Assembly (NCBI RefSeq): GCF_035917235.1 | Contig: NZ_CP108423.1 | Span: 7,965,501 to 8,029,500 of the forward strand | Origin: Streptomyces sp. NBC_01294 | Lineage (GTDB): Bacteria; Actinomycetota; Actinomycetes; Streptomycetales; Streptomycetaceae | Direction: 5' to 3' | DNA: 64,000 nt | Shown here: piece after piece, positions 1 through 64,000 of the stretch | Position numbering within the stretch: the stretch's first letter is position 1 | How the letters are laid out: the number at the start of each line of letters is the position of its first letter | The notes under the pieces: generated by a model | Database searches by the model: none | What the model saw: only the letters and a program-made list of their open reading frames with translations | Told to the model about the DNA's origin: nothing | Position numbers and translations under genes: made by a program

Positions 1-77
1 TCGTCAAAGCGGGTGAGAGGCTCCATGACTTCGTCCGCGTACGTCGCCAACACCATGACCTGCGCAATCCTGCTCAT
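1..77 (-). CDS. possible 5' end of a gene leaving the left edge
   Basis: Reading leftward from an ATG, an open frame with coding-like codon use (MSRIAQVMVLATYADEV, then MEPLTRFD) runs off the window. A second in-frame ATG lies 21 bases further in. No clear ribosome binding site is visible and only about 25 codons can be seen, so neither family nor function can be given. It could also be chance. Confidence 0.3.
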   Translation of the reverse strand, partial: MSRIAQVMVLATYADEVMEPLTRFD

Positions 78-327
78 GCAGGAGTATCACCGCACGCGAC
101 ACGTCGACGGCAACCGATTTCGAACACGCGCCGCGTGGTTCCGTCCCCTTGGCTCGCACCAGGTCAGCGCCGTGGCAGGAACGTTCAGGGACAGCAGTCC
201 AGCATCACCGCGCCCAGTCGAGTCCCGATGTGCCGATGGTGGGACCCGGCGAAAGTCTCAATTTTGAGCGTGTTCAAATAGGGGGTGCGGCTGCAGGGCC
301 GGCTATCCAACCTCTGGGGAGAGGCGT
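78..327. other. gene-free stretch before the first lipoprotein
   Basis: No frame here has convincing codon bias or a recognisable protein. It should hold the promoter of the lipoprotein gene that follows, but no clear -35/-10 pair could be picked out. Confidence 0.4.
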
Positions 328-744
328 GTGAACATGCGTGCTGGGGCTGCGGTGAAGAGGGTGACAGGTGGATGGGGGCTCGTTGCTGTACTGATCGCTG
401 CTGCGGTGGTCACTTCGGGGTGTGCGGGCTCGGTCGATCCTGATGAGCTGCCTGGCGTGTACCGCAACGACAAGACGGGCGGCGAGATCCTGCTCGATGC
501 CGACGGAACGTTCTCCGCCACGGACATCTCGGAAGGCGAGGTCACGGGGTGGGGAAGTGCTGACCCCGTCGACTTCAGTGGTCAATGGGACTTCACCCGC
601 AGCAACTTCGTTTACCTGGAGGCCGATGACGGTGAGCTGGACGTCGACGTCCAGCTCTACATGGCGGGTCCGAAGAAGGTGTATCTCCGCCCCGATCCGG
701 ACGGACCGGTGACCCTGAAGCTCACCAAAGCAGCCGCGCCGTAG
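328..744 (+). CDS. putative lipoprotein
   Basis: This gene encodes a 138-residue exported protein. The N-terminus has arginine and lysine, a hydrophobic stretch (LVAVLIAAAVV) and a lipobox TSGC near residue 32, typical of a type II signal peptide, so the mature protein should be lipid-anchored outside the membrane. The rest (GVYRNDKTGGEILLDADGTF, later FSGQWDF) is rich in beta-strand-like segments with no known catalytic motif. The GTG start is preceded by a good Shine-Dalgarno (ggggagagg, about 5 nt away). The neighbouring DNA is gene-poor. The substrate or partner is unknown. Confidence 0.8.
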   Translation: MNMRAGAAVKRVTGGWGLVAVLIAAAVVTSGCAGSVDPDELPGVYRNDKTGGEILLDADGTFSATDISEGEVTGWGSADPVDFSGQWDFTRSNFVYLEADDGELDVDVQLYMAGPKKVYLRPDPDGPVTLKLTKAAAP

Positions 745-1612
745 ATCCTGCGTGCCCAGTGCGGTGCGTGGCGGGCTTGGGGCGGTTGGTCTGGTGACAG
801 GGCGCCGAGTCCAGGGTGGTGACAGGTGATGATGTTGTCACCGGACAGGGTGTTGCAGATTCCTTGAACGCGCCCGACCGTCGACCCGGTGAGCTGCAGT
901 GTGGCCAGCGCTACCACGGCGACGTTGCCGGCGAACGAGGCCCGGCCGATGACTACCAGGCGGTCGGGCTGCGCGAGGCCCACCAGCACCACCTGCTGGA
1001 CATCACCATCGCCGCCCTGCGCTGTGCCCGTGCCCGCGACCCGACCTTCCCGCCTCGGCCGACCAGCGCGGCGTCGAACTCCTCTGCGGTGTCGGCGACC
1101 TGAAGACGTGTCAGCATCTTGTAGGTCGGCCGTGATGTAGGTCCGGTAGCTGCCGGCTTCCCGGACGCCGGCGCGGGCGTTAAAGGCCGGGCCGGAGGCG
1201 ATGCCGACGCTGTTGAGGCGACGGCTTGGCACCTGCCGCGCCCCGAAGGGCTCGCTTCTGAGCTCTCCGGCACGCTTCCAGGGGCCAGCGGTCAACCGGT
1301 CGCACGACACCTTGATCAAAGTCGCCCTGGTCACCTTCATTCGGTGCCCCGGCGGGTCCCATCCGGGAGGATCGGCAATCGGTGCTCACCGCGGGCCGAA
1401 CGTGTTGCCGGGGTCCTCGGCCGTGAGCCCGAGGGCGAACCGCCGAACGAGCTCCCGAACGGGTTCCTGACCGGTCATGAGCAGGTCGCGGACCAAATCC
1501 TCCCCCGGTGCCCACGCAACACCTTGGCGGCCCAAGCGCACCGTCACGCGTGCGGGCTCCGTACGCTTCGGTGTGACGGCGATCACTGCGCGCTCCCCGT
1601 GCTCTGGGCCTG
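745..1612. other. gene-poor, degenerate stretch
   Basis: Several overlapping frames are open on both strands, as expected from high GC, but none shows a consistent G/C third-position pattern or a protein I recognise. The first 25 bases closely resemble a string near 47934, which hints at an old mobile-element edge. It is most likely decayed sequence. Confidence 0.4.
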
Positions 1613-2081
1613 TCAGTCCGCAAGTTCCTGGGCCAGCAGCCGGGCGGCGGTGTCCACTGGCTCTTCCCAGCTGACGTCCGCGCCTGCCCTGGCCAGTTCG
1701 GCGTCGTACTGGGCCGCGTCGAAGTGCAGGTCGGTGGGAAAGGGAATCCGGTTGTCGTGTGTGTTCTCCCAGGACGTCCAGAGCACCCGGTCGCCCTGGC
1801 GCCGGATGGTGACGAAGATGCCTCCGCAGCACGAGGTGACACAGCCGTTGTTGGACAGCTCGACCCGGCGCGGTTCGTCCGAGGCCGCGAACGGCCATCC
1901 CTCGGCGGGGCCAGGCAAAATGCCGGCTTGAGCAGCTCGACGTGCCGTCCGGGTGGACTTCCGCCAGCAGGTCCCGGCCGTCGACCAACGGACGCACCTC
2001 GTCCTCCGTACGTGGGGCGGGGCCGCTGGAGCCTGATGGGCGTCCTGTGATGTGCACTGGGTGTGCGTCATCGGATTTCAC
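1613..2081 (-). pseudogene. frameshifted conserved actinobacterial hypothetical protein
   Basis: Two frames carry parts of one protein. The upstream frame reads RTEDEVRPLVDGRDLLAEV and breaks near 1910-1950. The downstream frame continues with DEPRRVELSNNGCVTSCCGG and a tail ending in AARLLAQELAD. The CVTSCCGG cysteine cluster followed by a beta-rich stretch (IFVTIRRQGDRVLWTSWENT) resembles small uncharacterised proteins common in Streptomyces. The shift lies in a short A-run (aggcaaaatg), so an indel there is plausible. No function is known. Confidence 0.55.
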
Positions 2082-2138
2082 CGGTGCTGGGCTGGGGTGT
2101 GGCGGAACGCCGGAAGGTGCCGCCCTCGGGCAGGCGTT

Positions 2139-2804
2139 TCACCGCCCTGTCGGCCGCCGCGGCCTCCGGCGCCGCTTCTCGTACGCCTCCCGGATCCCGC
2201 CGGCCAGCCCCAGGAGCACGGCCGCCCCGACCGCCACCTCGGCTGCGATGCGCAGGCCCCGGCCGTGGACGTCCCCGGCAGCCCGCGGGGAGACCTTGCC
2301 CTGCGGGTCGTGCACCACCGCCAGGGACCCGCCCTCCTCCGCGAGCCGCGAGGGGGTGTCCAGGTGCTCCGGGCCGCCCGCGGGGCAGTCCAGGCGGTGG
2401 TCGTACGAGGTCCGGGTCGTGGAGGTCCAGTGGCCCTCGGCGTCCATGGAGGACTGCGTCTCGGTGTGCTCGGTGACCTTCAGCACGACGCAGCTGATCT
2501 CGACGCCCCGGTCCTCCAGCGCGCTGTGCCCCACGGACGCCAGTGCCAGGATGGCGCCGAGGCCGGCAGGGAGGGCGGACAGCGCGATGAGCGAGGCCCC
2601 GCGCCGCGCGGCGAGGGCGGCGTGCCAGCCGAGCAGGACCAGCGGGAGCAGCAGCCCGCCGAGGAAGAACCCCCAGTTGCCCAGCGACCCGTACGCCGAC
2701 TTCCAGGCCACCCCGAACGCCAGGGCCGCGGTCAGCGGCGGCGCGGCCAGCGCCACTGCGGTCCGCCAGAGCCCGCGTGCCCATCCTCCATGCCAGCCCG
2801 CCAT
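2139..2804 (-). CDS. integral membrane protein of unknown function
   Basis: This encodes 221 residues beginning MAGWHGGWARGLW. Two or three membrane segments are visible near the N-terminus (TAVALAAPPLTAALAFGVAW, then WGFFLGGLLLPLVLLGWHAA and a third Ala/Leu-rich helix), followed by a soluble beta-rich domain that contains a short Cys (DHRLDCPAGG) and a DPQGKVSP turn, then a last helix (EVAVGAAVLLGLAGG) and a basic tail. That layout, membrane helices around one extracytoplasmic domain, resembles DUF3592-type proteins, but this is a guess. The frame stays open far upstream, so this ATG was chosen because membrane topology and codon bias begin there. Confidence 0.6.
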   Translation of the reverse strand: MAGWHGGWARGLWRTAVALAAPPLTAALAFGVAWKSAYGSLGNWGFFLGGLLLPLVLLGWHAALAARRGASLIALSALPAGLGAILALASVGHSALEDRGVEISCVVLKVTEHTETQSSMDAEGHWTSTTRTSYDHRLDCPAGGPEHLDTPSRLAEEGGSLAVVHDPQGKVSPRAAGDVHGRGLRIAAEVAVGAAVLLGLAGGIREAYEKRRRRPRRPTGR

Positions 2805-2906
2805 GCCCGCCCCCGTGGCTCGTCCTTGTGCGCTCCAGGTAACCGCGACGGCACGGGGCACGTAAAGAGCGCGGCTGCCCGGTCCGACTGAGGAGGGAGG
2901 CACCTG

Positions 2907-3221
2907 GTGACGCTGCGACCGCCGGTTGAGCCGATGCCGGCGCAGGCCGCCGAGGCGCTGCCGGGCCCGGGAGTGCCGGCGGGCGGCGCCGCCTTCGAGT
3001 AGGAGTTCGACGGGCACCGCGCGATCTTCTTCACCCCGGCCTCCCCGGGCGGGCAGGTGGTGTTGCAGACCCGCGGCGGCTCTCTGATTCAGGACCGGTT
3101 CCCGGACCTGGTGGCCGCAGCGGAGGAGCAGTCGCTGACCGCATGTGAACGCTACCTCCACCCCAACCACTACCGCGTCGGCGGGATTCGGGCGCTGCTC
3201 GCCCGCATGGCCTCCGCCTGA
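2907..3221 (+). pseudogene. inactivated ATP-dependent DNA ligase remnant
   Basis: A GTG start behind a strong Shine-Dalgarno (aggagggagg) opens a frame reading LRPPVEPMPAQAAEALPG, the usual beginning of actinobacterial ATP-dependent DNA ligases. At codon 32 there is an in-frame TAG, followed by EFDGHRAIFF where the family has KFDGHRA. The catalytic lysine that becomes adenylylated is therefore glutamate, one base change from lysine, and the stop is one change from the usual glutamine codon. The ligase match continues to DRFPDLVAAAEE, then ends in an unrelated 28-codon tail. About 80% of the enzyme is missing, so it cannot work. Confidence 0.7.
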
Positions 3222-3419
3222 GCGTCGTCTGCGACGCGGGGTGGACGGCTGCGCCCGATGGCGCGGTGAAGACCGAGACCTGGCCTCCCGGTTTCCTCGT
3301 GCTTCCCCGACTCGCGCCAGACAGCATCTCTCGTACTGCGGCCGCGGTGGGAGCCGGCCTGACCCGCGCCGTGCCGGCCCTGGTACGCGGGGTGGTGGCC
3401 GGGCAGGTAGTTTGCTCGG

Positions 3420-3860
3420 ATGAGTCTCCTTGATGATGTGGCCGAGCGCGACGGCTGGCAGTGCTGGGTGTGTGACGAACCGGTCGACCCCGACGAGTCG
3501 GTGAACGACCCGCGGGGGCCCAGTGTCGACAGCCGGACCGCCGACCGGAAGGCCAAGGTCGCCGAGCGGCTCGCGCACCGCGGGTGCAACACGCGCAAGG
3601 GCGCGGTCAAGGTGGTCATCGCCTGGCCGGAGCGCCTGTACGTAGTCGAACCCGCGCCGCTGATCGCCGTTGCCGAGAGGCTGGAGCGCAAGGGCGGCCG
3701 CGAGGTGGTGGGTCGTTGTCCGTCCAGGAAGGACGCCCAGGAGGCGGCGGATTGGCTGGTGGACCGCTTCTCCCGGCTGGTACCGGGGCTGCCGGTGACC
3801 GCCGGCATCGAGGCGGGCGGTGGCCAGTTCCTCGTCATCCTGGCCACTGGCCGCCGCTGA
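3420..3860 (+). CDS. HNH-like small protein
   Basis: A 146-residue protein. The N-terminal half has CWVCDEPVDPD and, about 35 residues later, AHRGCNTRKG: the spacing of a CxxC...HxxCN zinc knuckle as in HNH endonuclease folds. The canonical second histidine pair is not obvious, so nuclease activity is uncertain. The C-terminal half (RCPSRKDAQEAADWLVDRF) looks helical and then beta-stranded. The ATG directly follows a gene-free stretch, and the gene converges on the toxin-antitoxin pair across a shared hairpin. An alternative is a non-catalytic zinc-binding protein. Confidence 0.6.
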   Translation: MSLLDDVAERDGWQCWVCDEPVDPDESVNDPRGPSVDSRTADRKAKVAERLAHRGCNTRKGAVKVVIAWPERLYVVEPAPLIAVAERLERKGGREVVGRCPSRKDAQEAADWLVDRFSRLVPGLPVTAGIEAGGGQFLVILATGRR

Positions 3861-3964
3861 CAGGGGACCCCAGGCGCACACTCGCGTCGAGGTGGAGCCG
3901 GGATTCGCGGAACGCGTCGAGAAGGACGTCGAGCCGAAGCCGTCATCGGGACGTCCGCCTCTGG

Positions 3965-3995
3965 AGACCTGACCGCGGTCGTCCGGGTCAGGTCT
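3965..3995. terminator. hairpin between convergent genes
   Basis: A perfect 10-bp inverted repeat (agacctgacc / ggtcaggtct) with an 11-base loop lies between the convergent HNH-like gene and the toxin gene, overlapping the toxin stop codon. There is no T-run, which is common for Streptomyces terminators. It probably acts in both directions. Confidence 0.5.
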
Positions 3996-4248
3996 CGATG
4001 TAGGCGACCACGACGACGGTGCGCAGTGCGGTGACGAAGTACAGGACGCGGACTTCCTCGATCTCGTCGGCGTACTGGCGCAGCTCGGGCCCGGTGCCGT
4101 CGGCCGGGATCGGCCCGCCGATCTCGGGGTCGACGGAGATGGCGACCAGTGCGCGGTCCAGGGCGTGGAGTTCGCGTTCGGTGGTGAGGTCTTCGAGCTG
4201 TTTGGCCGCGGACTCGCCGAACGCGATTCTGGCGCGCCGTCCGGCCAT
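3988..4248 (-). CDS. RelE/ParE-family toxin
   Basis: An 86-residue basic protein starting MAGRRARIAFGESAAKQLE. The pattern of an early helix pair (AKQLEDLTTERELHALDRAL), then a middle segment and a C-terminal sheet (EEVRVLYFVTALRTVVVVAY) is that of RelE/ParE toxins, which are ribosome-dependent mRNA nucleases (RelE) or gyrase inhibitors (ParE). Catalytic residues vary in this family, so the target cannot be stated. The start codon overlaps the stop of the upstream antitoxin gene by one base, so the two are coupled. A longer in-frame start exists inside the antitoxin gene but lacks family similarity. Confidence 0.7.
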   Translation of the reverse strand: MAGRRARIAFGESAAKQLEDLTTERELHALDRALVAISVDPEIGGPIPADGTGPELRQYADEIEEVRVLYFVTALRTVVVVAYIET

Positions 4249-4484
4249 CAGGCGACGGCCGGACGCTGGGCGGCGAGGCGGGCGAGATGGGCCTCGCGCA
4301 GTTCCTCCCAGGGCGTGCACTCCTCCACCGCGGGCAGGCCGTTGGTGGCGATGTCCTCGAGGACGGCGGCGAGCCGGTCGGCGTTCTCGCGGGTCTTGGC
4401 GGCGTAGGCGCGGACCGCGTCGGCGGCCGCGGGCTCCAGTTGCTGCCGCACGGTGCTGGCGGGGGCCGGCTGTTCGCTCATCAA
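4248..4484 (-). CDS. antitoxin partner of the RelE/ParE-type toxin
   Basis: A 78-residue, mostly helical acidic protein (QQLEPAAADAVRAYAAKTRE, LAAVLEDIATNG, then TPWEELREAHLARL). Short helical antitoxins of this kind wrap around RelE/ParE toxins and often repress their own promoter. No separate DNA-binding domain is clear, though the N-terminal part could form one. It is the first gene of the pair, so promoter and any autoregulatory operator should lie just upstream of the ATG pair (two adjacent ATGs; either could be used). Confidence 0.6.
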   Translation of the reverse strand: MMSEQPAPASTVRQQLEPAAADAVRAYAAKTRENADRLAAVLEDIATNGLPAVEECTPWEELREAHLARLAAQRPAVA

Positions 4485-4596
4485 GTGCTCCTGGGCATCA
4501 TTCGGCGTCGGTCACCACCGTAGCGCCGGGGCGGGCCTCTGAGCCCCGGTAGAGACGAACCGGCCCCGGCTGTCCCTGAAGAGGGAGGGCGCTCTC

Positions 4597-5383
4597 ATGC
4601 AGGAAGCACTCCCTGTGCCACTGACAGCAAGAGGCGCACGTCGTATGGTCGATCTGCTGCGCGAGCGCGTCGCTGGGTAGGCGGTAGGTCTGGTGAGACT
4701 GGGCGTTCCAGTGGGCGCTTCGGCTGGCTGCTTGGCCCGTACCGAGACCGTGACGGCCGTCGCGCGGGACCGTCGTGGACGGACCGTGGAGATCGACTGG
4801 GAGCTGCTCCCGGACGGTGCCTGGGCGGGACACGTCCGCGAAGGCGTCGCCCGATGAGCCGTTCCGACGCCGCCGCACCACCACGCCGCCACCCCGCCCG
4901 AGCACTGGCGCTACAGCCGCCACCTGGAGTCCCTGGCCGTAGCGCCGGGGGAGAGCCGGGGGAGAGCCGGGGGAGCGCCGGGGGAGCGCCGGGGGAGAGC
5001 CAGAGGCCGAGGCCGTGGCCGCCGTGCCGCGCGATCCCGGCCCGGTGACGGCCGAGAGCGCGGTGGTCACCCGTCTGAACGGCCGCGCGGCGCAGTTGCC
5101 GGCGGACGAGGGCTTCCCGGCATGGTCCCGGGCCGTGACCGGCGTGCTCGCGGCCCGGGTGTTCCCCGATCGGCGGCAGCGCGAGTGGACGCTGCCCAAG
5201 GTCATCACCCGCGGCGAGCCCCGGTCCGCCGAGCAGCTCACCGAGGCGTCCGACTGGTGCCGGCGCCCCGCCGTCCAGCACCAGGACGGGTACGAGGCGC
5301 TGTACCAGCTCGCGACCGCCGCCCGGACCCGGCGCGTCCGCAACGCCGCCATCGAGCGGCTGCGCGGCCGGACCGAGGTCTGA
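4597..5383 (+). pseudogene. broken gene with an 11-bp repeat frameshift
   Basis: One reading frame with G/C-ending codons runs from an ATG with an upstream agagggaggg through three recognisable stretches (MVDLLRERVAG, TAVARDRRGRTVEIDWELL, HWRYSRHLESLAVAPGE). It has stops at 4678 and 4855. After five copies of an 11-base repeat the coding pattern moves to another frame (AAVPRDPGPVTAESAVVTRL to the end ERLRGRTEV). A downstream start at 5015 could still give a 122-residue protein. The protein family is not known to me; the C-terminal part is rich in Arg and helical. Confidence 0.5.
4944..4998 (+). repeat. five tandem copies of an 11-bp unit
   Basis: The unit gccgggggag(a/c) is repeated five times without gaps inside a coding region. 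Because 11 is not a multiple of 3, each gain or loss of a copy changes the downstream frame. With three or six copies the upstream and downstream coding frames would join; with five they do not. Confidence 0.85.
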
Positions 5384-5522
5384 GCGCACGGGGTGCGCGG
5401 GCAGGAATCACAGATCGATCCCGCTCACGTCTCGTCACACCTCCGCCCAGGGCTTAGGGTTCCGTTACCCGGCCGGGTATCAGCGTGAAAACCGATGCCA
5501 CTCCGCTGGAGGATGACTCTCC
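5384..5522. promoter_or_regulatory. intergenic region with methyltransferase promoter
   Basis: A gene-free 139-base region upstream of the methyltransferase. A good Shine-Dalgarno (ggaggatg) lies 7-10 bases before the GTG start. Less GC-rich stretches occur (ttagggttccgtta, gtgaaaaccgatgcc), but I cannot assign a sigma-factor class. Confidence 0.35.
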
Positions 5523-6470
5523 GTGTCGCACGTTTCACAAGCTTCCGTCACGACCCCCGACGGTGAGCCGACCCCGCTCGTCCCCACCACGTACGACGAG
5601 GTCAAAGGCTGGTTCTCGGCGTACGACCAGGTGCTCTTCGACTGGTTCCTGACACGTCAGAACAGCGGTGAGGGGCAGCCGGGCGACTTGCTGGAGCTCG
5701 GTGCCTTCATGGGGAAGAGCGCGATCTTCCTCGGACGGTACCTCCGGCCCGGTGAGGAGTTCACCGTCTGCGACCTCTTCGACTCGCCCGCGACGGACGA
5801 TTTCAACGTCGCGGAGAACCGCAGCTCCTACCCCACGCTCACCCGGCGCGGCTTCGAGACGAACTACCTGGCCTTCCACGAGGCGCTGCCGACACTGATC
5901 CAAGCCCCCACCTCGGTCGTCGCCGACCGGGTCAAGCCGACGAGCTGCCGGTTCGTGCACGTCGACGCCTCGCACCTCTACGAGCACGTCGTCACGGACA
6001 TCGCGTCCTCGCGTCTCGTCGCGACCCCGGATGCCGTGGTGGTCTTCGACGACTACCGCTCCGAGCACTGCCCCGGCGTCGCGGCCGCCGTCTGGACCGC
6101 CGTGATCACGGGCGAACTGCACCCCATCTGCGTCTCGGCCTCGAAGCTCTACGCAACCTGGGGCGACCCGGCGCCCCACCAGGCGGCACTGCTCGCGTGG
6201 CTGGAGGAGCGCACCGACCTCTGGCACGGCGTGGACGTGATCGACGGCCGCCCCCTGGTACGCATCGGGGACCAGGGCGTGGTCGCGCCGGTGCCCCCGC
6301 AGCCGCTACACCCCGCGCCGCCGGCGGAACCGGCGCCGGCCCCCGCTCCCGCCCCCGCTCCCGCCCCCGCGCGCCGGCCCGGTGCCCGCTGGCGCAAGCT
6401 GGCCAAGGACCTGCTCCCGCCCGTGGTCACCCGCGCGATCGTCGCCCGGAACCGCCGACGCAGGGGCTGA
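5523..6470 (+). CDS. class I SAM-dependent methyltransferase
   Basis: A 315-residue enzyme. Motif I, LLELGAFMGKSAIFLG (about residues 56-71), followed by FTVCDLFD, is the SAM-binding loop and acidic strand-2 end of class I methyltransferases, closest to the family-24 type. Further on, CRFVHVDASHLYEHVVTDI and AVVVFDDYRSEHCPGV match the DxxH and FDD motifs of that group, which in relatives act on sugar or small-molecule hydroxyls. Residues 270-292 are a Pro-Ala repeat (PAPAPAPAPAPA), followed by a basic tail. The tail may tether it to a partner or the membrane. The substrate is unknown. A palindromic terminator follows. Confidence 0.75.
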   Translation: MSHVSQASVTTPDGEPTPLVPTTYDEVKGWFSAYDQVLFDWFLTRQNSGEGQPGDLLELGAFMGKSAIFLGRYLRPGEEFTVCDLFDSPATDDFNVAENRSSYPTLTRRGFETNYLAFHEALPTLIQAPTSVVADRVKPTSCRFVHVDASHLYEHVVTDIASSRLVATPDAVVVFDDYRSEHCPGVAAAVWTAVITGELHPICVSASKLYATWGDPAPHQAALLAWLEERTDLWHGVDVIDGRPLVRIGDQGVVAPVPPQPLHPAPPAEPAPAPAPAPAPAPARRPGARWRKLAKDLLPPVVTRAIVARNRRRRG

Positions 6471-6492
6471 CACCGAAAGGGCTGACACCACA

Positions 6493-6518
6493 CCCCCGGA
6501 CCGGATCCGGTCCGGGGG
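6493..6518 (+). terminator. palindromic terminator after the methyltransferase
   Basis: A perfect 26-base palindrome (arms cccccggaccgg / ccggtccggggg around AT) starts 22 bases after the methyltransferase stop. It would form a very stable hairpin and probably ends transcription. Confidence 0.6.
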
Positions 6519-6520
6519 CC

Positions 6521-6808
6521 GGCGTACGTCTGGAGGATGACCCTGCCGTCAGGGTGTGCAACCCGTACAGGGAGGCCCAGGGCGTTGTACTCGGCTTGCG
6601 ACTGGCGGCCGTCTGGGCGGGTCACGCTGCTCAGTCGGCCCGCTTCGTCGTATGTGAAACGGGTGGTGTGGCCCAGCGGGTCGGTGCGCGCGAGGAGTCG
6701 GTCTCGGCTGTCGTGCTCGAAGCGGGTCGTCGCGCCGGTGGGATCGATCTCTGCGGTGATCTGGGCGCGGTCGTTGACCAGGAACTGCGTGGTGCGACCG
6801 AAACCCCT
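6521..6808 (-). pseudogene. Rhs-repeat protein fragment
   Basis: On the minus strand a frame carries three consecutive YD/Rhs-type repeats: AEIDPTGATTRFEHDSRDRL, RTDPLGHTTRFTYDEAGRL and VTRPDGRQSQAEYNALGL. Such repeats form the shell of large secreted Rhs toxins. Only about 95 residues remain, with no start, signal or toxin tip. The fragment ends abruptly at about 6808 where a plus-strand coding frame begins, marking a recombination joint. Confidence 0.75.
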
Positions 6809-6810
6809 AC

Positions 6811-7063
6811 CCCCAGCCTGAGCCCGAGGCCGGACCGGAAGGCGGGCCGGAATCGGGAGCAGGCGACCGACGTCGCCACGGTGGAGCAGACCCGCCGGAC
6901 GTTGGAGGCCGCCGCCCGGATGACTGCCAAGCTCCAGGGCGGTATCCGGAAACGGGCCGCCGCTCGCCGCACCCAACCGCAGCCCGCCACGGCGACGCCG
7001 CGCACCCAGCAGCCCGCGGCGCTCGCGCCGGGCCGGACCACATCCACTGGAGGAGTCGCATGA
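6811..7063 (+). pseudogene. 5'-truncated gene downstream of the Rhs joint
   Basis: A coding frame with strong G/C third-position bias starts at the Rhs joint without a start codon and reads RRTLEAAARMTAKLQGGIRK, then a Gln/Pro/Thr-rich tail. It ends with TGA overlapping the next ATG (ATGA), so the two were one operon. The family is unknown; lysine/arginine-rich helical proteins like this often accompany integrated plasmids, but that is conjecture. Confidence 0.5.
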
Positions 7064-7398
7064 CCGTGCCGCCTGAGGACCCGAGGATCGAAGCGGTCGC
7101 GGCCCGGCTGAGGGAGGCAGTCCAGGAGCGCGCCGCAGCGTACGGCCCGCTGCCGGCCTGGGAGGCGATCTGGAAGCGGCCCCGGAAGCCGAAGACCGAC
7201 CGGGAGAAGAAGCAGGAGCTGCGCAAGCAGCGCAAGGCGGCCGGGATACGCCGGTTCTACGCAGGGCAGTCGCGTCGGCCCGGCCCCGGCCCCGGCAGAA
7301 CCGCATCGGCAGTGCCGCCGCGCGCCGCGATGCCCGCGCCCTGTCCCGGATGCGGCACTCCACCGCCTGGCTGTGGTGACGATGCTGCCAGAGCATGA
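7060..7398 (+). CDS. hypothetical basic protein
   Basis: A 112-residue protein. It begins with a helical segment (RIEAVAARLREAVQERAAAY), a proline turn (YGPLPAWEAIWKRP) and a highly basic run (RKPKTDREKKQELRKQRKAA), and ends with a Pro-rich part containing CPGCGTPPPGCG, a possible but incomplete metal-binding knuckle. The ATG overlaps the stop of the truncated gene before it, and a gga-gga Shine-Dalgarno lies just upstream. Function unknown; nucleic-acid binding is possible given the charge. Confidence 0.5.
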   Translation: MTVPPEDPRIEAVAARLREAVQERAAAYGPLPAWEAIWKRPRKPKTDREKKQELRKQRKAAGIRRFYAGQSRRPGPGPGRTASAVPPRAAMPAPCPGCGTPPPGCGDDAARA

Positions 7399-7570
7399 AC
7401 ACCCGGTTCAGCGCTGGTTCCCGTCGAGGCGGATAGTGCGCCGTGCCGCTCGGCGAAGGCCCTGCGGAGCCCTACGTCGACAGCGCGCCAGCGGCCCGAG
7501 ATCGCCAACTTGGCAAGCCGGACGGTACGTTCATCACTCGGTGAAGAGCACGATGAACGGGAGGGGCAGC

Positions 7571-7858
7571 ATGTCGATTGGCAACCGCGTCATGCGCGAA
7601 CTGGGCGACGCGATGAGAACCGGCGCAGTCCGTGTTTTCGACGCTGAATACAACGACGGCTTCAACGCGGCGGCCAGCATCTGTTTGGAGGTTCTGTCGG
7701 ACGCCATTGACGGATTGGTGGCAAGGATGAAGTCCGGAGACTACCTGTCTGACCAGGAACAGGCGCTGTTCTCGCGGCTGACTGAACTGCGGGCTGAGAT
7801 GGACGAACGTCTGCGGAACGCCTTCGAGCCGGAGCCCGCGGGAGACACCCTGCCGTAG
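7571..7858 (+). CDS. hypothetical small helical protein
   Basis: A 95-residue, mostly helical acidic protein (MSIGNRVMRELGDAMRTGAV, AAASICLEVLSDAIDGLV, LTELRAEMDERLRNAF). The ATG follows a clear purine-rich ribosome site (gggaggggc). No motif or family is recognised. Its codon use includes more A/T-ending codons than its neighbours, which may signal recent acquisition. It converges on the lipoprotein gene to the right. Confidence 0.5.
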   Translation: MSIGNRVMRELGDAMRTGAVRVFDAEYNDGFNAAASICLEVLSDAIDGLVARMKSGDYLSDQEQALFSRLTELRAEMDERLRNAFEPEPAGDTLP

Positions 7859-7927
7859 CGTCCGGCACCGATCCCGGCAGCCAAGCGGGGTGTGCTGACG
7901 GTCACTTCTTCGGGTCGGCGCCGTAGG

Positions 7928-8296
7928 TCACGACATCCGGGACGCCGAGCGGGACATGCCAGTGGTGCAGCCCTCGTTCCACGCCTCGCGCTCGTCGCCA
8001 CCCAGGCCGTCGGGCAGAGCGTCGGCGCACTCCCGCCGTCCTGCGGAAGCGGGGTACCGGGTGTCCACGCCGCCAGGCCGAGTACACATGTCCTGCCGGG
8101 AAGCCACCTCTCCGCCGGTCGTGCAGAACGTGAAGTTGGTGTCGAGGACGCGCCTCGCGTAGTCCGTCGCCGTCTGCTCGCCGAACCGGTGGCCGTCCCA
8201 GTACCTCGCAGCCTTGTCCTGCTCGGTGGTGCACCCGGTCAGCGCGAGAGCGGCGACGGCGAGCGGCATGAAGGTGCGTCGCATGCGTCGGAGCAT
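7928..8296 (-). CDS. putative lipoprotein
   Basis: From ATG at 8296 (or 8284) the protein begins MRRTFMPLAVAALALTGC, a textbook type II signal peptide with lipobox LTGC. The mature part (DKAARYWDGHRFGEQTATDY, later NFTFCTTGG and a Cys pair spaced through the domain) is about 100 residues, with four cysteines that could form disulfides outside the cell. The same reading frame is open upstream through an EF-hand remnant and a GNAT gene, but the signal peptide argues that translation starts here. Function unknown. Confidence 0.6.
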   Translation of the reverse strand: MLRRMRRTFMPLAVAALALTGCTTEQDKAARYWDGHRFGEQTATDYARRVLDTNFTFCTTGGEVASRQDMCTRPGGVDTRYPASAGRRECADALPDGLGGDEREAWNEGCTTGMSRSASRMS

Positions 8297-8354
8297 ACGA
8301 GAAGGACCCGGCCTCACCGGCATGCGAGTGCATAGTAGGTAAAAAAATATACTT

Positions 8355-8380
8355 TCTGGCTTTTTTGGCCAGGTTTGCTG
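8355..8380. other. AT-rich block with small inverted repeat
   Basis: A strikingly AT-rich patch (gtaaaaaaatatactttctgg) is followed by ctggc-tttttt-ggccag, a 5-bp inverted repeat with a T-loop. It lies upstream of the minus-strand lipoprotein and just downstream of the EF-hand remnant. It may be a promoter element or a junction of foreign DNA. Confidence 0.3.
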
Positions 8381-8635
8381 CCAGGGTGCGGCGTATTCCT
8401 CGTGGGTGACCGTGCCGTCGCCGTCGACGTCGAAGACGCGTGCGGCTTCCGCGGCGTCGTCCTCGCTGAGGCCGCCGCGGGTGAACATCGTGGTCAGGAC
8501 CGAAAGGGGGATCTGGTTGTCGTCGTCGGAGTCCATCGCGGTGAACACCGCGTCCACTGACCAGCTCGCTCGGCTGTTCGTCGATCGTGTCCAGGACCTG
8601 GCGGACCTCGCCCGATCCCAGGAGGTCTCCAAGGC
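8366..8635 (-). pseudogene. EF-hand calcium-binding protein remnant
   Basis: The frame contains a canonical EF-hand loop, DVDGDGTVTHEE, preceded by a degenerate one around MDSDDDNQIPLS, so it comes from a small calcium-binding protein. Upstream, coding bias moves to another frame (GSGEVRQVLDTIDEQPSELV), and no start codon, ribosome site or stop of its own remains. It is fused in frame to the end of the GNAT gene on one side and stays open into the lipoprotein on the other. A deletion between neighbouring genes is the likely cause. Confidence 0.6.
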
Positions 8636-8639
8636 ATCT

Positions 8640-9460
8640 CGGTCATGTTCGCGTTGCAGGTCGAGGAGCACTGGCCGCCAGGCACCGTCGGCCTCGGCCT
8701 CGGCCGCGACAGCACCGACGGGCCGCCGGCTTTCGGTGTCCGGGAGGAGGCAGGCTTCGACGGCAGCGCCGAGCCCGGCCTGCTGGGCGGTTACGGTGGC
8801 AGCCGGGAAGTCCCCTTCCAGCCCCTCGATCAGGTCGGTGTACTGCCCGCTCCGCTGGGCGGCCCGGTACAGCATGATCGCCACGTCTTCGGTGTAGTGC
8901 TCCACGTAGCGGCGCGTTCCCGGTACCGGATGGAAACCGAACCGTTCGTGGAAGCGGTCCTGCCCGTCCGCCGTACCCGACGTCCCGATCATCGCCTTGG
9001 CGCCGAGGCAGCGTGCGGCCGCGATGGCGAAGGCGTTCAGATAGACCCCCAGACCCAGTTTGCGGGCCTGGTGCTCGACCACCAAGCGGCTGTGCTCAAA
9101 CGTTTCCGCCACACCGAGCCCGTGCGCACGAAGCACGTCCTCGTAGCGCTCCGCACCCAGATACGCGCGGGTCTGGAAGAGCTCCCCGGTCTCCGGCGTC
9201 GAGAGCCTCACGTAGCCCAGCGGCCGGCCGCCCGCCTCCCGGCGGGCGATGAAGTGCCAGGCGCCGAAATCCAGATCCTGATTGTCCGTATAGGCGCCAT
9301 CCGCCGTCCGGAAGTCCGGCCGACGCCCGCGATCGAACAGAGTCCGCGCCCGCAACTCCCGGATCAGGCCGACCAACTCGGCCGCCCCCGGCTCCTCCTG
9401 CCCCAAACGGAATGCCGACACATGCCACGACACCTCCGCGCCCGTCGAAATAGCCTTCAT
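8640..9460 (-). CDS. GNAT-fold acyltransferase-like protein, 3' end fused
   Basis: Starting MKAISTGAEVSWHVSAFRL, the protein has about 270 recognisable residues. The segment WHFIARREAGGRPLGYVRLS, then SRLVVEHQARKLGLGVYLNA and a final FHERFGFHPVPG-type strand follow the order of acyl-CoA N-acyltransferase folds, in particular the autoinducer-synthase-like branch (N-acyl amino acid synthases). The Q/R-x-x-G-x-G/A pyrophosphate loop corresponds to ARKLGLG. The gene has no stop of its own: the frame continues into an EF-hand remnant. Whether the enzyme is active is unclear. The ribosome site before the ATG is weak. Confidence 0.55.
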
Positions 9461-9995
9461 GAACAACCACCCCGTCTGCCCAGCGCACACCATCCGGCTG
9501 CACTCCGGGGCGTGCACCCAGCGCACACCCGCAGTCACAACGAGCGCCCGAAGATCGGTTTCACATGGAAACGGAATCAGCCCGAGGCGCCTCCGCGAAC
9601 TCGGGGGCGAGTCCCCGCCCAAGCCGGAGCCGACGCCGCTCCTGGGCACGCCCCGCCGACACCACCACTGGTCAGCGGTCAAAATGCGGCTCGGGGAGCG
9701 GGCCGAAGGCCCAGGCTTCCGTCCCCCGACGACCGGCTCTCAGTACCGAGCGTGATTCCCTGCCCGTTCCAGGTGCAGCTACGCCGGGCATCCGGATGCC
9801 TCGGCGCGACTGCCCCGGGTCGACGGCCGTGGGACGCGCCGGTTCCGGTTGGAGGACTGGCATTGCGGCGGGCACCCGCGGGGCGGGCGGACCGCGTCGG
9901 CGACGGTGGGCGTGTCATCCCAATGGGGCGATGTGCTGCACGGTGGATCAGGCAAGACTCTCGCCAAGCCCAACTTCGCCTGCCCCGGAGGTTCC
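9461..9995. other. gene-free stretch between divergent genes
   Basis: About 535 bases separate the minus-strand GNAT gene from the plus-strand exporter. No frame has a recognisable protein. A promoter for the exporter must lie here, but no regulator gene is present, unlike most DHA2 exporters that neighbour a TetR gene. Confidence 0.45.
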
Positions 9996-11645
9996 ATGTC
10001 GAAAAGCGGCGCGCCTCGCACCGACGTTCCGCGTGAGGCCCCGGCGCGGGCGTCGCTCGTTCTGGCGTCCCTGATCGTCGTTGCCGCGGTGGCCAACTTG
10101 AACCTGTCGGTGGCCAACGTGGCGCTGCCCGCGATCGGGAAGGCCTTCGACTCCTCCCAGACCACGCTGAACATGATCGCCGTGGGGTACTCCCTCGGCC
10201 TGGCCGCATCGGTGCTCTATCTGGGTGCGGTCGGCGACCGTCACGGGCGCAAGCTGCTGCTGCTCCTCGGCATCGCTCTGTCCGTCCCCGCCTGCCTGCT
10301 CGCCGCGTACGCGCCGAACGACACCGTCCTCGTGGTGGCCCGGATCCTCGGCGGGCTCTCGGCCGGCATGGCCTACCCCACCACCCTGGCACTGATCACC
10401 GCCCTGTGGGCGGGGCCGGAGCGGACGAAGTCGATCGCGCTGTGGTCGGCCCTGGGCGGCGGCATCTCCCTGCTCGGGCCGGTGATCGCGGGCGCGCTGC
10501 TCGAACGCTTCTACTGGGGGTCGGTGTTCCTGGTCACCCTTCCCCTCGCCGTGGTCGCGCTGGTCATGGCCCTGCTGTTCGTCCCCGCGCACGCCAACGA
10601 GTCAGCCGAACCGGTGGACAACCTCGGCGGCATCCTGTCCGTCCTCCTGATCGCGGGACTGGTGCTGGCGATCAATTTCGCCGCCGTGCCCGGCCAGGGG
10701 GCACTGGTCGTCGGCCTCGTCGTGATCGCCCTGGCTGCCGGAGCGGCGTTCTTCTGGCGTCAGCGCCGGGCTCCCAACCCGTTGTACGACCTCCACATCG
10801 CCGGCCGGCGCACGTTCTGGGTCGCCGCATGCGCGGGAATCATCGTGTACGGCGCCATGATGGGGTCGGCGTTCATCAGCCAGCAGTACCTGCAGAACGT
10901 GCTCGAGTACAACCCCGTCGAAGCCGGCGCCGCCATCCTCCCCCTCGTCGTGATGATCGTGCTCGTGGCACCACGGTCCGCGAAGCTGGTCGAGACACGC
11001 GGCGCCCGCACGACCCTGCTGATCGGTTACACATTCCTCTTCCTCGCCTTCGCCTGGATGCTGCTGTTCTGGGGCGAGGACAGCAGCTACTGGCAGATCG
11101 GCTTCGCCTACGTGCTCATCGGAATCGGCGCCGGCTTCGCCGGGACGCCCGCATCCCACTCGCTGACCGGATCGGTGCCCGTGCGACGGGCCGGCATGGC
11201 CTCAGGCACCGCCGACCTGCAACGGGACCTCGGCGGGGCCATCATGCAGTCCGTCATGGGCGTGCTCCTCACGGCCGGCTATGCCTCGGCCTTCAGCGCG
11301 GCGATCGCCGCTTCCCCCGAGAGCAAGGACGTGTCGGACCAAGTCCAGAGCGAGCTGACGAAGTCGTTCGCCTCCGCCGGGCAGGTCGCCCAGCAGCACC
11401 CCCAGTACGCCGACCAGATCGTCGCGGCAGCACGCCAGTCGTTCCTCCACGGCGACGACTGGGCGTACACCGTCGGCCTGGCCGCGATCGCCCTGGGTGC
11501 GCTGCTGATCTTCTTCATGTTCCCGCACCGGGACGCCGAGCGGGAACTCCTACGGCGCTACTACACCGAGGACTCCGCCCCCGCCGCCCCCGCCGCCACC
11601 GCCGCCCCCGCCGTCACCGAGAGGCCGAGCGGACCGGGAGCCTGA
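9996..11645 (+). CDS. MFS drug exporter, DHA2 (14-TMS) type
   Basis: A 549-residue transporter beginning MSKSGAPRTDVPREAP, with GGAGG five bases upstream. Motif A of the major facilitator superfamily is present (GAVGDRHGRKLLLLLG), motif C-like sequence GGGISLLGPVIAGALLE marks an antiporter, and 14 hydrophobic segments can be counted. This fits proton-driven export of drugs or antibiotics. The extracytoplasmic stretch between the last two helices (SPESKDVSDQVQSELTKSF) is typical of the actinobacterial branch. The C-terminus is an Ala/Pro tail. The open frame extends further upstream but lacks hydrophobic or family similarity there. Confidence 0.85.
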   Translation: MSKSGAPRTDVPREAPARASLVLASLIVVAAVANLNLSVANVALPAIGKAFDSSQTTLNMIAVGYSLGLAASVLYLGAVGDRHGRKLLLLLGIALSVPACLLAAYAPNDTVLVVARILGGLSAGMAYPTTLALITALWAGPERTKSIALWSALGGGISLLGPVIAGALLERFYWGSVFLVTLPLAVVALVMALLFVPAHANESAEPVDNLGGILSVLLIAGLVLAINFAAVPGQGALVVGLVVIALAAGAAFFWRQRRAPNPLYDLHIAGRRTFWVAACAGIIVYGAMMGSAFISQQYLQNVLEYNPVEAGAAILPLVVMIVLVAPRSAKLVETRGARTTLLIGYTFLFLAFAWMLLFWGEDSSYWQIGFAYVLIGIGAGFAGTPASHSLTGSVPVRRAGMASGTADLQRDLGGAIMQSVMGVLLTAGYASAFSAAIAASPESKDVSDQVQSELTKSFASAGQVAQQHPQYADQIVAAARQSFLHGDDWAYTVGLAAIALGALLIFFMFPHRDAERELLRRYYTEDSAPAAPAATAAPAVTERPSGPGA

Positions 11646-11671
11646 GAGCTCGGCCGGTCAGCCGGTCGCCG

Positions 11672-12060
11672 ACCGTGTCGCCGTCAACTGGGCAGTGACC
11701 TACGCCAGCGGCCCACGAGGGACGTGGCTGATCGTGTTCGCCGCCAACCCCGAACGCCTGCCCATGACCGCCTTCGACGACACCACCGGCATGCAGGAGG
11801 CACTGCAGCCGCTCCTGCCCGGCGTCGAGGTCGAATTCGTCGTCGGCCGGGACTGGGCCAGCGACCCCCTCGCCCTGGGCACCTGGTGCATCTACCGGCC
11901 CGGACGACTCGCACAGGTGTTGCCCGACCTGCGCACCACCGAGGGCCGGCTGCTCTTCGCGGGCGCCGACTCCGCGAAAGCGTGGCAGTCCTTCATCGAC
12001 GGGGCCACCGAAAGCGGCTACCGCGCCGCCCGCGACATCGACAACCACCTGACCGGCTGA
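11672..12060 (+). pseudogene. C-terminal fragment of a flavin amine oxidase
   Basis: The frame VTYASGPRGTWLIVFAANPE through RLLFAGADSAKAWQSFIDGA and ESGYRAARDI matches the end of FAD-dependent monoamine oxidases, where the LxFAG[TA]D...G...GA...SG segment closes over the flavin. The usual N-terminal Rossmann motif and two thirds of the enzyme are absent, and the fragment begins directly after the MFS stop. A GTG at 11695 might start a short product, but it could not bind FAD. Confidence 0.65.
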
Positions 12061-12200
12061 CGCCGGCATAACCACCCCCAGCCACCAGACCTGTTGCTAC
12101 GGGTCCCCTGTACCGGTCAGGGCCGACGGAGCCGGCACCCACGACAGCGCCTGGCCGGTCAGGGGCGTGGTGGCGATCAGAGTCAGGTCCGGGCATGGGC

Positions 12201-12833
12201 CTATTGCTCCAGGCGGGACGTGTCGGGTGCGCGGGCGCCGGCTGCTTCCGTGAACGTGTTGTTCAGTGCCTGGAGGAGGGAGCCGGGCAGCGTGATCTGT
12301 GTGGCGGACGCGTTCTCGCTGAGGTGGGTGCGCCGACGGACGCCGGGCAGCGGGAAGATGTCTTCTCCCTGGGCGAGGAGCCAGGCCAGTACCAGTTGTG
12401 CGGGGGTGCAGCCGGCGGCGGATGCGAGGGCATGGATGCGCGCGGCCTGTTCGAGGTTGGCGGTGAGGTTGTCGCCGAGGAAGCGGGGCTGGTTCCGCCG
12501 GATGTCCTCCTCGGCGAGGTCCTCGATGTTCACGGTGCCGGTGAGTAGGCCGCGCCCGAGTGGGGCGTACGCCACCAGTGCGACTCCCAGTTCACGTGCG
12601 GTCGGGAGGATTTCACGTTCCAGGCCGCGAGTGAACGGCGAGTACTCGCTTTGCAGGGCGCGGATGGGCGCCTGCGCGCACGCCCGCCGCAGGGTTGCCG
12701 CGCTGACCTCCGACAGTCCCAGGTGGCGGACCTTCCCCTCGGTCACCAGGTCGTGCATCGCCCCGACGGTCTCCTCGATCGGGACGTCCGGATTACGGCG
12801 GTGCAGGTACAGCAGCCGCGCATCAGCTCCGAC
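12201..12833 (-). pseudogene. 5'-truncated aldo/keto reductase
   Basis: The C-terminal two thirds of an aldo/keto reductase are intact: [69 protein letters not shown] and the NADPH-site region [13 protein letters not shown]. The N-terminal third, with the catalytic Asp-Tyr-Lys part of the Asp-Tyr-Lys-His tetrad, is missing; the match ends abruptly near 12833, where P450 sequence on the other strand begins. The catalytic His of YLHRR remains. It is not expected to be active. Confidence 0.7.
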
Positions 12834-12844
12834 CCTCGCAACTC

Positions 12845-13125
12845 ACCCTGTCTGCGAGCGGGACCCGCTGGCGCAGTCCGAAGGCGGCGAATCGGCCCTG
12901 CCGCCGGTCTTCATCGCGCGCCCGCCGGACCACGACCGGCTGCGCCGCATCACGAATCGGCCCTTCGGGCCGCCACACTCCCCGCACAGGGTCCACGACG
13001 TGCGGGGCGAGCTCGGCGGCATCGTCGTCTCCGGCCGGCACCTCGGCCTGGGCAGCGGTATCCACAGCTGCTTCGGAGCCCCATTGGCGCCCCCGGGGGC
13101 ACCTCGGCGCTGCGCCCGGAGCCCC
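12845..13125 (+). pseudogene. cytochrome P450 remnant with internal deletion
   Basis: The frame starts in the middle of a P450 (PLAQSEGGESALPP, then PPDHDRLRRITNRPF, the C-helix region that contacts heme propionates) and jumps to HLGLGSGIHSCFGAPLA, the heme-ligand loop with its cysteine. The roughly 200 residues normally in between, including the I-helix and ExxR, are gone. It abuts the truncated aldo/keto reductase, so both ends were created by deletion. Confidence 0.7.
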
Positions 13126-13153
13126 CTGTGGGTGCTCCGGGCGCAGCGGTGTG

Positions 13154-16138
13154 TCAGGCCTTGTCGGGTGTCATGGCGCCGATCATCTCTGCCAGCACGG
13201 TCCGCCGGTCCTCTCCCGCGCGTGCGCGCAGAGGCCGGGCCAGGCGTGCGCTGTCGTAGTGCCAGCGGTGGTCGAGGTCCTGGGGTACCGCCTCGGTCGT
13301 GCGGAAGTCCGCGCGGGTGCCGAGGAGTTCCGTGAGGTCCTGCGCCAGGTCGTGCCAGGACACGTGGCCGCTGCACGCGTTGGCGACTCCGTGGACGGGC
13401 CGGTCCAGGCTCTCGGCCACCGCGCGGGCCAGGGCGGCCGCGTGCACCCAGGCGGCTCCGTACCAGCGGTGTCCACCAGTACCGGGACGTGGCAGGTCGA
13501 TCGGCCGGCCCTGGCGGGCGGACTGGTAGAGGGTGCCGATGGCGCCCCAGCGCAGCTGTTCGCGCAGCCGGTCGTGCGCGCCCCAGACGATCGGTGACCG
13601 CACGGCGCTCGCGCCCCCGCGTCCCTCGGTCCCCGCGGCGCGCAGCACCATCGCCTCGCAGTCGAGCTTCGCCCTCCCGTACGGGCTCACGGGCTCGCGG
13701 GGCGCCGACTCCTCGGCGACCCGCTCCGTCCCGGGGTGTCCGTAGGCGTCGACGCTGCTGACGAAGACGAACGGTCCGCGCCGCCAGGCGTCGACCATCG
13801 TCTCCATCGCCGCCCGGTCCACGTCGTGCCGGGTGAAGGTGCAGGCGGCGTGGACGACCGCGTCGGCCTGCGCGACGGCGTCCCGCAGCCCGGCCAGGTC
13901 GGAGAGGTCGCCTTCGATGACGTCGACGCCCTCGGTGGCGATCAGATGGGCGGACTCGGGCCGGGCGAGCGCCAGCACGGGGCGGCCTTGCGCGGCGAGT
14001 TCACGCACGACGAACGCGCCCACTCCGCCCGTCGCGCCGGTGACCAGCACCGTGCCCGGGCGGATGTCCCGGGAGCGGGGGGCCGGCCTGCTCGCGGCCT
14101 TCGCGGCGCTCTGCCGTGCCTCCCGTTCGTCGAGCAGCGCGGTCAGCGCCCGGGGCGTACGGGCCTGGAGCACGTCGAGGCCCGTGAGCGGCAGTCCGAG
14201 GTGTGTACGCAGCCGTTCGGCGAGCTGCACGGCTTTCAGCGAGTGGCCACCGAGGGCGAAGAAGTCGTCGTCCGGCGACGGGGCGACACCGAGCACAGCC
14301 GCGAAGGTCTCCCTGACCGCTTCGGCCCGGGGGCCGGACGGGGCGTCCGGTGTGGACGGCCCGGGCAGCCGGGCGTGGTCGAGCGGCCCGGCGGCCGAGC
14401 GCGGCAGCGCGTCGAGCACTGTGACCGCGGCGGGCACGGCCTCGGGCGCGAGCGACCGGCGCAGCAGGCCCAGCAGTTCGTGACCGGACGGGCCGACGCT
14501 GTCGCGCAGGACGGCATAGGCCACGGGCGGTCCCTGCTCGGGCTGGACCACCGTGGCGTCGGCGACGCCCGGGTGGGTGCGCAGGGCCTGCGCGGCAGGG
14601 TGGCCGTCGCCCTCCGGATCGGCGGCGTCCCGGGGGCCGGAGCTGTCGTTCGGGCCGGGAAGAGGCAGCTTGCTCAAGGCCAGTTGCGGGTCGGCCGCGA
14701 CCGCGTGGAGCAGCGCCGCGTAGTCCCGTACGGCCGCCTCCGCCACGGTGTCGTCCAGCGCGTTCGCGTCGTACTGGACGAGTGCCAGGGGCTGTGCGGC
14801 GTCGCCGCCCGGCACCAGGCCGTAGGACAGGGTGAACTTCGCGCCGTCGGAGGGGACGTCGACGTACTCGGCCGACGTACCCGGCAGCCGCAGTACCGTC
14901 GGCTCGCCGAGGACGTCGGAGGTGACGCGGACCAGTGCGGTGCCGTCGGCGCCGCGGGCCCCGGCGCCGAGACGTTCGAGGACCAGGTCGAAGGGGATGT
15001 GCCGGTGGCGCTGGGCTTCGAGGAGCGCGTCGCTCACGCGTCGCAGCAGTTCGGCGAACGACGGGTCGCCGGAGACGTCCACCCGTACGGGCAGGGTGTT
15101 TACGCACAGGCCGACCAGGCCACGCATGGCGGTTCCGCTGCGATGGGTGCCCGCCACGCCGATGACGAGGTCGTCGTCGCCGGTGAGGCGGTGCAGTGCG
15201 GCGAAGGCCGCGGCGAGCGACACCGCGAAGAGCGTGGCCTGCCGCTGTGCACCCAGCGCCCGCAGGGCGTCAGGCACGGCGGGCGCCAGAGGCACGCTGC
15301 ACACGGCCCCGGGACGCACGGCCGTCTGCGGCGCTGCCGCCGCCGGCTGGGGCAGGCGCGGTGGGGCGGCGTCGGCCAGCAGGTCGCTGCAGCGGTTCAG
15401 TTCCGCCTCGAAGCCGGGCAGGCCGTCGTGCTCGCGGCGCGCGTGGTCGGCGTACTGCGGCGGTGCGGCCAGTGTGTGCCGGCCCGTTCCGTCGGTGGCC
15501 GCCGTGTAGAGAACGGCGAGTTCGGTGGCCACGGTCTCCAGTGAGGCGGCGTCCACGGCGATGTGATGGAACGTCAGCAGCAGGGTGTGGTCCTGCGGGC
15601 CGTGGCGCAGGACGAACGCCCGTACGGCGTCGCCGGCCGCGAGGTCGAACGGCCGGACCGCCTCGCGCCGCAGCAGCGCCGGGGCGTCCGCCACATCGGT
15701 GTCGACGACGTGTACGGGGACCGTCCGCGGCGTCGGCAGCACCTCCTGGCAGGGCTCGCCCTCGTGCTCCGCGTAGCGGGTGCGGAGGATGGCGTGCCGG
15801 GCCACCAGCCGGGTGAGGGCGGTGGCGAACGCCGCCGCATCGAACGGACCGCGCACACGGGTGGCGAACGGCACGTGGTACGAGTCGCCCGCGCCGCCGA
15901 GCCGTTCCATCAGCCACATGCGGCGCTGAGCGCGGGAGAGGGGGACGCTTCCGGCCGGTGCGCTGGTGGCGCCGGGGTGGGCGGTGTCCTGCGGTGCGTG
16001 GCCTTCCGCAGCGGCGCTCGCACCGGCGGTGGGCCCGGCCGTCGTGCGCCGGGCGGTTCCGGCGCGGGCCCGGCGCAGCAGCTCCTGCTGGAGCTGCTCC
16101 TTGCGGTCGCGGGCCGCGGAGTCGGTGTCAGTGGACAT
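13154..16138 (-). CDS. NRPS: condensation, A-domain stub, carrier, reductase/epimerase
   Basis: A 994-residue synthetase. Residues 1-35 form a helical linker (RKEQLQQELLRRARAG). A condensation domain follows (about 63-500) with the active motif HHIAVD at 191-196. Next, instead of a whole adenylation domain, only its C-terminal lid remains (about 515-625), and the A10 lysine is lost (AAGPLD where GKVD is expected). A carrier domain follows (DDFFALGGHSLKAVQL, Ser present). The last 260 residues are an NAD(P)-binding extended SDR: TVLVTGATGGVGAFVVREL, catalytic Ser and YxxxK (SPYGRAK). It could reductively release or otherwise modify the chain. It is the last gene of the operon and overlaps its predecessor by 11 bases. 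Confidence 0.8.
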   Translation of the reverse strand: MSTDTDSAARDRKEQLQQELLRRARAGTARRTTAGPTAGASAAAEGHAPQDTAHPGATSAPAGSVPLSRAQRRMWLMERLGGAGDSYHVPFATRVRGPFDAAAFATALTRLVARHAILRTRYAEHEGEPCQEVLPTPRTVPVHVVDTDVADAPALLRREAVRPFDLAAGDAVRAFVLRHGPQDHTLLLTFHHIAVDAASLETVATELAVLYTAATDGTGRHTLAAPPQYADHARREHDGLPGFEAELNRCSDLLADAAPPRLPQPAAAAPQTAVRPGAVCSVPLAPAVPDALRALGAQRQATLFAVSLAAAFAALHRLTGDDDLVIGVAGTHRSGTAMRGLVGLCVNTLPVRVDVSGDPSFAELLRRVSDALLEAQRHRHIPFDLVLERLGAGARGADGTALVRVTSDVLGEPTVLRLPGTSAEYVDVPSDGAKFTLSYGLVPGGDAAQPLALVQYDANALDDTVAEAAVRDYAALLHAVAADPQLALSKLPLPGPNDSSGPRDAADPEGDGHPAAQALRTHPGVADATVVQPEQGPPVAYAVLRDSVGPSGHELLGLLRRSLAPEAVPAAVTVLDALPRSAAGPLDHARLPGPSTPDAPSGPRAEAVRETFAAVLGVAPSPDDDFFALGGHSLKAVQLAERLRTHLGLPLTGLDVLQARTPRALTALLDEREARQSAAKAASRPAPRSRDIRPGTVLVTGATGGVGAFVVRELAAQGRPVLALARPESAHLIATEGVDVIEGDLSDLAGLRDAVAQADAVVHAACTFTRHDVDRAAMETMVDAWRRGPFVFVSSVDAYGHPGTERVAEESAPREPVSPYGRAKLDCEAMVLRAAGTEGRGGASAVRSPIVWGAHDRLREQLRWGAIGTLYQSARQGRPIDLPRPGTGGHRWYGAAWVHAAALARAVAESLDRPVHGVANACSGHVSWHDLAQDLTELLGTRADFRTTEAVPQDLDHRWHYDSARLARPLRARAGEDRRTVLAEMIGAMTPDKA

Positions 16139-17921
16139 CGCTGTGCTCCGGGATCTCGGGGTGGAGGTCTGCGTGGGCGGCCAGGAGGGCGCGTTCGACC
16201 AGCGCGGCCTGCGCGGCTACGGTCGGGGCGGCGAAGAAGTCGGCGAGGGAGAGCTCTACGCCGAGTTCCTCCCGCAGGTCTTCGGTGACGGCGAGGGCGA
16301 GGAGGGAATGGCCGCCGACGAGGAGGAACTCGTCCTCGGCGCGGGTGACCTCGATGCCCAGTGCCTGGCTCCACACCGCGGCGACGGCCTGTTCCAGCGG
16401 TGTCATCCGCGCCGCCGGCTGGTCGGCGGGCTGATTCCCGGCGGCGTGCGCGCGTCCGGTGAGCGCGCGCCGGTCGACCTTGCCGGCCGGGGTGAGGGGA
16501 AGCCGCTCCAGCACGGTGACCGCGTCGGGAACCAGGTGGGCCGGCAGGACTGCGGTGAGCCGCTCGCGCAGTGCCGCGCCGTGGGGCACGGGGCCGGGCG
16601 CGGCAACGACGAACGCGACGAGGCGTGCCTCGGGGGAGCCGGCGCCGTCGACGGTGACGGCGGCGTCGTCCACGTCCGGCTGCTGGCGGAGGGCGTGTTC
16701 GACCTCGGCGGGTTCGATGCGGAAGCCGCGGACCTTCACCTGGTCGTCGTTGCGGCCGTGGAACCGGAGGATGCCGTCGGGCCGGAGGGAGACGATGTCG
16801 CCCGTACGGTAGAGCCGCCCGTCGGCGGCGGGATGCTCGACGAACCGTTCGGCGGTGAGTGCGGGCAGGCCCGTGTATCCGTGGGCGAGCCTGCTGCCGC
16901 CGATCCACAGTTCGCCCCGGTCGCCGTCGGCCACCGGGTGACCGTCGGCGTCCAGGACGTGCGCCGTGGCCCCGGCGACGGGCCTGCCGATCGGTATGGG
17001 GCCCTCGCAGTCCTGCGCGGTGACCCGGTGGGCGGTGGCGAAGGTGGTCGTCTCGGTCGGCCCGTAGCCGTTGACGAGCTCCAGCCAGGGGAAGGCGGTG
17101 AGCACCTCACGGGCCTGTGCTGCAGCCATCGCCTCGCCGCCCACGACGACCGAGCGGAGCTGGGCGAAGACGCGGGAGCGGCGGGCGGCGAGCTGGTGGA
17201 AGAGGGCCGTGGTGAAGAACGCCACCGTCACGCCGTGCCGCTCGACGTGCCGGGCCAGGTCCTCCAGGGAGGGCCGCTGCTCGGTGCAGACGACGACTGC
17301 GGCGCCGTTGGCGAGCGCTGCCCAGACTTCGAACGTCGAGGCGTCGAAGGTCATGGACGAGTGGAACAGGACGCGGTCGCGGCCGGTGAGGGTGACGTAA
17401 CCGGGTCCGGTGACCAGCTCGGCGATGGCCCGGTGCGGCACGAGAACGCCCTTGGGGCGGCCGGTGGAACCGGAGGTGAACATGATGAATGCCGGGCTGT
17501 CCGGGTCGGACTCGTCGACCGGCCGACCGGTCGTGAGCGGCTCCTCGGGCAGGGCGAGCACGGGGCCGGGAAACGTGGCCGCGTCCAGCAGCTTCGCGTC
17601 GCCGACGGTGAGCTTCACCTCCGCGTCCGCGATCATCGCCTCGGTGCGCGGGCGGGGCTGGGCGGGATCCAGCGGCACGCACACGGCTCCCGCCAGCCAC
17701 AGCCCGAGCTGCGCCACGATCGTGCGGGACGAGCGCGTCGTCAGGAGCGCCACCCGGTCGCCGCGCGTCACGTGGTGTTCGCGCAGGTGTGCCGCGAGAG
17801 CGCGGCCGGCCTGGAGGAGACGGCCGTAGGTGAGGGTGGTGTCGCCGTCCACGACGGCGAGGGCGTCGGGGGTGAGTCCGGCGTGCCGCGCGACGAGTGC
17901 CGGCAGGGCGGTGGGCGTCAT
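16128..17921 (-). CDS. NRPS: adenylation and carrier domains
   Basis: A 597-residue A-PCP protein. Core motifs are complete: A3 FTSGSTGRPKGV, A5 NGYGPTETTT, A7 YRTGDIVSLRPDG, A8 FHGRNDDQVKVRGFRIEP and A10 with lysine (TPAGKVDRRAL). The carrier serine lies in EFLLVGGHSLLAL. Aligned by eye to GrsA, the ten specificity residues read DAFFVGGTFK, eight of ten as in the known valine code DAFWIGGTFK, so valine or another branched aliphatic residue is likely. The gene starts one base after the stop of the previous NRPS gene. There is no condensation domain, so it must hand over to the next protein. Confidence 0.85.
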   Translation of the reverse strand: MTPTALPALVARHAGLTPDALAVVDGDTTLTYGRLLQAGRALAAHLREHHVTRGDRVALLTTRSSRTIVAQLGLWLAGAVCVPLDPAQPRPRTEAMIADAEVKLTVGDAKLLDAATFPGPVLALPEEPLTTGRPVDESDPDSPAFIMFTSGSTGRPKGVLVPHRAIAELVTGPGYVTLTGRDRVLFHSSMTFDASTFEVWAALANGAAVVVCTEQRPSLEDLARHVERHGVTVAFFTTALFHQLAARRSRVFAQLRSVVVGGEAMAAAQAREVLTAFPWLELVNGYGPTETTTFATAHRVTAQDCEGPIPIGRPVAGATAHVLDADGHPVADGDRGELWIGGSRLAHGYTGLPALTAERFVEHPAADGRLYRTGDIVSLRPDGILRFHGRNDDQVKVRGFRIEPAEVEHALRQQPDVDDAAVTVDGAGSPEARLVAFVVAAPGPVPHGAALRERLTAVLPAHLVPDAVTVLERLPLTPAGKVDRRALTGRAHAAGNQPADQPAARMTPLEQAVAAVWSQALGIEVTRAEDEFLLVGGHSLLALAVTEDLREELGVELSLADFFAAPTVAAQAALVERALLAAHADLHPEIPEHSDVH

Positions 17922-17922
17922 G

Positions 17923-19869
17923 TCAGGCTCCTTCCGGGCGCGCAGTCAGGCGCTGGTCGAGGAGGGCGGCGAACGCCCGCAGGTCGGTGCTGCGCAGCAG
18001 CTCGGGGGCGCGCAGGCGTACTCCGGTCTCGCGTTCGACGGTTGCCAGCAGCCGTGCGGCGACCATGGAGGTGCCGCCGGCGTCGGTGAAGTTGTCACCG
18101 AGGCCGGTTCCGGGCCGGCCGAGGAGTTCGCGCACGGTCGTCAGCACCAGCCGCTCGGTGGCGGTGGCGGCGGCGGCAAGGTCGTCGGCGAGGTCGCCCG
18201 TGGTGGTGCTCCTGGGCGGCACCGTGGCCTGGGACCCGGACTGGGCCTGGGCTGCCAGGGCGGGGCGATCCACCTTGCCGTTGGCGTCGAGCGGGAAGCC
18301 GTCGACGATCCGAACGGCGGTGGGGACGGCCTGCTCGGGGAGCCAGGCCCGGACCGCGGCGAGGAGATCCCCGGCAGGGGGTTCGGCGCCGTCGGCGGGC
18401 CGTACGTGTGCGACGAGGCGACCGTGGCCGGAGCTGTCGCGCAGCACGGTGACGACCGCGGTGCGTACCCGGGGGTCCTGCTCGAAGGCGGCTTCCACCT
18501 CGACCGGTTCGATCCGCACCCCGCTGATCTTCACCTGGTCGTCGAGGCGGCCGAGGAAGTCCAGGCTGCCGTCGGCGTTCATCCGTACCCGGTCGCCGGT
18601 GCGGTAGAGGCGGTCGACCGCGGGCAGCGCCAGTTCTTGCGGAGGGGCGGTGAACCGGCGTGCGGTGAGTTCGGGGTCAAGATAGCCGAGCGCCAGGCAG
18701 TGGCCGCCGACGCGCAGTTCACCCTCCTGCCCGCGGGCGACGGGGCGGCCCTCGACGTCCGTGACCACGAGGGTGACGCCCGGCAGCGCGGTGCCGATGG
18801 GCGGCGGGGCCTGGTCGCCGGCCTCCGGGTCGGTGCCGCGCATGGTGTGGGTGGTGGTGACGACGGTGGCTTCCGCGGGGCCGTAGGCGTTGTGGACGGT
18901 CGCGGTGACGTCGGCGGCGGGGCGGCGGCGCATGCGGTCGCCGCCGACCACGAGGTGACGTAGCTTCAGGTCCTGCGGCCACGGCCGGTCCAGGAGCGGT
19001 TCCACGGTGGGGGTGGCCGCCACGGCGTGGGTGAGGGCGGTGTCACGCCACCAGTCGGTGAGCACGTGCGAGTCCCAGCGGGTGTCGTCCGGGGCCGGGA
19101 CGAGGGCGGCGCCCGAGGTCAGGGCGGCCCACAGTTCCAGCAGGTGCGGGTCGAACGCGACACCGATGAGCAGGGACTGGCGGTCGCCCGGTGCGAGGCC
19201 GGTCTCGGCCCGGTACCAGTCGAGGGCGACGGAGAGCGAGGACTCGGCCACGGCGACCGCCTTGGGGCGGCCGGTGGAACCGGAGGTGAGGACGGCGTAC
19301 AGGGCGCCTTCGGGTGCGCGCCGGGTGCCACGGACGGAGTCGGAGAAGGCCGCCACCGCGGCGGCCGGGGCGTTGACGCCGTCAGTGGGCAGCAGCAGCG
19401 GGAAGTGCTCCCCGCCGCGGTGTTCCGCGGGAAGGACATCGGGGTCGCCGATGAGGCAGGCGACGTCGAGGTCCTCGGTGACGGCCTGGATGCGGCGTTC
19501 GCCGGGGCGGGGGCCGAGCGGCAGGTAGACGGCGCCGAGCCGGGCGAGCGCGACGGCGGTCACCACGAGGGCGGTGGACCGGTCGAGGCAGACGCCGACC
19601 AGGTCACCGGGCCGGACACGATCGGCCAGGTCGGCGGCGACCAGGGCGGCCGCCGCGTCGAGGTCCTGGTACGTCCAGATCTGTGTGCGGTCGATCACTG
19701 CCGGGGCCTGCGGGGTACGCCGGGCCCAGTCCTCGAAGCGGGCGAGCACCCGGGTCGGTTCGGCGGAGGGGCCATGGGCGATGCTCAGCGAGGTGTCGGT
19801 GACGAGGCCGGTGTCGAAGAGCATGGCGGGGACGGCGGGGATGGCGGGCGCGGTCGGGGACTGGGTCAT
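17923..19869 (-). CDS. NRPS: adenylation and carrier domains
   Basis: A 648-residue A-PCP protein starting MTQSPTAPAIPAV. A3 (LTSGSTGRPKAV), A5 (NAYGPAEATV), A7 (YRTGDRVRMNADG), A8 (FLGRLDDQVKISGVRIEP) and A10 (DANGKVDRPAL) are present, so it should activate an amino acid. The specificity residues read by eye are roughly DPLAVGAVVK, which I cannot match to a known substrate. The carrier motif is unusual: DAGGTSMVA, with Thr before the phosphopantetheine serine. Its start overlaps the stop of the preceding gene by one base (TGATG). No condensation domain. Confidence 0.8.
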   Translation of the reverse strand: MTQSPTAPAIPAVPAMLFDTGLVTDTSLSIAHGPSAEPTRVLARFEDWARRTPQAPAVIDRTQIWTYQDLDAAAALVAADLADRVRPGDLVGVCLDRSTALVVTAVALARLGAVYLPLGPRPGERRIQAVTEDLDVACLIGDPDVLPAEHRGGEHFPLLLPTDGVNAPAAAVAAFSDSVRGTRRAPEGALYAVLTSGSTGRPKAVAVAESSLSVALDWYRAETGLAPGDRQSLLIGVAFDPHLLELWAALTSGAALVPAPDDTRWDSHVLTDWWRDTALTHAVAATPTVEPLLDRPWPQDLKLRHLVVGGDRMRRRPAADVTATVHNAYGPAEATVVTTTHTMRGTDPEAGDQAPPPIGTALPGVTLVVTDVEGRPVARGQEGELRVGGHCLALGYLDPELTARRFTAPPQELALPAVDRLYRTGDRVRMNADGSLDFLGRLDDQVKISGVRIEPVEVEAAFEQDPRVRTAVVTVLRDSSGHGRLVAHVRPADGAEPPAGDLLAAVRAWLPEQAVPTAVRIVDGFPLDANGKVDRPALAAQAQSGSQATVPPRSTTTGDLADDLAAAATATERLVLTTVRELLGRPGTGLGDNFTDAGGTSMVAARLLATVERETGVRLRAPELLRSTDLRAFAALLDQRLTARPEGA

Positions 19870-22800
19870 CACGACTCCGTGGAAAGGGCGGTGGTGGCGA
19901 GGGCGTCGGCCTGGTCGGCGAGCACGGGGTTGCGGAAGAGCACCTTCAACGGCGGGCGGGTGCCCAGCCGGGGCTCCAGCCAGGCGGCCAGCTCGGCGGC
20001 CAGCAGGGAATGGCCCCCGCTGTGGAAGAAGTGGGAGCGGGCGTCGAAGCGGCTGTGGCCGAGCACCTTGCGCCAGCCTTCGGTGAGCAGAGCCGTCATC
20101 GGATCGTCCGACACCGCGGACACCGCGGACACCGCGGACACCGCGGACACCGCGGACACCGCGGACACCGCGGACACGGCGGTGGCCGTAGGCCCGGGCT
20201 CGGCGCTGGTTCCGGGCTGGGACGTCGCGGCGTCGTCGGGGTCGAGCGCCGCCGCTCGGCGCGACAGAGCCGTACGGTCGGGCTTGCCGCCGGCGAGGGT
20301 CGGCATGCTGTCCAGCCGTGCCCACCGGGCGGGCACGAGGGGGCCGGGCAGGCGGCGGCTCAACTCGGCGTGCAGCGCCTTCTCGTCGAAGGCCGCGCCG
20401 TCGGCTCGGTCTTGGAGGAAGCCGACGAGCCTGGGCCCGCCGGGGCTCTCCCGGTCCAGTACGACGGCGCAGGACCGCCCGCCCAGAGCCGCGGACGCCG
20501 CCGCCTCGATCTCCTCCAGCTCGATGCGGTGACCGCGCAGCTTGACCTGGTTGTCGCGCCGCCCGAGGAAGTACAGCAGACCGTCCAGACCGCGGTAGCC
20601 GAGGTCGCCGGTCAGGTAGACACGCTGCCCGTCGAGTGCGTCGACGGTGACGAACCGGGCGGCCGTCGCCTCCGCGTTGCCCGCGTAGCCCTCGGCGAGA
20701 CCGGGCCCGGCGACGGCGAGTTCGCCGACCGCGCCGGACGGCAGCGGGCGGTGGTGGGCGTCCAGGACGTGGACCCGCTCGCCCGGGAGCTCGGTGCCCA
20801 GGGGGATCTCGGCGCCCTCGGCAAGGGCGTCGCGGGAGATCTCGTGGACGGTCGAGCTGATGGCCGCCTCCGTGACGCCGTACACGTTGAGCACGGTGGC
20901 GTCGGTGTCGGCGAGGACGCCGTGCAGTGCCTCCACGGGCAGGCGCTCGCCGCCGAGGACCAGGAGCCTGGGCGCCCAGCTCCCGTCACGCAGCGGGGGA
21001 CGCAGGTCCTCGCGGGTGGCGAGGAAGTAGCTGGTGGGCAGGTTGGCTACGGTGACCCGGGCGGACGCCAGCAGTTCGGCGAGCTCCGCGCCCGTGGGCA
21101 CCTCGTACTCGGGCAGGACCAGGCAGGCACCGGCGTGCAGAGCCGGCAGCACCTCCTCGAGCGCCACGTCGAAGGACGGCTGGGCGAACATCAGGACCCG
21201 GTCCGAGGTGGTGAGGCCGAACCGGTCGGCGGCCGCCGTCAGATGGTGCACCAGCGCCGCGTGGCCGACGGCGACCGGCTTCGGCGTCCCGGTGGAGCCC
21301 GAGGTGTGGATGACGTAGGCGGTGCCGGGAAGTTCGGCCGTTCCGCGCGCGGGGGGCAGGACCGGCGCGTCGATCCGGGCGGTCGGCAGTGCTTCCGGCA
21401 GGGCCGGGGTGCCGTCACCGGTGAGGACCAGCGCAGGGGCGAGCCGCTCCAGCAGCAGCCCGAGCCGGGCCGGCGGATCGGACGGGGACAGCGGGCAGTA
21501 GACGGCGCCGGTCCGCAGGCATGCGAGCAGGGCGACGAGCGAGTCGGTCCCTCTGGGCAGGACCACGGCCACCGGCCGGCCGGCCGTCACACCGGCGGCG
21601 CGCAGTCGCTCGGCGAGCGAGCCGACGCGGTCGTCGAGTTCGCCGTAGGTGAGCCGGCGGGCTCCGCACAGCAGGGCCGGCTGCGACGGGTGGTGCGCGG
21701 CCACGGGATCCAGCGGATCGCGGTCGGCCGGAACGGGCACGGGCTCGGCGGCCGGCTCCACGGCGGTCGGTACCAGTTCGGCCAGGGGAGTCTCGGGGCT
21801 GTCGAGATAGGCGCGCAGCAGGTCCAGGAAGCGGCCGGAGAGCAATCGGGCGACGTCTTCGCCGAAGAGGTCCACGTCGTAGTCCCAGACCAGGGTCATA
21901 CCGGGCGAGCCGTGGCGCGGGGTGACGCCGCGACGGTCGTCCGGGAGCAGGACCACGTCGAGGTCGAAGCGGGTGGTGCCGGTGTTGAAGCCCTCGAAGA
22001 GGGTGATGTCGAGACCGGGTATGTCGATCTCGGGCAGCGGTGCGTCGTGGGCGCTGAACATGACGGAGAAGAGGGGGTTGTCGGCGCCGGAGGTGTGCAT
22101 GCCGAGCGCCCGGGTCAGCTCCTGGACCGGTACGTCCTGGTGCGGCAGAGCCCGGATGAGGGTGTCGGTGACCTCGTCCATGGTGTCCTGGGCGGGGGCG
22201 GCGCCGTCCAGGGCGAGCGGCAGCGGGATGGTGTTGACGAACATGCCGACGGCGTCCTCGTAACCGAGGGGGCGGTTGCCGACGGCGGTGCCGATGACCA
22301 TCCGGGAGCGGCCGCTGTGCCGGCGCAGGAGTTCGGCGAACAGCCCCAGGAGCGTGGAGAAGGGGGTGAGGCCGCGTGAACGGGCGTGTCCGCGCAGGTG
22401 TTCGGCGAGATCGGCGCCGATCGTCTGGCGCAGCTGTCCGCCGTGGTGCTTGCGGCGGGCACCGGGGCGGGTCAGGCCCGGGAGCGGCAGGTCGTGCTGC
22501 TGGTCGTGCAGTTCGGCCCGCCAGAAGTCGAGCGATTCGGGCGCGTACGCGGCCTCGGTCCGCTCCAGGACGTGGTCCGCGTAGGACGAGGCGGGCGGGA
22601 GCTCGAGGGTCTCGCCGAGGACGTGGGCGCGGTATACGCGGAAGACGTCGTCGAGCAGGATCGCGAAGGAGTGCCCGTCGTGGATCAGGTGGTGCTCGAC
22701 GTGGATCAGCCGGTGGTGGCGCTCGGCCAGTCGTACGAGCGTCCAGCGGATCAGCGGCGCCTCGAACGTGTCGAGCGGTGTCTCGGCCTCGGTACGCAGG

Positions 22801-23090
22801 AGACGGGCGAATGCCGCCTCGGGGTCCTCCTCCGTGCCGAGGTCGATCGTGTGCAGCCTCGGCGCACACTGCGGCGCGACCCGCTGCGCCGGTACGGACC
22901 CGGCGGAGGCGACGAGTTCGAGCCGCAGACCGGGGTGGCGCGCCAAGGTGGCGTCGAGCCCCCGGCGCAGCGCCTCGGTGTCGAGCGTGCCCCACAGGTC
23001 CAGTGAGGCGGTGAAGTTGTAGGCGCGACTGCCGGGCTGCATCTGCTCGTGCAGCCAGACGATCTCCTGCGAGGAGGAGAGGGGAAGCAT
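19869..23090 (-). CDS. NRPS: condensation, adenylation, carrier module
   Basis: A 1073-residue complete module, starting MLPLSSSQEIVWLHEQMQPG. The condensation domain carries HHLIHDG at 133-139. The adenylation domain has A3 (IHTSGSTGTPKPV), A5 (NVYGVTEAAI), A7 (YLTGDLGYRGLDG), A8 (FLGRRDNQVKLRGHRIEL) and the A10 lysine (LAGGKPDRTAL). The specificity code by eye is DVENVGVISK, closest to DMENLGLINK known from formyl-hydroxyornithine loading in coelichelin; this is only a hint. A repeat-encoded (Ala-Val-Ser)8 linker joins the A and carrier domains (FFHSGGHSLLAAEL). It is the first NRPS gene after a 330-base gap, so transcription of the coupled block probably starts before it. Confidence 0.85.
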   Translation of the reverse strand: MLPLSSSQEIVWLHEQMQPGSRAYNFTASLDLWGTLDTEALRRGLDATLARHPGLRLELVASAGSVPAQRVAPQCAPRLHTIDLGTEEDPEAAFARLLRTEAETPLDTFEAPLIRWTLVRLAERHHRLIHVEHHLIHDGHSFAILLDDVFRVYRAHVLGETLELPPASSYADHVLERTEAAYAPESLDFWRAELHDQQHDLPLPGLTRPGARRKHHGGQLRQTIGADLAEHLRGHARSRGLTPFSTLLGLFAELLRRHSGRSRMVIGTAVGNRPLGYEDAVGMFVNTIPLPLALDGAAPAQDTMDEVTDTLIRALPHQDVPVQELTRALGMHTSGADNPLFSVMFSAHDAPLPEIDIPGLDITLFEGFNTGTTRFDLDVVLLPDDRRGVTPRHGSPGMTLVWDYDVDLFGEDVARLLSGRFLDLLRAYLDSPETPLAELVPTAVEPAAEPVPVPADRDPLDPVAAHHPSQPALLCGARRLTYGELDDRVGSLAERLRAAGVTAGRPVAVVLPRGTDSLVALLACLRTGAVYCPLSPSDPPARLGLLLERLAPALVLTGDGTPALPEALPTARIDAPVLPPARGTAELPGTAYVIHTSGSTGTPKPVAVGHAALVHHLTAAADRFGLTTSDRVLMFAQPSFDVALEEVLPALHAGACLVLPEYEVPTGAELAELLASARVTVANLPTSYFLATREDLRPPLRDGSWAPRLLVLGGERLPVEALHGVLADTDATVLNVYGVTEAAISSTVHEISRDALAEGAEIPLGTELPGERVHVLDAHHRPLPSGAVGELAVAGPGLAEGYAGNAEATAARFVTVDALDGQRVYLTGDLGYRGLDGLLYFLGRRDNQVKLRGHRIELEEIEAAASAALGGRSCAVVLDRESPGGPRLVGFLQDRADGAAFDEKALHAELSRRLPGPLVPARWARLDSMPTLAGGKPDRTALSRRAAALDPDDAATSQPGTSAEPGPTATAVSAVSAVSAVSAVSAVSAVSAVSDDPMTALLTEGWRKVLGHSRFDARSHFFHSGGHSLLAAELAAWLEPRLGTRPPLKVLFRNPVLADQADALATTALSTES
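20110..20181 (-). repeat. 9-bp tandem repeat in the A-PCP linker
   Basis: Seven perfect copies of gacaccgcg and one imperfect copy lie head to tail. Read on the minus strand they encode a flexible (Ala-Val-Ser) linker of about 24 residues. Copy changes would alter linker length in three-residue steps without breaking the frame. Confidence 0.9.
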
Positions 23091-23420
23091 GGGCGATCCC
23101 TGAGGTTGTCGGGTCGGACTCCGGTGCCGGTCACGGTCGTGTCCGGTGGTCGTGCGGGCGGATTCGCGGGTCGCGCGGCGCCGCTTTCTGCGTGGGGGAT
23201 GCCGTGGAGGGAAGCTCGGGTGCGCGGCGGCGTGGGCTGCGCTGCGGTGCGGTGTGCCGGGTGGTGCGGTGTGGTGTGCCGGTGGTGCGGGCTGCCTGTG
23301 AGCGCCGGCGCGGGGTGGCCGCGGGGCGGTGACGCGCCCGGGGGCGCCGGAGTCGGGCATCCTGGGTGCCGCCGTGGGACGCGGGGACCTGCGGCGGAGG
23401 GGCGGCGGCGGGCGGTGGGG
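23091..23420. promoter_or_regulatory. gap inside the NRPS cluster
   Basis: These 330 bases between the stand-alone condensation gene and the first full module hold no recognisable gene. The DNA is extremely G-rich on one strand (runs of ggtgcggtgtg), and a promoter for the coupled NRPS block may lie here. A Shine-Dalgarno for the next gene is not obvious. Confidence 0.35.
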
Positions 23421-24733
23421 TCACTGCACGGTGGGCTCCGAGGGGCGCAGCGCGTGGGTGAGCGCCTCGAACGCCCGCTGCGCGGTCTCGTCGTCGAGCA
23501 CCGCCCGGTCCCACACCATCCGCAGGCGGATCTCCGCTCCCTGGGTGATGGAGACGGCGAAGGGACCGCGGACCGGTCGGCCGTCGACGTGGACCTCCCG
23601 TCCCTCGACACCGGCCAGCACGAGCGGCGGGCGACGGTTGTCGTCGTCCACGGTGAGCAGTCCGTCGAGGCCTCCGGTCCAGCCCGAGCCGGCGGCCCGC
23701 GCGGCCGTCACGATCGCGTCGAACGGTACGTCGGCCCGGTCGAGGTCGTCCCACCACGCGTCGGCCGTCGCCTCCGAGCCGGTTCCGGTGCCGGGCTCGT
23801 CGCCGGTTCCGTAGTCGGTGTCGGCCGGGAAGACGAGGGTGTTGAGGAAGCAGCCGACGACCGGCTCCGCTCCAGGGGGACGGCCGCCCCACGGGTAGCC
23901 GAGCGGGACCGTGCGGCCGCGTCCGTACAGCTCGCGGGCTGCGGAGCGGCAGGCGTCGAGCAGTCCGGGGAAGGACACGCCGCCGTCGTACGCGGGCAGC
24001 CGGGCCTGCGCGGCTCCACTGGGCCGGGTGCCCTCGGGCACGCGGGCCGGACTGGGCGCCGGAGCGTGGGCATGCAGCGTGCGCAGCCGGTCAGCCCAGT
24101 ACGCGGCCGCTTCGGGCGTCTCCGCCCTTTCCTCGGCGGCGAGTTGACGCAGGACCGCGTCCCGGTACGCGGCGAGTTCGCCTTCCGTCTCCCTGGCGCG
24201 GCGTGGGAATCGGTGGCCTCCTCGCTGTAGGCGGCGCCGAGCTCGTCGACGATCCGCGCCAGCGAACGGCCGTCGCAGACGGCGTGGTCCAGGGCGACGG
24301 CGAGGATCTCCTCCTCGCGCTCCTCGTCGCGTACGAGGAAGAGCCGCAAGGGGGGACCCTGGGCATCCCAGGATTCCAGAGCGCGACGGAGCGCGTCGGC
24401 GGGCGACTCTCCCGGTACGAGGGCCGGCCGGGTCACGCCGACGTCCGGATCGGCGACGCACAGGACGGGAGTGCCTCGGACGACGGCGGGCCGTGAGCGC
24501 AGGGCCGTGTGCCGTGCGGCGAGCCTGGACGCCGCTGCCTGCAGGCGTTCGGGGTCGATGGTTCCGTGAGGGAACGCGAAGAACATCGGCACCACGTCGG
24601 GGCGTCCCGACGGGTCCAGCGAACGCACCAGCAGGAAGCGGCGCTGTGCTCCGGTGACCGGCAGCACGCTGTCGGACCGGTCGCCGGTGAGGCGCCGGTA
24701 GCGGGCCAGGTACTGACTCGTGATGCTGCGCAC
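23421..24733 (-). pseudogene. stand-alone condensation-domain protein, frameshifted
   Basis: From a GTG start the frame reads RSITSQYLARYRRLTGDRSD and then a condensation N-half with LDHAVCDGRSLARIVDELG, where the usual HHxxxDG is DHxxxDG (second His, Asp and Gly kept). Near 24190-24205 the coding frame shifts, and the C-half continues (GELAAYRDAVLRQLAAEERA, VVGCFLNTLVFPAD, GAEIRLRMVWDRAVLDDE). Together they make about 437 residues, a full condensation domain. The break may be a one-base indel; if it is a sequencing error the gene is intact. It lies between the exporter and the modules. Confidence 0.65.
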
Positions 24734-24866
24734 GTGGTCCTCTGTGTCGTGGCCGCGGTCGCGCGGAACGCCGGCGCGGCCCTTGCGGGTATGGCGGTGT
24801 GGTCGGTGGCGGCGGGCGGTGCCCGCGCAGGGGTCGTCCTTGGCGGCAGATGGTGGCCGGGCGGCG

Positions 24867-24910
24867 GTCAGCCCGTGGTCAGCCCGTGGTCAGCCGGTGG
24901 TCAGCCGGTG
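24867..24910 (+). repeat. four tandem copies of an 11-bp unit
   Basis: The unit gtcagcc(c/g)gtg is repeated four times and overlaps the last codons and stop of the minus-strand exporter gene. Copy-number change would alter its C-terminus or where it stops. Confidence 0.85.
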
Positions 24911-26301
24911 GGTGCGGGGGTCGGCCGTTCGTCGCCGTCGGCGGAGGCAGTGTCCCGCCGTGTCCCGTGGCCGGCACCGGCACCGGCACCGGCCTCGGCC
25001 TTGGTGTCGGCGTCGGCCTTGGCGTCGGTGCCGGCGCCACCGTCGTCCTGTGGACCGGGCAGGTCCCGCATCCGCCGCAGCGGGGAGAGCATCAGCGGCA
25101 GCGGTACGGCGAGGATGCCGACGGCGCACCAGGCGAGCGCCGTACGCGACCCGTAGGACTGGGCGAGGGTTCCGCCGAGGAGCGCGCCCAGTGGCAACGT
25201 GCCCCACATGAGGAAGCGCAGGGTGGCGTTCATCCGGCCGAGCAGCCGAGGTGGGCACATTCCTTGGCGGAAGCTGACCTGGGCGACGTTGTAGACGACG
25301 GCGCCGAAGGAGACGACCGCCGATCCGGCGGCGAACAGGACCGCCCCGGGGAGACCGTGCCCGGACAGGGGCCACAGCAGCGCGAACGGGCCGGTCACGA
25401 GGACGGACAGGAGCATGACCCGGGCCTGCCCCAGGATTGCCGCGAGGCGCCCGGCGCACAGGGCGCCCAGGAGCCCTCCCACGGCCGACGCGGACAGCAC
25501 CAGCCCGAGTCCGCCGGCCTCCAGCCCGACGACACGGACGAGATGCACGGTCTGCGTCGCCATGAGGACGGCCGTACAGAAGTTGGCGAGGCCGGTGGTG
25601 AGGGCGATGACACGGAGCAGCGGATGGCCGAAGACGAAGCGGACGCCCTCGCCGATCTCCTTGCGCAGGGAGCCCCCGGCGGCTGCGGGCTCGGGCGCCT
25701 CCTCGGTCTGCTCGACGCGTAGGAGGAAGAGGGCGGAGAGCAGGTAGCCGATGGCGTCGACGATGACGGCGAACTGCGCTCCGACGAGCTGGACCAGTCC
25801 GCCGCCGATGCCGGGGCCGGTCACGTGGGCGGTGGAACGGACGGTCTCCAGTGCGCCGTTGCCGGCCATGAGCTGATCACGGGGCAGGATCTGCGGCAGG
25901 TAACTCTGATGAGCGACGTCGAAGAACACGGTCGCCACGCCGGTCACGAGCGCGACGGCGTAGAGCTGGGCCATGGTCAGGACGTCGGCGAGCGCGGCAG
26001 CGGGGATGCTGGCCATGGCCACGGCGCGCAGCAGATCCGTGCGGATCATCAGGGGCCGCTTGCGCATCCGGTCGGTGAGCGCTCCGGCAGGCAGCCCGAC
26101 GAGCAGGAAGGCGGCGGTCTCCGCGGCGGTCAGGAGGCCCACCTGGAAGGCAGGAGCGTCGAGTTCGAGGACGGCGACGAGGGGCAGCGCCACGAGTGTC
26201 ACTTGTGCACCGAGCTGTCCGGTCGCAGCTCCCGCGAGTAACAGTCGGAAGTCGCGCAAGCGCATAGGGCCACCGGCGGTGGCTCGGGATGTGTCGGACA
26301 T
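24901..26301 (-). CDS. MFS exporter of the NRPS cluster
   Basis: A 466-residue transporter of the EntS-like (DHA3) group: 12 hydrophobic segments, motif A LPAGALTDRMRKRP, and a conserved FFDVAHQSYLPQILPRDQL between helices 4 and 5 and VSFRQGMCPPRLLGRMNA in the second half, both typical of the macrolide/enterobactin exporter branch. It most likely exports the cluster's peptide. The C-terminal 50 residues are low-complexity Ala/Gly/Asp. ATG at 26301 (MSDTSRAT) is preferred, but an in-frame GTG/ATG 30 bases upstream is possible; no Shine-Dalgarno is clear. A small palindrome sits at the start. Confidence 0.8.
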   Translation of the reverse strand: MSDTSRATAGGPMRLRDFRLLLAGAATGQLGAQVTLVALPLVAVLELDAPAFQVGLLTAAETAAFLLVGLPAGALTDRMRKRPLMIRTDLLRAVAMASIPAAALADVLTMAQLYAVALVTGVATVFFDVAHQSYLPQILPRDQLMAGNGALETVRSTAHVTGPGIGGGLVQLVGAQFAVIVDAIGYLLSALFLLRVEQTEEAPEPAAAGGSLRKEIGEGVRFVFGHPLLRVIALTTGLANFCTAVLMATQTVHLVRVVGLEAGGLGLVLSASAVGGLLGALCAGRLAAILGQARVMLLSVLVTGPFALLWPLSGHGLPGAVLFAAGSAVVSFGAVVYNVAQVSFRQGMCPPRLLGRMNATLRFLMWGTLPLGALLGGTLAQSYGSRTALAWCAVGILAVPLPLMLSPLRRMRDLPGPQDDGGAGTDAKADADTKAEAGAGAGAGHGTRRDTASADGDERPTPAPTG

Positions 26302-26316
26302 GTGAACGACATTCAC
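26302..26316. promoter_or_regulatory. candidate operator at the exporter start
   Basis: A perfect inverted repeat, gtgaa-cgaca-ttcac, lies immediately upstream of the exporter ATG. Such a short palindrome could bind a dimeric repressor. No matching regulator gene is in the window, so this is only a candidate. Confidence 0.35.
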
Positions 26317-26600
26317 GGATCGATCGCTCAAGAGTCAAAGCAAACCTGCCATTTTCGGACTTGTTTTGCGGCGTGGTGGGCACGGATCAGGAAATCCTTT
26401 GCACTACCCGGGGTACGGCCGCGTGAATTCCTGCCCGTTGTACGCGCACCGTGGGGCGGGTGGGGCAAGGGGGATCAGGGGGCCCAAGGGGGAGCCGGGC
26501 GACCTCCCTTACCCTGAGTAACGGGTTCCATCCTGACCGAAAAGACTCACCCGTGATCATGTTCCTGCGGAAGGTTTCATTCCGTCCGCTATGAGCGGCA
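26317..26600. other. AT-richer intergenic DNA upstream of the exporter
   Basis: This stretch has lower GC (gagtcaaagcaaacctgccattttcgg) and holds no gene. It probably carries the exporter promoter. I looked for an iron-box palindrome and did not find one. Confidence 0.35.
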
Positions 26601-27010
26601 CCCGACGTCGGCCGGTACCCCTGCCGGGGCGGGAGGGGTGCAGGCCGCATGTGCAGGCCGGCGATTCCGGCCCGTACGAACTCCTCGTCGCCGGAGTCGG
26701 TCAGTGCGTCGCCTACGTGCGGGTACAGCGCGGCGACGACGGCCTCGGGCGCGGTCTCCCGCAACGTCTCAGGGTGCAACAGCGGACCGCCGAGTCCCGA
26801 GTGGCCCGCCTGCCACGACGTCCGCATCCCCGATGTCGTCGTTCACCCCTGCACCCGCCTCCCAGACGACCACCAGGTCGTCACTGACGAGCAAGCGGGT
26901 GGCGGCAGATTCCCGTCCCTCGAAGTACTCGCCGCCATGCTCGTACTTGCTGCCCGGCCTGCCGTCCGGGCGGAAATCCAACCTGGCGCGGACCGGATCG
27001 CTGCCGCCGC
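26600..27010 (-). pseudogene. broken hypothetical gene
   Basis: Two frames on the minus strand carry coding-like sequence of one protein: first RLDFRPDGRPGSKYEHGGEY, SATRLLVSDDLVVVWEAGAG-like strands, then in another frame PETLRETAPEAVVAALYPHV and GDEEFVRAGIAGLHMRP. No start with ribosome site is visible. I do not recognise the family. Confidence 0.35.
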
Positions 27011-27105
27011 CTCGGGGTCCGGGGGCGGATCCGTGCAGGGGCCGCCAGTAGCGCCGCACCCGGTGATTCCTTCGCCGGCACCGCGACGGACCGCCACCTT
27101 CTGTG

Positions 27106-27144
27106 ACAAGGACCATTTACATTGAGACAAGGTCCCTTTACGTT
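27106..27144 (+). promoter_or_regulatory. two direct repeats upstream of the membrane/XRE pair
   Basis: Two near-identical 18-base copies (acaaggaccatttacatt and acaaggtccctttacgtt) are spaced exactly 21 bases apart, two turns of the helix, just before the membrane protein gene. They are good candidates for binding sites of the XRE regulator encoded in the same operon. Confidence 0.5.
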
Positions 27145-27154
27145 TGTTTGGCGT

Positions 27155-27574
27155 ATGGGGAAATCATCAGAGAACCGGCAGAGCCGAAGCGACACGGTCC
27201 GCACCCGCGCCTGGTTCGTCGACTGGTTGCCGGCCGTCATCGCCCTGGGGCTGCTCAGCCTGATCTCGGAGTTCGGCCTCTTCGGTTCGGCGGACTCGGG
27301 AAAGCTGTTCTGGTCGCTGCTGAACCTCGCCCCCGGGCTGTGGATCGTCCGGGCCGTGATCAGGAGCCTGCGCCGCGCCGACGAGTACCAGCGCCGTTGC
27401 CAGCTCGAAGCCCTGGTGATCGGATTCGGCGTGTTGATCACGGCGATCTACACCGTCGGGCTCCTCCAGGCGGCCGGGGTCGGCGACCTGCGCCAGCTGG
27501 TCCAGATCAGCTTCCTCGCAAGCATCCTGACCTGGATCGCAGCCCTGCTGTTCAAGACCCCTCGAACCCGGTGA
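27155..27574 (+). CDS. small four-helix membrane protein, partner of an XRE regulator
   Basis: A 139-residue protein (MGKSSENRQSRSDTVRTRAW start) with four hydrophobic segments: WLPAVIALGLLSLISEFGLF, LFWSLLNLAPGLWIVRAVI, ALVIGFGVLITAIYTVGLL and ISFLASILTWIAALLF. Small membrane proteins paired with a 65-75-residue XRE regulator are a recurring operon type (DUF2178-like), thought to link membrane state to transcription, but the signal is unknown. Its stop overlaps the next start (GTGA). A TTG 33 bases upstream is in frame but lies in the repeat-containing promoter region. Confidence 0.65.
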   Translation: MGKSSENRQSRSDTVRTRAWFVDWLPAVIALGLLSLISEFGLFGSADSGKLFWSLLNLAPGLWIVRAVIRSLRRADEYQRRCQLEALVIGFGVLITAIYTVGLLQAAGVGDLRQLVQISFLASILTWIAALLFKTPRTR

Positions 27575-27783
27575 AGAACCGGCTCAGGGAACTGAGGGCG
27601 GTACGCCGCTGGAGCCAGACCGACCTCGCCGACCACCTCGACGTATCCCGGCAAACCATCTACGCCATCGAAACAGGCCGCTACGACCCCAGCCTGCCCC
27701 TCGCATTCAAGATCGCCGCCCTGTTCGGCGAACCCATCGAGAACCTCTTCCACCCCGACGACGAGACGGACTGCAAACCGTGA
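27571..27783 (+). CDS. XRE-family transcriptional regulator
   Basis: A 70-residue single-domain helix-turn-helix protein. The recognition region QTDLADHLDVSRQTIYAIET is canonical for the Cro/CI-like group in which the HTH is nearly the entire protein, followed by the conserved GRYDPSLPLAFKIAALFGEP and IENLFHPDD. It presumably binds as a dimer and autoregulates the operon; the paired 21-base-spaced repeats upstream fit that. It is translated from a GTG overlapping the stop of the membrane protein gene. Confidence 0.85.
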   Translation: MKNRLRELRAVRRWSQTDLADHLDVSRQTIYAIETGRYDPSLPLAFKIAALFGEPIENLFHPDDETDCKP

Positions 27784-27785
27784 CC

Positions 27786-27804
27786 GCCGGCAGCGGCTGC
27801 CGGC
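27786..27804 (+). terminator. hairpin after the XRE gene
   Basis: An 8-bp stem (gccggcag / ctgccggc) with a three-base loop begins 3 bases after the XRE stop codon. It is a plausible terminator without a T-run. Confidence 0.45.
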
Positions 27805-27809
27805 GCGGG

Positions 27810-28150
27810 CCGCTGCAACGGCGCCGCAGGAGCCATACCCGAAGACCACGACGAGGCGGCAGTCGAGCACGCTCGTGCCGTACTCGATGCTGCCCAGCAC
27901 CTCCGGACCCAGGACATGCCCTGCGGTGCGGACCATGATGAAGGCGTCGTCGCTTACCGCGCCGAGGATCAGGGCGGGACTCACCCCAGCCCGCTCCAGG
28001 CCGCGGCCTCCTTGAAGCCGATGACGTGCGCGCTGCCGGTGGGCCAGGAAGTCCACCGCCGGCGACACCACCCCGTCGCGGCGAACACTGCCCACAACCA
28101 GAGCGGGACCGCGAGCACGCCAGCCACCATCCCGTGCAGCCAGTACACCG
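27810..28150 (-). pseudogene. beta-carbonic anhydrase remnant
   Basis: The minus-strand frame reads DDAFIMVRTAGHVLGPEVLG, SIEYGTSVLDCRLVVVFGYG and SCGAVAA, which lines up with beta-class carbonic anhydrases (RTAGxxL...SIEYG...LVVVxGHxxCGAV). The zinc-ligand histidine of GHxxCG is tyrosine here (GYGSCG). The frame lacks the N-terminal Cys-Asp ligand segment CxDSR in recognisable form and the C-terminal third. The product, if made, could not hold zinc in the usual way. Confidence 0.6.
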
Positions 28151-28236
28151 ATGGCCGAGCCGGAAGGCGCGGACGCGGCGTGCCTCGTAGGTTGGCAGGA
28201 GCACCCGCGACCAGCGGAAGGACCGGCGCAAGGCCA

Positions 28237-29472
28237 GTGGTAAGCCAGATCGATCACCAGTTGTTGTTCGCGGCCACGCCCAGTCCCTATCTGGTGCTGG
28301 ACCCCGACCTGGTGATCGTCGATGTCAATGATGCCTACCTGAGGGTGACCGCGCGGGGTCGGCAGGAGCTGGTCGGGCAGTACCTGTTCGATGCCTTCCC
28401 GGACAATCCGGAGGATCCGAACGCCGACGGGGTGCGGAACCTGGGGGCCTCGCTGCACCGGGTCCTGCGGTCGAAGGAACCGGACACGATGGCAGTGCAG
28501 AAGTACGACATCCCAGTGGTGTCCCAGCCCGGCATGTTCGAGGAGCGGTGGTGGTCCCCCATCAACACCCCTGTTCTCGGGCCGGACGGGGAGGTGGTGT
28601 GGATCATCCACCGGGTGGAGGACGTGACCGAGTTCGTCCTCTCCCGCCCCGGCCACCCACAGAGCGGCACGCTGGGTAAGCGGGAGGCGATGGAAGCCGA
28701 GCTCTACGCGCGAGCACGGGAGTTGCAACGGCTGAACGAGGAACTGCGCCAGGCGCACGCCCGCGAACGCCAGATCGCCGTGACGCTGCAGGAGGCGATG
28801 CTGCACTCGCCCGACCTCGACGCGCACCGGAACATTGCCGTGCGCTATCTGCCCGCCGTCGGGTCACTGAACGTGTGCGGCGACTGGTACGACGTAGTCG
28901 ACCTTCCCGGTGACTGCTTCGGTGTCGCAGTCGGGGACGTCGTCGGCCACGGCCTGGAGGCCGCCACCATCATGGGCATGCTCCGCAGCGCACTGAGCGC
29001 CGCCACCAGGGCACTCCACGAGCCCGCCAGATCGTTGGAGGTCCTCGGCCTCTACGCCCGATCGGTCGAAGGAGCAGTGGCCACCACCGCCTTCAAAGCC
29101 GTAATCGACGCCAGCCGGCACCGGATCACCTACAGCAGCGCCGGCCACCCCCCACCGGTCCTGCTGCACCCCGACGGAACCTGCGACCTGCTGGACCAGG
29201 CGACCGACCCGCCCCTTGGAGCCCGACCCGAACACGTCACCCGGCCCCAGGCCGCCACGCCCTACACCAGTGGCGACACCCTGGTGCTCTACACCGACGG
29301 CCTCATCGAACGCCGCAGCGAGGACATCGACACCAGCCTGCACCGGCTCACCCACGCCCTGGCCGACTATGCCCGCATGAGCCCCAACCAACTCGCCGAC
29401 GCCCTGCTGTCCCGCCTCGGCGTAGCCGGCGGCGCCCGCGACGACATCGCCCTGGTCGTCGTGCGCCTCTGA
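28237..29472 (+). CDS. PAS-domain PP2C (SpoIIE-type) phosphatase
   Basis: A 411-residue signalling protein. Residues 10-130 form a PAS domain (FAATPSPYLVLDPDLVIVDV, VNDAYLRVT, ending WIIHRVEDVTEFV), followed by a coiled coil (EAELYARARELQRLNEELRQ) and a PP2C/SpoIIE phosphatase: GDWYDVVDLP, AVGDVVGHGLEAA, LYTDGLIERR, and DDIALVVVRL at the end. The aspartates of GDxYD, VGDVxGHG, TDG and DD build the metal site. Such proteins dephosphorylate anti-sigma-factor antagonists in actinobacteria after the PAS domain senses a ligand or redox change. The GTG start was chosen because the PAS domain begins there. No kinase partner is adjacent. Confidence 0.85.
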   Translation: MVSQIDHQLLFAATPSPYLVLDPDLVIVDVNDAYLRVTARGRQELVGQYLFDAFPDNPEDPNADGVRNLGASLHRVLRSKEPDTMAVQKYDIPVVSQPGMFEERWWSPINTPVLGPDGEVVWIIHRVEDVTEFVLSRPGHPQSGTLGKREAMEAELYARARELQRLNEELRQAHARERQIAVTLQEAMLHSPDLDAHRNIAVRYLPAVGSLNVCGDWYDVVDLPGDCFGVAVGDVVGHGLEAATIMGMLRSALSAATRALHEPARSLEVLGLYARSVEGAVATTAFKAVIDASRHRITYSSAGHPPPVLLHPDGTCDLLDQATDPPLGARPEHVTRPQAATPYTSGDTLVLYTDGLIERRSEDIDTSLHRLTHALADYARMSPNQLADALLSRLGVAGGARDDIALVVVRL

Positions 29473-29777
29473 CCACGCACACCCCCGCACTTGCGGATCG
29501 GCAGCCGGACCGCGTCGTACCGGGCACGATCAGTACGCAGCAGATCGCCGGCGAGACGGCCACCTCAGACTGGCCCACCTCGCGTACGAGCCGGAGGGCG
29601 TCGCCTCCTCCATGGCCGACAGGCCGTCTGCCCGACCATCGGGCATTGCACGCCGAGCCAGGAACGGATCACGCGAAAGGCTGACGCCATCTCAGGTGAG
29701 GTCCGCCTGCGAGGCCTTCGGCAGGGTCTCCTCCGCTTGGTCATCGCGTGTGAACCGCCTGCGGTACCGGGGGAGGA
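29473..29777. other. gene-free stretch
   Basis: No coding frame or structure was recognised between the phosphatase and the broken transporter gene. Confidence 0.4.
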
Positions 29778-30900
29778 GCAGTGCGCAGTAGAGGGTGCCT
29801 TGCGTTCGCGCTGGAGTGGATCCCCCGCCTCGCGGCGTTCTTCCTGGCCGGATCGATGGTCGACCGGCACGGTACCAAGCGGGTCTTCCGCATCGCCTCG
29901 GCGCTGCGTGCCCTGGTGGTCCTGGCCGCGGCGGCCATCCTGCCCACCCAGGCCGGAGGACCTGGAGCCGCCATCACGGTGATGGCGCTCGCCGCCATCA
30001 CCGGTGTGGCCACTGAGTTCTCCTACATCGCCGCCTAGACCGCGGGCGCCACCGCGAGCAAGGACGCGGGGGAGCGGGCCCACCGCGTGCAATCGGTGCT
30101 CCTGGGGATCGACCAGACCGCCACCCTCGCCGGCCCCGCCCTTGCCGGGTTCCTCCTGCACTGGGCCGGAGTCACCGGCAATCTGATCACCATCGCGGCC
30201 TGCTCCCTCCTGGGCGCCGCCCTCGCCCCCTGGCACCGCGAGCCCCGTTTCGTCCCCGCCGCCCCATCCGCGCTCACCGGACTGCGCACGGGATGGAAGA
30301 CCCTCGTCTCCCTCCCGGCCCTCGCGTGGTTGATCGCCGGACTCACTGTCTCCAACATCGCCACCGGCATGCTCCAGGCCGCCGCACCGATCACCGTCGT
30401 CCAGCACCTGGGCTACTCCAGTGCCGCCGTCGGCCTCATCCGGTCGGCCGCAGCGGCTGCCTCCCTCCTCGCGGTCGCCTGCTGCCGCTTCGCCATCGAC
30501 CGCGTCGGCCTCTGGCCGCCGGAGCCGCCTGCGCGGCCGTTGCCGCGCTGGCCGGCCTCGCCGTCTCCCAGGCCGGCACCTACACCCACTTCCTCGTCCT
30601 GACCGCCGTACTGATGGCCGGCGAAGGCGGCATGACCGTCGTCCTGCGCACCCTGCGCTCCGACCTCATCCCCGAACAGGTCTTCGGCGTCACCCTCAGC
30701 ATCACCATCCTGATCATGCTCCTGCCTTCCCGCTCGCCGGGATCCTCGTCGCCGTCACACCGGCGACCGCACTCGGCAGCCACGGCCTGACGGCCTGCGC
30801 TGCCCTCCAGGCCATCGGCTTCCTCGCTGCCTTCTGGCGCCTGCGCCGCGAACCCGCCTTGCGCCACCGGCGCAACCCCGGCATGCCGGGCGCTCCCTGA
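29778..30900 (+). pseudogene. broken MFS transporter
   Basis: Helices of an MFS exporter are spread over three frames: IPRLAAFFLAGSMVDRHGTK and RVFRIASALRALVVLAAAAI, an in-frame TAG at 30036, then a long stretch (QSVLLGIDQTATLAGPALAG, WLIAGLTVSNIATGMLQAA), a shift near 30520 to VSQAGTYTHFLVLTAVLMAG, and another near 30725 back to FPLAGILVAVTPATALG. The N-terminal one to two helices are also missing. The gene is dead; it resembled EntS-type exporters. Confidence 0.7.
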
Positions 30901-31281
30901 CCCGCCGTGCCCCGCCGAGCTCGGGCACCTTGAAGCCGCACAGGAGTCGCACCCGCCGGCTGGTTCACGGGCAGTGCAGGTTCTCGTTTCTCATGACGAC
31001 AGCCAGTGGCCTGGCCTGTGGAGGTCCTCTGACGCCAGTGTCTGTAGTGCCTGCCGTGCGGTCTTCCCAGCAGCTCACGCGTCGGGGCCGTAGGTGATCC
31101 AGCGGATCAACCCGGCCACCCGCGCCCGGCAGGTGGAAGGGCAGTTCCGCCCGGGCCGCCTGTGGAATCTCACCACCAAAGGACACTGCCCGGTCCGGCC
31201 GTATATCGCGATCAGGGCCCGCATGCCTCCGGCGGTTGTTAGCCTTCGTGGACATTGCGCTTTGCCATGGGGAGGCGGTTG
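30901..31281. other. gene-poor leader of the hydrolase operon
   Basis: I see no convincing gene. The Shine-Dalgarno of the hydrolase (ggggaggcgg) lies at the right end and the operon promoter should be in the last 150 bases. A minus-strand open frame here shows no known motif. Confidence 0.4.
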
Positions 31282-32280
31282 ATGGAGTCGCGCCTGGTAT
31301 TCGTCCACGGGATCGGCGGCCTTCGCAACCCGGCTCGGGAGCTCACCGCCTGGAATCGGGCGTTGGCCGCCGGGATGCGGGAGGCCGGGCACTCCGCAGC
31401 CGCCCGTGACCTGGTCTCCGACGAATCGGGCAGGCACGCGTTCGTCCATTACGCCGACCTCTTCGGGCGCGGGCAGGCCCAGGGCGGGGACGCCCCCGAC
31501 GCCCCCGACGCCGCCGGTGGGGTCGGGGCGGAGGCGGAGATCCTTTCGGATCTGCTCGTCGCATGGGTGGACGGGCTGGCCGCGGAGCATTCCGACGAGC
31601 GGGATCGCAAGATCCTCGATCACGCCCGGTCGGAGGCCGAGCCGAGAGCGCAGGAGCAGGGCAGCCTGGCCGTCGTACGCCGCGCGCTCAACGTCGCGAC
31701 CACACTGCTGGCCCTCAAGCCGTGGGGAGCCGCGGCCCGGTGGATCACCCCCAAGATGATGGTGAGCCACCTCGGCCAGGTGGCCCGCTACTTGGCGCGT
31801 GCCGAGCCCGACGCTCAGGGCATCAGCCTCGACCGCCGCATCCGCGCCCGGGTCGCCGAGGCGATCGGGGACGGACCGGCCGTCGTGGTGGCGCATTCCC
31901 TGGGTTCGGTCGTCGCCCTGGAGACCCTGCATCAACTCGGCACACCGGTCCCGTTGTTCGTGACCCTCGGATCGCCGATCGCCACGCGGACCGTGGTGTG
32001 GCCCCGGCTCCTCCCTCAGCCCCCGAGTGTCCCCGAGAGCGTCGGCGAGTGGCTCAACTTCTGGGACCGGGACGACATCATCGCCGTTCGGCCCCACCTG
32101 GAAAAGGAGTTACGCCCCAGCGGAGGCGGAGTCGCCCCAACCAGCCGGCGCGTGGACTCTGACGGCACCTGGGTCCACGACGCCGCAAAGTACCTCGCCC
32201 AGCCGGCCGTCGCCGGTCCCGTCGCGCAAGCTCTGGCCGGAACGGCGGGTGGGCCCGGCAGCGGCGGTGGCTCCGGGTGA
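31282..32280 (+). CDS. alpha/beta-hydrolase at the head of the conflict-type operon
   Basis: A 332-residue enzyme starting MESRLVFVHGIGGLRNPARE. The HGIGG oxyanion-type loop at the N-terminus and the nucleophile elbow VVVAHSLGSVVAL in the second half mark an alpha/beta-hydrolase of the lipase/esterase (DUF676-like) type; candidate acid and histidine lie in DRDDIIAV and SDGTWVHDAAKY. It has no signal peptide, so it acts inside the cell, perhaps on lipids. The gene ends GTGA, overlapping the next start, and so belongs to the caspase-MoxR-vWA/TIR operon, where it may serve as an added effector. Confidence 0.75.
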   Translation: MESRLVFVHGIGGLRNPARELTAWNRALAAGMREAGHSAAARDLVSDESGRHAFVHYADLFGRGQAQGGDAPDAPDAAGGVGAEAEILSDLLVAWVDGLAAEHSDERDRKILDHARSEAEPRAQEQGSLAVVRRALNVATTLLALKPWGAAARWITPKMMVSHLGQVARYLARAEPDAQGISLDRRIRARVAEAIGDGPAVVVAHSLGSVVALETLHQLGTPVPLFVTLGSPIATRTVVWPRLLPQPPSVPESVGEWLNFWDRDDIIAVRPHLEKELRPSGGGVAPTSRRVDSDGTWVHDAAKYLAQPAVAGPVAQALAGTAGGPGSGGGSG

Positions 32281-34349
32281 GAGGCGGCCTGGGCGGCCGC
32301 CGTCACGTCCTGGTGGTGGCCCCGCACTGTGGATCGATGGTGCGGCTGGAGCGTCTGGAGGAGGCCGCCAACGGGCTGTACGAGGTACTGACCGACCCCT
32401 CGCTCGGAGCGTGCGAACCCGGCCTGCCGGACGGGCGCAGCGCGCTGGTCGCCGGTGACGGCCTGACCAGCAGCGCCGTCCGGGGAACGGTGGACGAGGC
32501 GATCGGATACGCGGCGCGGCACCATGCCGCGCTGGTCCTCGCCTTCCTCGGCCACGGATTCACGCCGGGCCGGACCAGCACCCTGCACCTCATGTGCGAG
32601 GACTCCACGGAAGACCTCCGGCACGACTCCGTGAACGTGCGCGATCTGCTGGCCGTCGCCGTGGACCACCCCGGAATCGACGGCGTACTCGGCCTCGTCG
32701 ACACCTGCCACGCGGGCGGGGCGCCACCCCCGGCCGAGGACCTCGCCGGGGGCGCACGCAACGGCCGCACCCGGCTGGGCCTGCTGATGGCCTCGTCCCT
32801 GGGCCAGCCGGCGGTCGATCTCGTATTCTCCCGGCACCTGACCGAACTCCTGCGCGCCGGGCGGCCCGGGGCGGGCAGCACCCTGGGCGTGAGCGAGGTG
32901 CGCGACGCCCTGCGCACCGTCGTCATCGGCCAGAACGTCACTGGATTCGACTACGACGGAGACGGCTCGGCCCGGGAGACGCTGTGGATCGCGCGCAACG
33001 CGCGGGTCCGCGAGGGTCTGCTCGGTGGGCTCGGCGGCCGACTTGCCGCGGAGGAGCTGACCGAGGCGCTCGCTGCCGTGGACCCGCGGATGCCCGTGCC
33101 CGACGCCACCCCGGACCTGGGGGCGGCTCTGCGGTGCCGAGCAGAACTCCTGTCGCACCCGCCCGCCGCGGCCCGTGAACGCGCGCTGCGCGGCGTCGAC
33201 GGGCTGCTCGTCGCAGTGCGCACGGTGCAGTTCGTCCGGGGCTGGATCGGCAGCGAGCTCACCACCGCCCGGATCCGGCACGCGCTGCACACCATGCTCG
33301 CGGCCGAGGGCCGGCTGCCGGCCGACCACCCCCACCTCACCGACATCGCCGTCATCGACGAGCTGACCTTCAACCATCCCGCCAACGACCCGGACGGCAG
33401 GCGCGCCGTCGCCCGTTTCGTGGCGCTGCTCGGCCAGGCTTGCGGGAAGGACCTCAAGGACCCCGAACTGCGTTCCTGGGCCGAGCGGATCGAAGCCCCC
33501 GTCGAGGTCAACGACGCCATCGAGCACGCCGCCCGGCGTACGGAGGGCCAGCGACTCGGCCTGGTCGTCAGTCTGCACTCCTCCCTCATCGGGGACTGGC
33601 CCGAAGTGCTGGACGGCTGGCTGCTCCTGGACGGTGCGATGATCCACCACGAGCAGTTTTCCAGTGAGACGGCGGACCGCAAGGGAGCCGAGAACGCGGT
33701 CGAGGACGCGGTGCTGTGGGCCGAGGAGCATGCCCGGTTGCTGGATCTCCCCCTGAAACGGCTTGACTTGGCGGTGCCCAGCGGGCTGCTCCTGGCCTGG
33801 CGGCCCGAGGAGGCCGGAGTCGCCATGCTGCTGGGGGTCCGCTACGAGGTGCGGCTGCACTGGAGCAACCGGCTCACACCAGACGCCGTGCTGCGCAGCG
33901 TCGAGCCCGTTGTCGCCGAGCGCTGGCAGTCGATCTCGCAGCACCAGGCCGGTACGCCCGTCGACTGGCTCGCGTACGAGGACCTCGCCGATCCGCACCT
34001 CCTGCGCGGGCACCTCCGTAGCGGCCGCTACACGCGGGGCATCGGCCTCACCCAGCACCCCGGCGCCGACGCCCGGCTCATGGAGATGCTGCTCGCCTAC
34101 ACGCCCGTCCTGCTGTGGCCGCACGCGCCGGACGGATTCCCGCGGGAGCGGCACGGCTGCCTGGACCGGAGCTGGTGGGCCATGCCGGGCGCCCTCGCGC
34201 ATGCCTACCGTGACCGCTGGCGCGGAGTCTCCGGCGCGGACCTGGCCGATCTCCGGGCGGTCTGGGACGACGAGGACTGGCTGCGCTTCTGCCGGTTCTT
34301 CAGGACCGTGACTCCCCCGACCCGTACCCGAGATGAGGGGACTCCATGA
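32277..34349 (+). CDS. caspase-like protease with VMAP-type C-terminus
   Basis: A 690-residue protein. The first 220 residues look like a caspase-fold peptidase: VLVVAPHCGSMVRLERLEEA, His93 in FLGHGFTPG, and Cys144 in GLVDTCHAGGA, the His-Cys dyad with the DxCxAG signature. A middle helical region follows. The C-terminal 250 residues (LVVSLHSSLIGDWPEVLDG, LDLPLKRLDLAVPSGLLL, WQSISQHQAGTPVDWL, RSWWAMPGALAHAYRDRWR) resemble the VMAP-C domain of vWA-MoxR-associated proteins, as described for actinobacterial conflict systems. It is coupled to MoxR by ATGA overlap. By family logic the C-terminus senses or couples to MoxR/vWA and unleashes the protease. Substrate unknown. Confidence 0.7.
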   Translation: MRGGLGGRRHVLVVAPHCGSMVRLERLEEAANGLYEVLTDPSLGACEPGLPDGRSALVAGDGLTSSAVRGTVDEAIGYAARHHAALVLAFLGHGFTPGRTSTLHLMCEDSTEDLRHDSVNVRDLLAVAVDHPGIDGVLGLVDTCHAGGAPPPAEDLAGGARNGRTRLGLLMASSLGQPAVDLVFSRHLTELLRAGRPGAGSTLGVSEVRDALRTVVIGQNVTGFDYDGDGSARETLWIARNARVREGLLGGLGGRLAAEELTEALAAVDPRMPVPDATPDLGAALRCRAELLSHPPAAARERALRGVDGLLVAVRTVQFVRGWIGSELTTARIRHALHTMLAAEGRLPADHPHLTDIAVIDELTFNHPANDPDGRRAVARFVALLGQACGKDLKDPELRSWAERIEAPVEVNDAIEHAARRTEGQRLGLVVSLHSSLIGDWPEVLDGWLLLDGAMIHHEQFSSETADRKGAENAVEDAVLWAEEHARLLDLPLKRLDLAVPSGLLLAWRPEEAGVAMLLGVRYEVRLHWSNRLTPDAVLRSVEPVVAERWQSISQHQAGTPVDWLAYEDLADPHLLRGHLRSGRYTRGIGLTQHPGADARLMEMLLAYTPVLLWPHAPDGFPRERHGCLDRSWWAMPGALAHAYRDRWRGVSGADLADLRAVWDDEDWLRFCRFFRTVTPPTRTRDEGTP

Positions 34350-35299
34350 CCCAGGACGCGTACTACCGGGGCGACGGCGTGCCGAGGGGCGGCACGGCCC
34401 TGCCCGAACCGCCCCCCTGGCGCACCTTCCCGAGGAGCTCGGCGGCCGGCGTGTTCCGGCCGCCGGCCGGGCTGACCGAGGCGGTGAACGCGGCCCTCGC
34501 GCTGCGTCGGCCGCTGCTGATCACCGGCGGCCCCGGCACCGGGAAGTCCACGGTGATCGAGCAGGTCGCCGCGGAGCTGGCGCTGGGGCCCGTACTGCTC
34601 TGGCACATCACCTCGCGCAGCAGCCTCGCGGACGCGCTCTACCGCTACGACGCCCTCGGCCGGATCCACGCCCACCGGCTCCAGCAGGAGAAGGCGCAGG
34701 CGGGCGGGGACGCGGGGGTGGACGATGTGGCGGCCTTCCTGACCCTCGGGCCGCTGGGCACCGCGCTGCTGCCGTCGAAGCGTCCGCGCGCGCTGCTCAT
34801 CGACGAGATCGACAAGGCCGACCTCGACCTGCCGGGAGACCTCCTCGACGTCCTGGAACGCGGGGAGTTCCGCATCGCCGAGCTGATGCGCGAGGAACAG
34901 CAGACCGCCCGCGTGCGGACCTGGGAGAGCGATGTGCGGCACGTGGTGGAAGACGGCCACGTGCAGTGCACCGAGTTCCCCTTCATCGTGATGACGAGCA
35001 ACGGTGAACAGGAGCTGCCCGCGCCCTTCCTGCGCCGCTGCGTGCGCTACACCATGCCCAAGCCGACCGCCGCACTCATCCGTGACGTGGTACACGGCCA
35101 TCTGGGGCTGGAAGTAGGTGAATCGGGGCCGACCGCGGAACTCGTCGACGAGTTCGTACGTCGGGTAGCGTCGGGCGAGAGCGTGGCCGTCGACCAGCTC
35201 CTGGGCACCCTGCATCTGTTGAACGGTCCCACCCGGTCGCACGGGACCGAACGCGAGCGGCTCATCGCCCTCCTCATGAAGGACCTCTCGGGTGTCTGA
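34346..35299 (+). CDS. MoxR-type AAA+ ATPase
   Basis: A 317-residue ATPase. Walker A is ITGGPGTGKSTV (Lys67), Walker B LLIDEIDKADLDLPG (Asp153-Glu154), sensor-1 IVMTSNGEQELP and the arginine-finger stretch PAPFLRRCVRYTMP. This is the MoxR branch, whose members pair with vWA proteins and remodel partners using ATP. Start overlaps the stop of the caspase gene and its stop overlaps the vWA/TIR gene by eight bases, so the stoichiometry of the three is probably fixed by coupled translation. Cytoplasmic. Confidence 0.85.
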   Translation: MTQDAYYRGDGVPRGGTALPEPPPWRTFPRSSAAGVFRPPAGLTEAVNAALALRRPLLITGGPGTGKSTVIEQVAAELALGPVLLWHITSRSSLADALYRYDALGRIHAHRLQQEKAQAGGDAGVDDVAAFLTLGPLGTALLPSKRPRALLIDEIDKADLDLPGDLLDVLERGEFRIAELMREEQQTARVRTWESDVRHVVEDGHVQCTEFPFIVMTSNGEQELPAPFLRRCVRYTMPKPTAALIRDVVHGHLGLEVGESGPTAELVDEFVRRVASGESVAVDQLLGTLHLLNGPTRSHGTERERLIALLMKDLSGV

Positions 35300-38135
35300 G
35301 GAACGCCCGGGGCTCCTGGAGCCCCAGGCGCCCCAGGACCCGCTGGCGGCCGTGGTGTCGGCGCTCCACGGACTCGGCCGGGACCTGGACGGACTCTCCG
35401 TCGCCGAGCTCCTCTGGCTCGCCGCCCGTACGCGGAGCGGTCGTGCGGAGGATGAGGGCGGGGCGGACCCGAGCAGGGCCGCGGACGGCTCCGTCGGGGC
35501 TGTCGACCCGCGTGAACGCCTCAGCTCCTGGGGGCCGTTGACGACTCCGGTGTACGGCCCTTCGGTCCCCGGCGGCGACGGTGTGCCCGCCCGGGAGGTG
35601 TCCGTACCCCGGGCATCCGCACTGCCCCGAGCCCGGGAGATCGCCCGCGCCCTGCGTCCGCTGCGACGGCCGTGGGCGGCGGGGCGCAGACAGCAGCTGG
35701 ACATCGGGGAGACGGTGTCCGGTTATGCCCGAAGCGGTGAACTTCTCCCCGCGTTCCGCCCGGCACCGGAGCGCTGGTTCGACCTGACCGTCGTCCTCGA
35801 CCGGTCCCCGACCATGGCCGTGTGGGGGGATACCGTCGAGGAGTTGCTGAAGGTCCTCGCCACGACGGGAGCCTTCCGTACGCTCCGGGTTCGGGAGGTG
35901 AACGCCTGGGAGGCGGAGCCCCGCGCTGGGGGCGTCGGGTCCAGGACGGCGCAGCAGCGGCGGCTGGTGCTCGTCTTCTCGGACTACGTATCGGGGGCCG
36001 GAGGCGAGGACGGGCTGTGGGACCGGATTCACGGCTGGGCCGGCGCCACCCCCACCGTGCTCGTGAACCCGCTGCCGCCGAAGATCTGGCGACACACGGG
36101 GCTCGATCTGCCGGCGGTAAAGGTCACGACTCCCGGGGCGCCCGGTGTGCCCAACGCCCGCCTGCACTTCCTGGCGCCGCCACTGATGGAGGAGGTGTTC
36201 GACCTGCCGGGCGACCGCCGGACCACCTGGCTGCCGCTGCCGGTCGTCGGACTGACACCGCGCTCCCTCGCGCGCTGGGCCCGCACGCTCATGCGCGGGG
36301 ATCCCGAGGGATGTGAGGCGGTCCTGGTCCCGGCGCCGGGCGCGGTGAGCCGGACGCCGACACCCCCGAACACGCCTCTGGATGCCGACCAGTTGGTTGA
36401 CGCCTTCCTGCACCGGGCGTCGGCGCCCGCCGTCCGGCTGGCCGTGCTCTGCTCCACGTACCCGCAGACGAGTGCGGGGATGCTGCATCTGGTGCGGCAG
36501 GAACTGGTCCCGGAGGCGAGCCCGGCCGACATGGCCGAGGTGATCGTCGGCGGCCTGGTTTCGGTCGACGAAGGCGGGCTGGTGGCCGGCGGCCCGGTCC
36601 TGACCTTCCGGGACGGTGTCCGCGAACGGCTGGCTCCCCGCCTCGGCGCGCGCGACGCACTGCGCACGCGGGACACCGTGAGCCGGTTCATCGCGGAGCA
36701 CGCCGACGCCGCGTCGCGCCTTCCGGCACTTGTCCCCGATCCGGACGGGGATGCGGAGGTCCCGTCCGGCGGCGCACCGTTCGCGGAGGTGTCCCCGCGG
36801 ACCCTGCGGGCGCTGGATCCGGTGGCCAACCCGGTGGCGGATCACGGTGACGAGCGACCGTACTTCTTCCTCAGCTACGCGCACACCCCGCGCTTCAGCG
36901 AAACCGGCGCGGACCCGGACATGTGGGTCCAGATGCTCTTCCGCGACCTGTCCTCCCACGTCATGGCTCTGACGGACCTGCCGTCCGGATACCCGGTGGG
37001 GTTCATGGACCGGCAACTCCGCTCTGGGGAGGGCTGGTCGGACCGCCTCGGAGAGGTGCTGGCGACCTGCCGGACGTTCGTACCCCTCTTTTCCCCGCGC
37101 TACTTCGCCAGTGAGACGTGCGGCAAGGAGTGGTTCGCCTTCGCCCAGAGAACCGCCTACCACCAGGCACGGAGCGCCTCGGCGGTGAAGGCGATCGTTC
37201 CCGCCTCGTGGGTTCCCGTGCCACCGCACCACCTCCCGTATGTTGCCAGGCGGTTGGACTTCGACCACAGCGTGTTCGGCGAGCGGTACGCGACCGACGG
37301 ACTCTACGGTCTGATCAAACTGCGCGGGTACGCAGAGCAGTACGAGCGTGCGGTGTACGAACTGGCCAGGCGGATCGTCCGCGTAGCGGACACCGCGAAC
37401 ATCGCCGTCGGCCGCCGCGTCGACTACCGGACGGCTCCGAGTGCCTTCGAAACGCTGACCTCGTCCCCGGATCAGAGCAACCTGCGGATCGCCGTGGTGG
37501 CACCCACCGTGCGCGACCTTCCTGAGGGTCGTGACGCCCACTACTATGGCGACAGCCCCGACGACTGGAATCCGTACTACTCCGATTCCAGGAGGCCACT
37601 GGCGCACATGGCCACCGAGCTGGCGTTCCACCTGAACAACCAGGTGAACATGTCCACATTCGACGAGGAGCTCTCCAGGGCCGACAACCGTATACCTCCG
37701 CGCGGGCCGTTGATCCTGCTCGTGGACCGGTGGGCACTATTGGTGCCGGCCTTGCGGGACGGACTGGCGGCACTGGAGGCGGTGAACCCGGCGGGAATGA
37801 GCCTGGTCATCGCCTGGAGCCGGTACGACCGGCAGAGTCACGCCTCGGATGTCGAGCTGGCCTCCAGGCTGAACCGCACGCTTCCGAATCTGATGAGCCG
37901 GACCTTGGGGAACTCCTCGGCCGCAGCACGGGGCGTGCTCGGCATGGAGGACTTCGGCGCGGTCATGCCGCAAGTCGTAGCCGCGACCTACCAGGACTAC
38001 CTCAGGCACGCCGAGGCGTACCCACCCACCAAGGCCTACCCGCCCGAGGCGCCCAGGCCCCGGCTGCGCGGGCCCATGCGAGCCATGCCGCCCTCTCCCG
38101 AACCCCTTTTCCCGGACGAGCCCGAAGAAACCTGA
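35292..38135 (+). CDS. SAV_2336-type vWA protein fused to a TIR-FxsC-like region
   Basis: A 947-residue protein with three parts. Residues 1-160 carry the SAV_2336-like N-terminus (VVSALHGLGRDLDGLSVAEL). A vWA domain follows with the metal-site variant DRSPTM (DxSxT) in FDLTVVLDRSPTMAVWG and a later VFSDYVSGAGG. Residues 523-665 are TIR-like: ERPYFFLSYAHTPRFSE, PLFSPRYFASETCGKEWFAF, with Glu613 placed like the catalytic Glu of NAD-cleaving TIRs. Residues 720-925 match the FxsC C-terminal region (RIAVVAPTVRDLPEGRDAHY, NPAGMSLVIAWSRYD). Together with MoxR it would form the vWA-MoxR pair; the TIR part may be a second effector. The final 30 residues are Pro-rich. Confidence 0.75.
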   Translation: MSEERPGLLEPQAPQDPLAAVVSALHGLGRDLDGLSVAELLWLAARTRSGRAEDEGGADPSRAADGSVGAVDPRERLSSWGPLTTPVYGPSVPGGDGVPAREVSVPRASALPRAREIARALRPLRRPWAAGRRQQLDIGETVSGYARSGELLPAFRPAPERWFDLTVVLDRSPTMAVWGDTVEELLKVLATTGAFRTLRVREVNAWEAEPRAGGVGSRTAQQRRLVLVFSDYVSGAGGEDGLWDRIHGWAGATPTVLVNPLPPKIWRHTGLDLPAVKVTTPGAPGVPNARLHFLAPPLMEEVFDLPGDRRTTWLPLPVVGLTPRSLARWARTLMRGDPEGCEAVLVPAPGAVSRTPTPPNTPLDADQLVDAFLHRASAPAVRLAVLCSTYPQTSAGMLHLVRQELVPEASPADMAEVIVGGLVSVDEGGLVAGGPVLTFRDGVRERLAPRLGARDALRTRDTVSRFIAEHADAASRLPALVPDPDGDAEVPSGGAPFAEVSPRTLRALDPVANPVADHGDERPYFFLSYAHTPRFSETGADPDMWVQMLFRDLSSHVMALTDLPSGYPVGFMDRQLRSGEGWSDRLGEVLATCRTFVPLFSPRYFASETCGKEWFAFAQRTAYHQARSASAVKAIVPASWVPVPPHHLPYVARRLDFDHSVFGERYATDGLYGLIKLRGYAEQYERAVYELARRIVRVADTANIAVGRRVDYRTAPSAFETLTSSPDQSNLRIAVVAPTVRDLPEGRDAHYYGDSPDDWNPYYSDSRRPLAHMATELAFHLNNQVNMSTFDEELSRADNRIPPRGPLILLVDRWALLVPALRDGLAALEAVNPAGMSLVIAWSRYDRQSHASDVELASRLNRTLPNLMSRTLGNSSAAARGVLGMEDFGAVMPQVVAATYQDYLRHAEAYPPTKAYPPEAPRPRLRGPMRAMPPSPEPLFPDEPEET

Positions 38136-38189
38136 CCCACGGCAGTATGACCTCCGGGCGCGGACCGAGCCCACCGAGGCCAGGATCCG

Positions 38190-38450
38190 TAGCGTCTTTC
38201 CGCCTGATCACGCTTCAGCCAGGATTCGAACCCCACATGCCGCAGCATCGTGGCCGTCCAGTACAGCCCCGGAAAGTTCCCCTGCCCCGGTACGACGGGA
38301 ACTCCCGCACCGAAGCGAACGGGAGGGCGGCGCACCCGTCGATGGTGGCCCTCGCACACAGCAGCGCCCCGCGCTCGATGCGTTCGCCCGGCTTTCTCCT
38401 ACTCGGATAGATGATCACGAGCGCCGCCCAGAACGCCACGCCGTGATCTT
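38190..38450 (-). pseudogene. TnsA-like transposition endonuclease fragment
   Basis: Two minus-strand frames together read ERGALLCARATIDGCAALPF, ASVREFPSYRG and GNFPGLYWTATMLRHVGFES then WLKRD. This matches the N-terminal part of TnsA-like heteromeric transposase endonuclease subunits found with Mu-type transposases in Streptomyces (FPSYRGQ...GLYWSATxxRHVGYESWLERD). A frameshift lies near 38270, and the catalytic core beyond WLKRD is absent. Confidence 0.5.
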
Positions 38451-38496
38451 CTGGGAACGCTGCTTCCCGAGTCCGAAACAGCCGACCCGTGGCCGG

Positions 38497-39081
38497 GTGC
38501 GCACACGGGAGACCCCTCACCGGCCGCCGGAGTACGGCGTTCGGGTCGCCGTCGTCTGGGTACTGCCGGTACTCACCGCCTGCGGCAGCGGCCGGCAGGA
38601 AGACCCGCCTCGTGCCGTCCCCCGTACACCCGCCGCCCCCTCGGCGCCGAGCGCACGGGACACCCGCCTTGCCGGCACGCTTCCCCTGGTGGCCGGAGAG
38701 TGGGGGGAGCAGGGCGGCTCGCACGCTCCGCCCACACGGCTCACATGGCAGCGTGATCGGCGCGCGGCCCGTGACGAGCCGCTGAGCGTCGAGGTCGCCG
38801 GGCCGGGTCGGCCCTGGTACGCCTCCTTCATGGTCCACAAGGCCCTGAACCAGGCCGGCGTCCCGAAGGAGGACACAGCGAACCAGAGGGTCCTGGCCTG
38901 CGGTACCGGCATCACCGAGCCCGGCTGCCGCATCACGCGTGGCGCAGGCGACGACTGGCACATCGAGACGTCGGCTCCCGCCCCGGAGAGCCACCCGTAC
39001 CGTGTCCTGTACGTGCAGTGGCCGTCCGACGGACCGGGGCGGCCGCAGAAGTGGGCGTCATGGCAGCTCCCCACCCCCTGA
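38497..39081 (+). CDS. putative lipoprotein
   Basis: From a GTG start (VRTRETPHRPPEYGVRVAVV) the protein has a hydrophobic segment and lipobox LTACGSG near residue 28, so it is probably a lipid-anchored extracellular protein of about 194 residues. A Pro/Ala linker follows, then a domain with two cysteines (VLACGTGITEPGCRITRG) and aromatic-rich ends (YRVLYVQWP). An in-frame ATG at 38443 would bury the signal. No ribosome site is clear. Its 3' end overlaps the next gene by 22 bases, so the two are co-expressed. Confidence 0.55.
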   Translation: MRTRETPHRPPEYGVRVAVVWVLPVLTACGSGRQEDPPRAVPRTPAAPSAPSARDTRLAGTLPLVAGEWGEQGGSHAPPTRLTWQRDRRAARDEPLSVEVAGPGRPWYASFMVHKALNQAGVPKEDTANQRVLACGTGITEPGCRITRGAGDDWHIETSAPAPESHPYRVLYVQWPSDGPGRPQKWASWQLPTP

Positions 39082-40121
39082 CCGGGATCACCCCGGACCC
39101 CCGTGCGGCGGCCCGCTGGGCCCTGGGCCGGATGGCCTCGGCCGCCGCCGAGGACACCCGCTTCGCCGCGGTGGCCGAAGCCATCCAGCACCGGGTCCCG
39201 CACGAGGTCTCCGGACGCTACGGAGCAACCGGCGCAGCCCGATTCGAGAGCGCTGAGCCGGAACCCGACGCGCGCGAAACCTTTGACGATGCCTCGACCG
39301 CGGACCTGCGCCGGGACGTCTCGGTCGGTACGGATCCGTGTCTCGCGCTCACCGATCCGGCCAGGCTCGTCGGCGCGGTGGCCACCGCCTCCGACGGACG
39401 GCTCACTTGGCACGAAGGCCGGCCCGCGGTCGACCTCGTCCTCACCCCCGACCCCGAATCGGCCGATCCGACCGACCCCTGGCTCCCGCCCGGGGCCTCC
39501 CGCCTGGCCGTCGCAGTCGACGTCCGTTCGGGCCTGCTACTGCGCGCCAAGGCCTTCGACACCCACGGCTGCCTCCGCAGTGGCACACTCCGTCTCGCCC
39601 GCACCTCCGCGGACACGGACACGGCAGCCCCCGCCCCGGACGGCACGGGGGCTGGCCCCGTACTCGCCCGGATGGCCACCAGCCTCCTCGACCCCGTACG
39701 GCTGCGCGCCGAGATCCACGCCGAACCCGGCCTCGACCCGCCACTGTCGGCGGCCGCGCTGCCCTCCTCGCGCCGATGGACCGTCACCGTGCACAGCCCC
39801 AGTGGCACGCTGACCGCCGAGATCAGCGGCGCCTACCGCAGCGACCTGGCGGCCCCTGCCGCCGCCAGGCTCGCCGAACTCCTCACGCCGGCCCGCATCG
39901 TGTCCCACCTCGCCGACGCCACCCCGACCGGCCCCCACTCCCTCCGTGCCACCGTCCGCCCCCTGCGCAGCTTTCCCCTCAGCGCCTGGGCTCCCGAGGA
40001 AGACCTCGTCTGCGACTTCACGGTGGACCCGGCCACCGGCATCCTCCTCCACGCCCGGACCACCGACACCGCCTCCCGCCTCCTCTTCCGCTGCGAAGTC
40101 CGAACGTTCCACCCCGAGTGA
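39060..40121 (+). CDS. hypothetical protein coupled to the lipoprotein
   Basis: A 353-residue, mostly Ala/Pro/Thr-rich cytoplasmic protein starting MAAPHPLTGITPDPRAAARW. There are three beta-rich blocks (WTVTVHSPSGTLTAEISG; LRATVRPLRSFPLSAW; DFTVDPATGILLHARTTDT) and no signal peptide, metal site or nucleotide motif. The ending LLFRCEVRTFHPE contains one of few cysteines. It is not a known family to me; the overlap with the lipoprotein gene suggests a shared function. An earlier in-frame ATG lies inside the lipoprotein gene and is less likely. Confidence 0.55.
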   Translation: MAAPHPLTGITPDPRAAARWALGRMASAAAEDTRFAAVAEAIQHRVPHEVSGRYGATGAARFESAEPEPDARETFDDASTADLRRDVSVGTDPCLALTDPARLVGAVATASDGRLTWHEGRPAVDLVLTPDPESADPTDPWLPPGASRLAVAVDVRSGLLLRAKAFDTHGCLRSGTLRLARTSADTDTAAPAPDGTGAGPVLARMATSLLDPVRLRAEIHAEPGLDPPLSAAALPSSRRWTVTVHSPSGTLTAEISGAYRSDLAAPAAARLAELLTPARIVSHLADATPTGPHSLRATVRPLRSFPLSAWAPEEDLVCDFTVDPATGILLHARTTDTASRLLFRCEVRTFHPE

Positions 40122-40159
40122 GGGGACACCCTGGAGAGATCACTTTGACGACAGACCTA

Positions 40160-40255
40160 GGTGCCGCTGCATCCGGGTGCTGGGCTCGGACCATCCCGGC
40201 ACCTTGGCCACCTGCAAAGTCCTCGCCCCTCGACAGAGCGAGGTGGGAAAGAAGG
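40160..40255 (+). pseudogene. TPR-repeat scar
   Basis: The frame RVLGSDHPGTLATCKVLAPR matches the repeated TPR unit RVLGPDHPDTLATRxNLA found at the C-termini of large actinobacterial NB-ARC/TPR proteins. Only about one repeat is left, with no start. Confidence 0.45.
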
Positions 40256-40419
40256 CGATCCCGATGTCAGGTGATGAGCGATACCGATCGCCATTGGCCG
40301 CATCCCCGCGTCCCCGCATCCCCCATCCCTCAGCCGCCAGGCGAGGTGGTGCCGGGTGGTGGGGGTTGTCGGGATGGTCGGGGCGGCCCTGTCGGCGCGG
40401 TCAACAGCTCCGTAGTCAC

Positions 40420-40449
40420 CACCAAACCAGCACGGGAGTCAGCACGGTG
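40420..40449 (+). repeat. 30-bp direct repeat, left copy
   Basis: This sequence (core aaccagcacgggagtcag) recurs at 54482-54511 with one mismatch in 30 bases, in the same orientation, 14 kb away. It could be an att-type or transposition scar. Confidence 0.7.
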
Positions 40450-40589
40450 AGTGCTGGTTGTGGACTGGCTTGATCCCCGTACGCCACTGCACCGGGAGGC
40501 GACGTTTCCGACGACGGACGGTCGTGACGCGGAGTCATGCCCTGTATCGCCAGTAGCGCCCCCCAGCTGCAGATGGAGTCTGAGCCCCG

Positions 40590-40870
40590 CTCACTCCGGA
40601 CGGGCGCACCTTGGCCGGCGGCAACAACGACGGCACGGTTCGGCTGTGGGACGTCGCCGATCCGGCACACCCCGCATCTCTCGGAGCGCCGTTGGGCGGG
40701 CAGGCGGGCTCGATGATCCGCCTTGCCATCAGCCGCGGCCGCGGCGGAGAACGGCACCCTCCACCTGTGGGACATCTCGAAACCTGAGCACCCCCGTGCC
40801 CTGGGCGGACCACTGCGCGCCAGTGGTGTGCCGGACGACCGGGAACCTGCTGACCCCCGAGCTCTGGCAC
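40590..40870 (+). pseudogene. WD40-repeat protein scar
   Basis: Two WD40 units are recognisable in different frames: AGGNNDGTVRLWDVADPAHP and ENGTLHLWDISKPEHPRALG. These are typical of bacterial WD40 propellers in NB-ARC or kinase proteins. The frames are shifted against each other and there is no start; it follows the TPR scar, suggesting both come from one or two large deleted regulators. Confidence 0.6.
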
Positions 40871-41111
40871 CGATACATTCCGCAACGTCGTTTCGACCCA
40901 CCGTGCCCCGAACGGCGCTGACCCCACGGCGGGCCATGCCTCACCTCCGCATCCAAGGCGCGGTCGTCCCTCGACCTCCGGCCCCGGGTCGGCATCTGCC
41001 GTCACGGCGCCATCGACACCACCTCCGGCCTGCCGGTTTCACCCCTGTGGAGGCACACGGCAGCAGCGGCTAGTGTGAGGTGGGAAGGCTGTGGGCGAGC
41101 CAGGAGCCGTT

Positions 41112-41942
41112 ATGCGCGGACACCGTCCCGAGCCGTCCGAAAGTGTGCAGGATCTTCTGGTCGCCCTCGGGCAGCTCGTCGATCAGGCCCTGGAACGGGT
41201 CGAGTACCAGCGGGCCAGGGTCGAGCTGGCCGTCGCCCTGCAACGCCATATGCTCCCACCCGGGCTGCCGGAGTTGCCCGGCCTGCACCTGGCCGCCAGG
41301 TACGCGCCGTCACGAGGCGGTCTGGAAGTAGGCGGTGACTGGTACGACGCCTTCGTCATGTACGACGGGTCACTGGGGCTCACGGTCGGCGACGTACAGG
41401 GCCACGACGTGGAGGCCATCGCCTTCATGGGGCAGGTGCGGACCAGCCTGCGCGCCCTCGCACAGGCGACGAGCGACACCCGAGAGGTACTGGCCCGCGC
41501 CAACGATCTGCTGATCGCCATGGGGTGTGGTCTCTTCGCCACGTGCTGCTTCCTTCGCTTCGACCCGGTCAGCCGCGATCTGACGGCCTCCAGGGCCGGC
41601 CATGTCCCGATGGTCTGGGCGACAGCCGGAGGCCGTCATGGCATAGCACTCGACCGCGGCGGGCCGCCGCTCGGCATCGTGTCGGGTCAGCGGTATCCGG
41701 TGACCCACCGGCGACTGACCGAGGCAGGGGTGCTCGTGCTGCTCACCGACGGAGTGGTCGAGGGCCCGAACTTCCCGATGGAGTCCGGTCTGGCCGAGGT
41801 GGCCAAGCTGGTGCGCGCGGGGTTCGACGCCGATCCCGACGTGCTCGCCTCCGCCGTCGTGAAAGTGGCCGACCTGACGGGACACCGCGACGATGCCGCA
41901 GTCCTCGTCGTCCGCTACGACGGCCCGCAGGAGCCGGCCTGA
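41112..41942 (+). CDS. SpoIIE-type PP2C phosphatase
   Basis: A 276-residue phosphatase (ATG start MRGHRPEPSESVQDLLVALG; a GTG 21 bases earlier is also in frame). A short coiled helix (LVDQALERVEYQRARVELAV) links to the catalytic domain: LQRHMLPPGLPELPG, GGDWYDAFVMYDG, TVGDVQGHDVEAI, LLTDGVVEG and HRDDAAVLVVRYD. All metal-binding aspartates are present; the usual GHG is GHD. It has no sensor domain of its own. The gene is followed after 70 bases by a MASE1 membrane sensor gene, which may supply the input. Confidence 0.8.
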   Translation: MRGHRPEPSESVQDLLVALGQLVDQALERVEYQRARVELAVALQRHMLPPGLPELPGLHLAARYAPSRGGLEVGGDWYDAFVMYDGSLGLTVGDVQGHDVEAIAFMGQVRTSLRALAQATSDTREVLARANDLLIAMGCGLFATCCFLRFDPVSRDLTASRAGHVPMVWATAGGRHGIALDRGGPPLGIVSGQRYPVTHRRLTEAGVLVLLTDGVVEGPNFPMESGLAEVAKLVRAGFDADPDVLASAVVKVADLTGHRDDAAVLVVRYDGPQEPA

Positions 41943-42012
41943 CCGAGGAGTGTTCGCTGGGGTCGCCGGTGGCGGGATCTGGGCGCACACTGCTGTCGTG
42001 CGCAGCGCAGCG

Positions 42013-42981
42013 ATGGGTCCTCTCGGGTCCACCTCTCTGCGCATCCTCGCCGTCGCCGCCGTCTACTACGGGGCCGCACAGGTCGGCCTTCTCCATCAGC
42101 TGGTGCGCGACCAGGTCACCCCCCTGTGGCCGCCGACCGGCGTCGCGCTGGCCGCGCTGCTCATGATGGGGCTGCGCGTCTGGCCGGGCATCGCACTGGG
42201 CGCGTTCCTGGTCAATGTCGTCCTCGGGCCGTCGTTGATCGCCGTACTGGCCATCACCGCGGGCAACACCCTCGCCCCGGTCTGCGCCTGTCTGATGCTG
42301 CGCAGAGCCGGGTTCAGAAACGAACTGGACCGCCTGCGGGACGTACTGGCGCTGGTCTTCCTCGGCGCGCTCGCCGGGATGTTGATCAGTTCGACCATAG
42401 GCAGCGGCGTACTGGTCCTGTCCGGAGCACTGGATGCGGGCGACTTCTGGCCGACATGGTCGGTGTGGTGGACCGGCGACGCGATGGGAATCCTTGTCGT
42501 CACACCCTTCCTGCTCGTGCTGCGCAAGGCCCGGTGGCCGTTGCGCGCCGGGCCCGGCCGCTGGTTGGAGGCGGTGGCGCTGGCGCTCGGTACGGTCTTC
42601 GTCACGCTCTTGGCGACGCGCACACCCAACTCGAACCTGCTCTTCCTGGTCTCGCCGGTCCTGATCTGGGCGGCCTTCCGCTTCCGGCTGGCCGGAGCGG
42701 CGCCGTGCGCGCTCGTGGTGTCGTGGCTCGCGATCCTGGCTGCCGACGGCGGCAGAGGCCCGTTCGTCGGCGAGGGCGTCTTCGCCAACATGGTCACGCT
42801 CCAGGCCTTCAACGGCACGACCGCGCTGACGGCTCTCCTTCTCGCGGCAGTCATCACAGAACGCGACAGAACGCATGAGGAGATCCAACGGGTCTGCGCT
42901 CGGCTTGCGGAGATGGTGGCCCGGATGGAGCCGCGGCCCGAGTCGCGCGAGTACCCGCCCGAGAAACGTCCGCCGCCATAA
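42013..42981 (+). CDS. MASE1-domain membrane sensor
   Basis: A 322-residue membrane protein starting MGPLGSTSLRILAVAAVYYG. Eight or so hydrophobic helices follow, with the MASE1 signatures VTPLWPPTGVALAALLM, GNTLAPVCACLMLRR and FWPTWSVWWTGDAMGILVV. MASE1 is an integral sensor domain usually fused to a GGDEF, kinase or phosphatase output; here only a short helix (DRTHEEIQRVCARLAEMVAR) follows the membrane part. A GTG at 41998 is an alternative start. Its upstream neighbour is a sensor-less PP2C phosphatase, so input and output may be split between two genes. Confidence 0.8.
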   Translation: MGPLGSTSLRILAVAAVYYGAAQVGLLHQLVRDQVTPLWPPTGVALAALLMMGLRVWPGIALGAFLVNVVLGPSLIAVLAITAGNTLAPVCACLMLRRAGFRNELDRLRDVLALVFLGALAGMLISSTIGSGVLVLSGALDAGDFWPTWSVWWTGDAMGILVVTPFLLVLRKARWPLRAGPGRWLEAVALALGTVFVTLLATRTPNSNLLFLVSPVLIWAAFRFRLAGAAPCALVVSWLAILAADGGRGPFVGEGVFANMVTLQAFNGTTALTALLLAAVITERDRTHEEIQRVCARLAEMVARMEPRPESREYPPEKRPPP

Positions 42982-43312
42982 TTCCCCAGTGGGTGGATTT
43001 AACCTCTGCGAGCGCCCTTTCGAGCCTGTCGACAATCTGCCGGGTGCCACGTCGGCAACAACCGCCTCAAGGGATTCGATCCTGGAACGACCGGGGGCGA
43101 TGTACTGAGCAGAAGCCAGAACGCGGCTCGTCTGCTCGCTTGCCGAGCACGAAGGAGAGTGTCCTGGCCATGGCTGCGACACCGGCGACGCGGTCACCTC
43201 ACCCGCCGAGGGCCACAGACCCGACCGCCATGTACCGCGCCGCCCCGCGGCCTCCAAGCTCCGCCCCCCGTACCACGCCGACCCGGCGTGCCCTGACGGA
43301 AGGAAGCCCCAC
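42982..43312. other. gene-free stretch
   Basis: No gene is recognised. The right end carries a clear Shine-Dalgarno (ggaaggaag) for the small membrane protein. Confidence 0.4.
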
Positions 43313-43486
43313 ATGTCCTCGCTCGCCCTGGCCGTCCTGCTGCTCCTGGTCCTCGTGACGCTGCTCCTGGCGGGCGGCGTCGGGTACGTCGCGCACCGCC
43401 ACCCGGCGCTCGCCGCGCCGCTGGCGGCGGCCGGGACGGCCGTGGCCCTGGTCGTCGCCTGCGTGGGCACCATCGGTGCCCGCTGA
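43313..43486 (+). CDS. small membrane protein, 57 residues
   Basis: A short gene with a good ribosome site (gacggaaggaagc, 7 bases before ATG). The product has two hydrophobic segments (LALAVLLLLVLVTLLLAGGV and LAAAGTAVALVVACVGTIG) separated by a short polar turn (YVAHRHPALAAP). Every codon ends in G or C apart from one or two, so it is very likely translated. No function is known; similar two-helix peptides are common in Streptomyces. Confidence 0.55.
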   Translation: MSSLALAVLLLLVLVTLLLAGGVGYVAHRHPALAAPLAAAGTAVALVVACVGTIGAR

Positions 43487-43689
43487 CCCGCCCAGCCGCC
43501 CAGCCGCCCCGCCGCGGAGCGCGACAGGCAGCGGGAGGCGACGCCGCAGCCCCTGCGCGCCGCGCCCGGCGGGGTCGGATCCGCATCCCCTTGCATGGGT
43601 CGGTGCCCTGCGCCGTCACCGACCCGGCAGCAGCGTCGGACCCCTGAACCGGACGCCGCCGCTTCGCCACGAGACATCACCGCGCCCCT

Positions 43690-44345
43690 CAAGGTTCGGC
43701 GGGTCTCGGCAGTAGCAGGCATGCAGGCGGCTGCGCCAGCACAGCGTCATCGAAGATCACCCCGGTGAAATCGAGGTCGCAGCCCTCCCAGGAGGCCGCA
43801 GACCCACTGATTCGGGGGCACAGATGATCGCGGACCACGCGGATCACCGTGTGGCGGACCTCGCGGGTGGCCTGCCAGGCCAACCGCTCCTCCAGCGGCG
43901 CGGACTCGGCCGGCTCGGCCGGCTCGGCCGGGTAGGGCATGCGCAGGTAGGCGCACAGCACGTCGATGCACGTCTGTCGGCGTTCGCTTCGGCCCAGTCA
44001 TCGGCCAGGCCGGCCATTGCGTGGATGCCCGCCAGGCGGCAAGCGGGCTCCTCGTGCCCAAGCAACTCGGCAGCCGTGGCGAAGCGCTCGTTGAGCAGCC
44101 GCGCCTGCTCGTGCCTCAGTCCCTCCTGGGCACTTCGGCGCAGCCGTCTGGCCGAGAACCAGGCCGCGAACCACGCAATCACGCCACCCGATGAGGGTGG
44201 CTGCCGGAACGGCCCACCAGGGGGCACCCGAAGCCTCACCCTGCCCTTGATCCTGGGAATACGGGCTCGCGGAAAGCAGCCGTATCCGGACACTGCCTAC
44301 CGCCCCGGTCAGCGTCGCCATGGCCGTCACCCTAGATCGAGCCAC
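43690..44345 (-). pseudogene. broken pentapeptide-repeat-type protein
   Basis: The parts of one protein are in three frames: a membrane segment (WWAVPAATLIG, then GVIAWFAAWFSARRLRR), a helical stretch (RLLNERFATAAELLGHEEPA, GIHAMAGLADDW), and LCAYLRMPYPAEPAEPAESA then CDLDFTGVIFDDAVL. In Streptomyces this is the N-terminal half of membrane-anchored pentapeptide-repeat proteins; the repeats that should follow DFTGVVFD are missing. Two frameshifts plus the truncation mean it is inactive. Confidence 0.6.
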
Positions 44346-44436
44346 CTCTCAGCCCGGCAGGACAGACCCGTCCGGTGCTGTGTGAAGGGAGTGCCACCGG
44401 GTCGAGTCCGTCCCGGACAGCGGGACGCGGTGTGCG

Positions 44437-44480
44437 CACCACGACCCCCTCCCGGATGGTTCCGGGAGGGGGTCGTGGTG
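44437..44480. terminator. very stable 20-bp hairpin
   Basis: Two 20-base arms (caccacgaccccctcccgga and its exact complement) flank a four-base loop. It lies 3' of both the minus-strand metzincin gene and free DNA, so it probably terminates transcription arriving from the right. No T-run follows. Confidence 0.7.
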
Positions 44481-44502
44481 AATCCGCCGGGCGCGGCAGC
44501 CG

Positions 44503-46946
44503 CTACCGACCGCCGCCGTCGGCGAGCTGCTGCTCCAGCTTGCGGACTCGCTTGACCACACCTGGCTTGACCCGGCGGCTCTCCAGGGTCCGGGCAAGAT
44601 CGCCCACCAGCTGAGTGGCGTCCCGGCCCTCGCCCTGTTGGTCGAGCGACCGGGCCATGTGCTCGATGTTGCGGGTCAGACGGATGTGGCCGAACGTCTC
44701 GGCGGCGGCGTTCAAGTCGCCGTACGCCTGCTCGGCGCGCTGCCAACCCGACTCGGTGTCGGACGTCGTGAGCTCCAGGCGCGGACCCGTACCGTCGCCA
44801 CCACCCTGCATGATCTTGCCCGGGACGGTATCCGCCAGCGCCAGGCAGGCGGCGGCGTGTTTGGCGACGCCCTCGTCGGGAATCCGGTCCACGACCTCGC
44901 GCAGTACGTCGTTGGCTCCGTGCAGCACCCGGCTTCCGCCCAGCGCCAGCACGCGTCCCGGACGGAGTCCGTGCAGACGTCGTCCGCCAGTTGCTCCTGC
45001 TCACGGCTGGCCGGGCGCTCCACCCGGCGATGAGCGGCGCGGCCATGACCTGCCCGGCGAGGCACCGGCGCCGGAGGCCGCTGTACCGTCGGCGACCGTA
45101 CGCAGCGCGGCGTACACACGGTACGTACCGGGCTCGGCGATCTGCCAGCCGCCCAGTCCGGAGCTGAGCACGACCTGCCCGTAGAGTGCCTCGCCGGGCT
45201 GCAGCACCACGGGTTCGGGGCGCATGCAGTACCGCAGGTAGGGCCGGTGCATCCGGGCCTCGGTCTCTCCCTCACGCTGGATGACGATGCCGAGGTCGTC
45301 GCCCTTCAGCTTGTTGCGGTCGACCATCACCGGGTCGGTGGAGGTGTTGGCCAGCTTCAGCTCACCGATCACCGGCTCGAGCATGCCGTAGCGGTACGCG
45401 CCCTCGTGGTCGGGGTTGCGGCTGACGCGGAGCGAGAGCGTCAGCGTGCCGGGGGCGGAGTACTGGCGGACCTGCTCGAAGGCGTGGTGGTCGAACCACG
45501 GGATGTTGCCCATCTGCACGAACCGCTCGGGTGCGTGCTGCAGAACCGCAGCTCGTTCTCCGAGAAGAAGTACCCAGTCGGAGAGAACGGTGAGGCCCGC
45601 CGGGGTGGGGCTTCCGGAACGGGTAGTTCATGAAGCTCCGGGCAGTCGGCTCGTCGGCGAGCGGCATCCACGGAGTCTCCAGCGACTTCTGCCAGGAGTG
45701 CGCGAGGTTGAAACAGTGCCCGAGCTCGTGCACGGCCGTCCAGAAGCGCATCCGGCGGGCGAACGCCTCAGGCGCGGGGTCGTTCGGCGGCCGCTCGGAG
45801 ATGAACGAGTCGGAGAAGATCGCGCAGCCCTGCCGCTGGGCGGTGCCGATGTCGTCGAACATGATGCCGCCGAGGCTGAGGCCGTCGTCGTGCAGACCTG
45901 CGAACAGGGTCCACACCTGCCACTGGGCGACGCCCTGTCCGCCGGGCCCGGGCTTCCACTCGGACCAGTGCTGCTGCATCGCGTCGTGCATCTCGATGTC
46001 GGACCACTTGTCGTTGACGGAGGCCGAGCGTGGGATCATGTTGCTGCCGCGGGTGCGGGTGACCTTGATTCCCTGCCGGGTGAAGGCATCCTCCACCGTG
46101 AGGGTGATGTCGGGGAGGCCGGCGGGCCGCACCGGGTGGTCGTGCAGCGCGTACGCATCCGTCTGCTCGGCCCCCTCGACGCGGTCGAACTCGATCCCGA
46201 CCTCACGGAATGCCGACCGCGCGAAGGCGTAGCCGAGGACCAGGTCGGCCGCGCCCGGGCGGCTGAAGGTCACCCGCGCGGAGAGCGGCTGCAGCGGCGG
46301 GCGGCCGGTGAGCTGCACGCGGATCGAGGTGGCGGGGCGCAGGGAGGTGTTGCCGTCGCGGTAGCTGATCGGGCCGGCGTACGAGCCGTCCGGCTGCTTG
46401 GTCACCTTGGCGATCCAGGTGAGACCGCCGGTGATGAGCCGCCAGATGCGGCCCGAGACGGTCATCGTGGGGGCGGGCCCGTCCACGTCCACGCGGAGTT
46501 CCTCGAACAGGCCGAGGGCGGCGCCGGGCTGGATCGTCTCGGCCGGCGGCTGACCGTTCTGGGGCTGCTCGGCCGCGATCGCGGTCCCGTCGGGAAGGGC
46601 GCCCGCCGCCATCGCCGCACCGGTCGGCCGCAGCCTCGGGCGCGACCATGCCGGGCATCGTCGTGATGTTCTCCACGACCTGCGCGCCGTCGTGGTCGGG
46701 GGCGGGGACGATGGGCAGGTCGGTGCGGACGTACACGCCGCTGCGCTGGACCAGGAGGGCCGCGGCCGACGCTGTCGGCTGAGCGCCGGCCGCCGTGTCC
46801 CAGCGGTCCTGGACGCCCTCGGCGTAGGGATCCGAGCCGTAGCCGGCTCGGGCCCGGCCGTCACCGGCAAGGCGGGAGATCTCTTCGACGACAGAGCGGA
46901 CGAGCTCGTCCAGCCCACTCGGCGGGCGGTGCTTCTGCGTGGTCAT
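44503..46946 (-). pseudogene. frameshifted metzincin-type metalloprotease
   Basis: From ATG (MTTQKHRPPSGLDELVRSVV) to its stop the coding pattern changes frame at about 46630, 45610, 45550 and several times between 45060 and 44950. Assembled, it is about 810 residues. The zinc site is HELGHCFNLAH (HExxHxxxxxH) with the Met-turn SFMNYPF downstream, so the protein was a metzincin-clan protease. An N-terminal beta-rich region (RVQLTGRPPLQPLSARVTFS) and a helical C-terminus (EQAYGDLNAAAETFGHIRLT) flank it. No signal peptide is visible. The start overlaps the upstream gene's stop (ATGA), so both formed a module. Either heavily decayed or a poor-quality stretch of sequence. Confidence 0.65.
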
Positions 46947-47632
46947 GCCGGCCTCTCCTCAGCCCGGGCTCCGTCGCCCGGGCGTGGTGGTGCAGCGGAA
47001 GGGGTGGGTGTCCGGCCGCTTCGGGGCGCGTGGCGCGCGGGTGTGTGGCCCGCGGGTGTGTGGCCCGCGCGGGTGTGTATCCCGCGGGTGTCTGGCCTGT
47101 CGACATGCCCTGCCACATCCGCGGAGGGAGTTGCGACGGTTGGGATGCCTGAGCGCGATGCGGACGCCTGCCGAACAGGCCGGGAGTGTGCGCTCCGTCC
47201 GGTTGTGCCACCGAGCGCACACCCCTGCCCTTGGAAGGCCGGTCCCTTCAAGTGGAAGTGCAACCAACCTGGGTCGCAATCCGGCCGCGTCCGATCGAGC
47301 CCGTCCGCGGAGCGGCTCGCCCGGCAGACGTGCCGGTCACACGTAACGGGGGAGGTCTCCGCGCGGACGGTGAGGCCGCCGTCAGCGTCGAGATCGACCA
47401 GCACCGCCTTGGTGACGGTCGTGTCGATCTCCACACTCCGGTGCGGCCCTCCCTGGACCGAGACCTCCACCGTGACCCCGCCGTCCCGTACCGGAACCTC
47501 GAGGGAACGGGCCAGGCCGATCTGCCGTCTGGTGTGCACCGAGGGGTCGTCCAGGATGACGGTTCCGTCCACCGTGACCACGACGTGCTCGCCCTGGAAG
47601 TCCTCCTGCAGCGCGATCTGAAGCACGCTCAT
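46943..47632 (-). CDS. hypothetical partner of the metzincin
   Basis: A 229-residue protein. The first 100 residues are beta-rich (MSVLQIALQEDFQGEHVVVT, LEVPVRDGGVTVEVSVQGG, IDTTVTKAVLVDLDADGGL), like a small domain of carbohydrate- or protein-binding type. The rest is low-complexity, with a Thr-Arg/Gly-His repeat region near the C-terminus (HTRAGHTPAGHTPARHAPR) encoded by imperfect DNA repeats. It ends ATGA, overlapping the metzincin start. It could be a targeting or inhibitor protein of the protease, but this is only inferred from coupling. Confidence 0.55.
   Translation of the reverse strand: MSVLQIALQEDFQGEHVVVTVDGTVILDDPSVHTRRQIGLARSLEVPVRDGGVTVEVSVQGGPHRSVEIDTTVTKAVLVDLDADGGLTVRAETSPVTCDRHVCRASRSADGLDRTRPDCDPGWLHFHLKGPAFQGQGCALGGTTGRSAHSRPVRQASASRSGIPTVATPSADVAGHVDRPDTRGIHTRAGHTPAGHTPARHAPRSGRTPTPSAAPPRPGDGARAEERPA
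47021..47105. repeat. imperfect short tandem repeats
   Basis: Units of the type (c)gcgggtgtgtggcc recur four to five times with small changes inside the 3' part of the hypothetical gene. They explain its His/Thr/Ala repeat. Confidence 0.6.
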
Positions 47633-48132
47633 GGCTCCCGCCTCACTTCGTCGGCCTCGCGACAGGCTTCTGACGCCCCGACGATACGACGGCCGGCCCC
47701 CGACGGCCTTCCGACGCCGACCCGCCCGGCCCCTGTCGGAGTCGGCCGCGGCGCGACGGGCGCGGGCTGCGCCCGCCGCTGTCGTTGCGGCTTCCCGGAC
47801 GTCGAACCCACGGGCGTCAGGTGAGCGCGGAGGTGTGGATCTTGCGAGCCCGTACCACTCCCGAAGACCTGCTCGCGCAGCATCCTGACGGTGCCGGCGT
47901 CCAGCCGACGTGAGCCCGATCGGGGCGCCCGCACCGTAGATCCTGAGTGCCCAGTCCGGCATCTTCCGCCGGTCGACCGGCGACGGACCGGTCGCGATTC
48001 CCTCGCCTTCGAACGCCGCTTGTCGCTTGCCGTTGCCCGGACGCGACCGGCTGCGCGCCGGAGAGTCCACCGGGGGAGTGCGGCTACGGCCGCCGCTACG
48101 CGTTGAACCGGGGCGATCGAGTGAAGGGGGCA
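47633..48132. other. gene-free stretch left of the IS element
   Basis: No coding frame was recognised. A 26-base string beginning at 47934 differs in only two positions from one at 739 at the left of the window. The stretch ends at the IS inverted repeat. Confidence 0.45.
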
Positions 48133-48998
48133 TTTAGACGTCGTTTCTTATGGCGTGATCGTTCGTTGAACCGTGCATGACGGATCTGGTTGAGCGGCTG
48201 GTGCCGGACGAGTTGTGGGTGCTGTTTCGGCGGGTGGTACCGCCGACGGAGGTCATACGTCCACAGGGTGGCGGCCGGCGTCGAGCGGGTGACCGCGAGG
48301 CATTGGCCGCAATCATCTTCGTGGCGACGTCGGGCTGCACCTGGCGGCAGCTGCCGCCGGTGTTCGGCCCGAGCTGGCAGACCGTCTACCGACGATTTGC
48401 CCAGTGGAGCCGGGCCCGGGTCTGGGCCCGGCTCCACCGCGTCATCCTCGACGAACTCGGGGCCCGCGGGGAACTGGACTGGTCGCGCTGCGCGATCGAT
48501 TCGGTCAGCATGCGGGCTGCAAAAGGGGGCCTCTGACGGGACCGAATCCGACCGACCGTGGCAAGCCGGGATCGAAAATCCACCTGATCACCGACCGGAA
48601 CGGGCTGCCGCTCTCGCTGGGCGTCTCCGGCGCGAACATGCACGACAGTCTCGGTCTTGAACCACTCGTGCGGGGCATCCCGCCGATCCGGTCCCGGCGA
48701 GGACCTCGTCGACGGCGCCCCGGCAAGCTCCACGCGGACAAGGGCTACGACTACGACCACCTGCGCCGATGGCTCCGCAAACGCGGCATCCGCCATCGCA
48801 TCGCCCGCCGTGGTATCGAGTCCTCACAACGGCTCGGCCGCCACAGGTGGGTCGTCGAAAGAACCGTGTCCTGGCTCGCCGGCTGCCGTCGGCTCCACCG
48901 CCGATACGAGCGCAAGGCCGAACACTTCCTCGCCTTCGTCGGCATAGCTGCAGCACTCATCTGTCACCGCCGCCTCACCAAATGAAACGACCTCTTAG
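48133..48998 (+). mobile_element. IS5-family insertion sequence (IS427-like)
   Basis: Imperfect 23-base terminal inverted repeats (left core gacgtcgtttcttatgg; right core, reversed, gaggtcgtttcatttgg) enclose an 866-base element with a two-frame transposase. Size, repeats and frame layout fit the IS427 group. The right end abuts the stop codon of the next gene. Confidence 0.8.
48177..48985 (+). CDS. IS5-family transposase, two frames
   Basis: The first frame (119 residues, MTDLVERLVPDELWVLFRRV, GCTWRQLPPVFGPSWQTVYR, ending SVSMRAAKGGL) has the DUF4096-type N-terminus and the first catalytic Asp in the CAIDSVSMRAAK segment. The second frame overlaps it and carries KPGSKIHLITDRNGLPL, the HADKGYDYDHLRRWLRKRG segment with the second Asp, and VVERTVSWLAGCRRLHRRYE with the catalytic Glu. 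A slippery aaaaggggg just before the first stop would allow a programmed -1 shift to make full-length DDE transposase. Probably functional. Confidence 0.8.
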
Positions 48999-49423
48999 AG
49001 GGTCAGGCTGACGATCCAGTAGTCGTACTCCTCCGCGGTGATGCCGCAGATGTGGTCGCCGGAGGAGGACCGGGCGATGAATTCGATCCGTCCTTGGTCA
49101 TCGATGAGGCGGGCGACGTCGGCACTGTCCGTGAGACGCACGCGGACCCAGCCGACCCCGGAACTCCCCGTCACGACCGCCGTGAGGAGGAACGTCCCGT
49201 CAACACCGATGACATCGGCTCGGCGGGCATGTTCGAGCCACATCTGGTGGACTCCTCCGAGGTCTCCCTTCAAGGGGAAGGAGGCACTGGGCTCCACGCC
49301 GAATCCCGCCATGGCACGCCAGGCCGTTTCGACCGAGGGTCCAGGTTCGTTGCCCTGGACCCTGTCCACTTCGAGGCCGCTGCCCCGGATGAGTTCGACG
49401 AGGTTGTCCTCGCTGGTGCGCAT
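48995..49423 (-). CDS. hypothetical protein, possible immunity protein
   Basis: A 142-residue acidic protein with a perfect ribosome site (aggag, 8 bases before ATG). It starts MRTSEDNLVELIRGSGLEVD and ends in a beta segment (GITAEEYDYWIVSLTL). Small acidic proteins directly after a toxin tail are often immunity proteins; here the preceding 21+ codons (SGYKTMERYRAIDKPGGDHH, FFYEEK, stop) look like the end of a larger truncated gene. The IS element's right inverted repeat supplies the TAA stop, so the original C-terminus may have been cut. The function is inferred from position only. Confidence 0.5.
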   Translation of the reverse strand: MRTSEDNLVELIRGSGLEVDRVQGNEPGPSVETAWRAMAGFGVEPSASFPLKGDLGGVHQMWLEHARRADVIGVDGTFLLTAVVTGSSGVGWVRVRLTDSADVARLIDDQGRIEFIARSSSGDHICGITAEEYDYWIVSLTL

Positions 49424-49424
49424 G

Positions 49425-49510
49425 TTATTTCTCCTCGTAGAAGAAGTGGTGGTCTCCGCCGGGCTTGTCGATGGCTCGGTAGCGTTCCATGGTCTTGTAG
49501 CCACTGGATG
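49425..49510 (-). pseudogene. 3' end of a truncated gene, possibly a toxin
   Basis: The frame SGYKTMERYRAIDKPGGDHH, FFYEEK, stop has coding-like codons, and ends one base before the next ATG region with the ribosome site of the next gene inside it. It is joined at its left end to the broken recombinase. Polymorphic toxins often end with such short charged segments before an immunity gene. Confidence 0.35.
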
Positions 49511-50035
49511 CCGCCGGCCTGGATGCCGCCGGCCTGGAGGTCGACGGACAGCGTCATCAGCTCGGCCGCGTTCCTGGCCAGACGCTTGAGCTCCTGCACT
49601 GTGAGGATGACGGGTGTCTCCGGGGCGGCTTCCTTGAACTGGTGGGCTGGCGAGAGCGCCTTCTCCAGTTCGGGCCGCAGCTTGATGCGGGTGCTGATCT
49701 GCTCCTTGAAGACCTTGTGGCATTCCGCACGGTGGAAGGCTTCGAGCTGACTCGCCGGCTCTTGGCGGGCGGTCGAGGTGCGGGCGTACCCGATCCGGAG
49801 CGGCCGCTCGGTGCGGGGCGCGGGCACGACAGCGAGCGCCGGGCCCTGCTTCCACGCCGGGCCGGGGAGCCGGTCGGCGGGTACGGGGATCTCCAGTTCC
49901 TCGCGGAGCGCGGAGCGCGGGGACGAGGACGAAGCGGAGGGTGTGGTACTTCGCGGCGGTCTTTCCGCCCCGGGTGCGGCAGGCGCTGCCAGCGGGTGCT
50001 TCACAGTTCGGGCAGTCGTGACGTTCTACCGCCAA
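49511..50035 (-). pseudogene. serine recombinase, truncated and frameshifted
   Basis: The N-terminal zinc-finger-like start of Streptomyces recombinases (VERHDCPNCEAPAGSACRTR, GGKTAAKYHTLRF) is followed, in another frame, by the resolvase domain RIGYARTSTARQEPASQLEA with the catalytic serine of RTST and the ELKRLARNAAEL helix. A 9-codon-level duplication (QAGGIQAGGIQ) marks the end, where the C-terminal DNA-binding domain is missing. It cannot catalyse recombination. Confidence 0.75.
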
Positions 50036-50115
50036 TGCAGCACAACATGCAGGTTTTGAGAAGCTTTTCGCGAGTGGCGACCTGCGGAAACGTGATCACT
50101 TCCGGGGCTCTCGCG

Positions 50116-50147
50116 GAACTCTCACAGATGGTCATCTGTGAGAGTTC
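50116..50147. promoter_or_regulatory. perfect 15-bp inverted repeat upstream of the ArsR-family gene
   Basis: Arms gaactctcacagatg and catctgtgagagttc are exact complements with two bases between. It is 40 bases upstream of the regulator and could be either an operator or a terminator for the recombinase side. Confidence 0.6.
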
Positions 50148-50153
50148 AAGGTT

Positions 50154-50167
50154 TCCTGAATTCAGGA
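50154..50167. promoter_or_regulatory. 14-bp palindrome, likely metal-sensor operator
   Basis: The perfect palindrome tcctgaattcagga ends 19 bases before the start of the ArsR-family gene. Its position over the promoter suits autorepression by this sensor, released by metal. Confidence 0.5.
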
Positions 50168-50186
50168 TTGCGTGTACTGTCGTGGG

Positions 50187-50522
50187 GTGCTGACTCTCGC
50201 CCGTGACATCGAGGTTCTGGCCCGGTTCGGCCGCGCGCTCGCCGATCCGATCCGCTGCCGCATCCTGCTCGCCCTGCGCGACGCCCCCGCCTACCCTGCC
50301 GACCTCGCCGACGCCCTCGGCATTTCCCGCACCCGGCTGTCGAACCATCTGGCGTGCCTGCGCGACTGCGGCCTGGTCGTCGCCATGCCCGACGGCCGGC
50401 GGACCCGCTACGAGCTGGCCGACGAACGACTTGGCCACGCGCTGGACGACCTGCGTACGGCCGTGGTGGCCGTCGAGACCGACCGAACGTGCGTCGAAGC
50501 CGAGTCGAAGGGCTGCTGCTGA
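50187..50522 (+). CDS. cmtR: ArsR/SmtB-family cadmium/lead sensor, CmtR-like
   Basis: A 111-residue winged-helix repressor beginning MLTLARDIEVLARFGRALAD. The HTH is ISRTRLSNHLACLRDCGLVV, and the cysteines in HLACLRDC plus one near the C-terminus (DRTCVE) line up with Cys57, Cys61 and Cys102 that bind cadmium or lead in the Mycobacterium CmtR. Metal binding would release the DNA. The GTG start fits the conserved MLT start of the family; two palindromes lie upstream. Downstream the metal efflux gene that usually follows has collapsed to a remnant. Confidence 0.8.
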   Translation: MLTLARDIEVLARFGRALADPIRCRILLALRDAPAYPADLADALGISRTRLSNHLACLRDCGLVVAMPDGRRTRYELADERLGHALDDLRTAVVAVETDRTCVEAESKGCC

Positions 50523-50690
50523 TGACCGCGATATCCGTCGGCCCCAGCCCGGCCCGCAGGAACGTGCTGGCAGGGCAAGGGCTGCTGCGCAGCCCCCGCC
50601 GCCGCCGCCGTCCCGGCCGGGCAGACCGATGCATGCAGCTGCCGCCCGGGATGCGCCTGCTGCACCCCGTCAGAAGGGAACCGGAAATGA
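50522..50690 (+). pseudogene. remnant of a cation efflux (CDF) gene
   Basis: The frame overlapping the CmtR stop starts MTAISVGPSPARRNVLAG, like the usual beginning of CDF transporters next to cmtR. After about 24 codons the match ends; the final codons, in another frame, read DACSCRPGCACCTPSEGNRK before a TGA overlapping the next start, like the Cys-rich C-terminus of such a transporter. Some 280 residues of membrane part are gone. The first frame is open into the next gene, so a fused product is possible. Confidence 0.55.
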
Positions 50691-51307
50691 ATGCCTGGGC
50701 ATGGACCGCACTGCTGCTCTACCTCGGCTGGACGGCCTTCGCCTTCGGCGTTCGCGCCGCCCAGCAACGCCACCGCACCGGTGACACGGGTTTTAGGGGC
50801 ATCTCCGGCCGCCCCGGCCAGCCCTCATGGTGGGCCGGAGTGCTCTTCGTCGCCGCCCTGCTCGGCGGCGCTGCCGCTCCGGCAGCCGCCCTCGCCGGAC
50901 TGGGCCCGCTGCCCGGCACCGCCGGCCCCGCCCTGCGCTGGACGGGCCTGGCGATCGCACTGGCCGGACTGGCGGCCACCGCCGCGGCCCAGACGAACAT
51001 GGGCACCTCCTGGCGCGTGGGCGTGGACACCGGTGAGCGCACCGCACTGGTCACCGACGGACTGTTCGCCCACGTACGCAACCCGGTCTTCACCGCCATG
51101 GTCACCGCGTCGCTCGGCCTGTCCCTGATCGTCCCCAACTGGGTCTCCCTCGTGGCGCTGGCCGCACTGGTCACCGCGATCCAGCTCCAGGTCCGCGTCG
51201 TGGAAGAGCCCTACCTCACGACAGCCCACGGCCCGGCCTACGCCCGCTACACCCACCGCACCGGACGCTTCCTTCCCGGCATCGGCCGCAGCGCGCCCTC
51301 GCCGTGA
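50687..51307 (+). CDS. isoprenylcysteine carboxyl methyltransferase-like membrane protein
   Basis: A 206-residue membrane protein with four to five hydrophobic segments, starting MNAWAWTALLLYLGWTAFAF. The C-terminal half has the ICMT/PEMT signature: MGTSWRVGVDTGERTALVTD, GLFAHVRNPVFTAMV, LQVRVVEEPYL and AYARYTHRTGRFLPG. It would transfer a methyl group from SAM at the membrane face, but bacterial substrates are unknown. The start overlaps the stop of the collapsed CDF gene (ATGA). It sits in the metal-sensor operon, as in relatives. Confidence 0.7.
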   Translation: MNAWAWTALLLYLGWTAFAFGVRAAQQRHRTGDTGFRGISGRPGQPSWWAGVLFVAALLGGAAAPAAALAGLGPLPGTAGPALRWTGLAIALAGLAATAAAQTNMGTSWRVGVDTGERTALVTDGLFAHVRNPVFTAMVTASLGLSLIVPNWVSLVALAALVTAIQLQVRVVEEPYLTTAHGPAYARYTHRTGRFLPGIGRSAPSP

Positions 51308-51343
51308 TTGCGACGCCGCACCTGGAGCCGGGGCACAGGTGGC

Positions 51344-51514
51344 TCACTCCTCCCGGTCGTCCTCGTCATCGAGGTCGGCGGCGCCCGGGTCGCGCAGCGG
51401 GCGCAGGCCGCCGCCGACCGGAACGGTGACACAGAAGCTGTAGCGGCCCAGCACGTTGAGGTTCGCGTGCCGTAGGGGGGAGAGCCAGGCGACGTCCTCG
51501 CCCAGGACGTCGTG
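51344..51514 (-). pseudogene. C-terminal fragment of a Tn3-family transposase
   Basis: The minus-strand frame reads HDVLGEDVAWLSPLRHANLN, VLGRYSFCVTVPVGGG and LRPLRDPGAADLDDEDD, as in the last 55 residues of Tn3-type transposases (DEDVARLSPLxHxHxNxLGRYSF...LRPLR). Nothing upstream of this segment belongs to it: the flanking DNA encodes the transposase N-terminus on the opposite strand. Confidence 0.65.
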
Positions 51515-51559
51515 CTCCCGCTGATCCAAGAGCAATCTCGGCGCCAACCACGGTTCCAT

Positions 51560-51830
51560 TGGTCCCCGGGGCCGGAGCAGTTCTTCCGCCTGGACGCGCA
51601 GGCGCTCGCCCTGGCCGGTGCGAAGCTGGCCTCGGCGAACCGGCTGGGGTGGGCGGTGCAGTGGGGCTGCGTGCGGATGCTCGGGGTGTTCCCGACCGAG
51701 GACGTGTCCGTCGTGCCGGCCGCGGTGGTGCGGTTCGCGGCCGAGCAGCTCGACGTCGGGCCGGACGAGTTCGCCGCGTACGGGGCGCGGCGACAGAACC
51801 GGTATGAGTACGCGCAGGGGAACCCACGGG
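51560..51830 (+). pseudogene. N-terminal (DUF4158) fragment of a Tn3-family transposase
   Basis: The frame FFRLDAQALALAGAKLASAN, RLGWAVQWGCVRMLGVFPTE and VVRFAAEQLDVGPDEFAAYG matches the DUF4158 N-terminal domain of Tn3 transposases. It stops matching after ARRQNRYEYA. It lies head to head with a C-terminal piece of such a transposase, so an inversion or two separate deletions occurred. Confidence 0.65.
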
Positions 51831-51849
51831 ATGTCGCACACCCACACAA

Positions 51850-52189
51850 TGACGTCAGCGAACCGCTGACAGCCGCGGCGGGAGGGTGCGCCCCCGAAAT
51901 CGGGTCGCCGACCTACCTCGAACCCGGCGACCGGGCGGGCCCCGCCCCCGAAAATCGGCGTGCGCCGAGGGTGAAATCTGCGGCCCCCGACCTCGGCTTT
52001 CACCCCGATTTTCGCTCCAGAACCTGAAAAACCGCAGGTTGCGCCGGTGGTTGCGTTTTCGCTACCACCGGTGGTCGCGCAATCGACACCACCCGACCTC
52101 GCGCAATCGACACCTCCCGACCGCGCCGATTCGCCACCCCAAAACATCACTGTTCGCAGTGGACTTCTTCGCGTACCCGCTCAGATCGG
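51850..52189. repeat. intergenic DNA with direct and inverted repeats
   Basis: There is no gene. Two adjacent 24-base copies (core gcgcaatcgacacc, at 52077 and 52101) and a stem ccggtggt/accaccgg at 52044-52071 are present, and an inverted repeat cgaaaatcgg/ccgattttcg occurs earlier. They may be transposon-end relics. Confidence 0.5.
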
Positions 52190-52771
52190 TCAACGGCGCG
52201 CTTGATAGCGCAGGTGAAGCACCCGGTTGCCCTGAATCACCACGTCAGGATCCTCCAACAGGTGCTGCGCGTGGACCGACCCGAAGTAGCGCTTGCCGGA
52301 CCCGAACACGACGGGTACGACGTCCATGCGCACCTCGTCGATCAGGCCCGCGGCAAGCACCTGGCCACCGACGTCGCCAGCCGCGACCTCGACCATGCGG
52401 TCACCCGCAAGTTCCTGCGCCTTGGCCACGGCTGCCTCGACGCCGTCGACGAAGTGAAACGGCGCCTCGGGGTCCCAGCCCTCGGGCATCGGCCGGTGCG
52501 ACACGACGACCACGTGGTCGATCCCGCCCGGAGGCTTCCCGTCCCAGCCGTCCGTCAGGTCGAAGACGTGGCGGCCGACGATCGTGACTCCGATCTGGTC
52601 CCAGTACGGCCGGGTGTAGTCGTAGGACGTCTGCGACACCTTCAGCTCGCCGCTCTCGTCCAACGGGACGTCACCGCTGGACAACCAGTCGAACAGTGGT
52701 CCGGGCTGGTCATTCTCGTCCGCGACGAAGCCGTCCACCGACACCGAGCTGTACATGACCACCTTGCCCAC
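52190..52771 (-). CDS. dihydrofolate-reductase-like (RibD C-type) reductase
   Basis: A 193-residue enzyme starting MGKVVMYSSVSVDGFVADE. The pattern VGRHVFDLTDGWDGKPPGGI and later AGDVGGQVLAAGLIDEVRMD and VVPVVFGSGKRYFG is that of the RibD C-terminal/DHFR-like family, NADPH-dependent reductases of unknown substrate common as single genes in actinobacteria. The GTG start has a clear ggagag site. It is next to a truncated AraC gene, which may have controlled it. Confidence 0.8.
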   Translation of the reverse strand: MGKVVMYSSVSVDGFVADENDQPGPLFDWLSSGDVPLDESGELKVSQTSYDYTRPYWDQIGVTIVGRHVFDLTDGWDGKPPGGIDHVVVVSHRPMPEGWDPEAPFHFVDGVEAAVAKAQELAGDRMVEVAAGDVGGQVLAAGLIDEVRMDVVPVVFGSGKRYFGSVHAQHLLEDPDVVIQGNRVLHLRYQARR

Positions 52772-52836
52772 GGGGCTCTCCTCTGCTTTGGGGTGCCCCA
52801 AATTAGCGTGTCGTGAGCTGTCGCTCTTGTAAGAAA

Positions 52837-53010
52837 TCAATTGGCCGGCAGCGGCCAGCCGTCCAGCGCGTGGCCAGGATGTTCGCGCAGGAACCGCCGC
52901 CGGACTTCGGCGTACCGGGTCGGCGTGAGCCCGGTGAACGCCCGGAACTCATGGCCGAAGTGGGCCTGGTCGAAGTAGCCTGCGCCACAGGCGAGGTCGC
53001 CCCAGCCGGC
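52837..53010 (-). pseudogene. C-terminal fragment of an AraC-family regulator
   Basis: The frame CGAGYFDQAHFGHEFRAFTG then LTPTRYAEVRRRFLREHPGH is the second helix-turn-helix of AraC-type regulators (GYxDQxHFxRxFRxxxGxTPxxY). The remaining two thirds, including sensor domain and first HTH, are missing. Confidence 0.7.
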
Positions 53011-53096
53011 GGAGCCAGAGGGGCATTCAAAAGACTGGCGGCGGCCGCCACACACAGGCAGCCTTCGGGTGAATTTCTCATCAATGCCGATAGGGT

Positions 53097-53594
53097 GTGA
53101 ATGTGGAGGAATACCTGGAAGGTTGGAATGACTTCAATGTCGCCATGATGGGATCGGCGGGGGCGCTCGCCGGTCTTGTGATCGTGGCGGCAAGCGTCAA
53201 CATCGCCGAGGTCGTCAAAGCGCCGTCGCTCACATCGCGACTGGCTGGCGGCATCGCCGGCCTCGTACTGGCGCTCTCGGGTTCTGCAGTGGGGCTTGTC
53301 CCCGAGGTCTCGCCGGTGTCGTACGGGTTGTCAATGGTCGCACTCGCAGTCGGCGCAGGTCTTTTGCAGGTGCAGGCGGCAAGACGGATCTACGAGAACC
53401 GCCACCCCGACAATCAGATGAAGTTCGGTAAGTCTGCCATCGGCTTTGTGGCGCCATTCGCATACCTCGTCGGTGCCGCGCTCCTTGTCGCCGGCTCACC
53501 ACAGGGCATCGTATGGTTCGCCGCCGGTTCGATCGTCGCAATCATCACGGCGCTCGTCATCTCCTGGATCGCGCTGGTCGAAGTCCTGCGCTGA
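53097..53594 (+). CDS. small integral membrane protein
   Basis: A 165-residue protein (start VNVEEYLEGWNDFNVAMMGS) with about five hydrophobic segments (MGSAGALAGLVIVAASVNIA, LAGGIAGLVLALSGSAVGLV, LSMVALAVGAGLLQVQAA, IGFVAPFAYLVGAALLVAG, WFAAGSIVAIITALVISWIA). The codons are less G/C-biased than average, which suggests transfer from elsewhere. GTG at 53103 is a second possible start. No family with known function is recognised. Confidence 0.65.
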   Translation: MNVEEYLEGWNDFNVAMMGSAGALAGLVIVAASVNIAEVVKAPSLTSRLAGGIAGLVLALSGSAVGLVPEVSPVSYGLSMVALAVGAGLLQVQAARRIYENRHPDNQMKFGKSAIGFVAPFAYLVGAALLVAGSPQGIVWFAAGSIVAIITALVISWIALVEVLR

Positions 53595-53633
53595 GAAGGC
53601 ACACGCGTGCCGCACGCATGGGGTCCAGCCTTC

Positions 53634-53770
53634 GCGGCGGGGTCGACGGCATCGGCCAGCCGCTCGAAGGACTGGTCGTAGCCCCGCATGAAGTCCCAGC
53701 AGCGGTCCGGCTGTTTGCGGACCAGCGAGCGGAATATCAGGAGCAGGTGCGCCAGGTCGTGCGGGTGTGC
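53634..53770 (-). pseudogene. fragment of an unknown gene
   Basis: The minus-strand frame PHDLAHLLLIFRSLVRKQPD, RCWDFMRGYDQSFERLADAV has coding-like composition but no start, and stops matching at both ends. I do not recognise it. Confidence 0.3.
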
Positions 53771-53859
53771 GCGGCAGCGGAGCAGGGGAGAACCAAAAGG
53801 CCGCCCGCAGGCAAAGAGTTGACCGAGGCGGCAGGGCCGGCCGGCTGAAGGGTGACGAC

Positions 53860-54300
53860 ATGCCCAGGCGCGTTCTTGCCCCAACGAAGCTGATCCTCTG
53901 CCCCGAGTGCGGTACCCCGACGAAGGCGAGCCTGCGTAACGGTCACCTCTACGAGGACCCCGCGCCAGGGTGCCCCGGCATCTGCCCGAAGTCCGGTGAA
54001 ATGGTCGTGACCGGCAAAGAGCTGACGAACAGCTACGAGTGCGCCTGCGGCACCTGGGCCCGTATCACCCACAAGGACACTCTCGCCCAGCACCCCATGC
54101 CAGATTGGGAGCGCTGCCCGCTGTCCGGAGAGCCGAACAGGACGCCGGCCGCTCCCCGCCCCGTCGTGGACGGGCTGCTGCGCATGGTCCCACCCGCGCC
54201 GGCCCAAGGGTGGCGGGCGGAGCCGGTGCCCAGCAGCGGCGGCTCCAGCGTGTACGCGATCCCGGCCGGCCTGCCCGGCCACGGGCGACGGCCACGCTGA
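53860..54300 (+). CDS. zinc-ribbon hypothetical protein
   Basis: A 146-residue protein preceded by a proper ribosome site (aagggtg). The first part contains CPECGTPTKASLRNGHLYED, then PGCPGICPKSGE and ECACGTWARI: enough Cys pairs (CxxC, CxxxC, CxC) for two zinc knuckles. The C-terminal half is Pro/Gly-rich. It might be a small nucleic-acid or protein-binding protein; such genes are frequent on integrative elements. The 30-bp repeat site lies just downstream. Confidence 0.5.
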   Translation: MPRRVLAPTKLILCPECGTPTKASLRNGHLYEDPAPGCPGICPKSGEMVVTGKELTNSYECACGTWARITHKDTLAQHPMPDWERCPLSGEPNRTPAAPRPVVDGLLRMVPPAPAQGWRAEPVPSSGGSSVYAIPAGLPGHGRRPR

Positions 54301-54717
54301 TTGGGCCGAGTTCGACGGCTGAGTTTCGGCGCCCGAGGGCGGGGGATCCTCGCCGCATGGGACGTCCAGCGCGGTGGGGGGCCGTCGTCGTAGCGACGCC
54401 CGGGCGGGCCGCCGCTCGCCGCCCTCGACGCGTCAGCACGGGAGAGGTGATCAGGGGTGCTGACGTGGGACTTCGGGTCAGCACCGAACCAGCACGGGAG
54501 TCAGCACGGTGGCTCCGAAGCGGGTCGAAATGCGTGTTTCCGGCAGGAGTCCGTTGTGGGCCTCCGGAGGCCCTTGTCGTGCCTGTGTCCGCGGTGTGGT
54601 GGGCGGGCACACAGATCGGTACTCGAATGTGAGGGACCGCCACATACGCGGCTGACCTGCGGGCTTCTACGGTGTGGCGACACGGAACGTCCCCGCAGAC
54701 CCCCGGAAGTGGTGCAC
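54301..54717. other. intergenic region with recombination-site-like motifs
   Basis: There is no convincing gene. The octamer gtcagcac occurs at 54432, 54477 and 54500, and inverted at 54457. The region also carries the right copy of the 30-bp repeat. A promoter for the MFS gene must be near the right end. Confidence 0.45.
54482..54511 (+). repeat. 30-bp direct repeat, right copy
   Basis: It matches 40420-40449 with a single mismatch. Together with iterated gtcagcac motifs it could mark an attachment or resolution site. Confidence 0.7.
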
Positions 54718-56109
54718 ATGGTCTCCCCAGCAACGGCTACGCCGGCCCCGTCAGGCATCCGGAGAATCGTCGCCGCGAGCCTGATCGGCACCACCATCGA
54801 GTGGTACGACTTCTTCCTCTACGGCTCGGCCGCCGCACTGGTCTTCAACGAGCTGTTCTTCCCCGGCAGCGAACCCCTCGTCGGCACCCTCCTCGCCTTC
54901 CTCACCTACGCGATCGGCTTCGCCGCCCGCCCGCTGGGCGGCCTGGTCTTCGGCCACTACGGAGACAAGATCGGCCGCAAGCGGCTGCTCGTCCTCAGCC
55001 TGCTCCTCATGGGCGGCGCGACCTTCGCCATGGGCCTGCTCCCCACCCACGCGAGCATCGGCGTCGGAGCGCCCATCCTCCTCACCCTGCTGCGCCTGAT
55101 CCAGGGCTTCGCGCTCGGCGGCGAGTGGGGCGGCGCGGTCCTGCTCGTCTCCGAGCACGGGGACGACAAGAACCGAGGCTTCTGGGCCTCCTGGCCGCAG
55201 GCGGGTGCGCCCGGGGGCAACCTGCTGGCCACCGGCGTACTCGCGCTCCTGGCCGCCGTCCAGTCCGACGAGGCCTTCCTCGCCTGGGGCTGGCGGATCC
55301 CCTTCCTGCTCTCCGGCGTGCTGGTGATGATCGGCCTGTGGATCCGGGTGTCCGTCTCCGAGTCCCCGGTGTTCCTGGAGGCGCAGGCCAAGGCCGCGGA
55401 GCAGGCGGCCGCCGGGGCCCGGGCCGAAGCACCCATCGCCGAGGTGTTCCGCACGAACTGGCGCGGCGTCCTGACCGCGATCGGCACCCGCCTCGGCGAG
55501 AACATCTCGTACTACATCATCACCGCCTTCCTCCTCGTCTACGTCACCAGCCACCTCGGGCTGCCCAAGAGCGACGGCCTGAACGCCGTCCTCATCGGCT
55601 CCGCCGTCCACTTCGTGACCATCCCGGCCTGGGGAGCGCTGTCCGACCGCATCGGCCGCCGCAGCGTCACCCTCATCGGCTCCGTGGGCATGATCGGCTG
55701 GGCGTTCGTGTTCTTCGCGCTGCTGGACTCCAAGTCCTTCCCCGTGATCGCCGCGGCCGTCACCGCCGGGCTGCTCCTGCACGGCGCGATGTACGGACCG
55801 CAGGCGGCCTTCATCTCCGAGATGTTCGACACCAAGGTCCGCTACTCCGGTGCCTCGATGGGATCCCAACTCGCCTCCATCATCGGCGGCGCGCTCGCCC
55901 CGATCATCGCCGTGGCCCTGCTCGACGGCTACGGCTCCTCCGTGCCCATCTCGATCTATCTCGCCGCGGCGGCGGCGGTCACGACGCTGACCGTCCTGGT
56001 GGCCAAGGAGACCCGCGGGCGTAGCCTGGCCCGGGAGCACGGCCCGGTCGGCGCCGCGGTTCCCGCCCGCCGTCAGGCCGGGAAGGACCAGGTGCCGGCC
56101 GACAGCTGA
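54718..56109 (+). CDS. MFS transporter of the metabolite:H+ symporter (MHS) family
   Basis: A 463-residue, 12-helix transporter starting MVSPATATPAPSGIRRIVAA. The N-terminal signature GTTIEWYDFFLYGSAAAL, motif A HYGDKIGRKRLLVLSL and GFALGGEWGGAVLLVSEH are diagnostic of the MHS group (shikimate, proline betaine, alpha-ketoglutarate carriers), and the second half repeats motif A (LSDRIGRRSVTLIGS). It should import an organic acid or zwitterion with protons. GGAAG precedes the ATG by about 8 bases. The downstream gene is a PucR-type regulator, which may respond to the same compound. Confidence 0.85.
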   Translation: MVSPATATPAPSGIRRIVAASLIGTTIEWYDFFLYGSAAALVFNELFFPGSEPLVGTLLAFLTYAIGFAARPLGGLVFGHYGDKIGRKRLLVLSLLLMGGATFAMGLLPTHASIGVGAPILLTLLRLIQGFALGGEWGGAVLLVSEHGDDKNRGFWASWPQAGAPGGNLLATGVLALLAAVQSDEAFLAWGWRIPFLLSGVLVMIGLWIRVSVSESPVFLEAQAKAAEQAAAGARAEAPIAEVFRTNWRGVLTAIGTRLGENISYYIITAFLLVYVTSHLGLPKSDGLNAVLIGSAVHFVTIPAWGALSDRIGRRSVTLIGSVGMIGWAFVFFALLDSKSFPVIAAAVTAGLLLHGAMYGPQAAFISEMFDTKVRYSGASMGSQLASIIGGALAPIIAVALLDGYGSSVPISIYLAAAAAVTTLTVLVAKETRGRSLAREHGPVGAAVPARRQAGKDQVPADS

Positions 56110-56232
56110 CCTCCGGTCGGGGCGGTCCGCCCGTCCCACCGCCGTCCGTCGCGTGCGCGGTGCGGCGGGCGGCGGGCCGCCTCGACCGGCGTTCCTCGAC
56201 CCGTCCGCGTCCCTCACCACGGAGAGCGCCCG

Positions 56233-58273
56233 ATGCCCACCACCCGGAAGAACGTGAGCACCGGCGCCAGTACGGGCAGCAGCGTGAGCACCGCCAGCAA
56301 CACCAGCAACACCAGCACCGCCAGTACCCCCAGTACCGCCACTGATGTGTCCCCGACCGCGCTGCGGTACCTGCACAACCTCCTGGACCTGCTCGACCGG
56401 GGCGCGCCGCCCGAGCAGTTCACGGCGCCGGCCGGCGCGGCCCAGGGCGGTGACCTCTCCGACGCCGACGCGGCGGCGGTCGCGGAAGCCACCCGGGTCG
56501 CGCTGCGCATCCGCCGCACCCTCAGCCAGCACCGCCGCCGCGAAGCCGAACTCGCCGCCCTCTTCGACACCGCCGGCGACCTCGCCCGGCTCAGGGACCC
56601 GGACGCCGTGCTGAAGGCGATCGTCCACCGCGCCAAACTGCTCCTGGGCACGGACGTGACGTACCTGTCCCTCAACGACGACGAAGCGGGCGACACGTAC
56701 ATGCGGGTGACCGACGGCTCGGTCTCCGCCGCGTTCCAACAGGTGCGCCTGGGCATGGGGGAGGGCCTGGGCGGACTGGTCGCGGAGACGGCCCGCCCGT
56801 ACTCCACCGGCGACTACCGCGACGACCAGCGCTTCCGGCACACCACGACCATCGACAGCGCCGTCACGGAGGAGGGCCTCCGGGCCATCCTCGGCGTACC
56901 GCTGCGCCTGGGCACCAGGGTGATCGGCGTCCTCTACGCCGCGGACCGCACCGCCCGCACCTTCACACCGGACGAAGTCGCCCTGCTGTCCTCCCTGGCC
57001 GACCACGCCGCCATCGCCATCGACGGCGCCCGCCTGCTGGACGAGACGCGTACCGCGCTCGTCGATCTCAACGCGGCCTCGCGGACCATCGAAGCGCACA
57101 GCGACGCCATGCGCCGGGCCGAGGACGCCCACGACCGGCTGACCGACCTGGTCCTGCGCGGTGGCGACATCACCGACGTCGCCACCGCCATCGGCGCCGT
57201 CCTGCAGGGCGGCACCCTCATCCACGACGCGGAAGGCGCCGAACTCGCCAGAGCTGGCACCGACTCCCGCCCGCCGTCCGCCCGGGCCGTCGCCGCCTCC
57301 CGGGCCGGCGGGCGCGCCGTGTCCGTCCACGGAACCTGGGTGTGCGCCGTCCTCGCGGGGCACGAACTGCTCGGCAGCATCGCGTTGACCGGCCGCGCCG
57401 ACCTCGACGACGCCGACCGCCGCCTCTTCGAACGGGCCAGCGTCGTCACCGCCCTGCTCCTGCTGCTGCGCCGCTCGGTCGCCGAGACCGGAGGACCGGG
57501 CACGGGGCGAACTGCTGGGAGACCTCCTCGAGTCACCGGGGCGGCGGACCTGGCCGGCCTGCCGGCCCGCGCCGGGCCGACTGGGCGTGAACCTGGTCAC
57601 GATCTCGCACGCGGTGTTCGTCCTCCACGCCGGCACCGACACCGCGCCCCGGCCACGACTGCTGGCCGCCGCGGCCTGTCGTATCGCCTGGTGCGGGCAG
57701 CGCAGGGCCTGGGCCGGGGTGCACCACGACGACGTGGTCCTCGTGTTCCCCGCCGAGGCTCCCGGCCCCGGCGCCGCGAGCCTCGCGAGCGAACTGGGCC
57801 AGATCCTCGCCGGTCCCGTCACCGTCGGAGCCGCGGGGCCGGTCGCCGGTCCCGCGGAATTCGCCGACGCCCACGCCGAAGCCCGCCGCTGCCGGACCGC
57901 ACTGCGCGCGCTGGGCCGGGAAGGCACCGGGGCGGCCCTGCGCGACCTGGGCTTCCTCGGCGTGCTGCTCGGCGACCAGACGGACCTGGGCGGCTATGTG
58001 CGGCAGACGCTGGGCCCCGTGCTCGCGTACGACGCCAAGCGCGGCACCGACCTCACGCACACGCTCCGGGTGTACTTCGACGCGGGCGCGAGCCAGGCCA
58101 GGGCCGCCGAAGCCCTGCACGTACACGTCAACACCGTGGTGCAGCGCCTGGATCGCATAGGCCGGCTGCTCGGCCGGGACTGGCAGCGGCCGGAGCGGGC
58201 ACTGGAGCTTCAACTCGCCCTGCGCATCGACCAGGTGAGCCGCCACGACGATGCGGGTCGGCCGACCACCTAG
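56233..58273 (+). pseudogene. GAF-domain PucR-type regulator with a frameshift
   Basis: The first frame (MPTTRKNVSTGASTGSSVST, a Ser/Thr-rich repeat, then LAALFDTAGDLARLRDPDAV, GVPLRLGTRVIGVLYAADR, FTPDEVALLSSLADHAAIA) contains a GAF domain. Near 57490 the coding pattern moves to the next frame and continues (RGELLGDLLESPG, GVNLVTISHAVFVLHAGTD) to a C-terminal PucR helix-turn-helix (SQARAAEALHVHVNTVVQRL). A single inserted G in ccggagga would explain the change. The joined protein, about 680 residues, looks otherwise complete, so this may be an assembly error. It probably regulates the upstream MFS gene. Confidence 0.65.
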
Positions 58274-58417
58274 CCCGAAGCCGTCCCGTGGGCCGTACGC
58301 GTCCGGTCGTACGGCTACTGCCGCCGGACGCCCGGCGCTCCTCCACCGTCCCGGAGGCGAGGAGCGATTTCGCGGCGCAACCTCCGGGAACGGCGATCAG
58401 GTGGCAGGGTGGACGGT

Positions 58418-59161
58418 ATGTGCGGCCGTTACGCTTCCACCCGCAGTCCCGAGGACCTGTCCGGTCTCTTCCAGGCCACGCCCCCGGATGCCGGGCACGG
58501 ACTGGATCCGAGCTGGAACGTCGCCCCCACCGATGCGGTGTGGGCGGTGCTGGAGCGCGCCGACCGGGAGAGCGGCGTACTGGAGCGGCGACTGCGTCCC
58601 CTGCGGTGGGGGCTGGTGCCGTCGTGGTCGAAGAGCGCGTCCAGTGGCGCGAAGATGATCAACGCGCGGGTGGAGACGGTGCACGAGAAGCCCGCGTACC
58701 GGCGGGCCTTCGCCAAGCGCCGGTGTCTGCTGCCGGCGGACGGGTTCTACGAATGGGAGGCCGTTCCCGCCTCCGACACCGCGAAGGCGTACAAGCAGCC
58801 GTACTTCATCCGCCCCGAGGACGGCGAGGTGATGGCGATGGCGGGGCTGTACGAGTTCTGGCGCGACCCCGCCGTCGCCGACGACGACGATCCGGCGGCG
58901 TGGCGGGCGACCTGCACCATCATCACCACCGAGGCCACCGACGCGGCCGGCCGCGTCCACCCCCGCATGCCGCTCGCCCTGGCCCCGGCCGACTACGAGG
59001 CCTGGCTCGACCCGTCCCACCAGGACCCGCACGAGCTGCGCGCCCTGCTCGCGGCTCCCGCGGGCGGCCGGCTGGACGTCCGCGCGGTGTCGACCGCGGT
59101 CAACAGCGTGCGCAACAACGGGCCGGAGCTCCTGGACGAGGTTCCCGCCCCGGGCCGCTGA
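58418..59161 (+). CDS. SRAP-domain protein (HMCES/YedK family)
   Basis: A 247-residue protein starting MCGRYASTRSPEDL: Cys2 becomes the N-terminus after methionine removal and forms a covalent bond with abasic sites in single-stranded DNA. The other SRAP elements are here: SWNVAPTDAV, LRPLRWGLVPSWSK, INARVETVHEKPAYRRAF, RCLLPADGFYEWE and ATDAAGRVHPRMPLAL with the conserved His. It shields abasic sites during replication. An in-frame GTG three codons earlier would spoil Cys2, so ATG is chosen. Confidence 0.9.
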   Translation: MCGRYASTRSPEDLSGLFQATPPDAGHGLDPSWNVAPTDAVWAVLERADRESGVLERRLRPLRWGLVPSWSKSASSGAKMINARVETVHEKPAYRRAFAKRRCLLPADGFYEWEAVPASDTAKAYKQPYFIRPEDGEVMAMAGLYEFWRDPAVADDDDPAAWRATCTIITTEATDAAGRVHPRMPLALAPADYEAWLDPSHQDPHELRALLAAPAGGRLDVRAVSTAVNSVRNNGPELLDEVPAPGR

Positions 59162-59278
59162 CACGCCCCCCCGCCTCCGCACCCCTCTCCTTCCCGTAGT
59201 GCGCTCGGCGCGCCGCCGTGCGCACCACCCTCCACCGTTCACCCTGCCCCCTTCGCGCGCACCGACCTGGCCGAGCGA
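59162..59278. other. short intergenic stretch
   Basis: Gene-free; it runs up to the operator-like region of the next operon. Confidence 0.4.
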
Positions 59279-59340
59279 GTAAAGAAATATTGACACCATG
59301 TCCTGCTTGCTTGACACTGCGGGTGTCGGGTTTTCTTTAC
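59279..59340 (+). promoter_or_regulatory. operator/promoter of the second membrane/XRE pair
   Basis: A 9-base inverted repeat (gtaaagaaa at 59279, tttctttac at 59332) encloses two direct copies of ttgacac spaced 21 bases apart (59290 and 59311). The region is AT-rich compared with its surroundings. ttgacac resembles a -35 box. It is a good candidate for autoregulation by the XRE protein. Confidence 0.5.
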
Positions 59341-59353
59341 ATGGGGAGTGGCA

Positions 59354-59782
59354 GTGGCAGTCGAGGAGAAACGCGCGTGGATCATGATCGTGGTCACGGT
59401 CGTGTCGTACGCGGCGTACCTGATCGTCGTACTGGGGCGGTCCGGGGACGGGCCCCTCGCCCAGGAGCCGTACGTGTCCGCGCTGCTGTGGACGGTCGGC
59501 GCGGCGATCGTCGCCTCGATCGCGCTGCACATCACGGTGGCCCTCCTCTCGCCCGAGGAGGAGAAGACCAAGGACCAGCGCGACCGGGAGATCCACCACT
59601 TCGGTGAGTACATCGGCCAGTCGTTCGTCGTGATCGGCGGCGTGGCCGGGCTCGTCCTGGCGATGGCCGAGGTGGACCAGTTCTGGATCGCCAACGCCAT
59701 CTACCTGGCGTTCGTCCTGTCCGCGCTGCTCGGGTCCACAGCGAAGATCGTCGCCTACCGGCTGGGCTTCCAGCCGTGGTGA
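59354..59782 (+). CDS. small membrane protein, partner of an XRE regulator
   Basis: A 142-residue protein with four hydrophobic segments ([76 protein letters not shown]) and a charged cytoplasmic loop ([18 protein letters not shown]). It is the same type as the protein at 27155 and of DUF2178-like proteins. The GTG at 59354 has ggggag at the right distance; a GTG six bases earlier is also in frame. The stop overlaps the XRE start. Confidence 0.65.
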
Positions 59783-60015
59783 GGCCCACGCGCGTCACCA
59801 ACTCGATCCGGGCCCTGCGCTTCGCCAACGGCGAGATGACGCAGGCCGAACTCGCCCGCCGCATCGGAGTGACCCGTCAGACCGTCATCGCCATCGAACA
59901 GGGCCGGTATTCGCCCTCCCTGGAGAAGGCGTTCCAGATCGCCCGTGTGTTCGCGGTACCGCTCGACGCAGTGTTCCAGTACTCCGTGACCGAGGCAGAG
60001 GGAGACGACGCATGA
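59779..60015 (+). CDS. XRE-family transcriptional regulator
   Basis: A 78-residue single-domain HTH protein: [20 protein letters not shown] is the helix-turn-helix and [20 protein letters not shown] the conserved following helix, ending with [14 protein letters not shown]. The GTG overlaps the stop of the membrane gene, and its own stop overlaps the start of the oxidoreductase (ATGA), so three genes are coupled. It presumably represses the operon through the repeats upstream. Confidence 0.85.
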
Positions 60016-60989
60016 TGAAGGCCATCGTCCAGGACACCTACGGACCGCCCGCGGTCCTGCGGCTCGAGGAGACGGACCGGCCGGTGCCGGGCCGCGGAGA
60101 GGTGCTCATACGGGTCCACGCGGCCGGCGTCGACCAGGGCGTCTGGCACCTGATGGCGGGCATGCCGTACGCACTGCGCGCCATGGGGTTCGGGCTGCGG
60201 GCGCCCAAGGTGCGCGTGCGCGGCATGGACGTCGCGGGGCAGGTGGAGGCCGTCGGCCCGGACGTCACGCGCTTCCAGCCGGGCGACGAGGTGTACGGCA
60301 GCTGCGACGGCTCGTTCGCCGAGTACGCGTGTGCCAAGGAGGACGCGCTCGCGCCGAAGCCGCGCAACATCGGCTTCGCGGAAGCCGCGGCCGTGCCCGT
60401 TTCCGCGTGCACCGCCCTGAAGGCCCTGCGCGACAGCGGACGGGTCGAGACCGGGCAGCGCGTCCTCGTCCTCGGCGCGTCCGGAGGTGTGGGCACCTTC
60501 GCCGTGCAGCTGGCCAAGGCCTTCGGGGCGCACGTCACCGGGGTCTGCAGCGGCGCCAAGGCGGACCTGGTCCGCTCCATCGGTGCCGACGAGGTCCTCG
60601 ACTACGCGCACACGGACCCCACCGACGGCAGCCGTCGCTACGACCTCATCCTCGACATCGCGGGCAACCGACCCGTCTCGCGGCTCCGCCGCGCGCTGAC
60701 CGCCCGCGGGACCCTCGTCATCGTCGGCGGGGAAGGCGGCGGCCGGTGGATCGGCGGCAACGAGCGGCAGTTGGGCGTGCTCCTGATGTCGCCGTTCGTC
60801 GGCCACCGCCTTCGCGCACTCGCCGCCATGGAGCACCACCACAGCGAGCTCCAGGTCCTCACGGAACTCATCGAGGCCGGCTCGGTGACCCCCGTCGTCG
60901 ACCGGACCTACCCGCTGGCCGAGGTACCCGATGCCATCCGCTACCTGAGAGAGGGCCACGTACGCGGGAAGATCGTGATCCGGCTATGA
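60012..60989 (+). CDS. quinone oxidoreductase-type (zinc-free MDR) enzyme
   Basis: A 325-residue medium-chain dehydrogenase/reductase starting [20 protein letters not shown]. The catalytic domain has [20 protein letters not shown] and [16 protein letters not shown], and the NADPH-binding Rossmann motif is [20 protein letters not shown]. No zinc-ligand cysteines of alcohol dehydrogenases are seen (their position carries VRGMDVAG). It would reduce quinones or enones with NADPH. It is coupled to the XRE/membrane pair, so its expression is probably a readout of that signal. Confidence 0.85.
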
Positions 60990-62111
60990 CGCGCCGAGCG
61001 TGATGCGGGCGGCGATCGGCAGGTGATCGCTGCCGGTGGCGGGCAGGGTCCAGACCTCGGCGGCGGTGGCCGAGCGGGTCAGGATCTGGTCGATCCGGGA
61101 CACCGGGACCGCCGCCGGCCAGCTGAAGGCGAGTCCCCGCCGGGGCGCCTGCAGCTGCGAGGTGACCGGGGCGAGGCCCCGGTCGTCCACCGTGCTGTTG
61201 AGATCGCCCAGCAGCACCACCCGTTCCAGCTCCTCCGCGGCGATGGCCGCGCCCAGCAGCCGTGCGCTCTCGTCGCGCAGGCCGGAAGCGAAGCCGCTCG
61301 CCCGGATGCGGACCGAGGGCAGGTGGGCGACGTACACGGCGATCTCGCCCCGTGGCGTGCGCACGCCGGTCCGCAGGCCGCGGCTCCAGCCCTCCCCGAT
61401 CCCCGCCGGTTTGATGTCCAGGCGCCGGACGCCCGTCAGCGGGTACTTCGACCAGAGCCCGACCGTGCCCTCGACCGCGTGATGGGGGTACTCCGCTGCC
61501 AGGGCCGCCCGGTAGGCCGGCAGGGCCGCGGGCGTCAGCTCCTCCAGGGCGATCAGATCCGGTGCGGACGCGATCAGGGCGTTCGCGGTGCCCGCGGGAT
61601 CGGGGTTCTCGTCGCCGACGTTGTGCTGGAGCGCCGTGATGTCGTGTGCGCCGCGGTCCGCGGGGAGGAGGAGCCCGCCGAAGAGGTGGGCCCACGCGGC
61701 CGCGGGCAGCAGCAGGGCCACCAGCGCGGTGGCCGAGCGGTGTACGAGTGCCCAGACGAGCAGGACCGGAACCGCCAGGCCGAGCCAGGGCAGGAAGGCC
61801 TCCAGCAGACTGCCCAGCCGGCCCACGGCATTGGGCACGGCGGAGTGGAACGCCAGCAGGCCGGCGGTCAGGGCGGCGAGCGACGCGGGAACGCGCCCGC
61901 GCGCCCAGCGAGACCGGCTTCGTGCGTCCCCGCCTCGTGCGTTCCTGCTTCGCGCGTCCCCGCCCCGTTGCGACAGGCCGGTGCGACGCCCGCCGCTGCT
62001 CGCCCGCTCCGCCAATGCCCCGCTCCGTCCGCCGTCCGCCGTCCGCCGTCCGCCTCGGACCGGTTTCCCCGTCCCGCAGCCATGAGCACGACGTTGCCCG
62101 GTACGACGCAT
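60984..62111 (-). CDS. endonuclease/exonuclease/phosphatase-family membrane protein
   Basis: The C-terminal 260 residues form an EEP-fold domain: ITALQHNVGDENPDPAGTAN, LIALEELTPAALPAYRAAL, VYVAHLPSVRIR, VVLLGDLNSTVDDRGLAPVT and the terminal GSDHLPIAARI, giving the N, E, H, DxN and SDH residues of the active site. Three membrane helices precede it (ASLAALTAGLLAFHSAVP, LPWLGLAVPVLLVWALVH, ALVALLLPAAAWAHLFGG), so it works at the outer face, on nucleotides or lipids. The start is uncertain: the N-terminal 80 residues are Arg/Gly-rich repeats. It converges on the oxidoreductase with a six-base overlap. Confidence 0.75.
   Translation of the reverse strand: MRRTGQRRAHGCGTGKPVRGGRRTADGGRSGALAERASSGGRRTGLSQRGGDARSRNARGGDARSRSRWARGRVPASLAALTAGLLAFHSAVPNAVGRLGSLLEAFLPWLGLAVPVLLVWALVHRSATALVALLLPAAAWAHLFGGLLLPADRGAHDITALQHNVGDENPDPAGTANALIASAPDLIALEELTPAALPAYRAALAAEYPHHAVEGTVGLWSKYPLTGVRRLDIKPAGIGEGWSRGLRTGVRTPRGEIAVYVAHLPSVRIRASGFASGLRDESARLLGAAIAAEELERVVLLGDLNSTVDDRGLAPVTSQLQAPRRGLAFSWPAAVPVSRIDQILTRSATAAEVWTLPATGSDHLPIAARITLGAS
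62024..62055. repeat. 7-bp tandem repeat
   Basis: Four to five copies of gtccgcc lie in the uncertain N-terminal coding region of the EEP gene. They contribute an Arg/Gly/Thr/Ala-rich repeat if translated. Confidence 0.6.
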
Positions 62112-62294
62112 GATCCGGTGCTCGGGGTTCCCACCCGCCGGAGGCCCGTCACCGCAGGCCATCACCGCATGCCGTCAGCGCAGTCCGCCACCGCGGGCAC
62201 CACCGCGGGGCGCCGCGCGGGGCGTGTGGAAGAGTGCGCCGGGGGGTCCGGCCGCACGGAGCGGCCCTGGACGTGACGACGACGGGAGAGTCGG

Positions 62295-63181
62295 ATGGGT
62301 GCGGCAAGGATCGCGGTCGTGACGAGCGACACCGGTGCCGACGAGGACGCGGACCTCCCGCTGATCCTCGGGGCGCTGCGCGCGGCGGGCCTGTCCGCGG
62401 AGGCGGTGGCCTGGGGCGCGGGCCCGCAGGCGTGCGAGCGGTTCGATCTGGCGGTCATCCGGTCGACCTGGGACTACGCGGGACGCCTGGGCGAGTTCCT
62501 GGCATGGGCCGACGCGACGGCCCGGGTCACGCGGCTGTGGAACCCGGCCCCGCTCGTGCGCTGGAACAGCGACAAGCGCTATCTGCTGGAACTCGCCGAA
62601 CGCGGAGTCCCCGTCGTGCCGACGCGGTTCGTCGAACCGGGCGGACACTGCGACGAAGAGGACTTCGACGCGGCGCACGGAGTGGTGGTCAAGCCCGCGG
62701 TCTCCTCGGGCGCGCGTGACACCGCTCGCTACGAGCCCGGCCACGGGGCGGACGCCCTGCGCCATGCCCGGATGCTGCTGGACCAGGGCCGCACCGCGAT
62801 GGTCCAGCCGTATCTGCCCCTCGTGGAAGAGGGGAGCGCGCCCTGGTGTTCTTCGCCGGGGAGTTCAGCCACGCGATCCGCAAGCAGCCCCTGCTGACCG
62901 AGGCGGGGCTGATCGACAACTTCCGGGTGCCGCACCCCGGGGCAGCCCCCTACGAGCCCTCCGAGGCGGAACTCCGTACGGCGCGGGCGGCGCTGGCCGC
63001 GGTTCCGCCCCCGGGCGACCTGTTGTTCGCCCGGGTGGACCTGGCACTGGACGGGGCCAGGGAACCGGTGGTCATGGAACTGGAGCTCATCGAGCCGAAC
63101 CTGTTCCTGCGGATCAACCCGCAGGGGCTGAAGCACTTCGTCGAGGCCGTGACGGCCGCGGGCCGGGACGCCACGGCGTAG
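62295..63181 (+). pseudogene. ATP-grasp (RimK-like) protein, frameshifted
   Basis: The first frame (MGAARIAVVTSDTGADEDAD, AVIRSTWDYAGRLGEFLAWA, WNPAPLVRWNSDKRYLLELA, GVVVKPAVSSGARDTARYEP, MVQPYLPLVEE) and, after about 62835, a second frame (LVFFAGEFSHAIRKQPLLTE, LLFARVDLALD, VMELELIEPNLFLRINPQGL) together make a complete ATP-grasp enzyme of about 295 residues. The Lys/Glu ATP site and the final ExxxxEPxLFL metal site are both present. The break lies in gaggggagcg and may be an indel of a G. If corrected, it would be a carboxylate-amine/thiol ligase of unknown substrate. Confidence 0.7.
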
Positions 63182-63246
63182 CCGTCGGCCCCGGCCGCCC
63201 CATCGACCGTTACACCTGCCTTCTGCCTTCTGCCTTCTGCTTCCTG
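63182..63246. repeat. 7-bp tandem repeat in intergenic DNA
   Basis: Three to four copies of cttctgc lie between the convergent ATP-grasp and secreted-protein genes. No hairpin is visible. Confidence 0.6.
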
Positions 63247-63885
63247 CTACCCGAGCCGTCCGAGGCGCGTCCGGCGGCGGCGCAACAGGAGCCCGACGGC
63301 TGCTCCGGCCAGGGCCGTCACCGCCACACCCGCCGTGGTCCACCAGACGGCCTGCCCCTCGGTCTCGGCGGCCGGTCCCTGCTTCGGCGACGAAGCCGTG
63401 GCGGACGCGGCGGAAGCCGAGGCGGAAGACGACGGCGGCGTGGCGGACGGCGCGACGGGAGCCGGGGCGGAAGCGGCCGGGGTGCCGGTACCGGTGCCCG
63501 GGGCCGGGTCCACCACGGGTACGCCGACTTCGAGTTCGCCGTGTCCCAGGGCCGGGAACCCGACGTCGACGCTGACCTTCCAGGTACCCGGCGGCAGGGC
63601 CTCGGCCGTGGTCCAGCCGGCCGGGGCCGCAGCGGGGTCGCGGATCAGGCGCCAGGGCCCCAGGGTGCGGGTGCCGTCCACGCTGACCGCGTTCACAGTG
63701 GCGGCGACGGTCTCGTCGATGGCGTCCCCGTCGTTCTCCCAGGTGATGTCGGCGGTGACACGGCCCTCCCGCTGCCCGGTCACCACCACCTTCAAGGTGT
63801 CGCCGTGGGCGTGGGCCGTGGCGGGGGTCAGGAACATGAGGCCGAGTGCGGTCAAGGCGGCCGAGAGAGCGATTCGTATGCGCAT
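63247..63885 (-). CDS. secreted, membrane-anchored protein (CopC/YtkA-like context)
   Basis: A 212-residue protein starting MRIRIALSAALTALGLMFLT, a signal peptide cut after AHA (THAHGD-type start of the mature protein, here ATAHAHGDTLKVVV). The mature part has a beta-sandwich-like domain (VTADITWENDGDAIDETVAA, WKVSVDVGFPALGHGELEVG), a long Ser/Ala/Pro linker and one C-terminal helix (WWTTAGVAVTALAGAAVGLL) before a basic tail, so it is tethered on the cell surface. HGD at the new N-terminus is reminiscent of copper-binding CopC-type proteins, but no metal set is complete. The ATG at 63885 is chosen because the signal begins there. Confidence 0.65.
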   Translation of the reverse strand: MRIRIALSAALTALGLMFLTPATAHAHGDTLKVVVTGQREGRVTADITWENDGDAIDETVAATVNAVSVDGTRTLGPWRLIRDPAAAPAGWTTAEALPPGTWKVSVDVGFPALGHGELEVGVPVVDPAPGTGTGTPAASAPAPVAPSATPPSSSASASAASATASSPKQGPAAETEGQAVWWTTAGVAVTALAGAAVGLLLRRRRTRLGRLG

Positions 63886-63970
63886 CGTCGGGGTGCTCCG
63901 GTCGAGATGAGGGGACCGGCGGACGGCCGCGTGGGGCGGCCGTCCGCCGGGGCGGGGCGGGTTCACGGCG

Positions 63971-64000
63971 TCACGACGCCGGGGCGTCAGCGAGTTGGTG
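63971..64000 (-). CDS. possible 3' end of a gene entering from the right edge
   Basis: A minus-strand frame reading HQLADAPAS then TGA ends here. The visible part is nine codons, so this is only a suggestion that the secreted-protein gene follows another gene on the same strand. Confidence 0.25.
   Translation of the reverse strand, partial: HQLADAPAS

What the first reader, a model, noticed from the sequence alone, without database searches (positions are those of the whole stretch)
31282..38135. Four-gene coupled operon: hydrolase, caspase/VMAP-like protein, MoxR ATPase, vWA-TIR-FxsC protein
All four genes overlap (4, 4 and 8 bases), so they are made together. The caspase-like His93/Cys144 protein with a VMAP-like C-terminus, MoxR and SAV_2336-type vWA protein match the ternary vWA-MoxR-VMAP conflict systems predicted in actinobacteria. 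The coupled alpha/beta-hydrolase (nucleophile AHSLGS) at the head is an addition I do not know from described versions. It suggests a lipid- or ester-attacking effector next to the protease and a TIR domain: three potential effectors in one locus.
Basis: partly seen in the sequence, partly recalled or inferred. Interest (0 to 1): 0.78.

Follow-up and report, generated by a model that had tools for sequence, protein, structure and literature searches.

The report
Caspase-gated hydrolase in immune operon
A Streptomyces operon of a known predicted immune type carries a lipase-like enzyme that looks like a locked precursor: two matched cutting sites flank a removable segment, and related enzymes tend to change both sites together, which suggests that the caspase made by the next gene switches it on.

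Summary
Four overlapping genes (4, 4, 8 bases) encode an alpha/beta-hydrolase, a caspase-VMAP protein, a MoxR ATPase and a vWA-TIR-FxsC protein: a VMAP ternary system. The hydrolase is not a new addition. Kaur et al. 2020 state that caspase-type VMAPs always have one next door, and 36 of 37 relatives here do; the exception has, by eye, a transglutaminase-like domain instead of a caspase. What I did not find in print is in the hydrolase. Its variable stretch 62-132 has only four columns conserved at 90%: two identical Gln-Gly pairs (67-68, 126-127), in 36 of 36 rows. They bracket two modelled helices; site 1 adjoins the only stretch below pLDDT 50. In distant relatives both sites tend to switch together (Gln, Arg, Lys, Leu or Met at both): 25 of 34 against 12.8 expected; held-out set, 12 of 14 against 3.6. 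Kinship is not controlled. Best reading: a gated pro-enzyme unlocked by two caspase cuts, as shown for nucleases in Hachiman and AVAST and supported in Canu (PMC12799240). Cleavage and enzyme activity are inferred.

The parts
31282..32280 (+). alpha/beta-hydrolase gene (P0001, 332 aa); predicted gated pro-enzyme
31480..31485 (+). predicted cut site 1: Q67-G68, in a coil (62-77) next to the only stretch of the model below pLDDT 50
   Evidence: 36 of 36 rows of A1, 74 of 78 rows of A3; pLDDT below 50 at 69-76
31483..31659 (+). segment between the two sites (residues 68-126): variable in length and sequence, modelled as two helices (78-102, 106-119)
   Evidence: from G68 to before Q126 the length is 49-67 residues in A1, 44-74 in A3; model
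31657..31662 (+). predicted cut site 2: Q126-G127, in a coil between helices
   Evidence: 36 of 36 rows of A1, 78 of 78 rows of A3; model
31891..31905 (+). nucleophile elbow A204-H-S206-L-G208
   Evidence: H205, S206, L207, G208 in 78 of 78 rows
32065..32076 (+). conserved acidic motif D262-R-D264-D265 (candidate catalytic Asp)
   Evidence: D262 and D265 in 78 of 78 rows
32176..32178 (+). H299, candidate catalytic His
   Evidence: 78 of 78 rows
32277..34349 (+). caspase-VMAP gene (P0002, 690 aa)
   Evidence: ORF; PF19965 VMAP-M2 E 2.5e-62
32301..32996 (+). caspase domain (residues 9-240)
32553..32555 (+). caspase His93
   Evidence: 52 of 52 rows
32706..32708 (+). caspase Cys144
   Evidence: 52 of 52 rows
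32871..33521 (+). VMAP-M2 region (residues 199-415; overlaps the end of the caspase domain)
33555..34310 (+). C-terminal alpha+beta region in the place of VMAP-C (residues 427-678)
   Evidence: model; P510, W529, P610, W614, W633, W663, F671, C672 invariant; no Pfam match reported there
34346..35299 (+). MoxR-type AAA+ ATPase gene (P0003, 317 aa)
   Evidence: AAA_5 E 1.5e-8; PPWR motif, each residue in 33 or 34 of 34 rows
35292..38135 (+). vWA-TIR-FxsC gene (P0004, 947 aa)
35400..36704 (+). SAV_2336-type vWA region (residues 37-471)
   Evidence: NF041121 E 1.3e-96; D170 in 34, S172 in 28, D231 in 35 of 35 rows
36858..37391 (+). TIR / FxsC N-terminal domain (residues 523-700); candidate catalytic Glu613 (role recalled, not tested)
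   Evidence: NF040588 E 7.5e-65; E613 in 13 of 13 FxsC-bearing proteins, window included
37482..38069 (+). FxsC C-terminal domain (residues 731-926)
   Evidence: TIGR04276 E 5.5e-53

Best explanation
The operon is a VMAP ternary conflict system of the caspase subtype. Shown by sequence and model: gene order, domains, conserved catalytic-type residues. Inferred: (1) VMAP (M2 plus C-terminal region), MoxR and vWA form an ATP-driven sensor and switch. (2) When it is triggered, the caspase fused to VMAP becomes active. (3) Its substrate is the hydrolase made by the gene in front, a pro-enzyme whose segment 68-126 gates it. The caspase cuts at or near Gln67-Gly68 and Gln126-Gly127, removing or loosening the helical hairpin. 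(4) The freed lipase-like serine hydrolase attacks membrane lipids or other esters and stops the infected hypha. The TIR-FxsC region on the vWA protein is a separate, exchangeable effector.
For: Two identical Gln-Gly pairs are the only columns conserved at 90% or more in residues 62-132 (bounds chosen after seeing the alignment), in 36 of 36 rows of A1 (window and 35 relatives). In a wider set, A3 (window and 77 relatives, reaching Amycolatopsis, Nocardia and Crossiella), site 2 is kept in 78 of 78 and site 1 in 74. In the model site 1 adjoins the only stretch below pLDDT 50 (69-76) and site 2 is in a coil; two helices lie between. In distant homologues the residue at both sites tends to change together: 25 of 34 match against 12.8 expected, 0 of 100000 permutations; 9 of 12 without Gln, 8 of 100000; of 29 slid combinations the best gives 6 against 2.8 (p 0.025). 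With the same rule on new genomes, 12 of 14 against 3.6, 1 of 200000. Two relatives 61% identical have Lys/Lys and Met/Met. Homologues without the insert, with no caspase found in the stretch looked at (about 5 kb each side, 1.5 kb), show no matching beyond chance (1 of 8 against 1.5; 3 of 9 against 3.0). The hydrolase follows the caspase into other settings: caspase followed by TPR-like repeats (L058, L059) and divergently encoded caspases in 15 of 80 named loci. It is absent where the VMAP has a transglutaminase-like domain (by eye) in place of the caspase (L090). Precedent: an upstream pro-nuclease cut at two conserved residues by a protease fused to a defence core protein, and a caspase-activated nuclease (PMC12799240).
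Against: No cleavage, lipase activity or phage defence was tested. The positions used were chosen after seeing those sequences, and 9 of the 34 do not match by the rule. An unbiased window test gave 393 of 20000 for all 36 rows, and was not significant without the Gln types (2614 of 20000). Permutations ignore kinship. The tree-aware test has 2 to 4 usable pairs and cannot reach significance; in those pairs the second site mostly did not differ or moved the same way, rarely the other way. In the held-out set the split between insert-bearing and insert-less rows was made after seeing them; pooled, 16 of 24 match. Four caspase-linked relatives lost site 1 (L104, L112, L113, L123); L274, L282 and L284 do not match even by eye. 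Seven Nocardia hydrolases and L105 keep Gln-Gly at both sites with no caspase found next door; the seven Nocardia genomes have 3 to 7 caspase matches elsewhere, the L105 genome only a weak one.
Confidence: 0.66

Rival explanations
1. The hydrolase and the caspase are parallel effectors, both released by the MoxR-vWA switch, without one acting on the other.
For: Both have conserved catalytic-type residues. Kaur et al. say only that the pairing suggests that the two 'operate together'.
Against: It does not predict two identical Gln-Gly pairs in an otherwise variable segment, nor their joint switching to Arg, Lys, Leu or Met.
Confidence: 0.14
2. The caspase cuts the hydrolase to switch it off, or to release a peptide (the excised segment) that acts as the signal or toxin.
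For: Cut sites predict cleavage, not its sign. The excised segment would be about 59 residues here.
Against: The segment varies in sequence (no column at 90% inside it) and length (44-74 residues from G68 to before Q126), which is odd for an active peptide. In HamMAB, AVAST and Canu, the precedents of PMC12799240, cleavage activates.
Confidence: 0.1
3. The Gln-Gly pairs are structural (helix capping or hinge) and the matching in relatives reflects shared ancestry plus low-complexity sequence.
For: The tree-aware test is underpowered; the unbiased window test is weak.
Against: Site 1 adjoins a disordered stretch of the model. Five different residues occur in matched pairs, with 12 of 14 in the held-out insert-bearing rows. 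Insert-less homologues show no matching beyond chance.
Confidence: 0.1
4. The hydrolase is not a lipase but an acyl-protein thioesterase or another esterase, and the operon serves development rather than phage defence (this can be true together with caspase gating).
Confidence: 0.25

Closest known systems
VMAP ternary systems, caspase plus alpha/beta-hydrolase subtype (Kaur et al. 2020, PMC7159879)
   Same: Gene order VMAP-MoxR-vWA, VMAP-M region, caspase at the VMAP N-terminus, neighbouring hydrolase, variable vWA effectors.
   Different: In the passages and sections seen, no activation of the hydrolase by the caspase and no cut sites are described. The middle region is M2, not the common M0. 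One MoxR motif has lost its Trp.
Gated pro-nuclease with partner protease: HamMAB, Avs1a, Canu (Tuck et al. 2025, PMC12799240)
   Same: A separate enzyme gene beside a protease, in HamMAB and Avs upstream of a protease fused to a defence core protein; two conserved cut residues in insertions; pairs moved between systems.
   Different: The enzyme is an alpha/beta-hydrolase, not an MBL-fold nuclease; both sites bracket one segment instead of lying in two insertions; site residues are Gln, Arg, Lys, Leu or Met, not the Ile of HamM; activation is untested here.
MALT1 paracaspase
   Different: 15% identity, fused to a VMAP; predicted cut at Gln rather than after MALT1's Arg (the latter recalled).
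Lysosomal phospholipase A2 and Bacillus subtilis lipase A
   Different: 17-20% identity; the 179-residue minimal lipase covers 158 residues of the 332-residue model, so about half of the protein is extra, the 44-74 residue gate segment included.
FxSxx-COOH peptide systems (FxsC)
   Same: FxsC N- and C-terminal domains above the NCBIfam cut-offs.
   Different: Fused to the vWA protein as an effector. I did not look for the peptide and radical-SAM partners.

Membership tests
VMAP ternary system | Gene order VMAP, MoxR, vWA, same strand | tested here: met
   conserved in relatives
VMAP ternary system | VMAP middle region of a described type | tested here: met
   PF19965 VMAP-M2, E 2.5e-62, 210.8 bits against cut-off 27.7
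VMAP ternary system | VMAP-C domain | tested here: inconclusive
   No Pfam match to the C-terminal region at E up to 1; the model shows a conserved alpha+beta region at 427-678
VMAP ternary system | MoxR N-terminal motif PsWRxa | tested here: met
   PPWRTF; W25 and R26 in 34 of 34 rows
VMAP ternary system | MoxR N-terminal motif WxhapG | tested here: inconclusive
   Y7 and G9 kept, but the leading Trp (33 of 34 rows) is Gln in the window
VMAP ternary system | Caspase-type VMAP has a neighbouring alpha/beta-hydrolase | tested here: met
   window, and 36 of 37 relative loci with a hit to P0002; in L085 it lies about 3 kb away
VMAP ternary system | Variable C-terminal effectors on vWA | tested here: met
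   of 35 proteins (window included) SAV_2336 in 35, FxsC in 13, others TPR, AAC(3)-like, helicase, TerD, NB-ARC and more
VMAP ternary system | Acts against invaders | not testable with these tools
   no experiment
Caspase (C14-like) | Caspase fold with His/Cys dyad | tested here: met
Alpha/beta-hydrolase | Fold and Ser-Asp-His | tested here: met
Gated pro-enzyme (works like HamM, Avs1a, CanC) | Two conserved cut-site residues in a variable region, partner protease adjacent | tested here: met
   caspase gene adjacent; that they are cut is not shown
Gated pro-enzyme (works like HamM, Avs1a, CanC) | Insertion blocks the active site | not tested
   model coordinates not available
Gated pro-enzyme (works like HamM, Avs1a, CanC) | Cleavage activates the enzyme | not testable with these tools
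   no experiment
HamM-type nuclease family (membership) | MBL-fold nuclease | tested here: not met
   alpha/beta-hydrolase fold; analogy, not membership

The most novel reading that the evidence does not exclude
The hydrolase-caspase pair is a portable 'caspase-gated lipase' cassette of actinobacterial immunity. The caspase's cutting specificity is written twice into its partner hydrolase and co-evolves with it (Gln, Arg, Lys, Leu, Met types), so specificity can be read from sequence, and the same cassette serves VMAP, TPR and other sensor types.
Probability: 0.55. Interest if true: 0.82.

Novelty: new variant of a known kind. Interest (0 to 1): 0.7.

Why it matters
In the parts I read, Kaur et al. 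left the caspase-hydrolase pairing at 'the two operate together'. A substrate with two predicted cut sites turns that into a direct experiment, predicts the specificity of a whole set of bacterial caspases, and would extend proteolytic activation in bacterial immunity from nucleases to a lipase-like effector: a bacterial route from caspase activation to membrane damage that needs no pore protein.

Tried and rejected
Hydrolase as an undescribed addition: rejected on PMC7159879. TIR-FxsC as a constant part: rejected, 13 of 35 proteins have it. Cut sites elsewhere in the operon: P0002, P0003 and P0004 contain no Gln-Gly; P0001 has a third at 179-180 that is not conserved. AQG is depleted in VMAP proteins (1 against 8.5 expected), but EG is depleted too, so I give this little weight. 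Caspase pocket residues: the residue three before the GHG motif is Tyr in the 23 Arg, Lys, Leu and Met types (Phe in one of them, L338) and not Tyr in the 22 Gln types, but this follows the clades, so it is only a lead. PADLOC: nothing for P0001, P0002 or P0004. Rfam: 0 matches; tRNA: 0. PDB by sequence: nothing convincing for the hydrolase. Unbiased shared-3-mer test: weak. Tree-aware pairs: underpowered. Foldseek PDB searches were not accepted; VIA-align 2 was used instead.

Rows chosen or dropped before counts. Survey: 39 relative loci fetched out of the PF19965 matches; the weak matches of G037, G111, G166, G269, G274 and G345 and the second copy in G049 were not fetched then. A1 leaves out L085 (hydrolase cut by the locus edge). 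A3 leaves out L093, L116 and L135 of the 80 loci; A4 uses 51 of the 80; 34 representatives; L280 and L288 left out as near copies, L277, L289, L298 and L304 for partial or divergent alignment; L275, L283 and L160 are among the 34 although no caspase was found beside them. Its nine misses are L267, L270, L274, L278, L282, L284, L285, L286 and L287; six of these (L267, L270, L278, L285, L286, L287) look matched by eye. Of ten caspase-free, insert-less rows eight were counted (L296, L301 left out as near copies); the 25 new loci among the best 30; L309 (same site windows as L307) and L318 (anchor failed, although the rule calls it a match) were dropped, and nine insert-less rows were counted apart after I had seen the sequences; pooled without that split the rule gives 16 matches of 24. 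In one search the rule misses L314 (Lys/Lys by eye) and L321.

Papers: PMC7159879, abstract and outline, section 9 part 1, section 35 part 1 and passages; PMC12799240, abstract, section 3 part 1, sections 9 and 14, passages; PMC8195603, passages; all others, search listings only. That the gating idea for this hydrolase is not in print rests on the searches, in a library without bioRxiv or most subscription journals; supplements were not readable.
Full report

What it is. This is the caspase subtype of the VMAP ternary systems predicted by Kaur et al. 2020. My survey agrees. VMAP-M2 is over the cut-off in 26 of 295 genomes sampled from the genus and 13 of 200 from the family (this genome counted in both), and in 2 of 296 from the phylum, namely this genome and one other of the genus. 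I fetched 39 relative loci. Two with weak M2 hits (L091, L092) show none of the four genes. Of the other 37, 36 have the hydrolase; in L085 it lies about 3 kb away and the caspase start is missing; L044 lacks a MoxR hit, and L058 and L059 lack MoxR and vWA, so all four genes are found in 33. The one without the hydrolase, L090, carries a transglutaminase-like domain instead of the caspase (identified by eye). In L058 and L059 the caspase is followed by repeats that look like TPR (by eye). The vWA protein's C-terminus varies as expected: FxsC in 13 of 35, others with TPR, AAC(3)-like, helicase, TerD, NB-ARC or ParA-like domains. One detail departs: the leading Trp of the first MoxR motif, present in 33 of 34 rows, is Gln here.

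Matched sites. Distant homologues (L265-L304) have other residues at both places: TKG with TKA, TRG with TRG, TLA with TLV, GKA with GKA. I fixed a rule (non-small residues 10 and 11 after the Tyr57 column, and 8 and 7 before the Arg133 column, share a letter) and tested 34 representatives: 25 match, 12.8 expected, 0 of 100000 permutations. Without any Gln, 9 of 12 against 3.4 (8 of 100000). Of 29 shifted combinations the best gives 6 against 2.8 (p 0.025). Eight homologues without insert or detected caspase give 1 of 8 against 1.5. Because the positions were chosen on those data, I applied the same rule to genomes not seen before: 12 of 14 insert-bearing hydrolases match, 3.6 expected, 1 of 200000. 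A further nine without the insert give 3 of 9 against 3.0; that split was made after seeing them, and pooled with L318 the rule gives 16 of 24. The held-out rows include a Met/Met case (L313) whose 61% identical relative L312 is Lys/Lys. A caspase lies in 13 of 14 wider held-out loci, about 5 kb to each side. Weaknesses: the permutations ignore kinship, the tree-aware test has too few pairs, and a blind window test is weak for all rows and not significant without the Gln types.

Pairing outside VMAP systems. Among the 80 named loci, a caspase is found with a strict profile in 71, in 15 of them on the opposite strand, divergent from the hydrolase and without a VMAP-M2 or VMAP-C hit (Amycolatopsis, Kibdelosporangium, Crossiella, one Nocardia, one MAG). 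The nine others are seven Nocardia loci, L105 and L116. The seven Nocardia genomes each have 3 to 7 caspase matches elsewhere; the genome of L105 has only a weak one; L116 was not followed. Around the 40 more distant homologues an iterated profile finds a caspase in 26. Four caspase-linked Streptomyces hydrolases have lost site 1 (L104, L112, L113, L123).

How it most likely works. Tuck et al. 2025 showed that an upstream pro-nuclease is cut after two conserved Ile residues, one in each of two disordered gating insertions, by a trypsin domain fused to HamA; that AVAST works alike; and that in Canu a caspase is thought to activate a nuclease, both active sites and both predicted cut sites being needed for defence (PMC12799240). 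[quoted passage not shown] The hydrolase here meets the sequence hallmarks: separate gene directly upstream, protease fused to the core sensor protein, two conserved site residues in a variable region. I therefore read it as a gated hydrolase unlocked by the caspase. Sensing by VMAP, switching by MoxR-vWA, cleavage, lipid hydrolysis and death of the infected hypha are all inferred. The TIR-FxsC region, with Glu613 kept in 13 of 13, is a second, exchangeable effector.

Setting. The whole window lies in a long terminal inverted repeat of a chromosome: window 1-63896 is found again, inverted, near the other end, so this genome has two copies of the operon.

Noticed in passing
window 1-63896: The window lies inside a terminal inverted repeat of the chromosome; the second copy is near the left end (99.9-100% identical for window 1-44175, 96.7% for 44175-63896). 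Identity drops towards the chromosome end.
   Followed up: partly
L291 (G000:C1:31700-42700) and the matching place near 8.189 Mb (L205): The same genome has a second hydrolase-caspase pair, also at both chromosome ends, with Gln at both presumed sites (AQS and PQD in one copy, PQN in the other).
   Followed up: partly
L090: A VMAP-M2 protein with a transglutaminase-like domain (by eye) in place of the caspase, and no hydrolase gene: a natural control for the pairing.
   Followed up: partly
L058, L059: Hydrolase plus caspase followed by TPR-like repeats, without MoxR and vWA hits in the stretch fetched.
   Followed up: partly
L104, L112, L113, L123: Caspase-linked Streptomyces hydrolases that kept site 2 but lost site 1; their caspases or gating may differ.
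   Followed up: no
L085: Hydrolase about 3 kb away from a VMAP whose caspase start is missing: probably an insertion or a broken locus.
   Followed up: no
G000:C1:6364456-6365037 (L032, L062): Another FxsC C-terminal match elsewhere in the genome; not checked for FxSxx peptide partners.
   Followed up: no
window 27916-29472 and 41091-41942: Two SpoIIE/PP2C-like phosphatase genes flank the operon at a few kb (by eye from the translation, no family search).
   Followed up: no
34352-34354 (MoxR residue 3): The Trp that opens the conserved MoxR N-terminal motif in 33 of 34 rows is Gln in the window.
   Followed up: no
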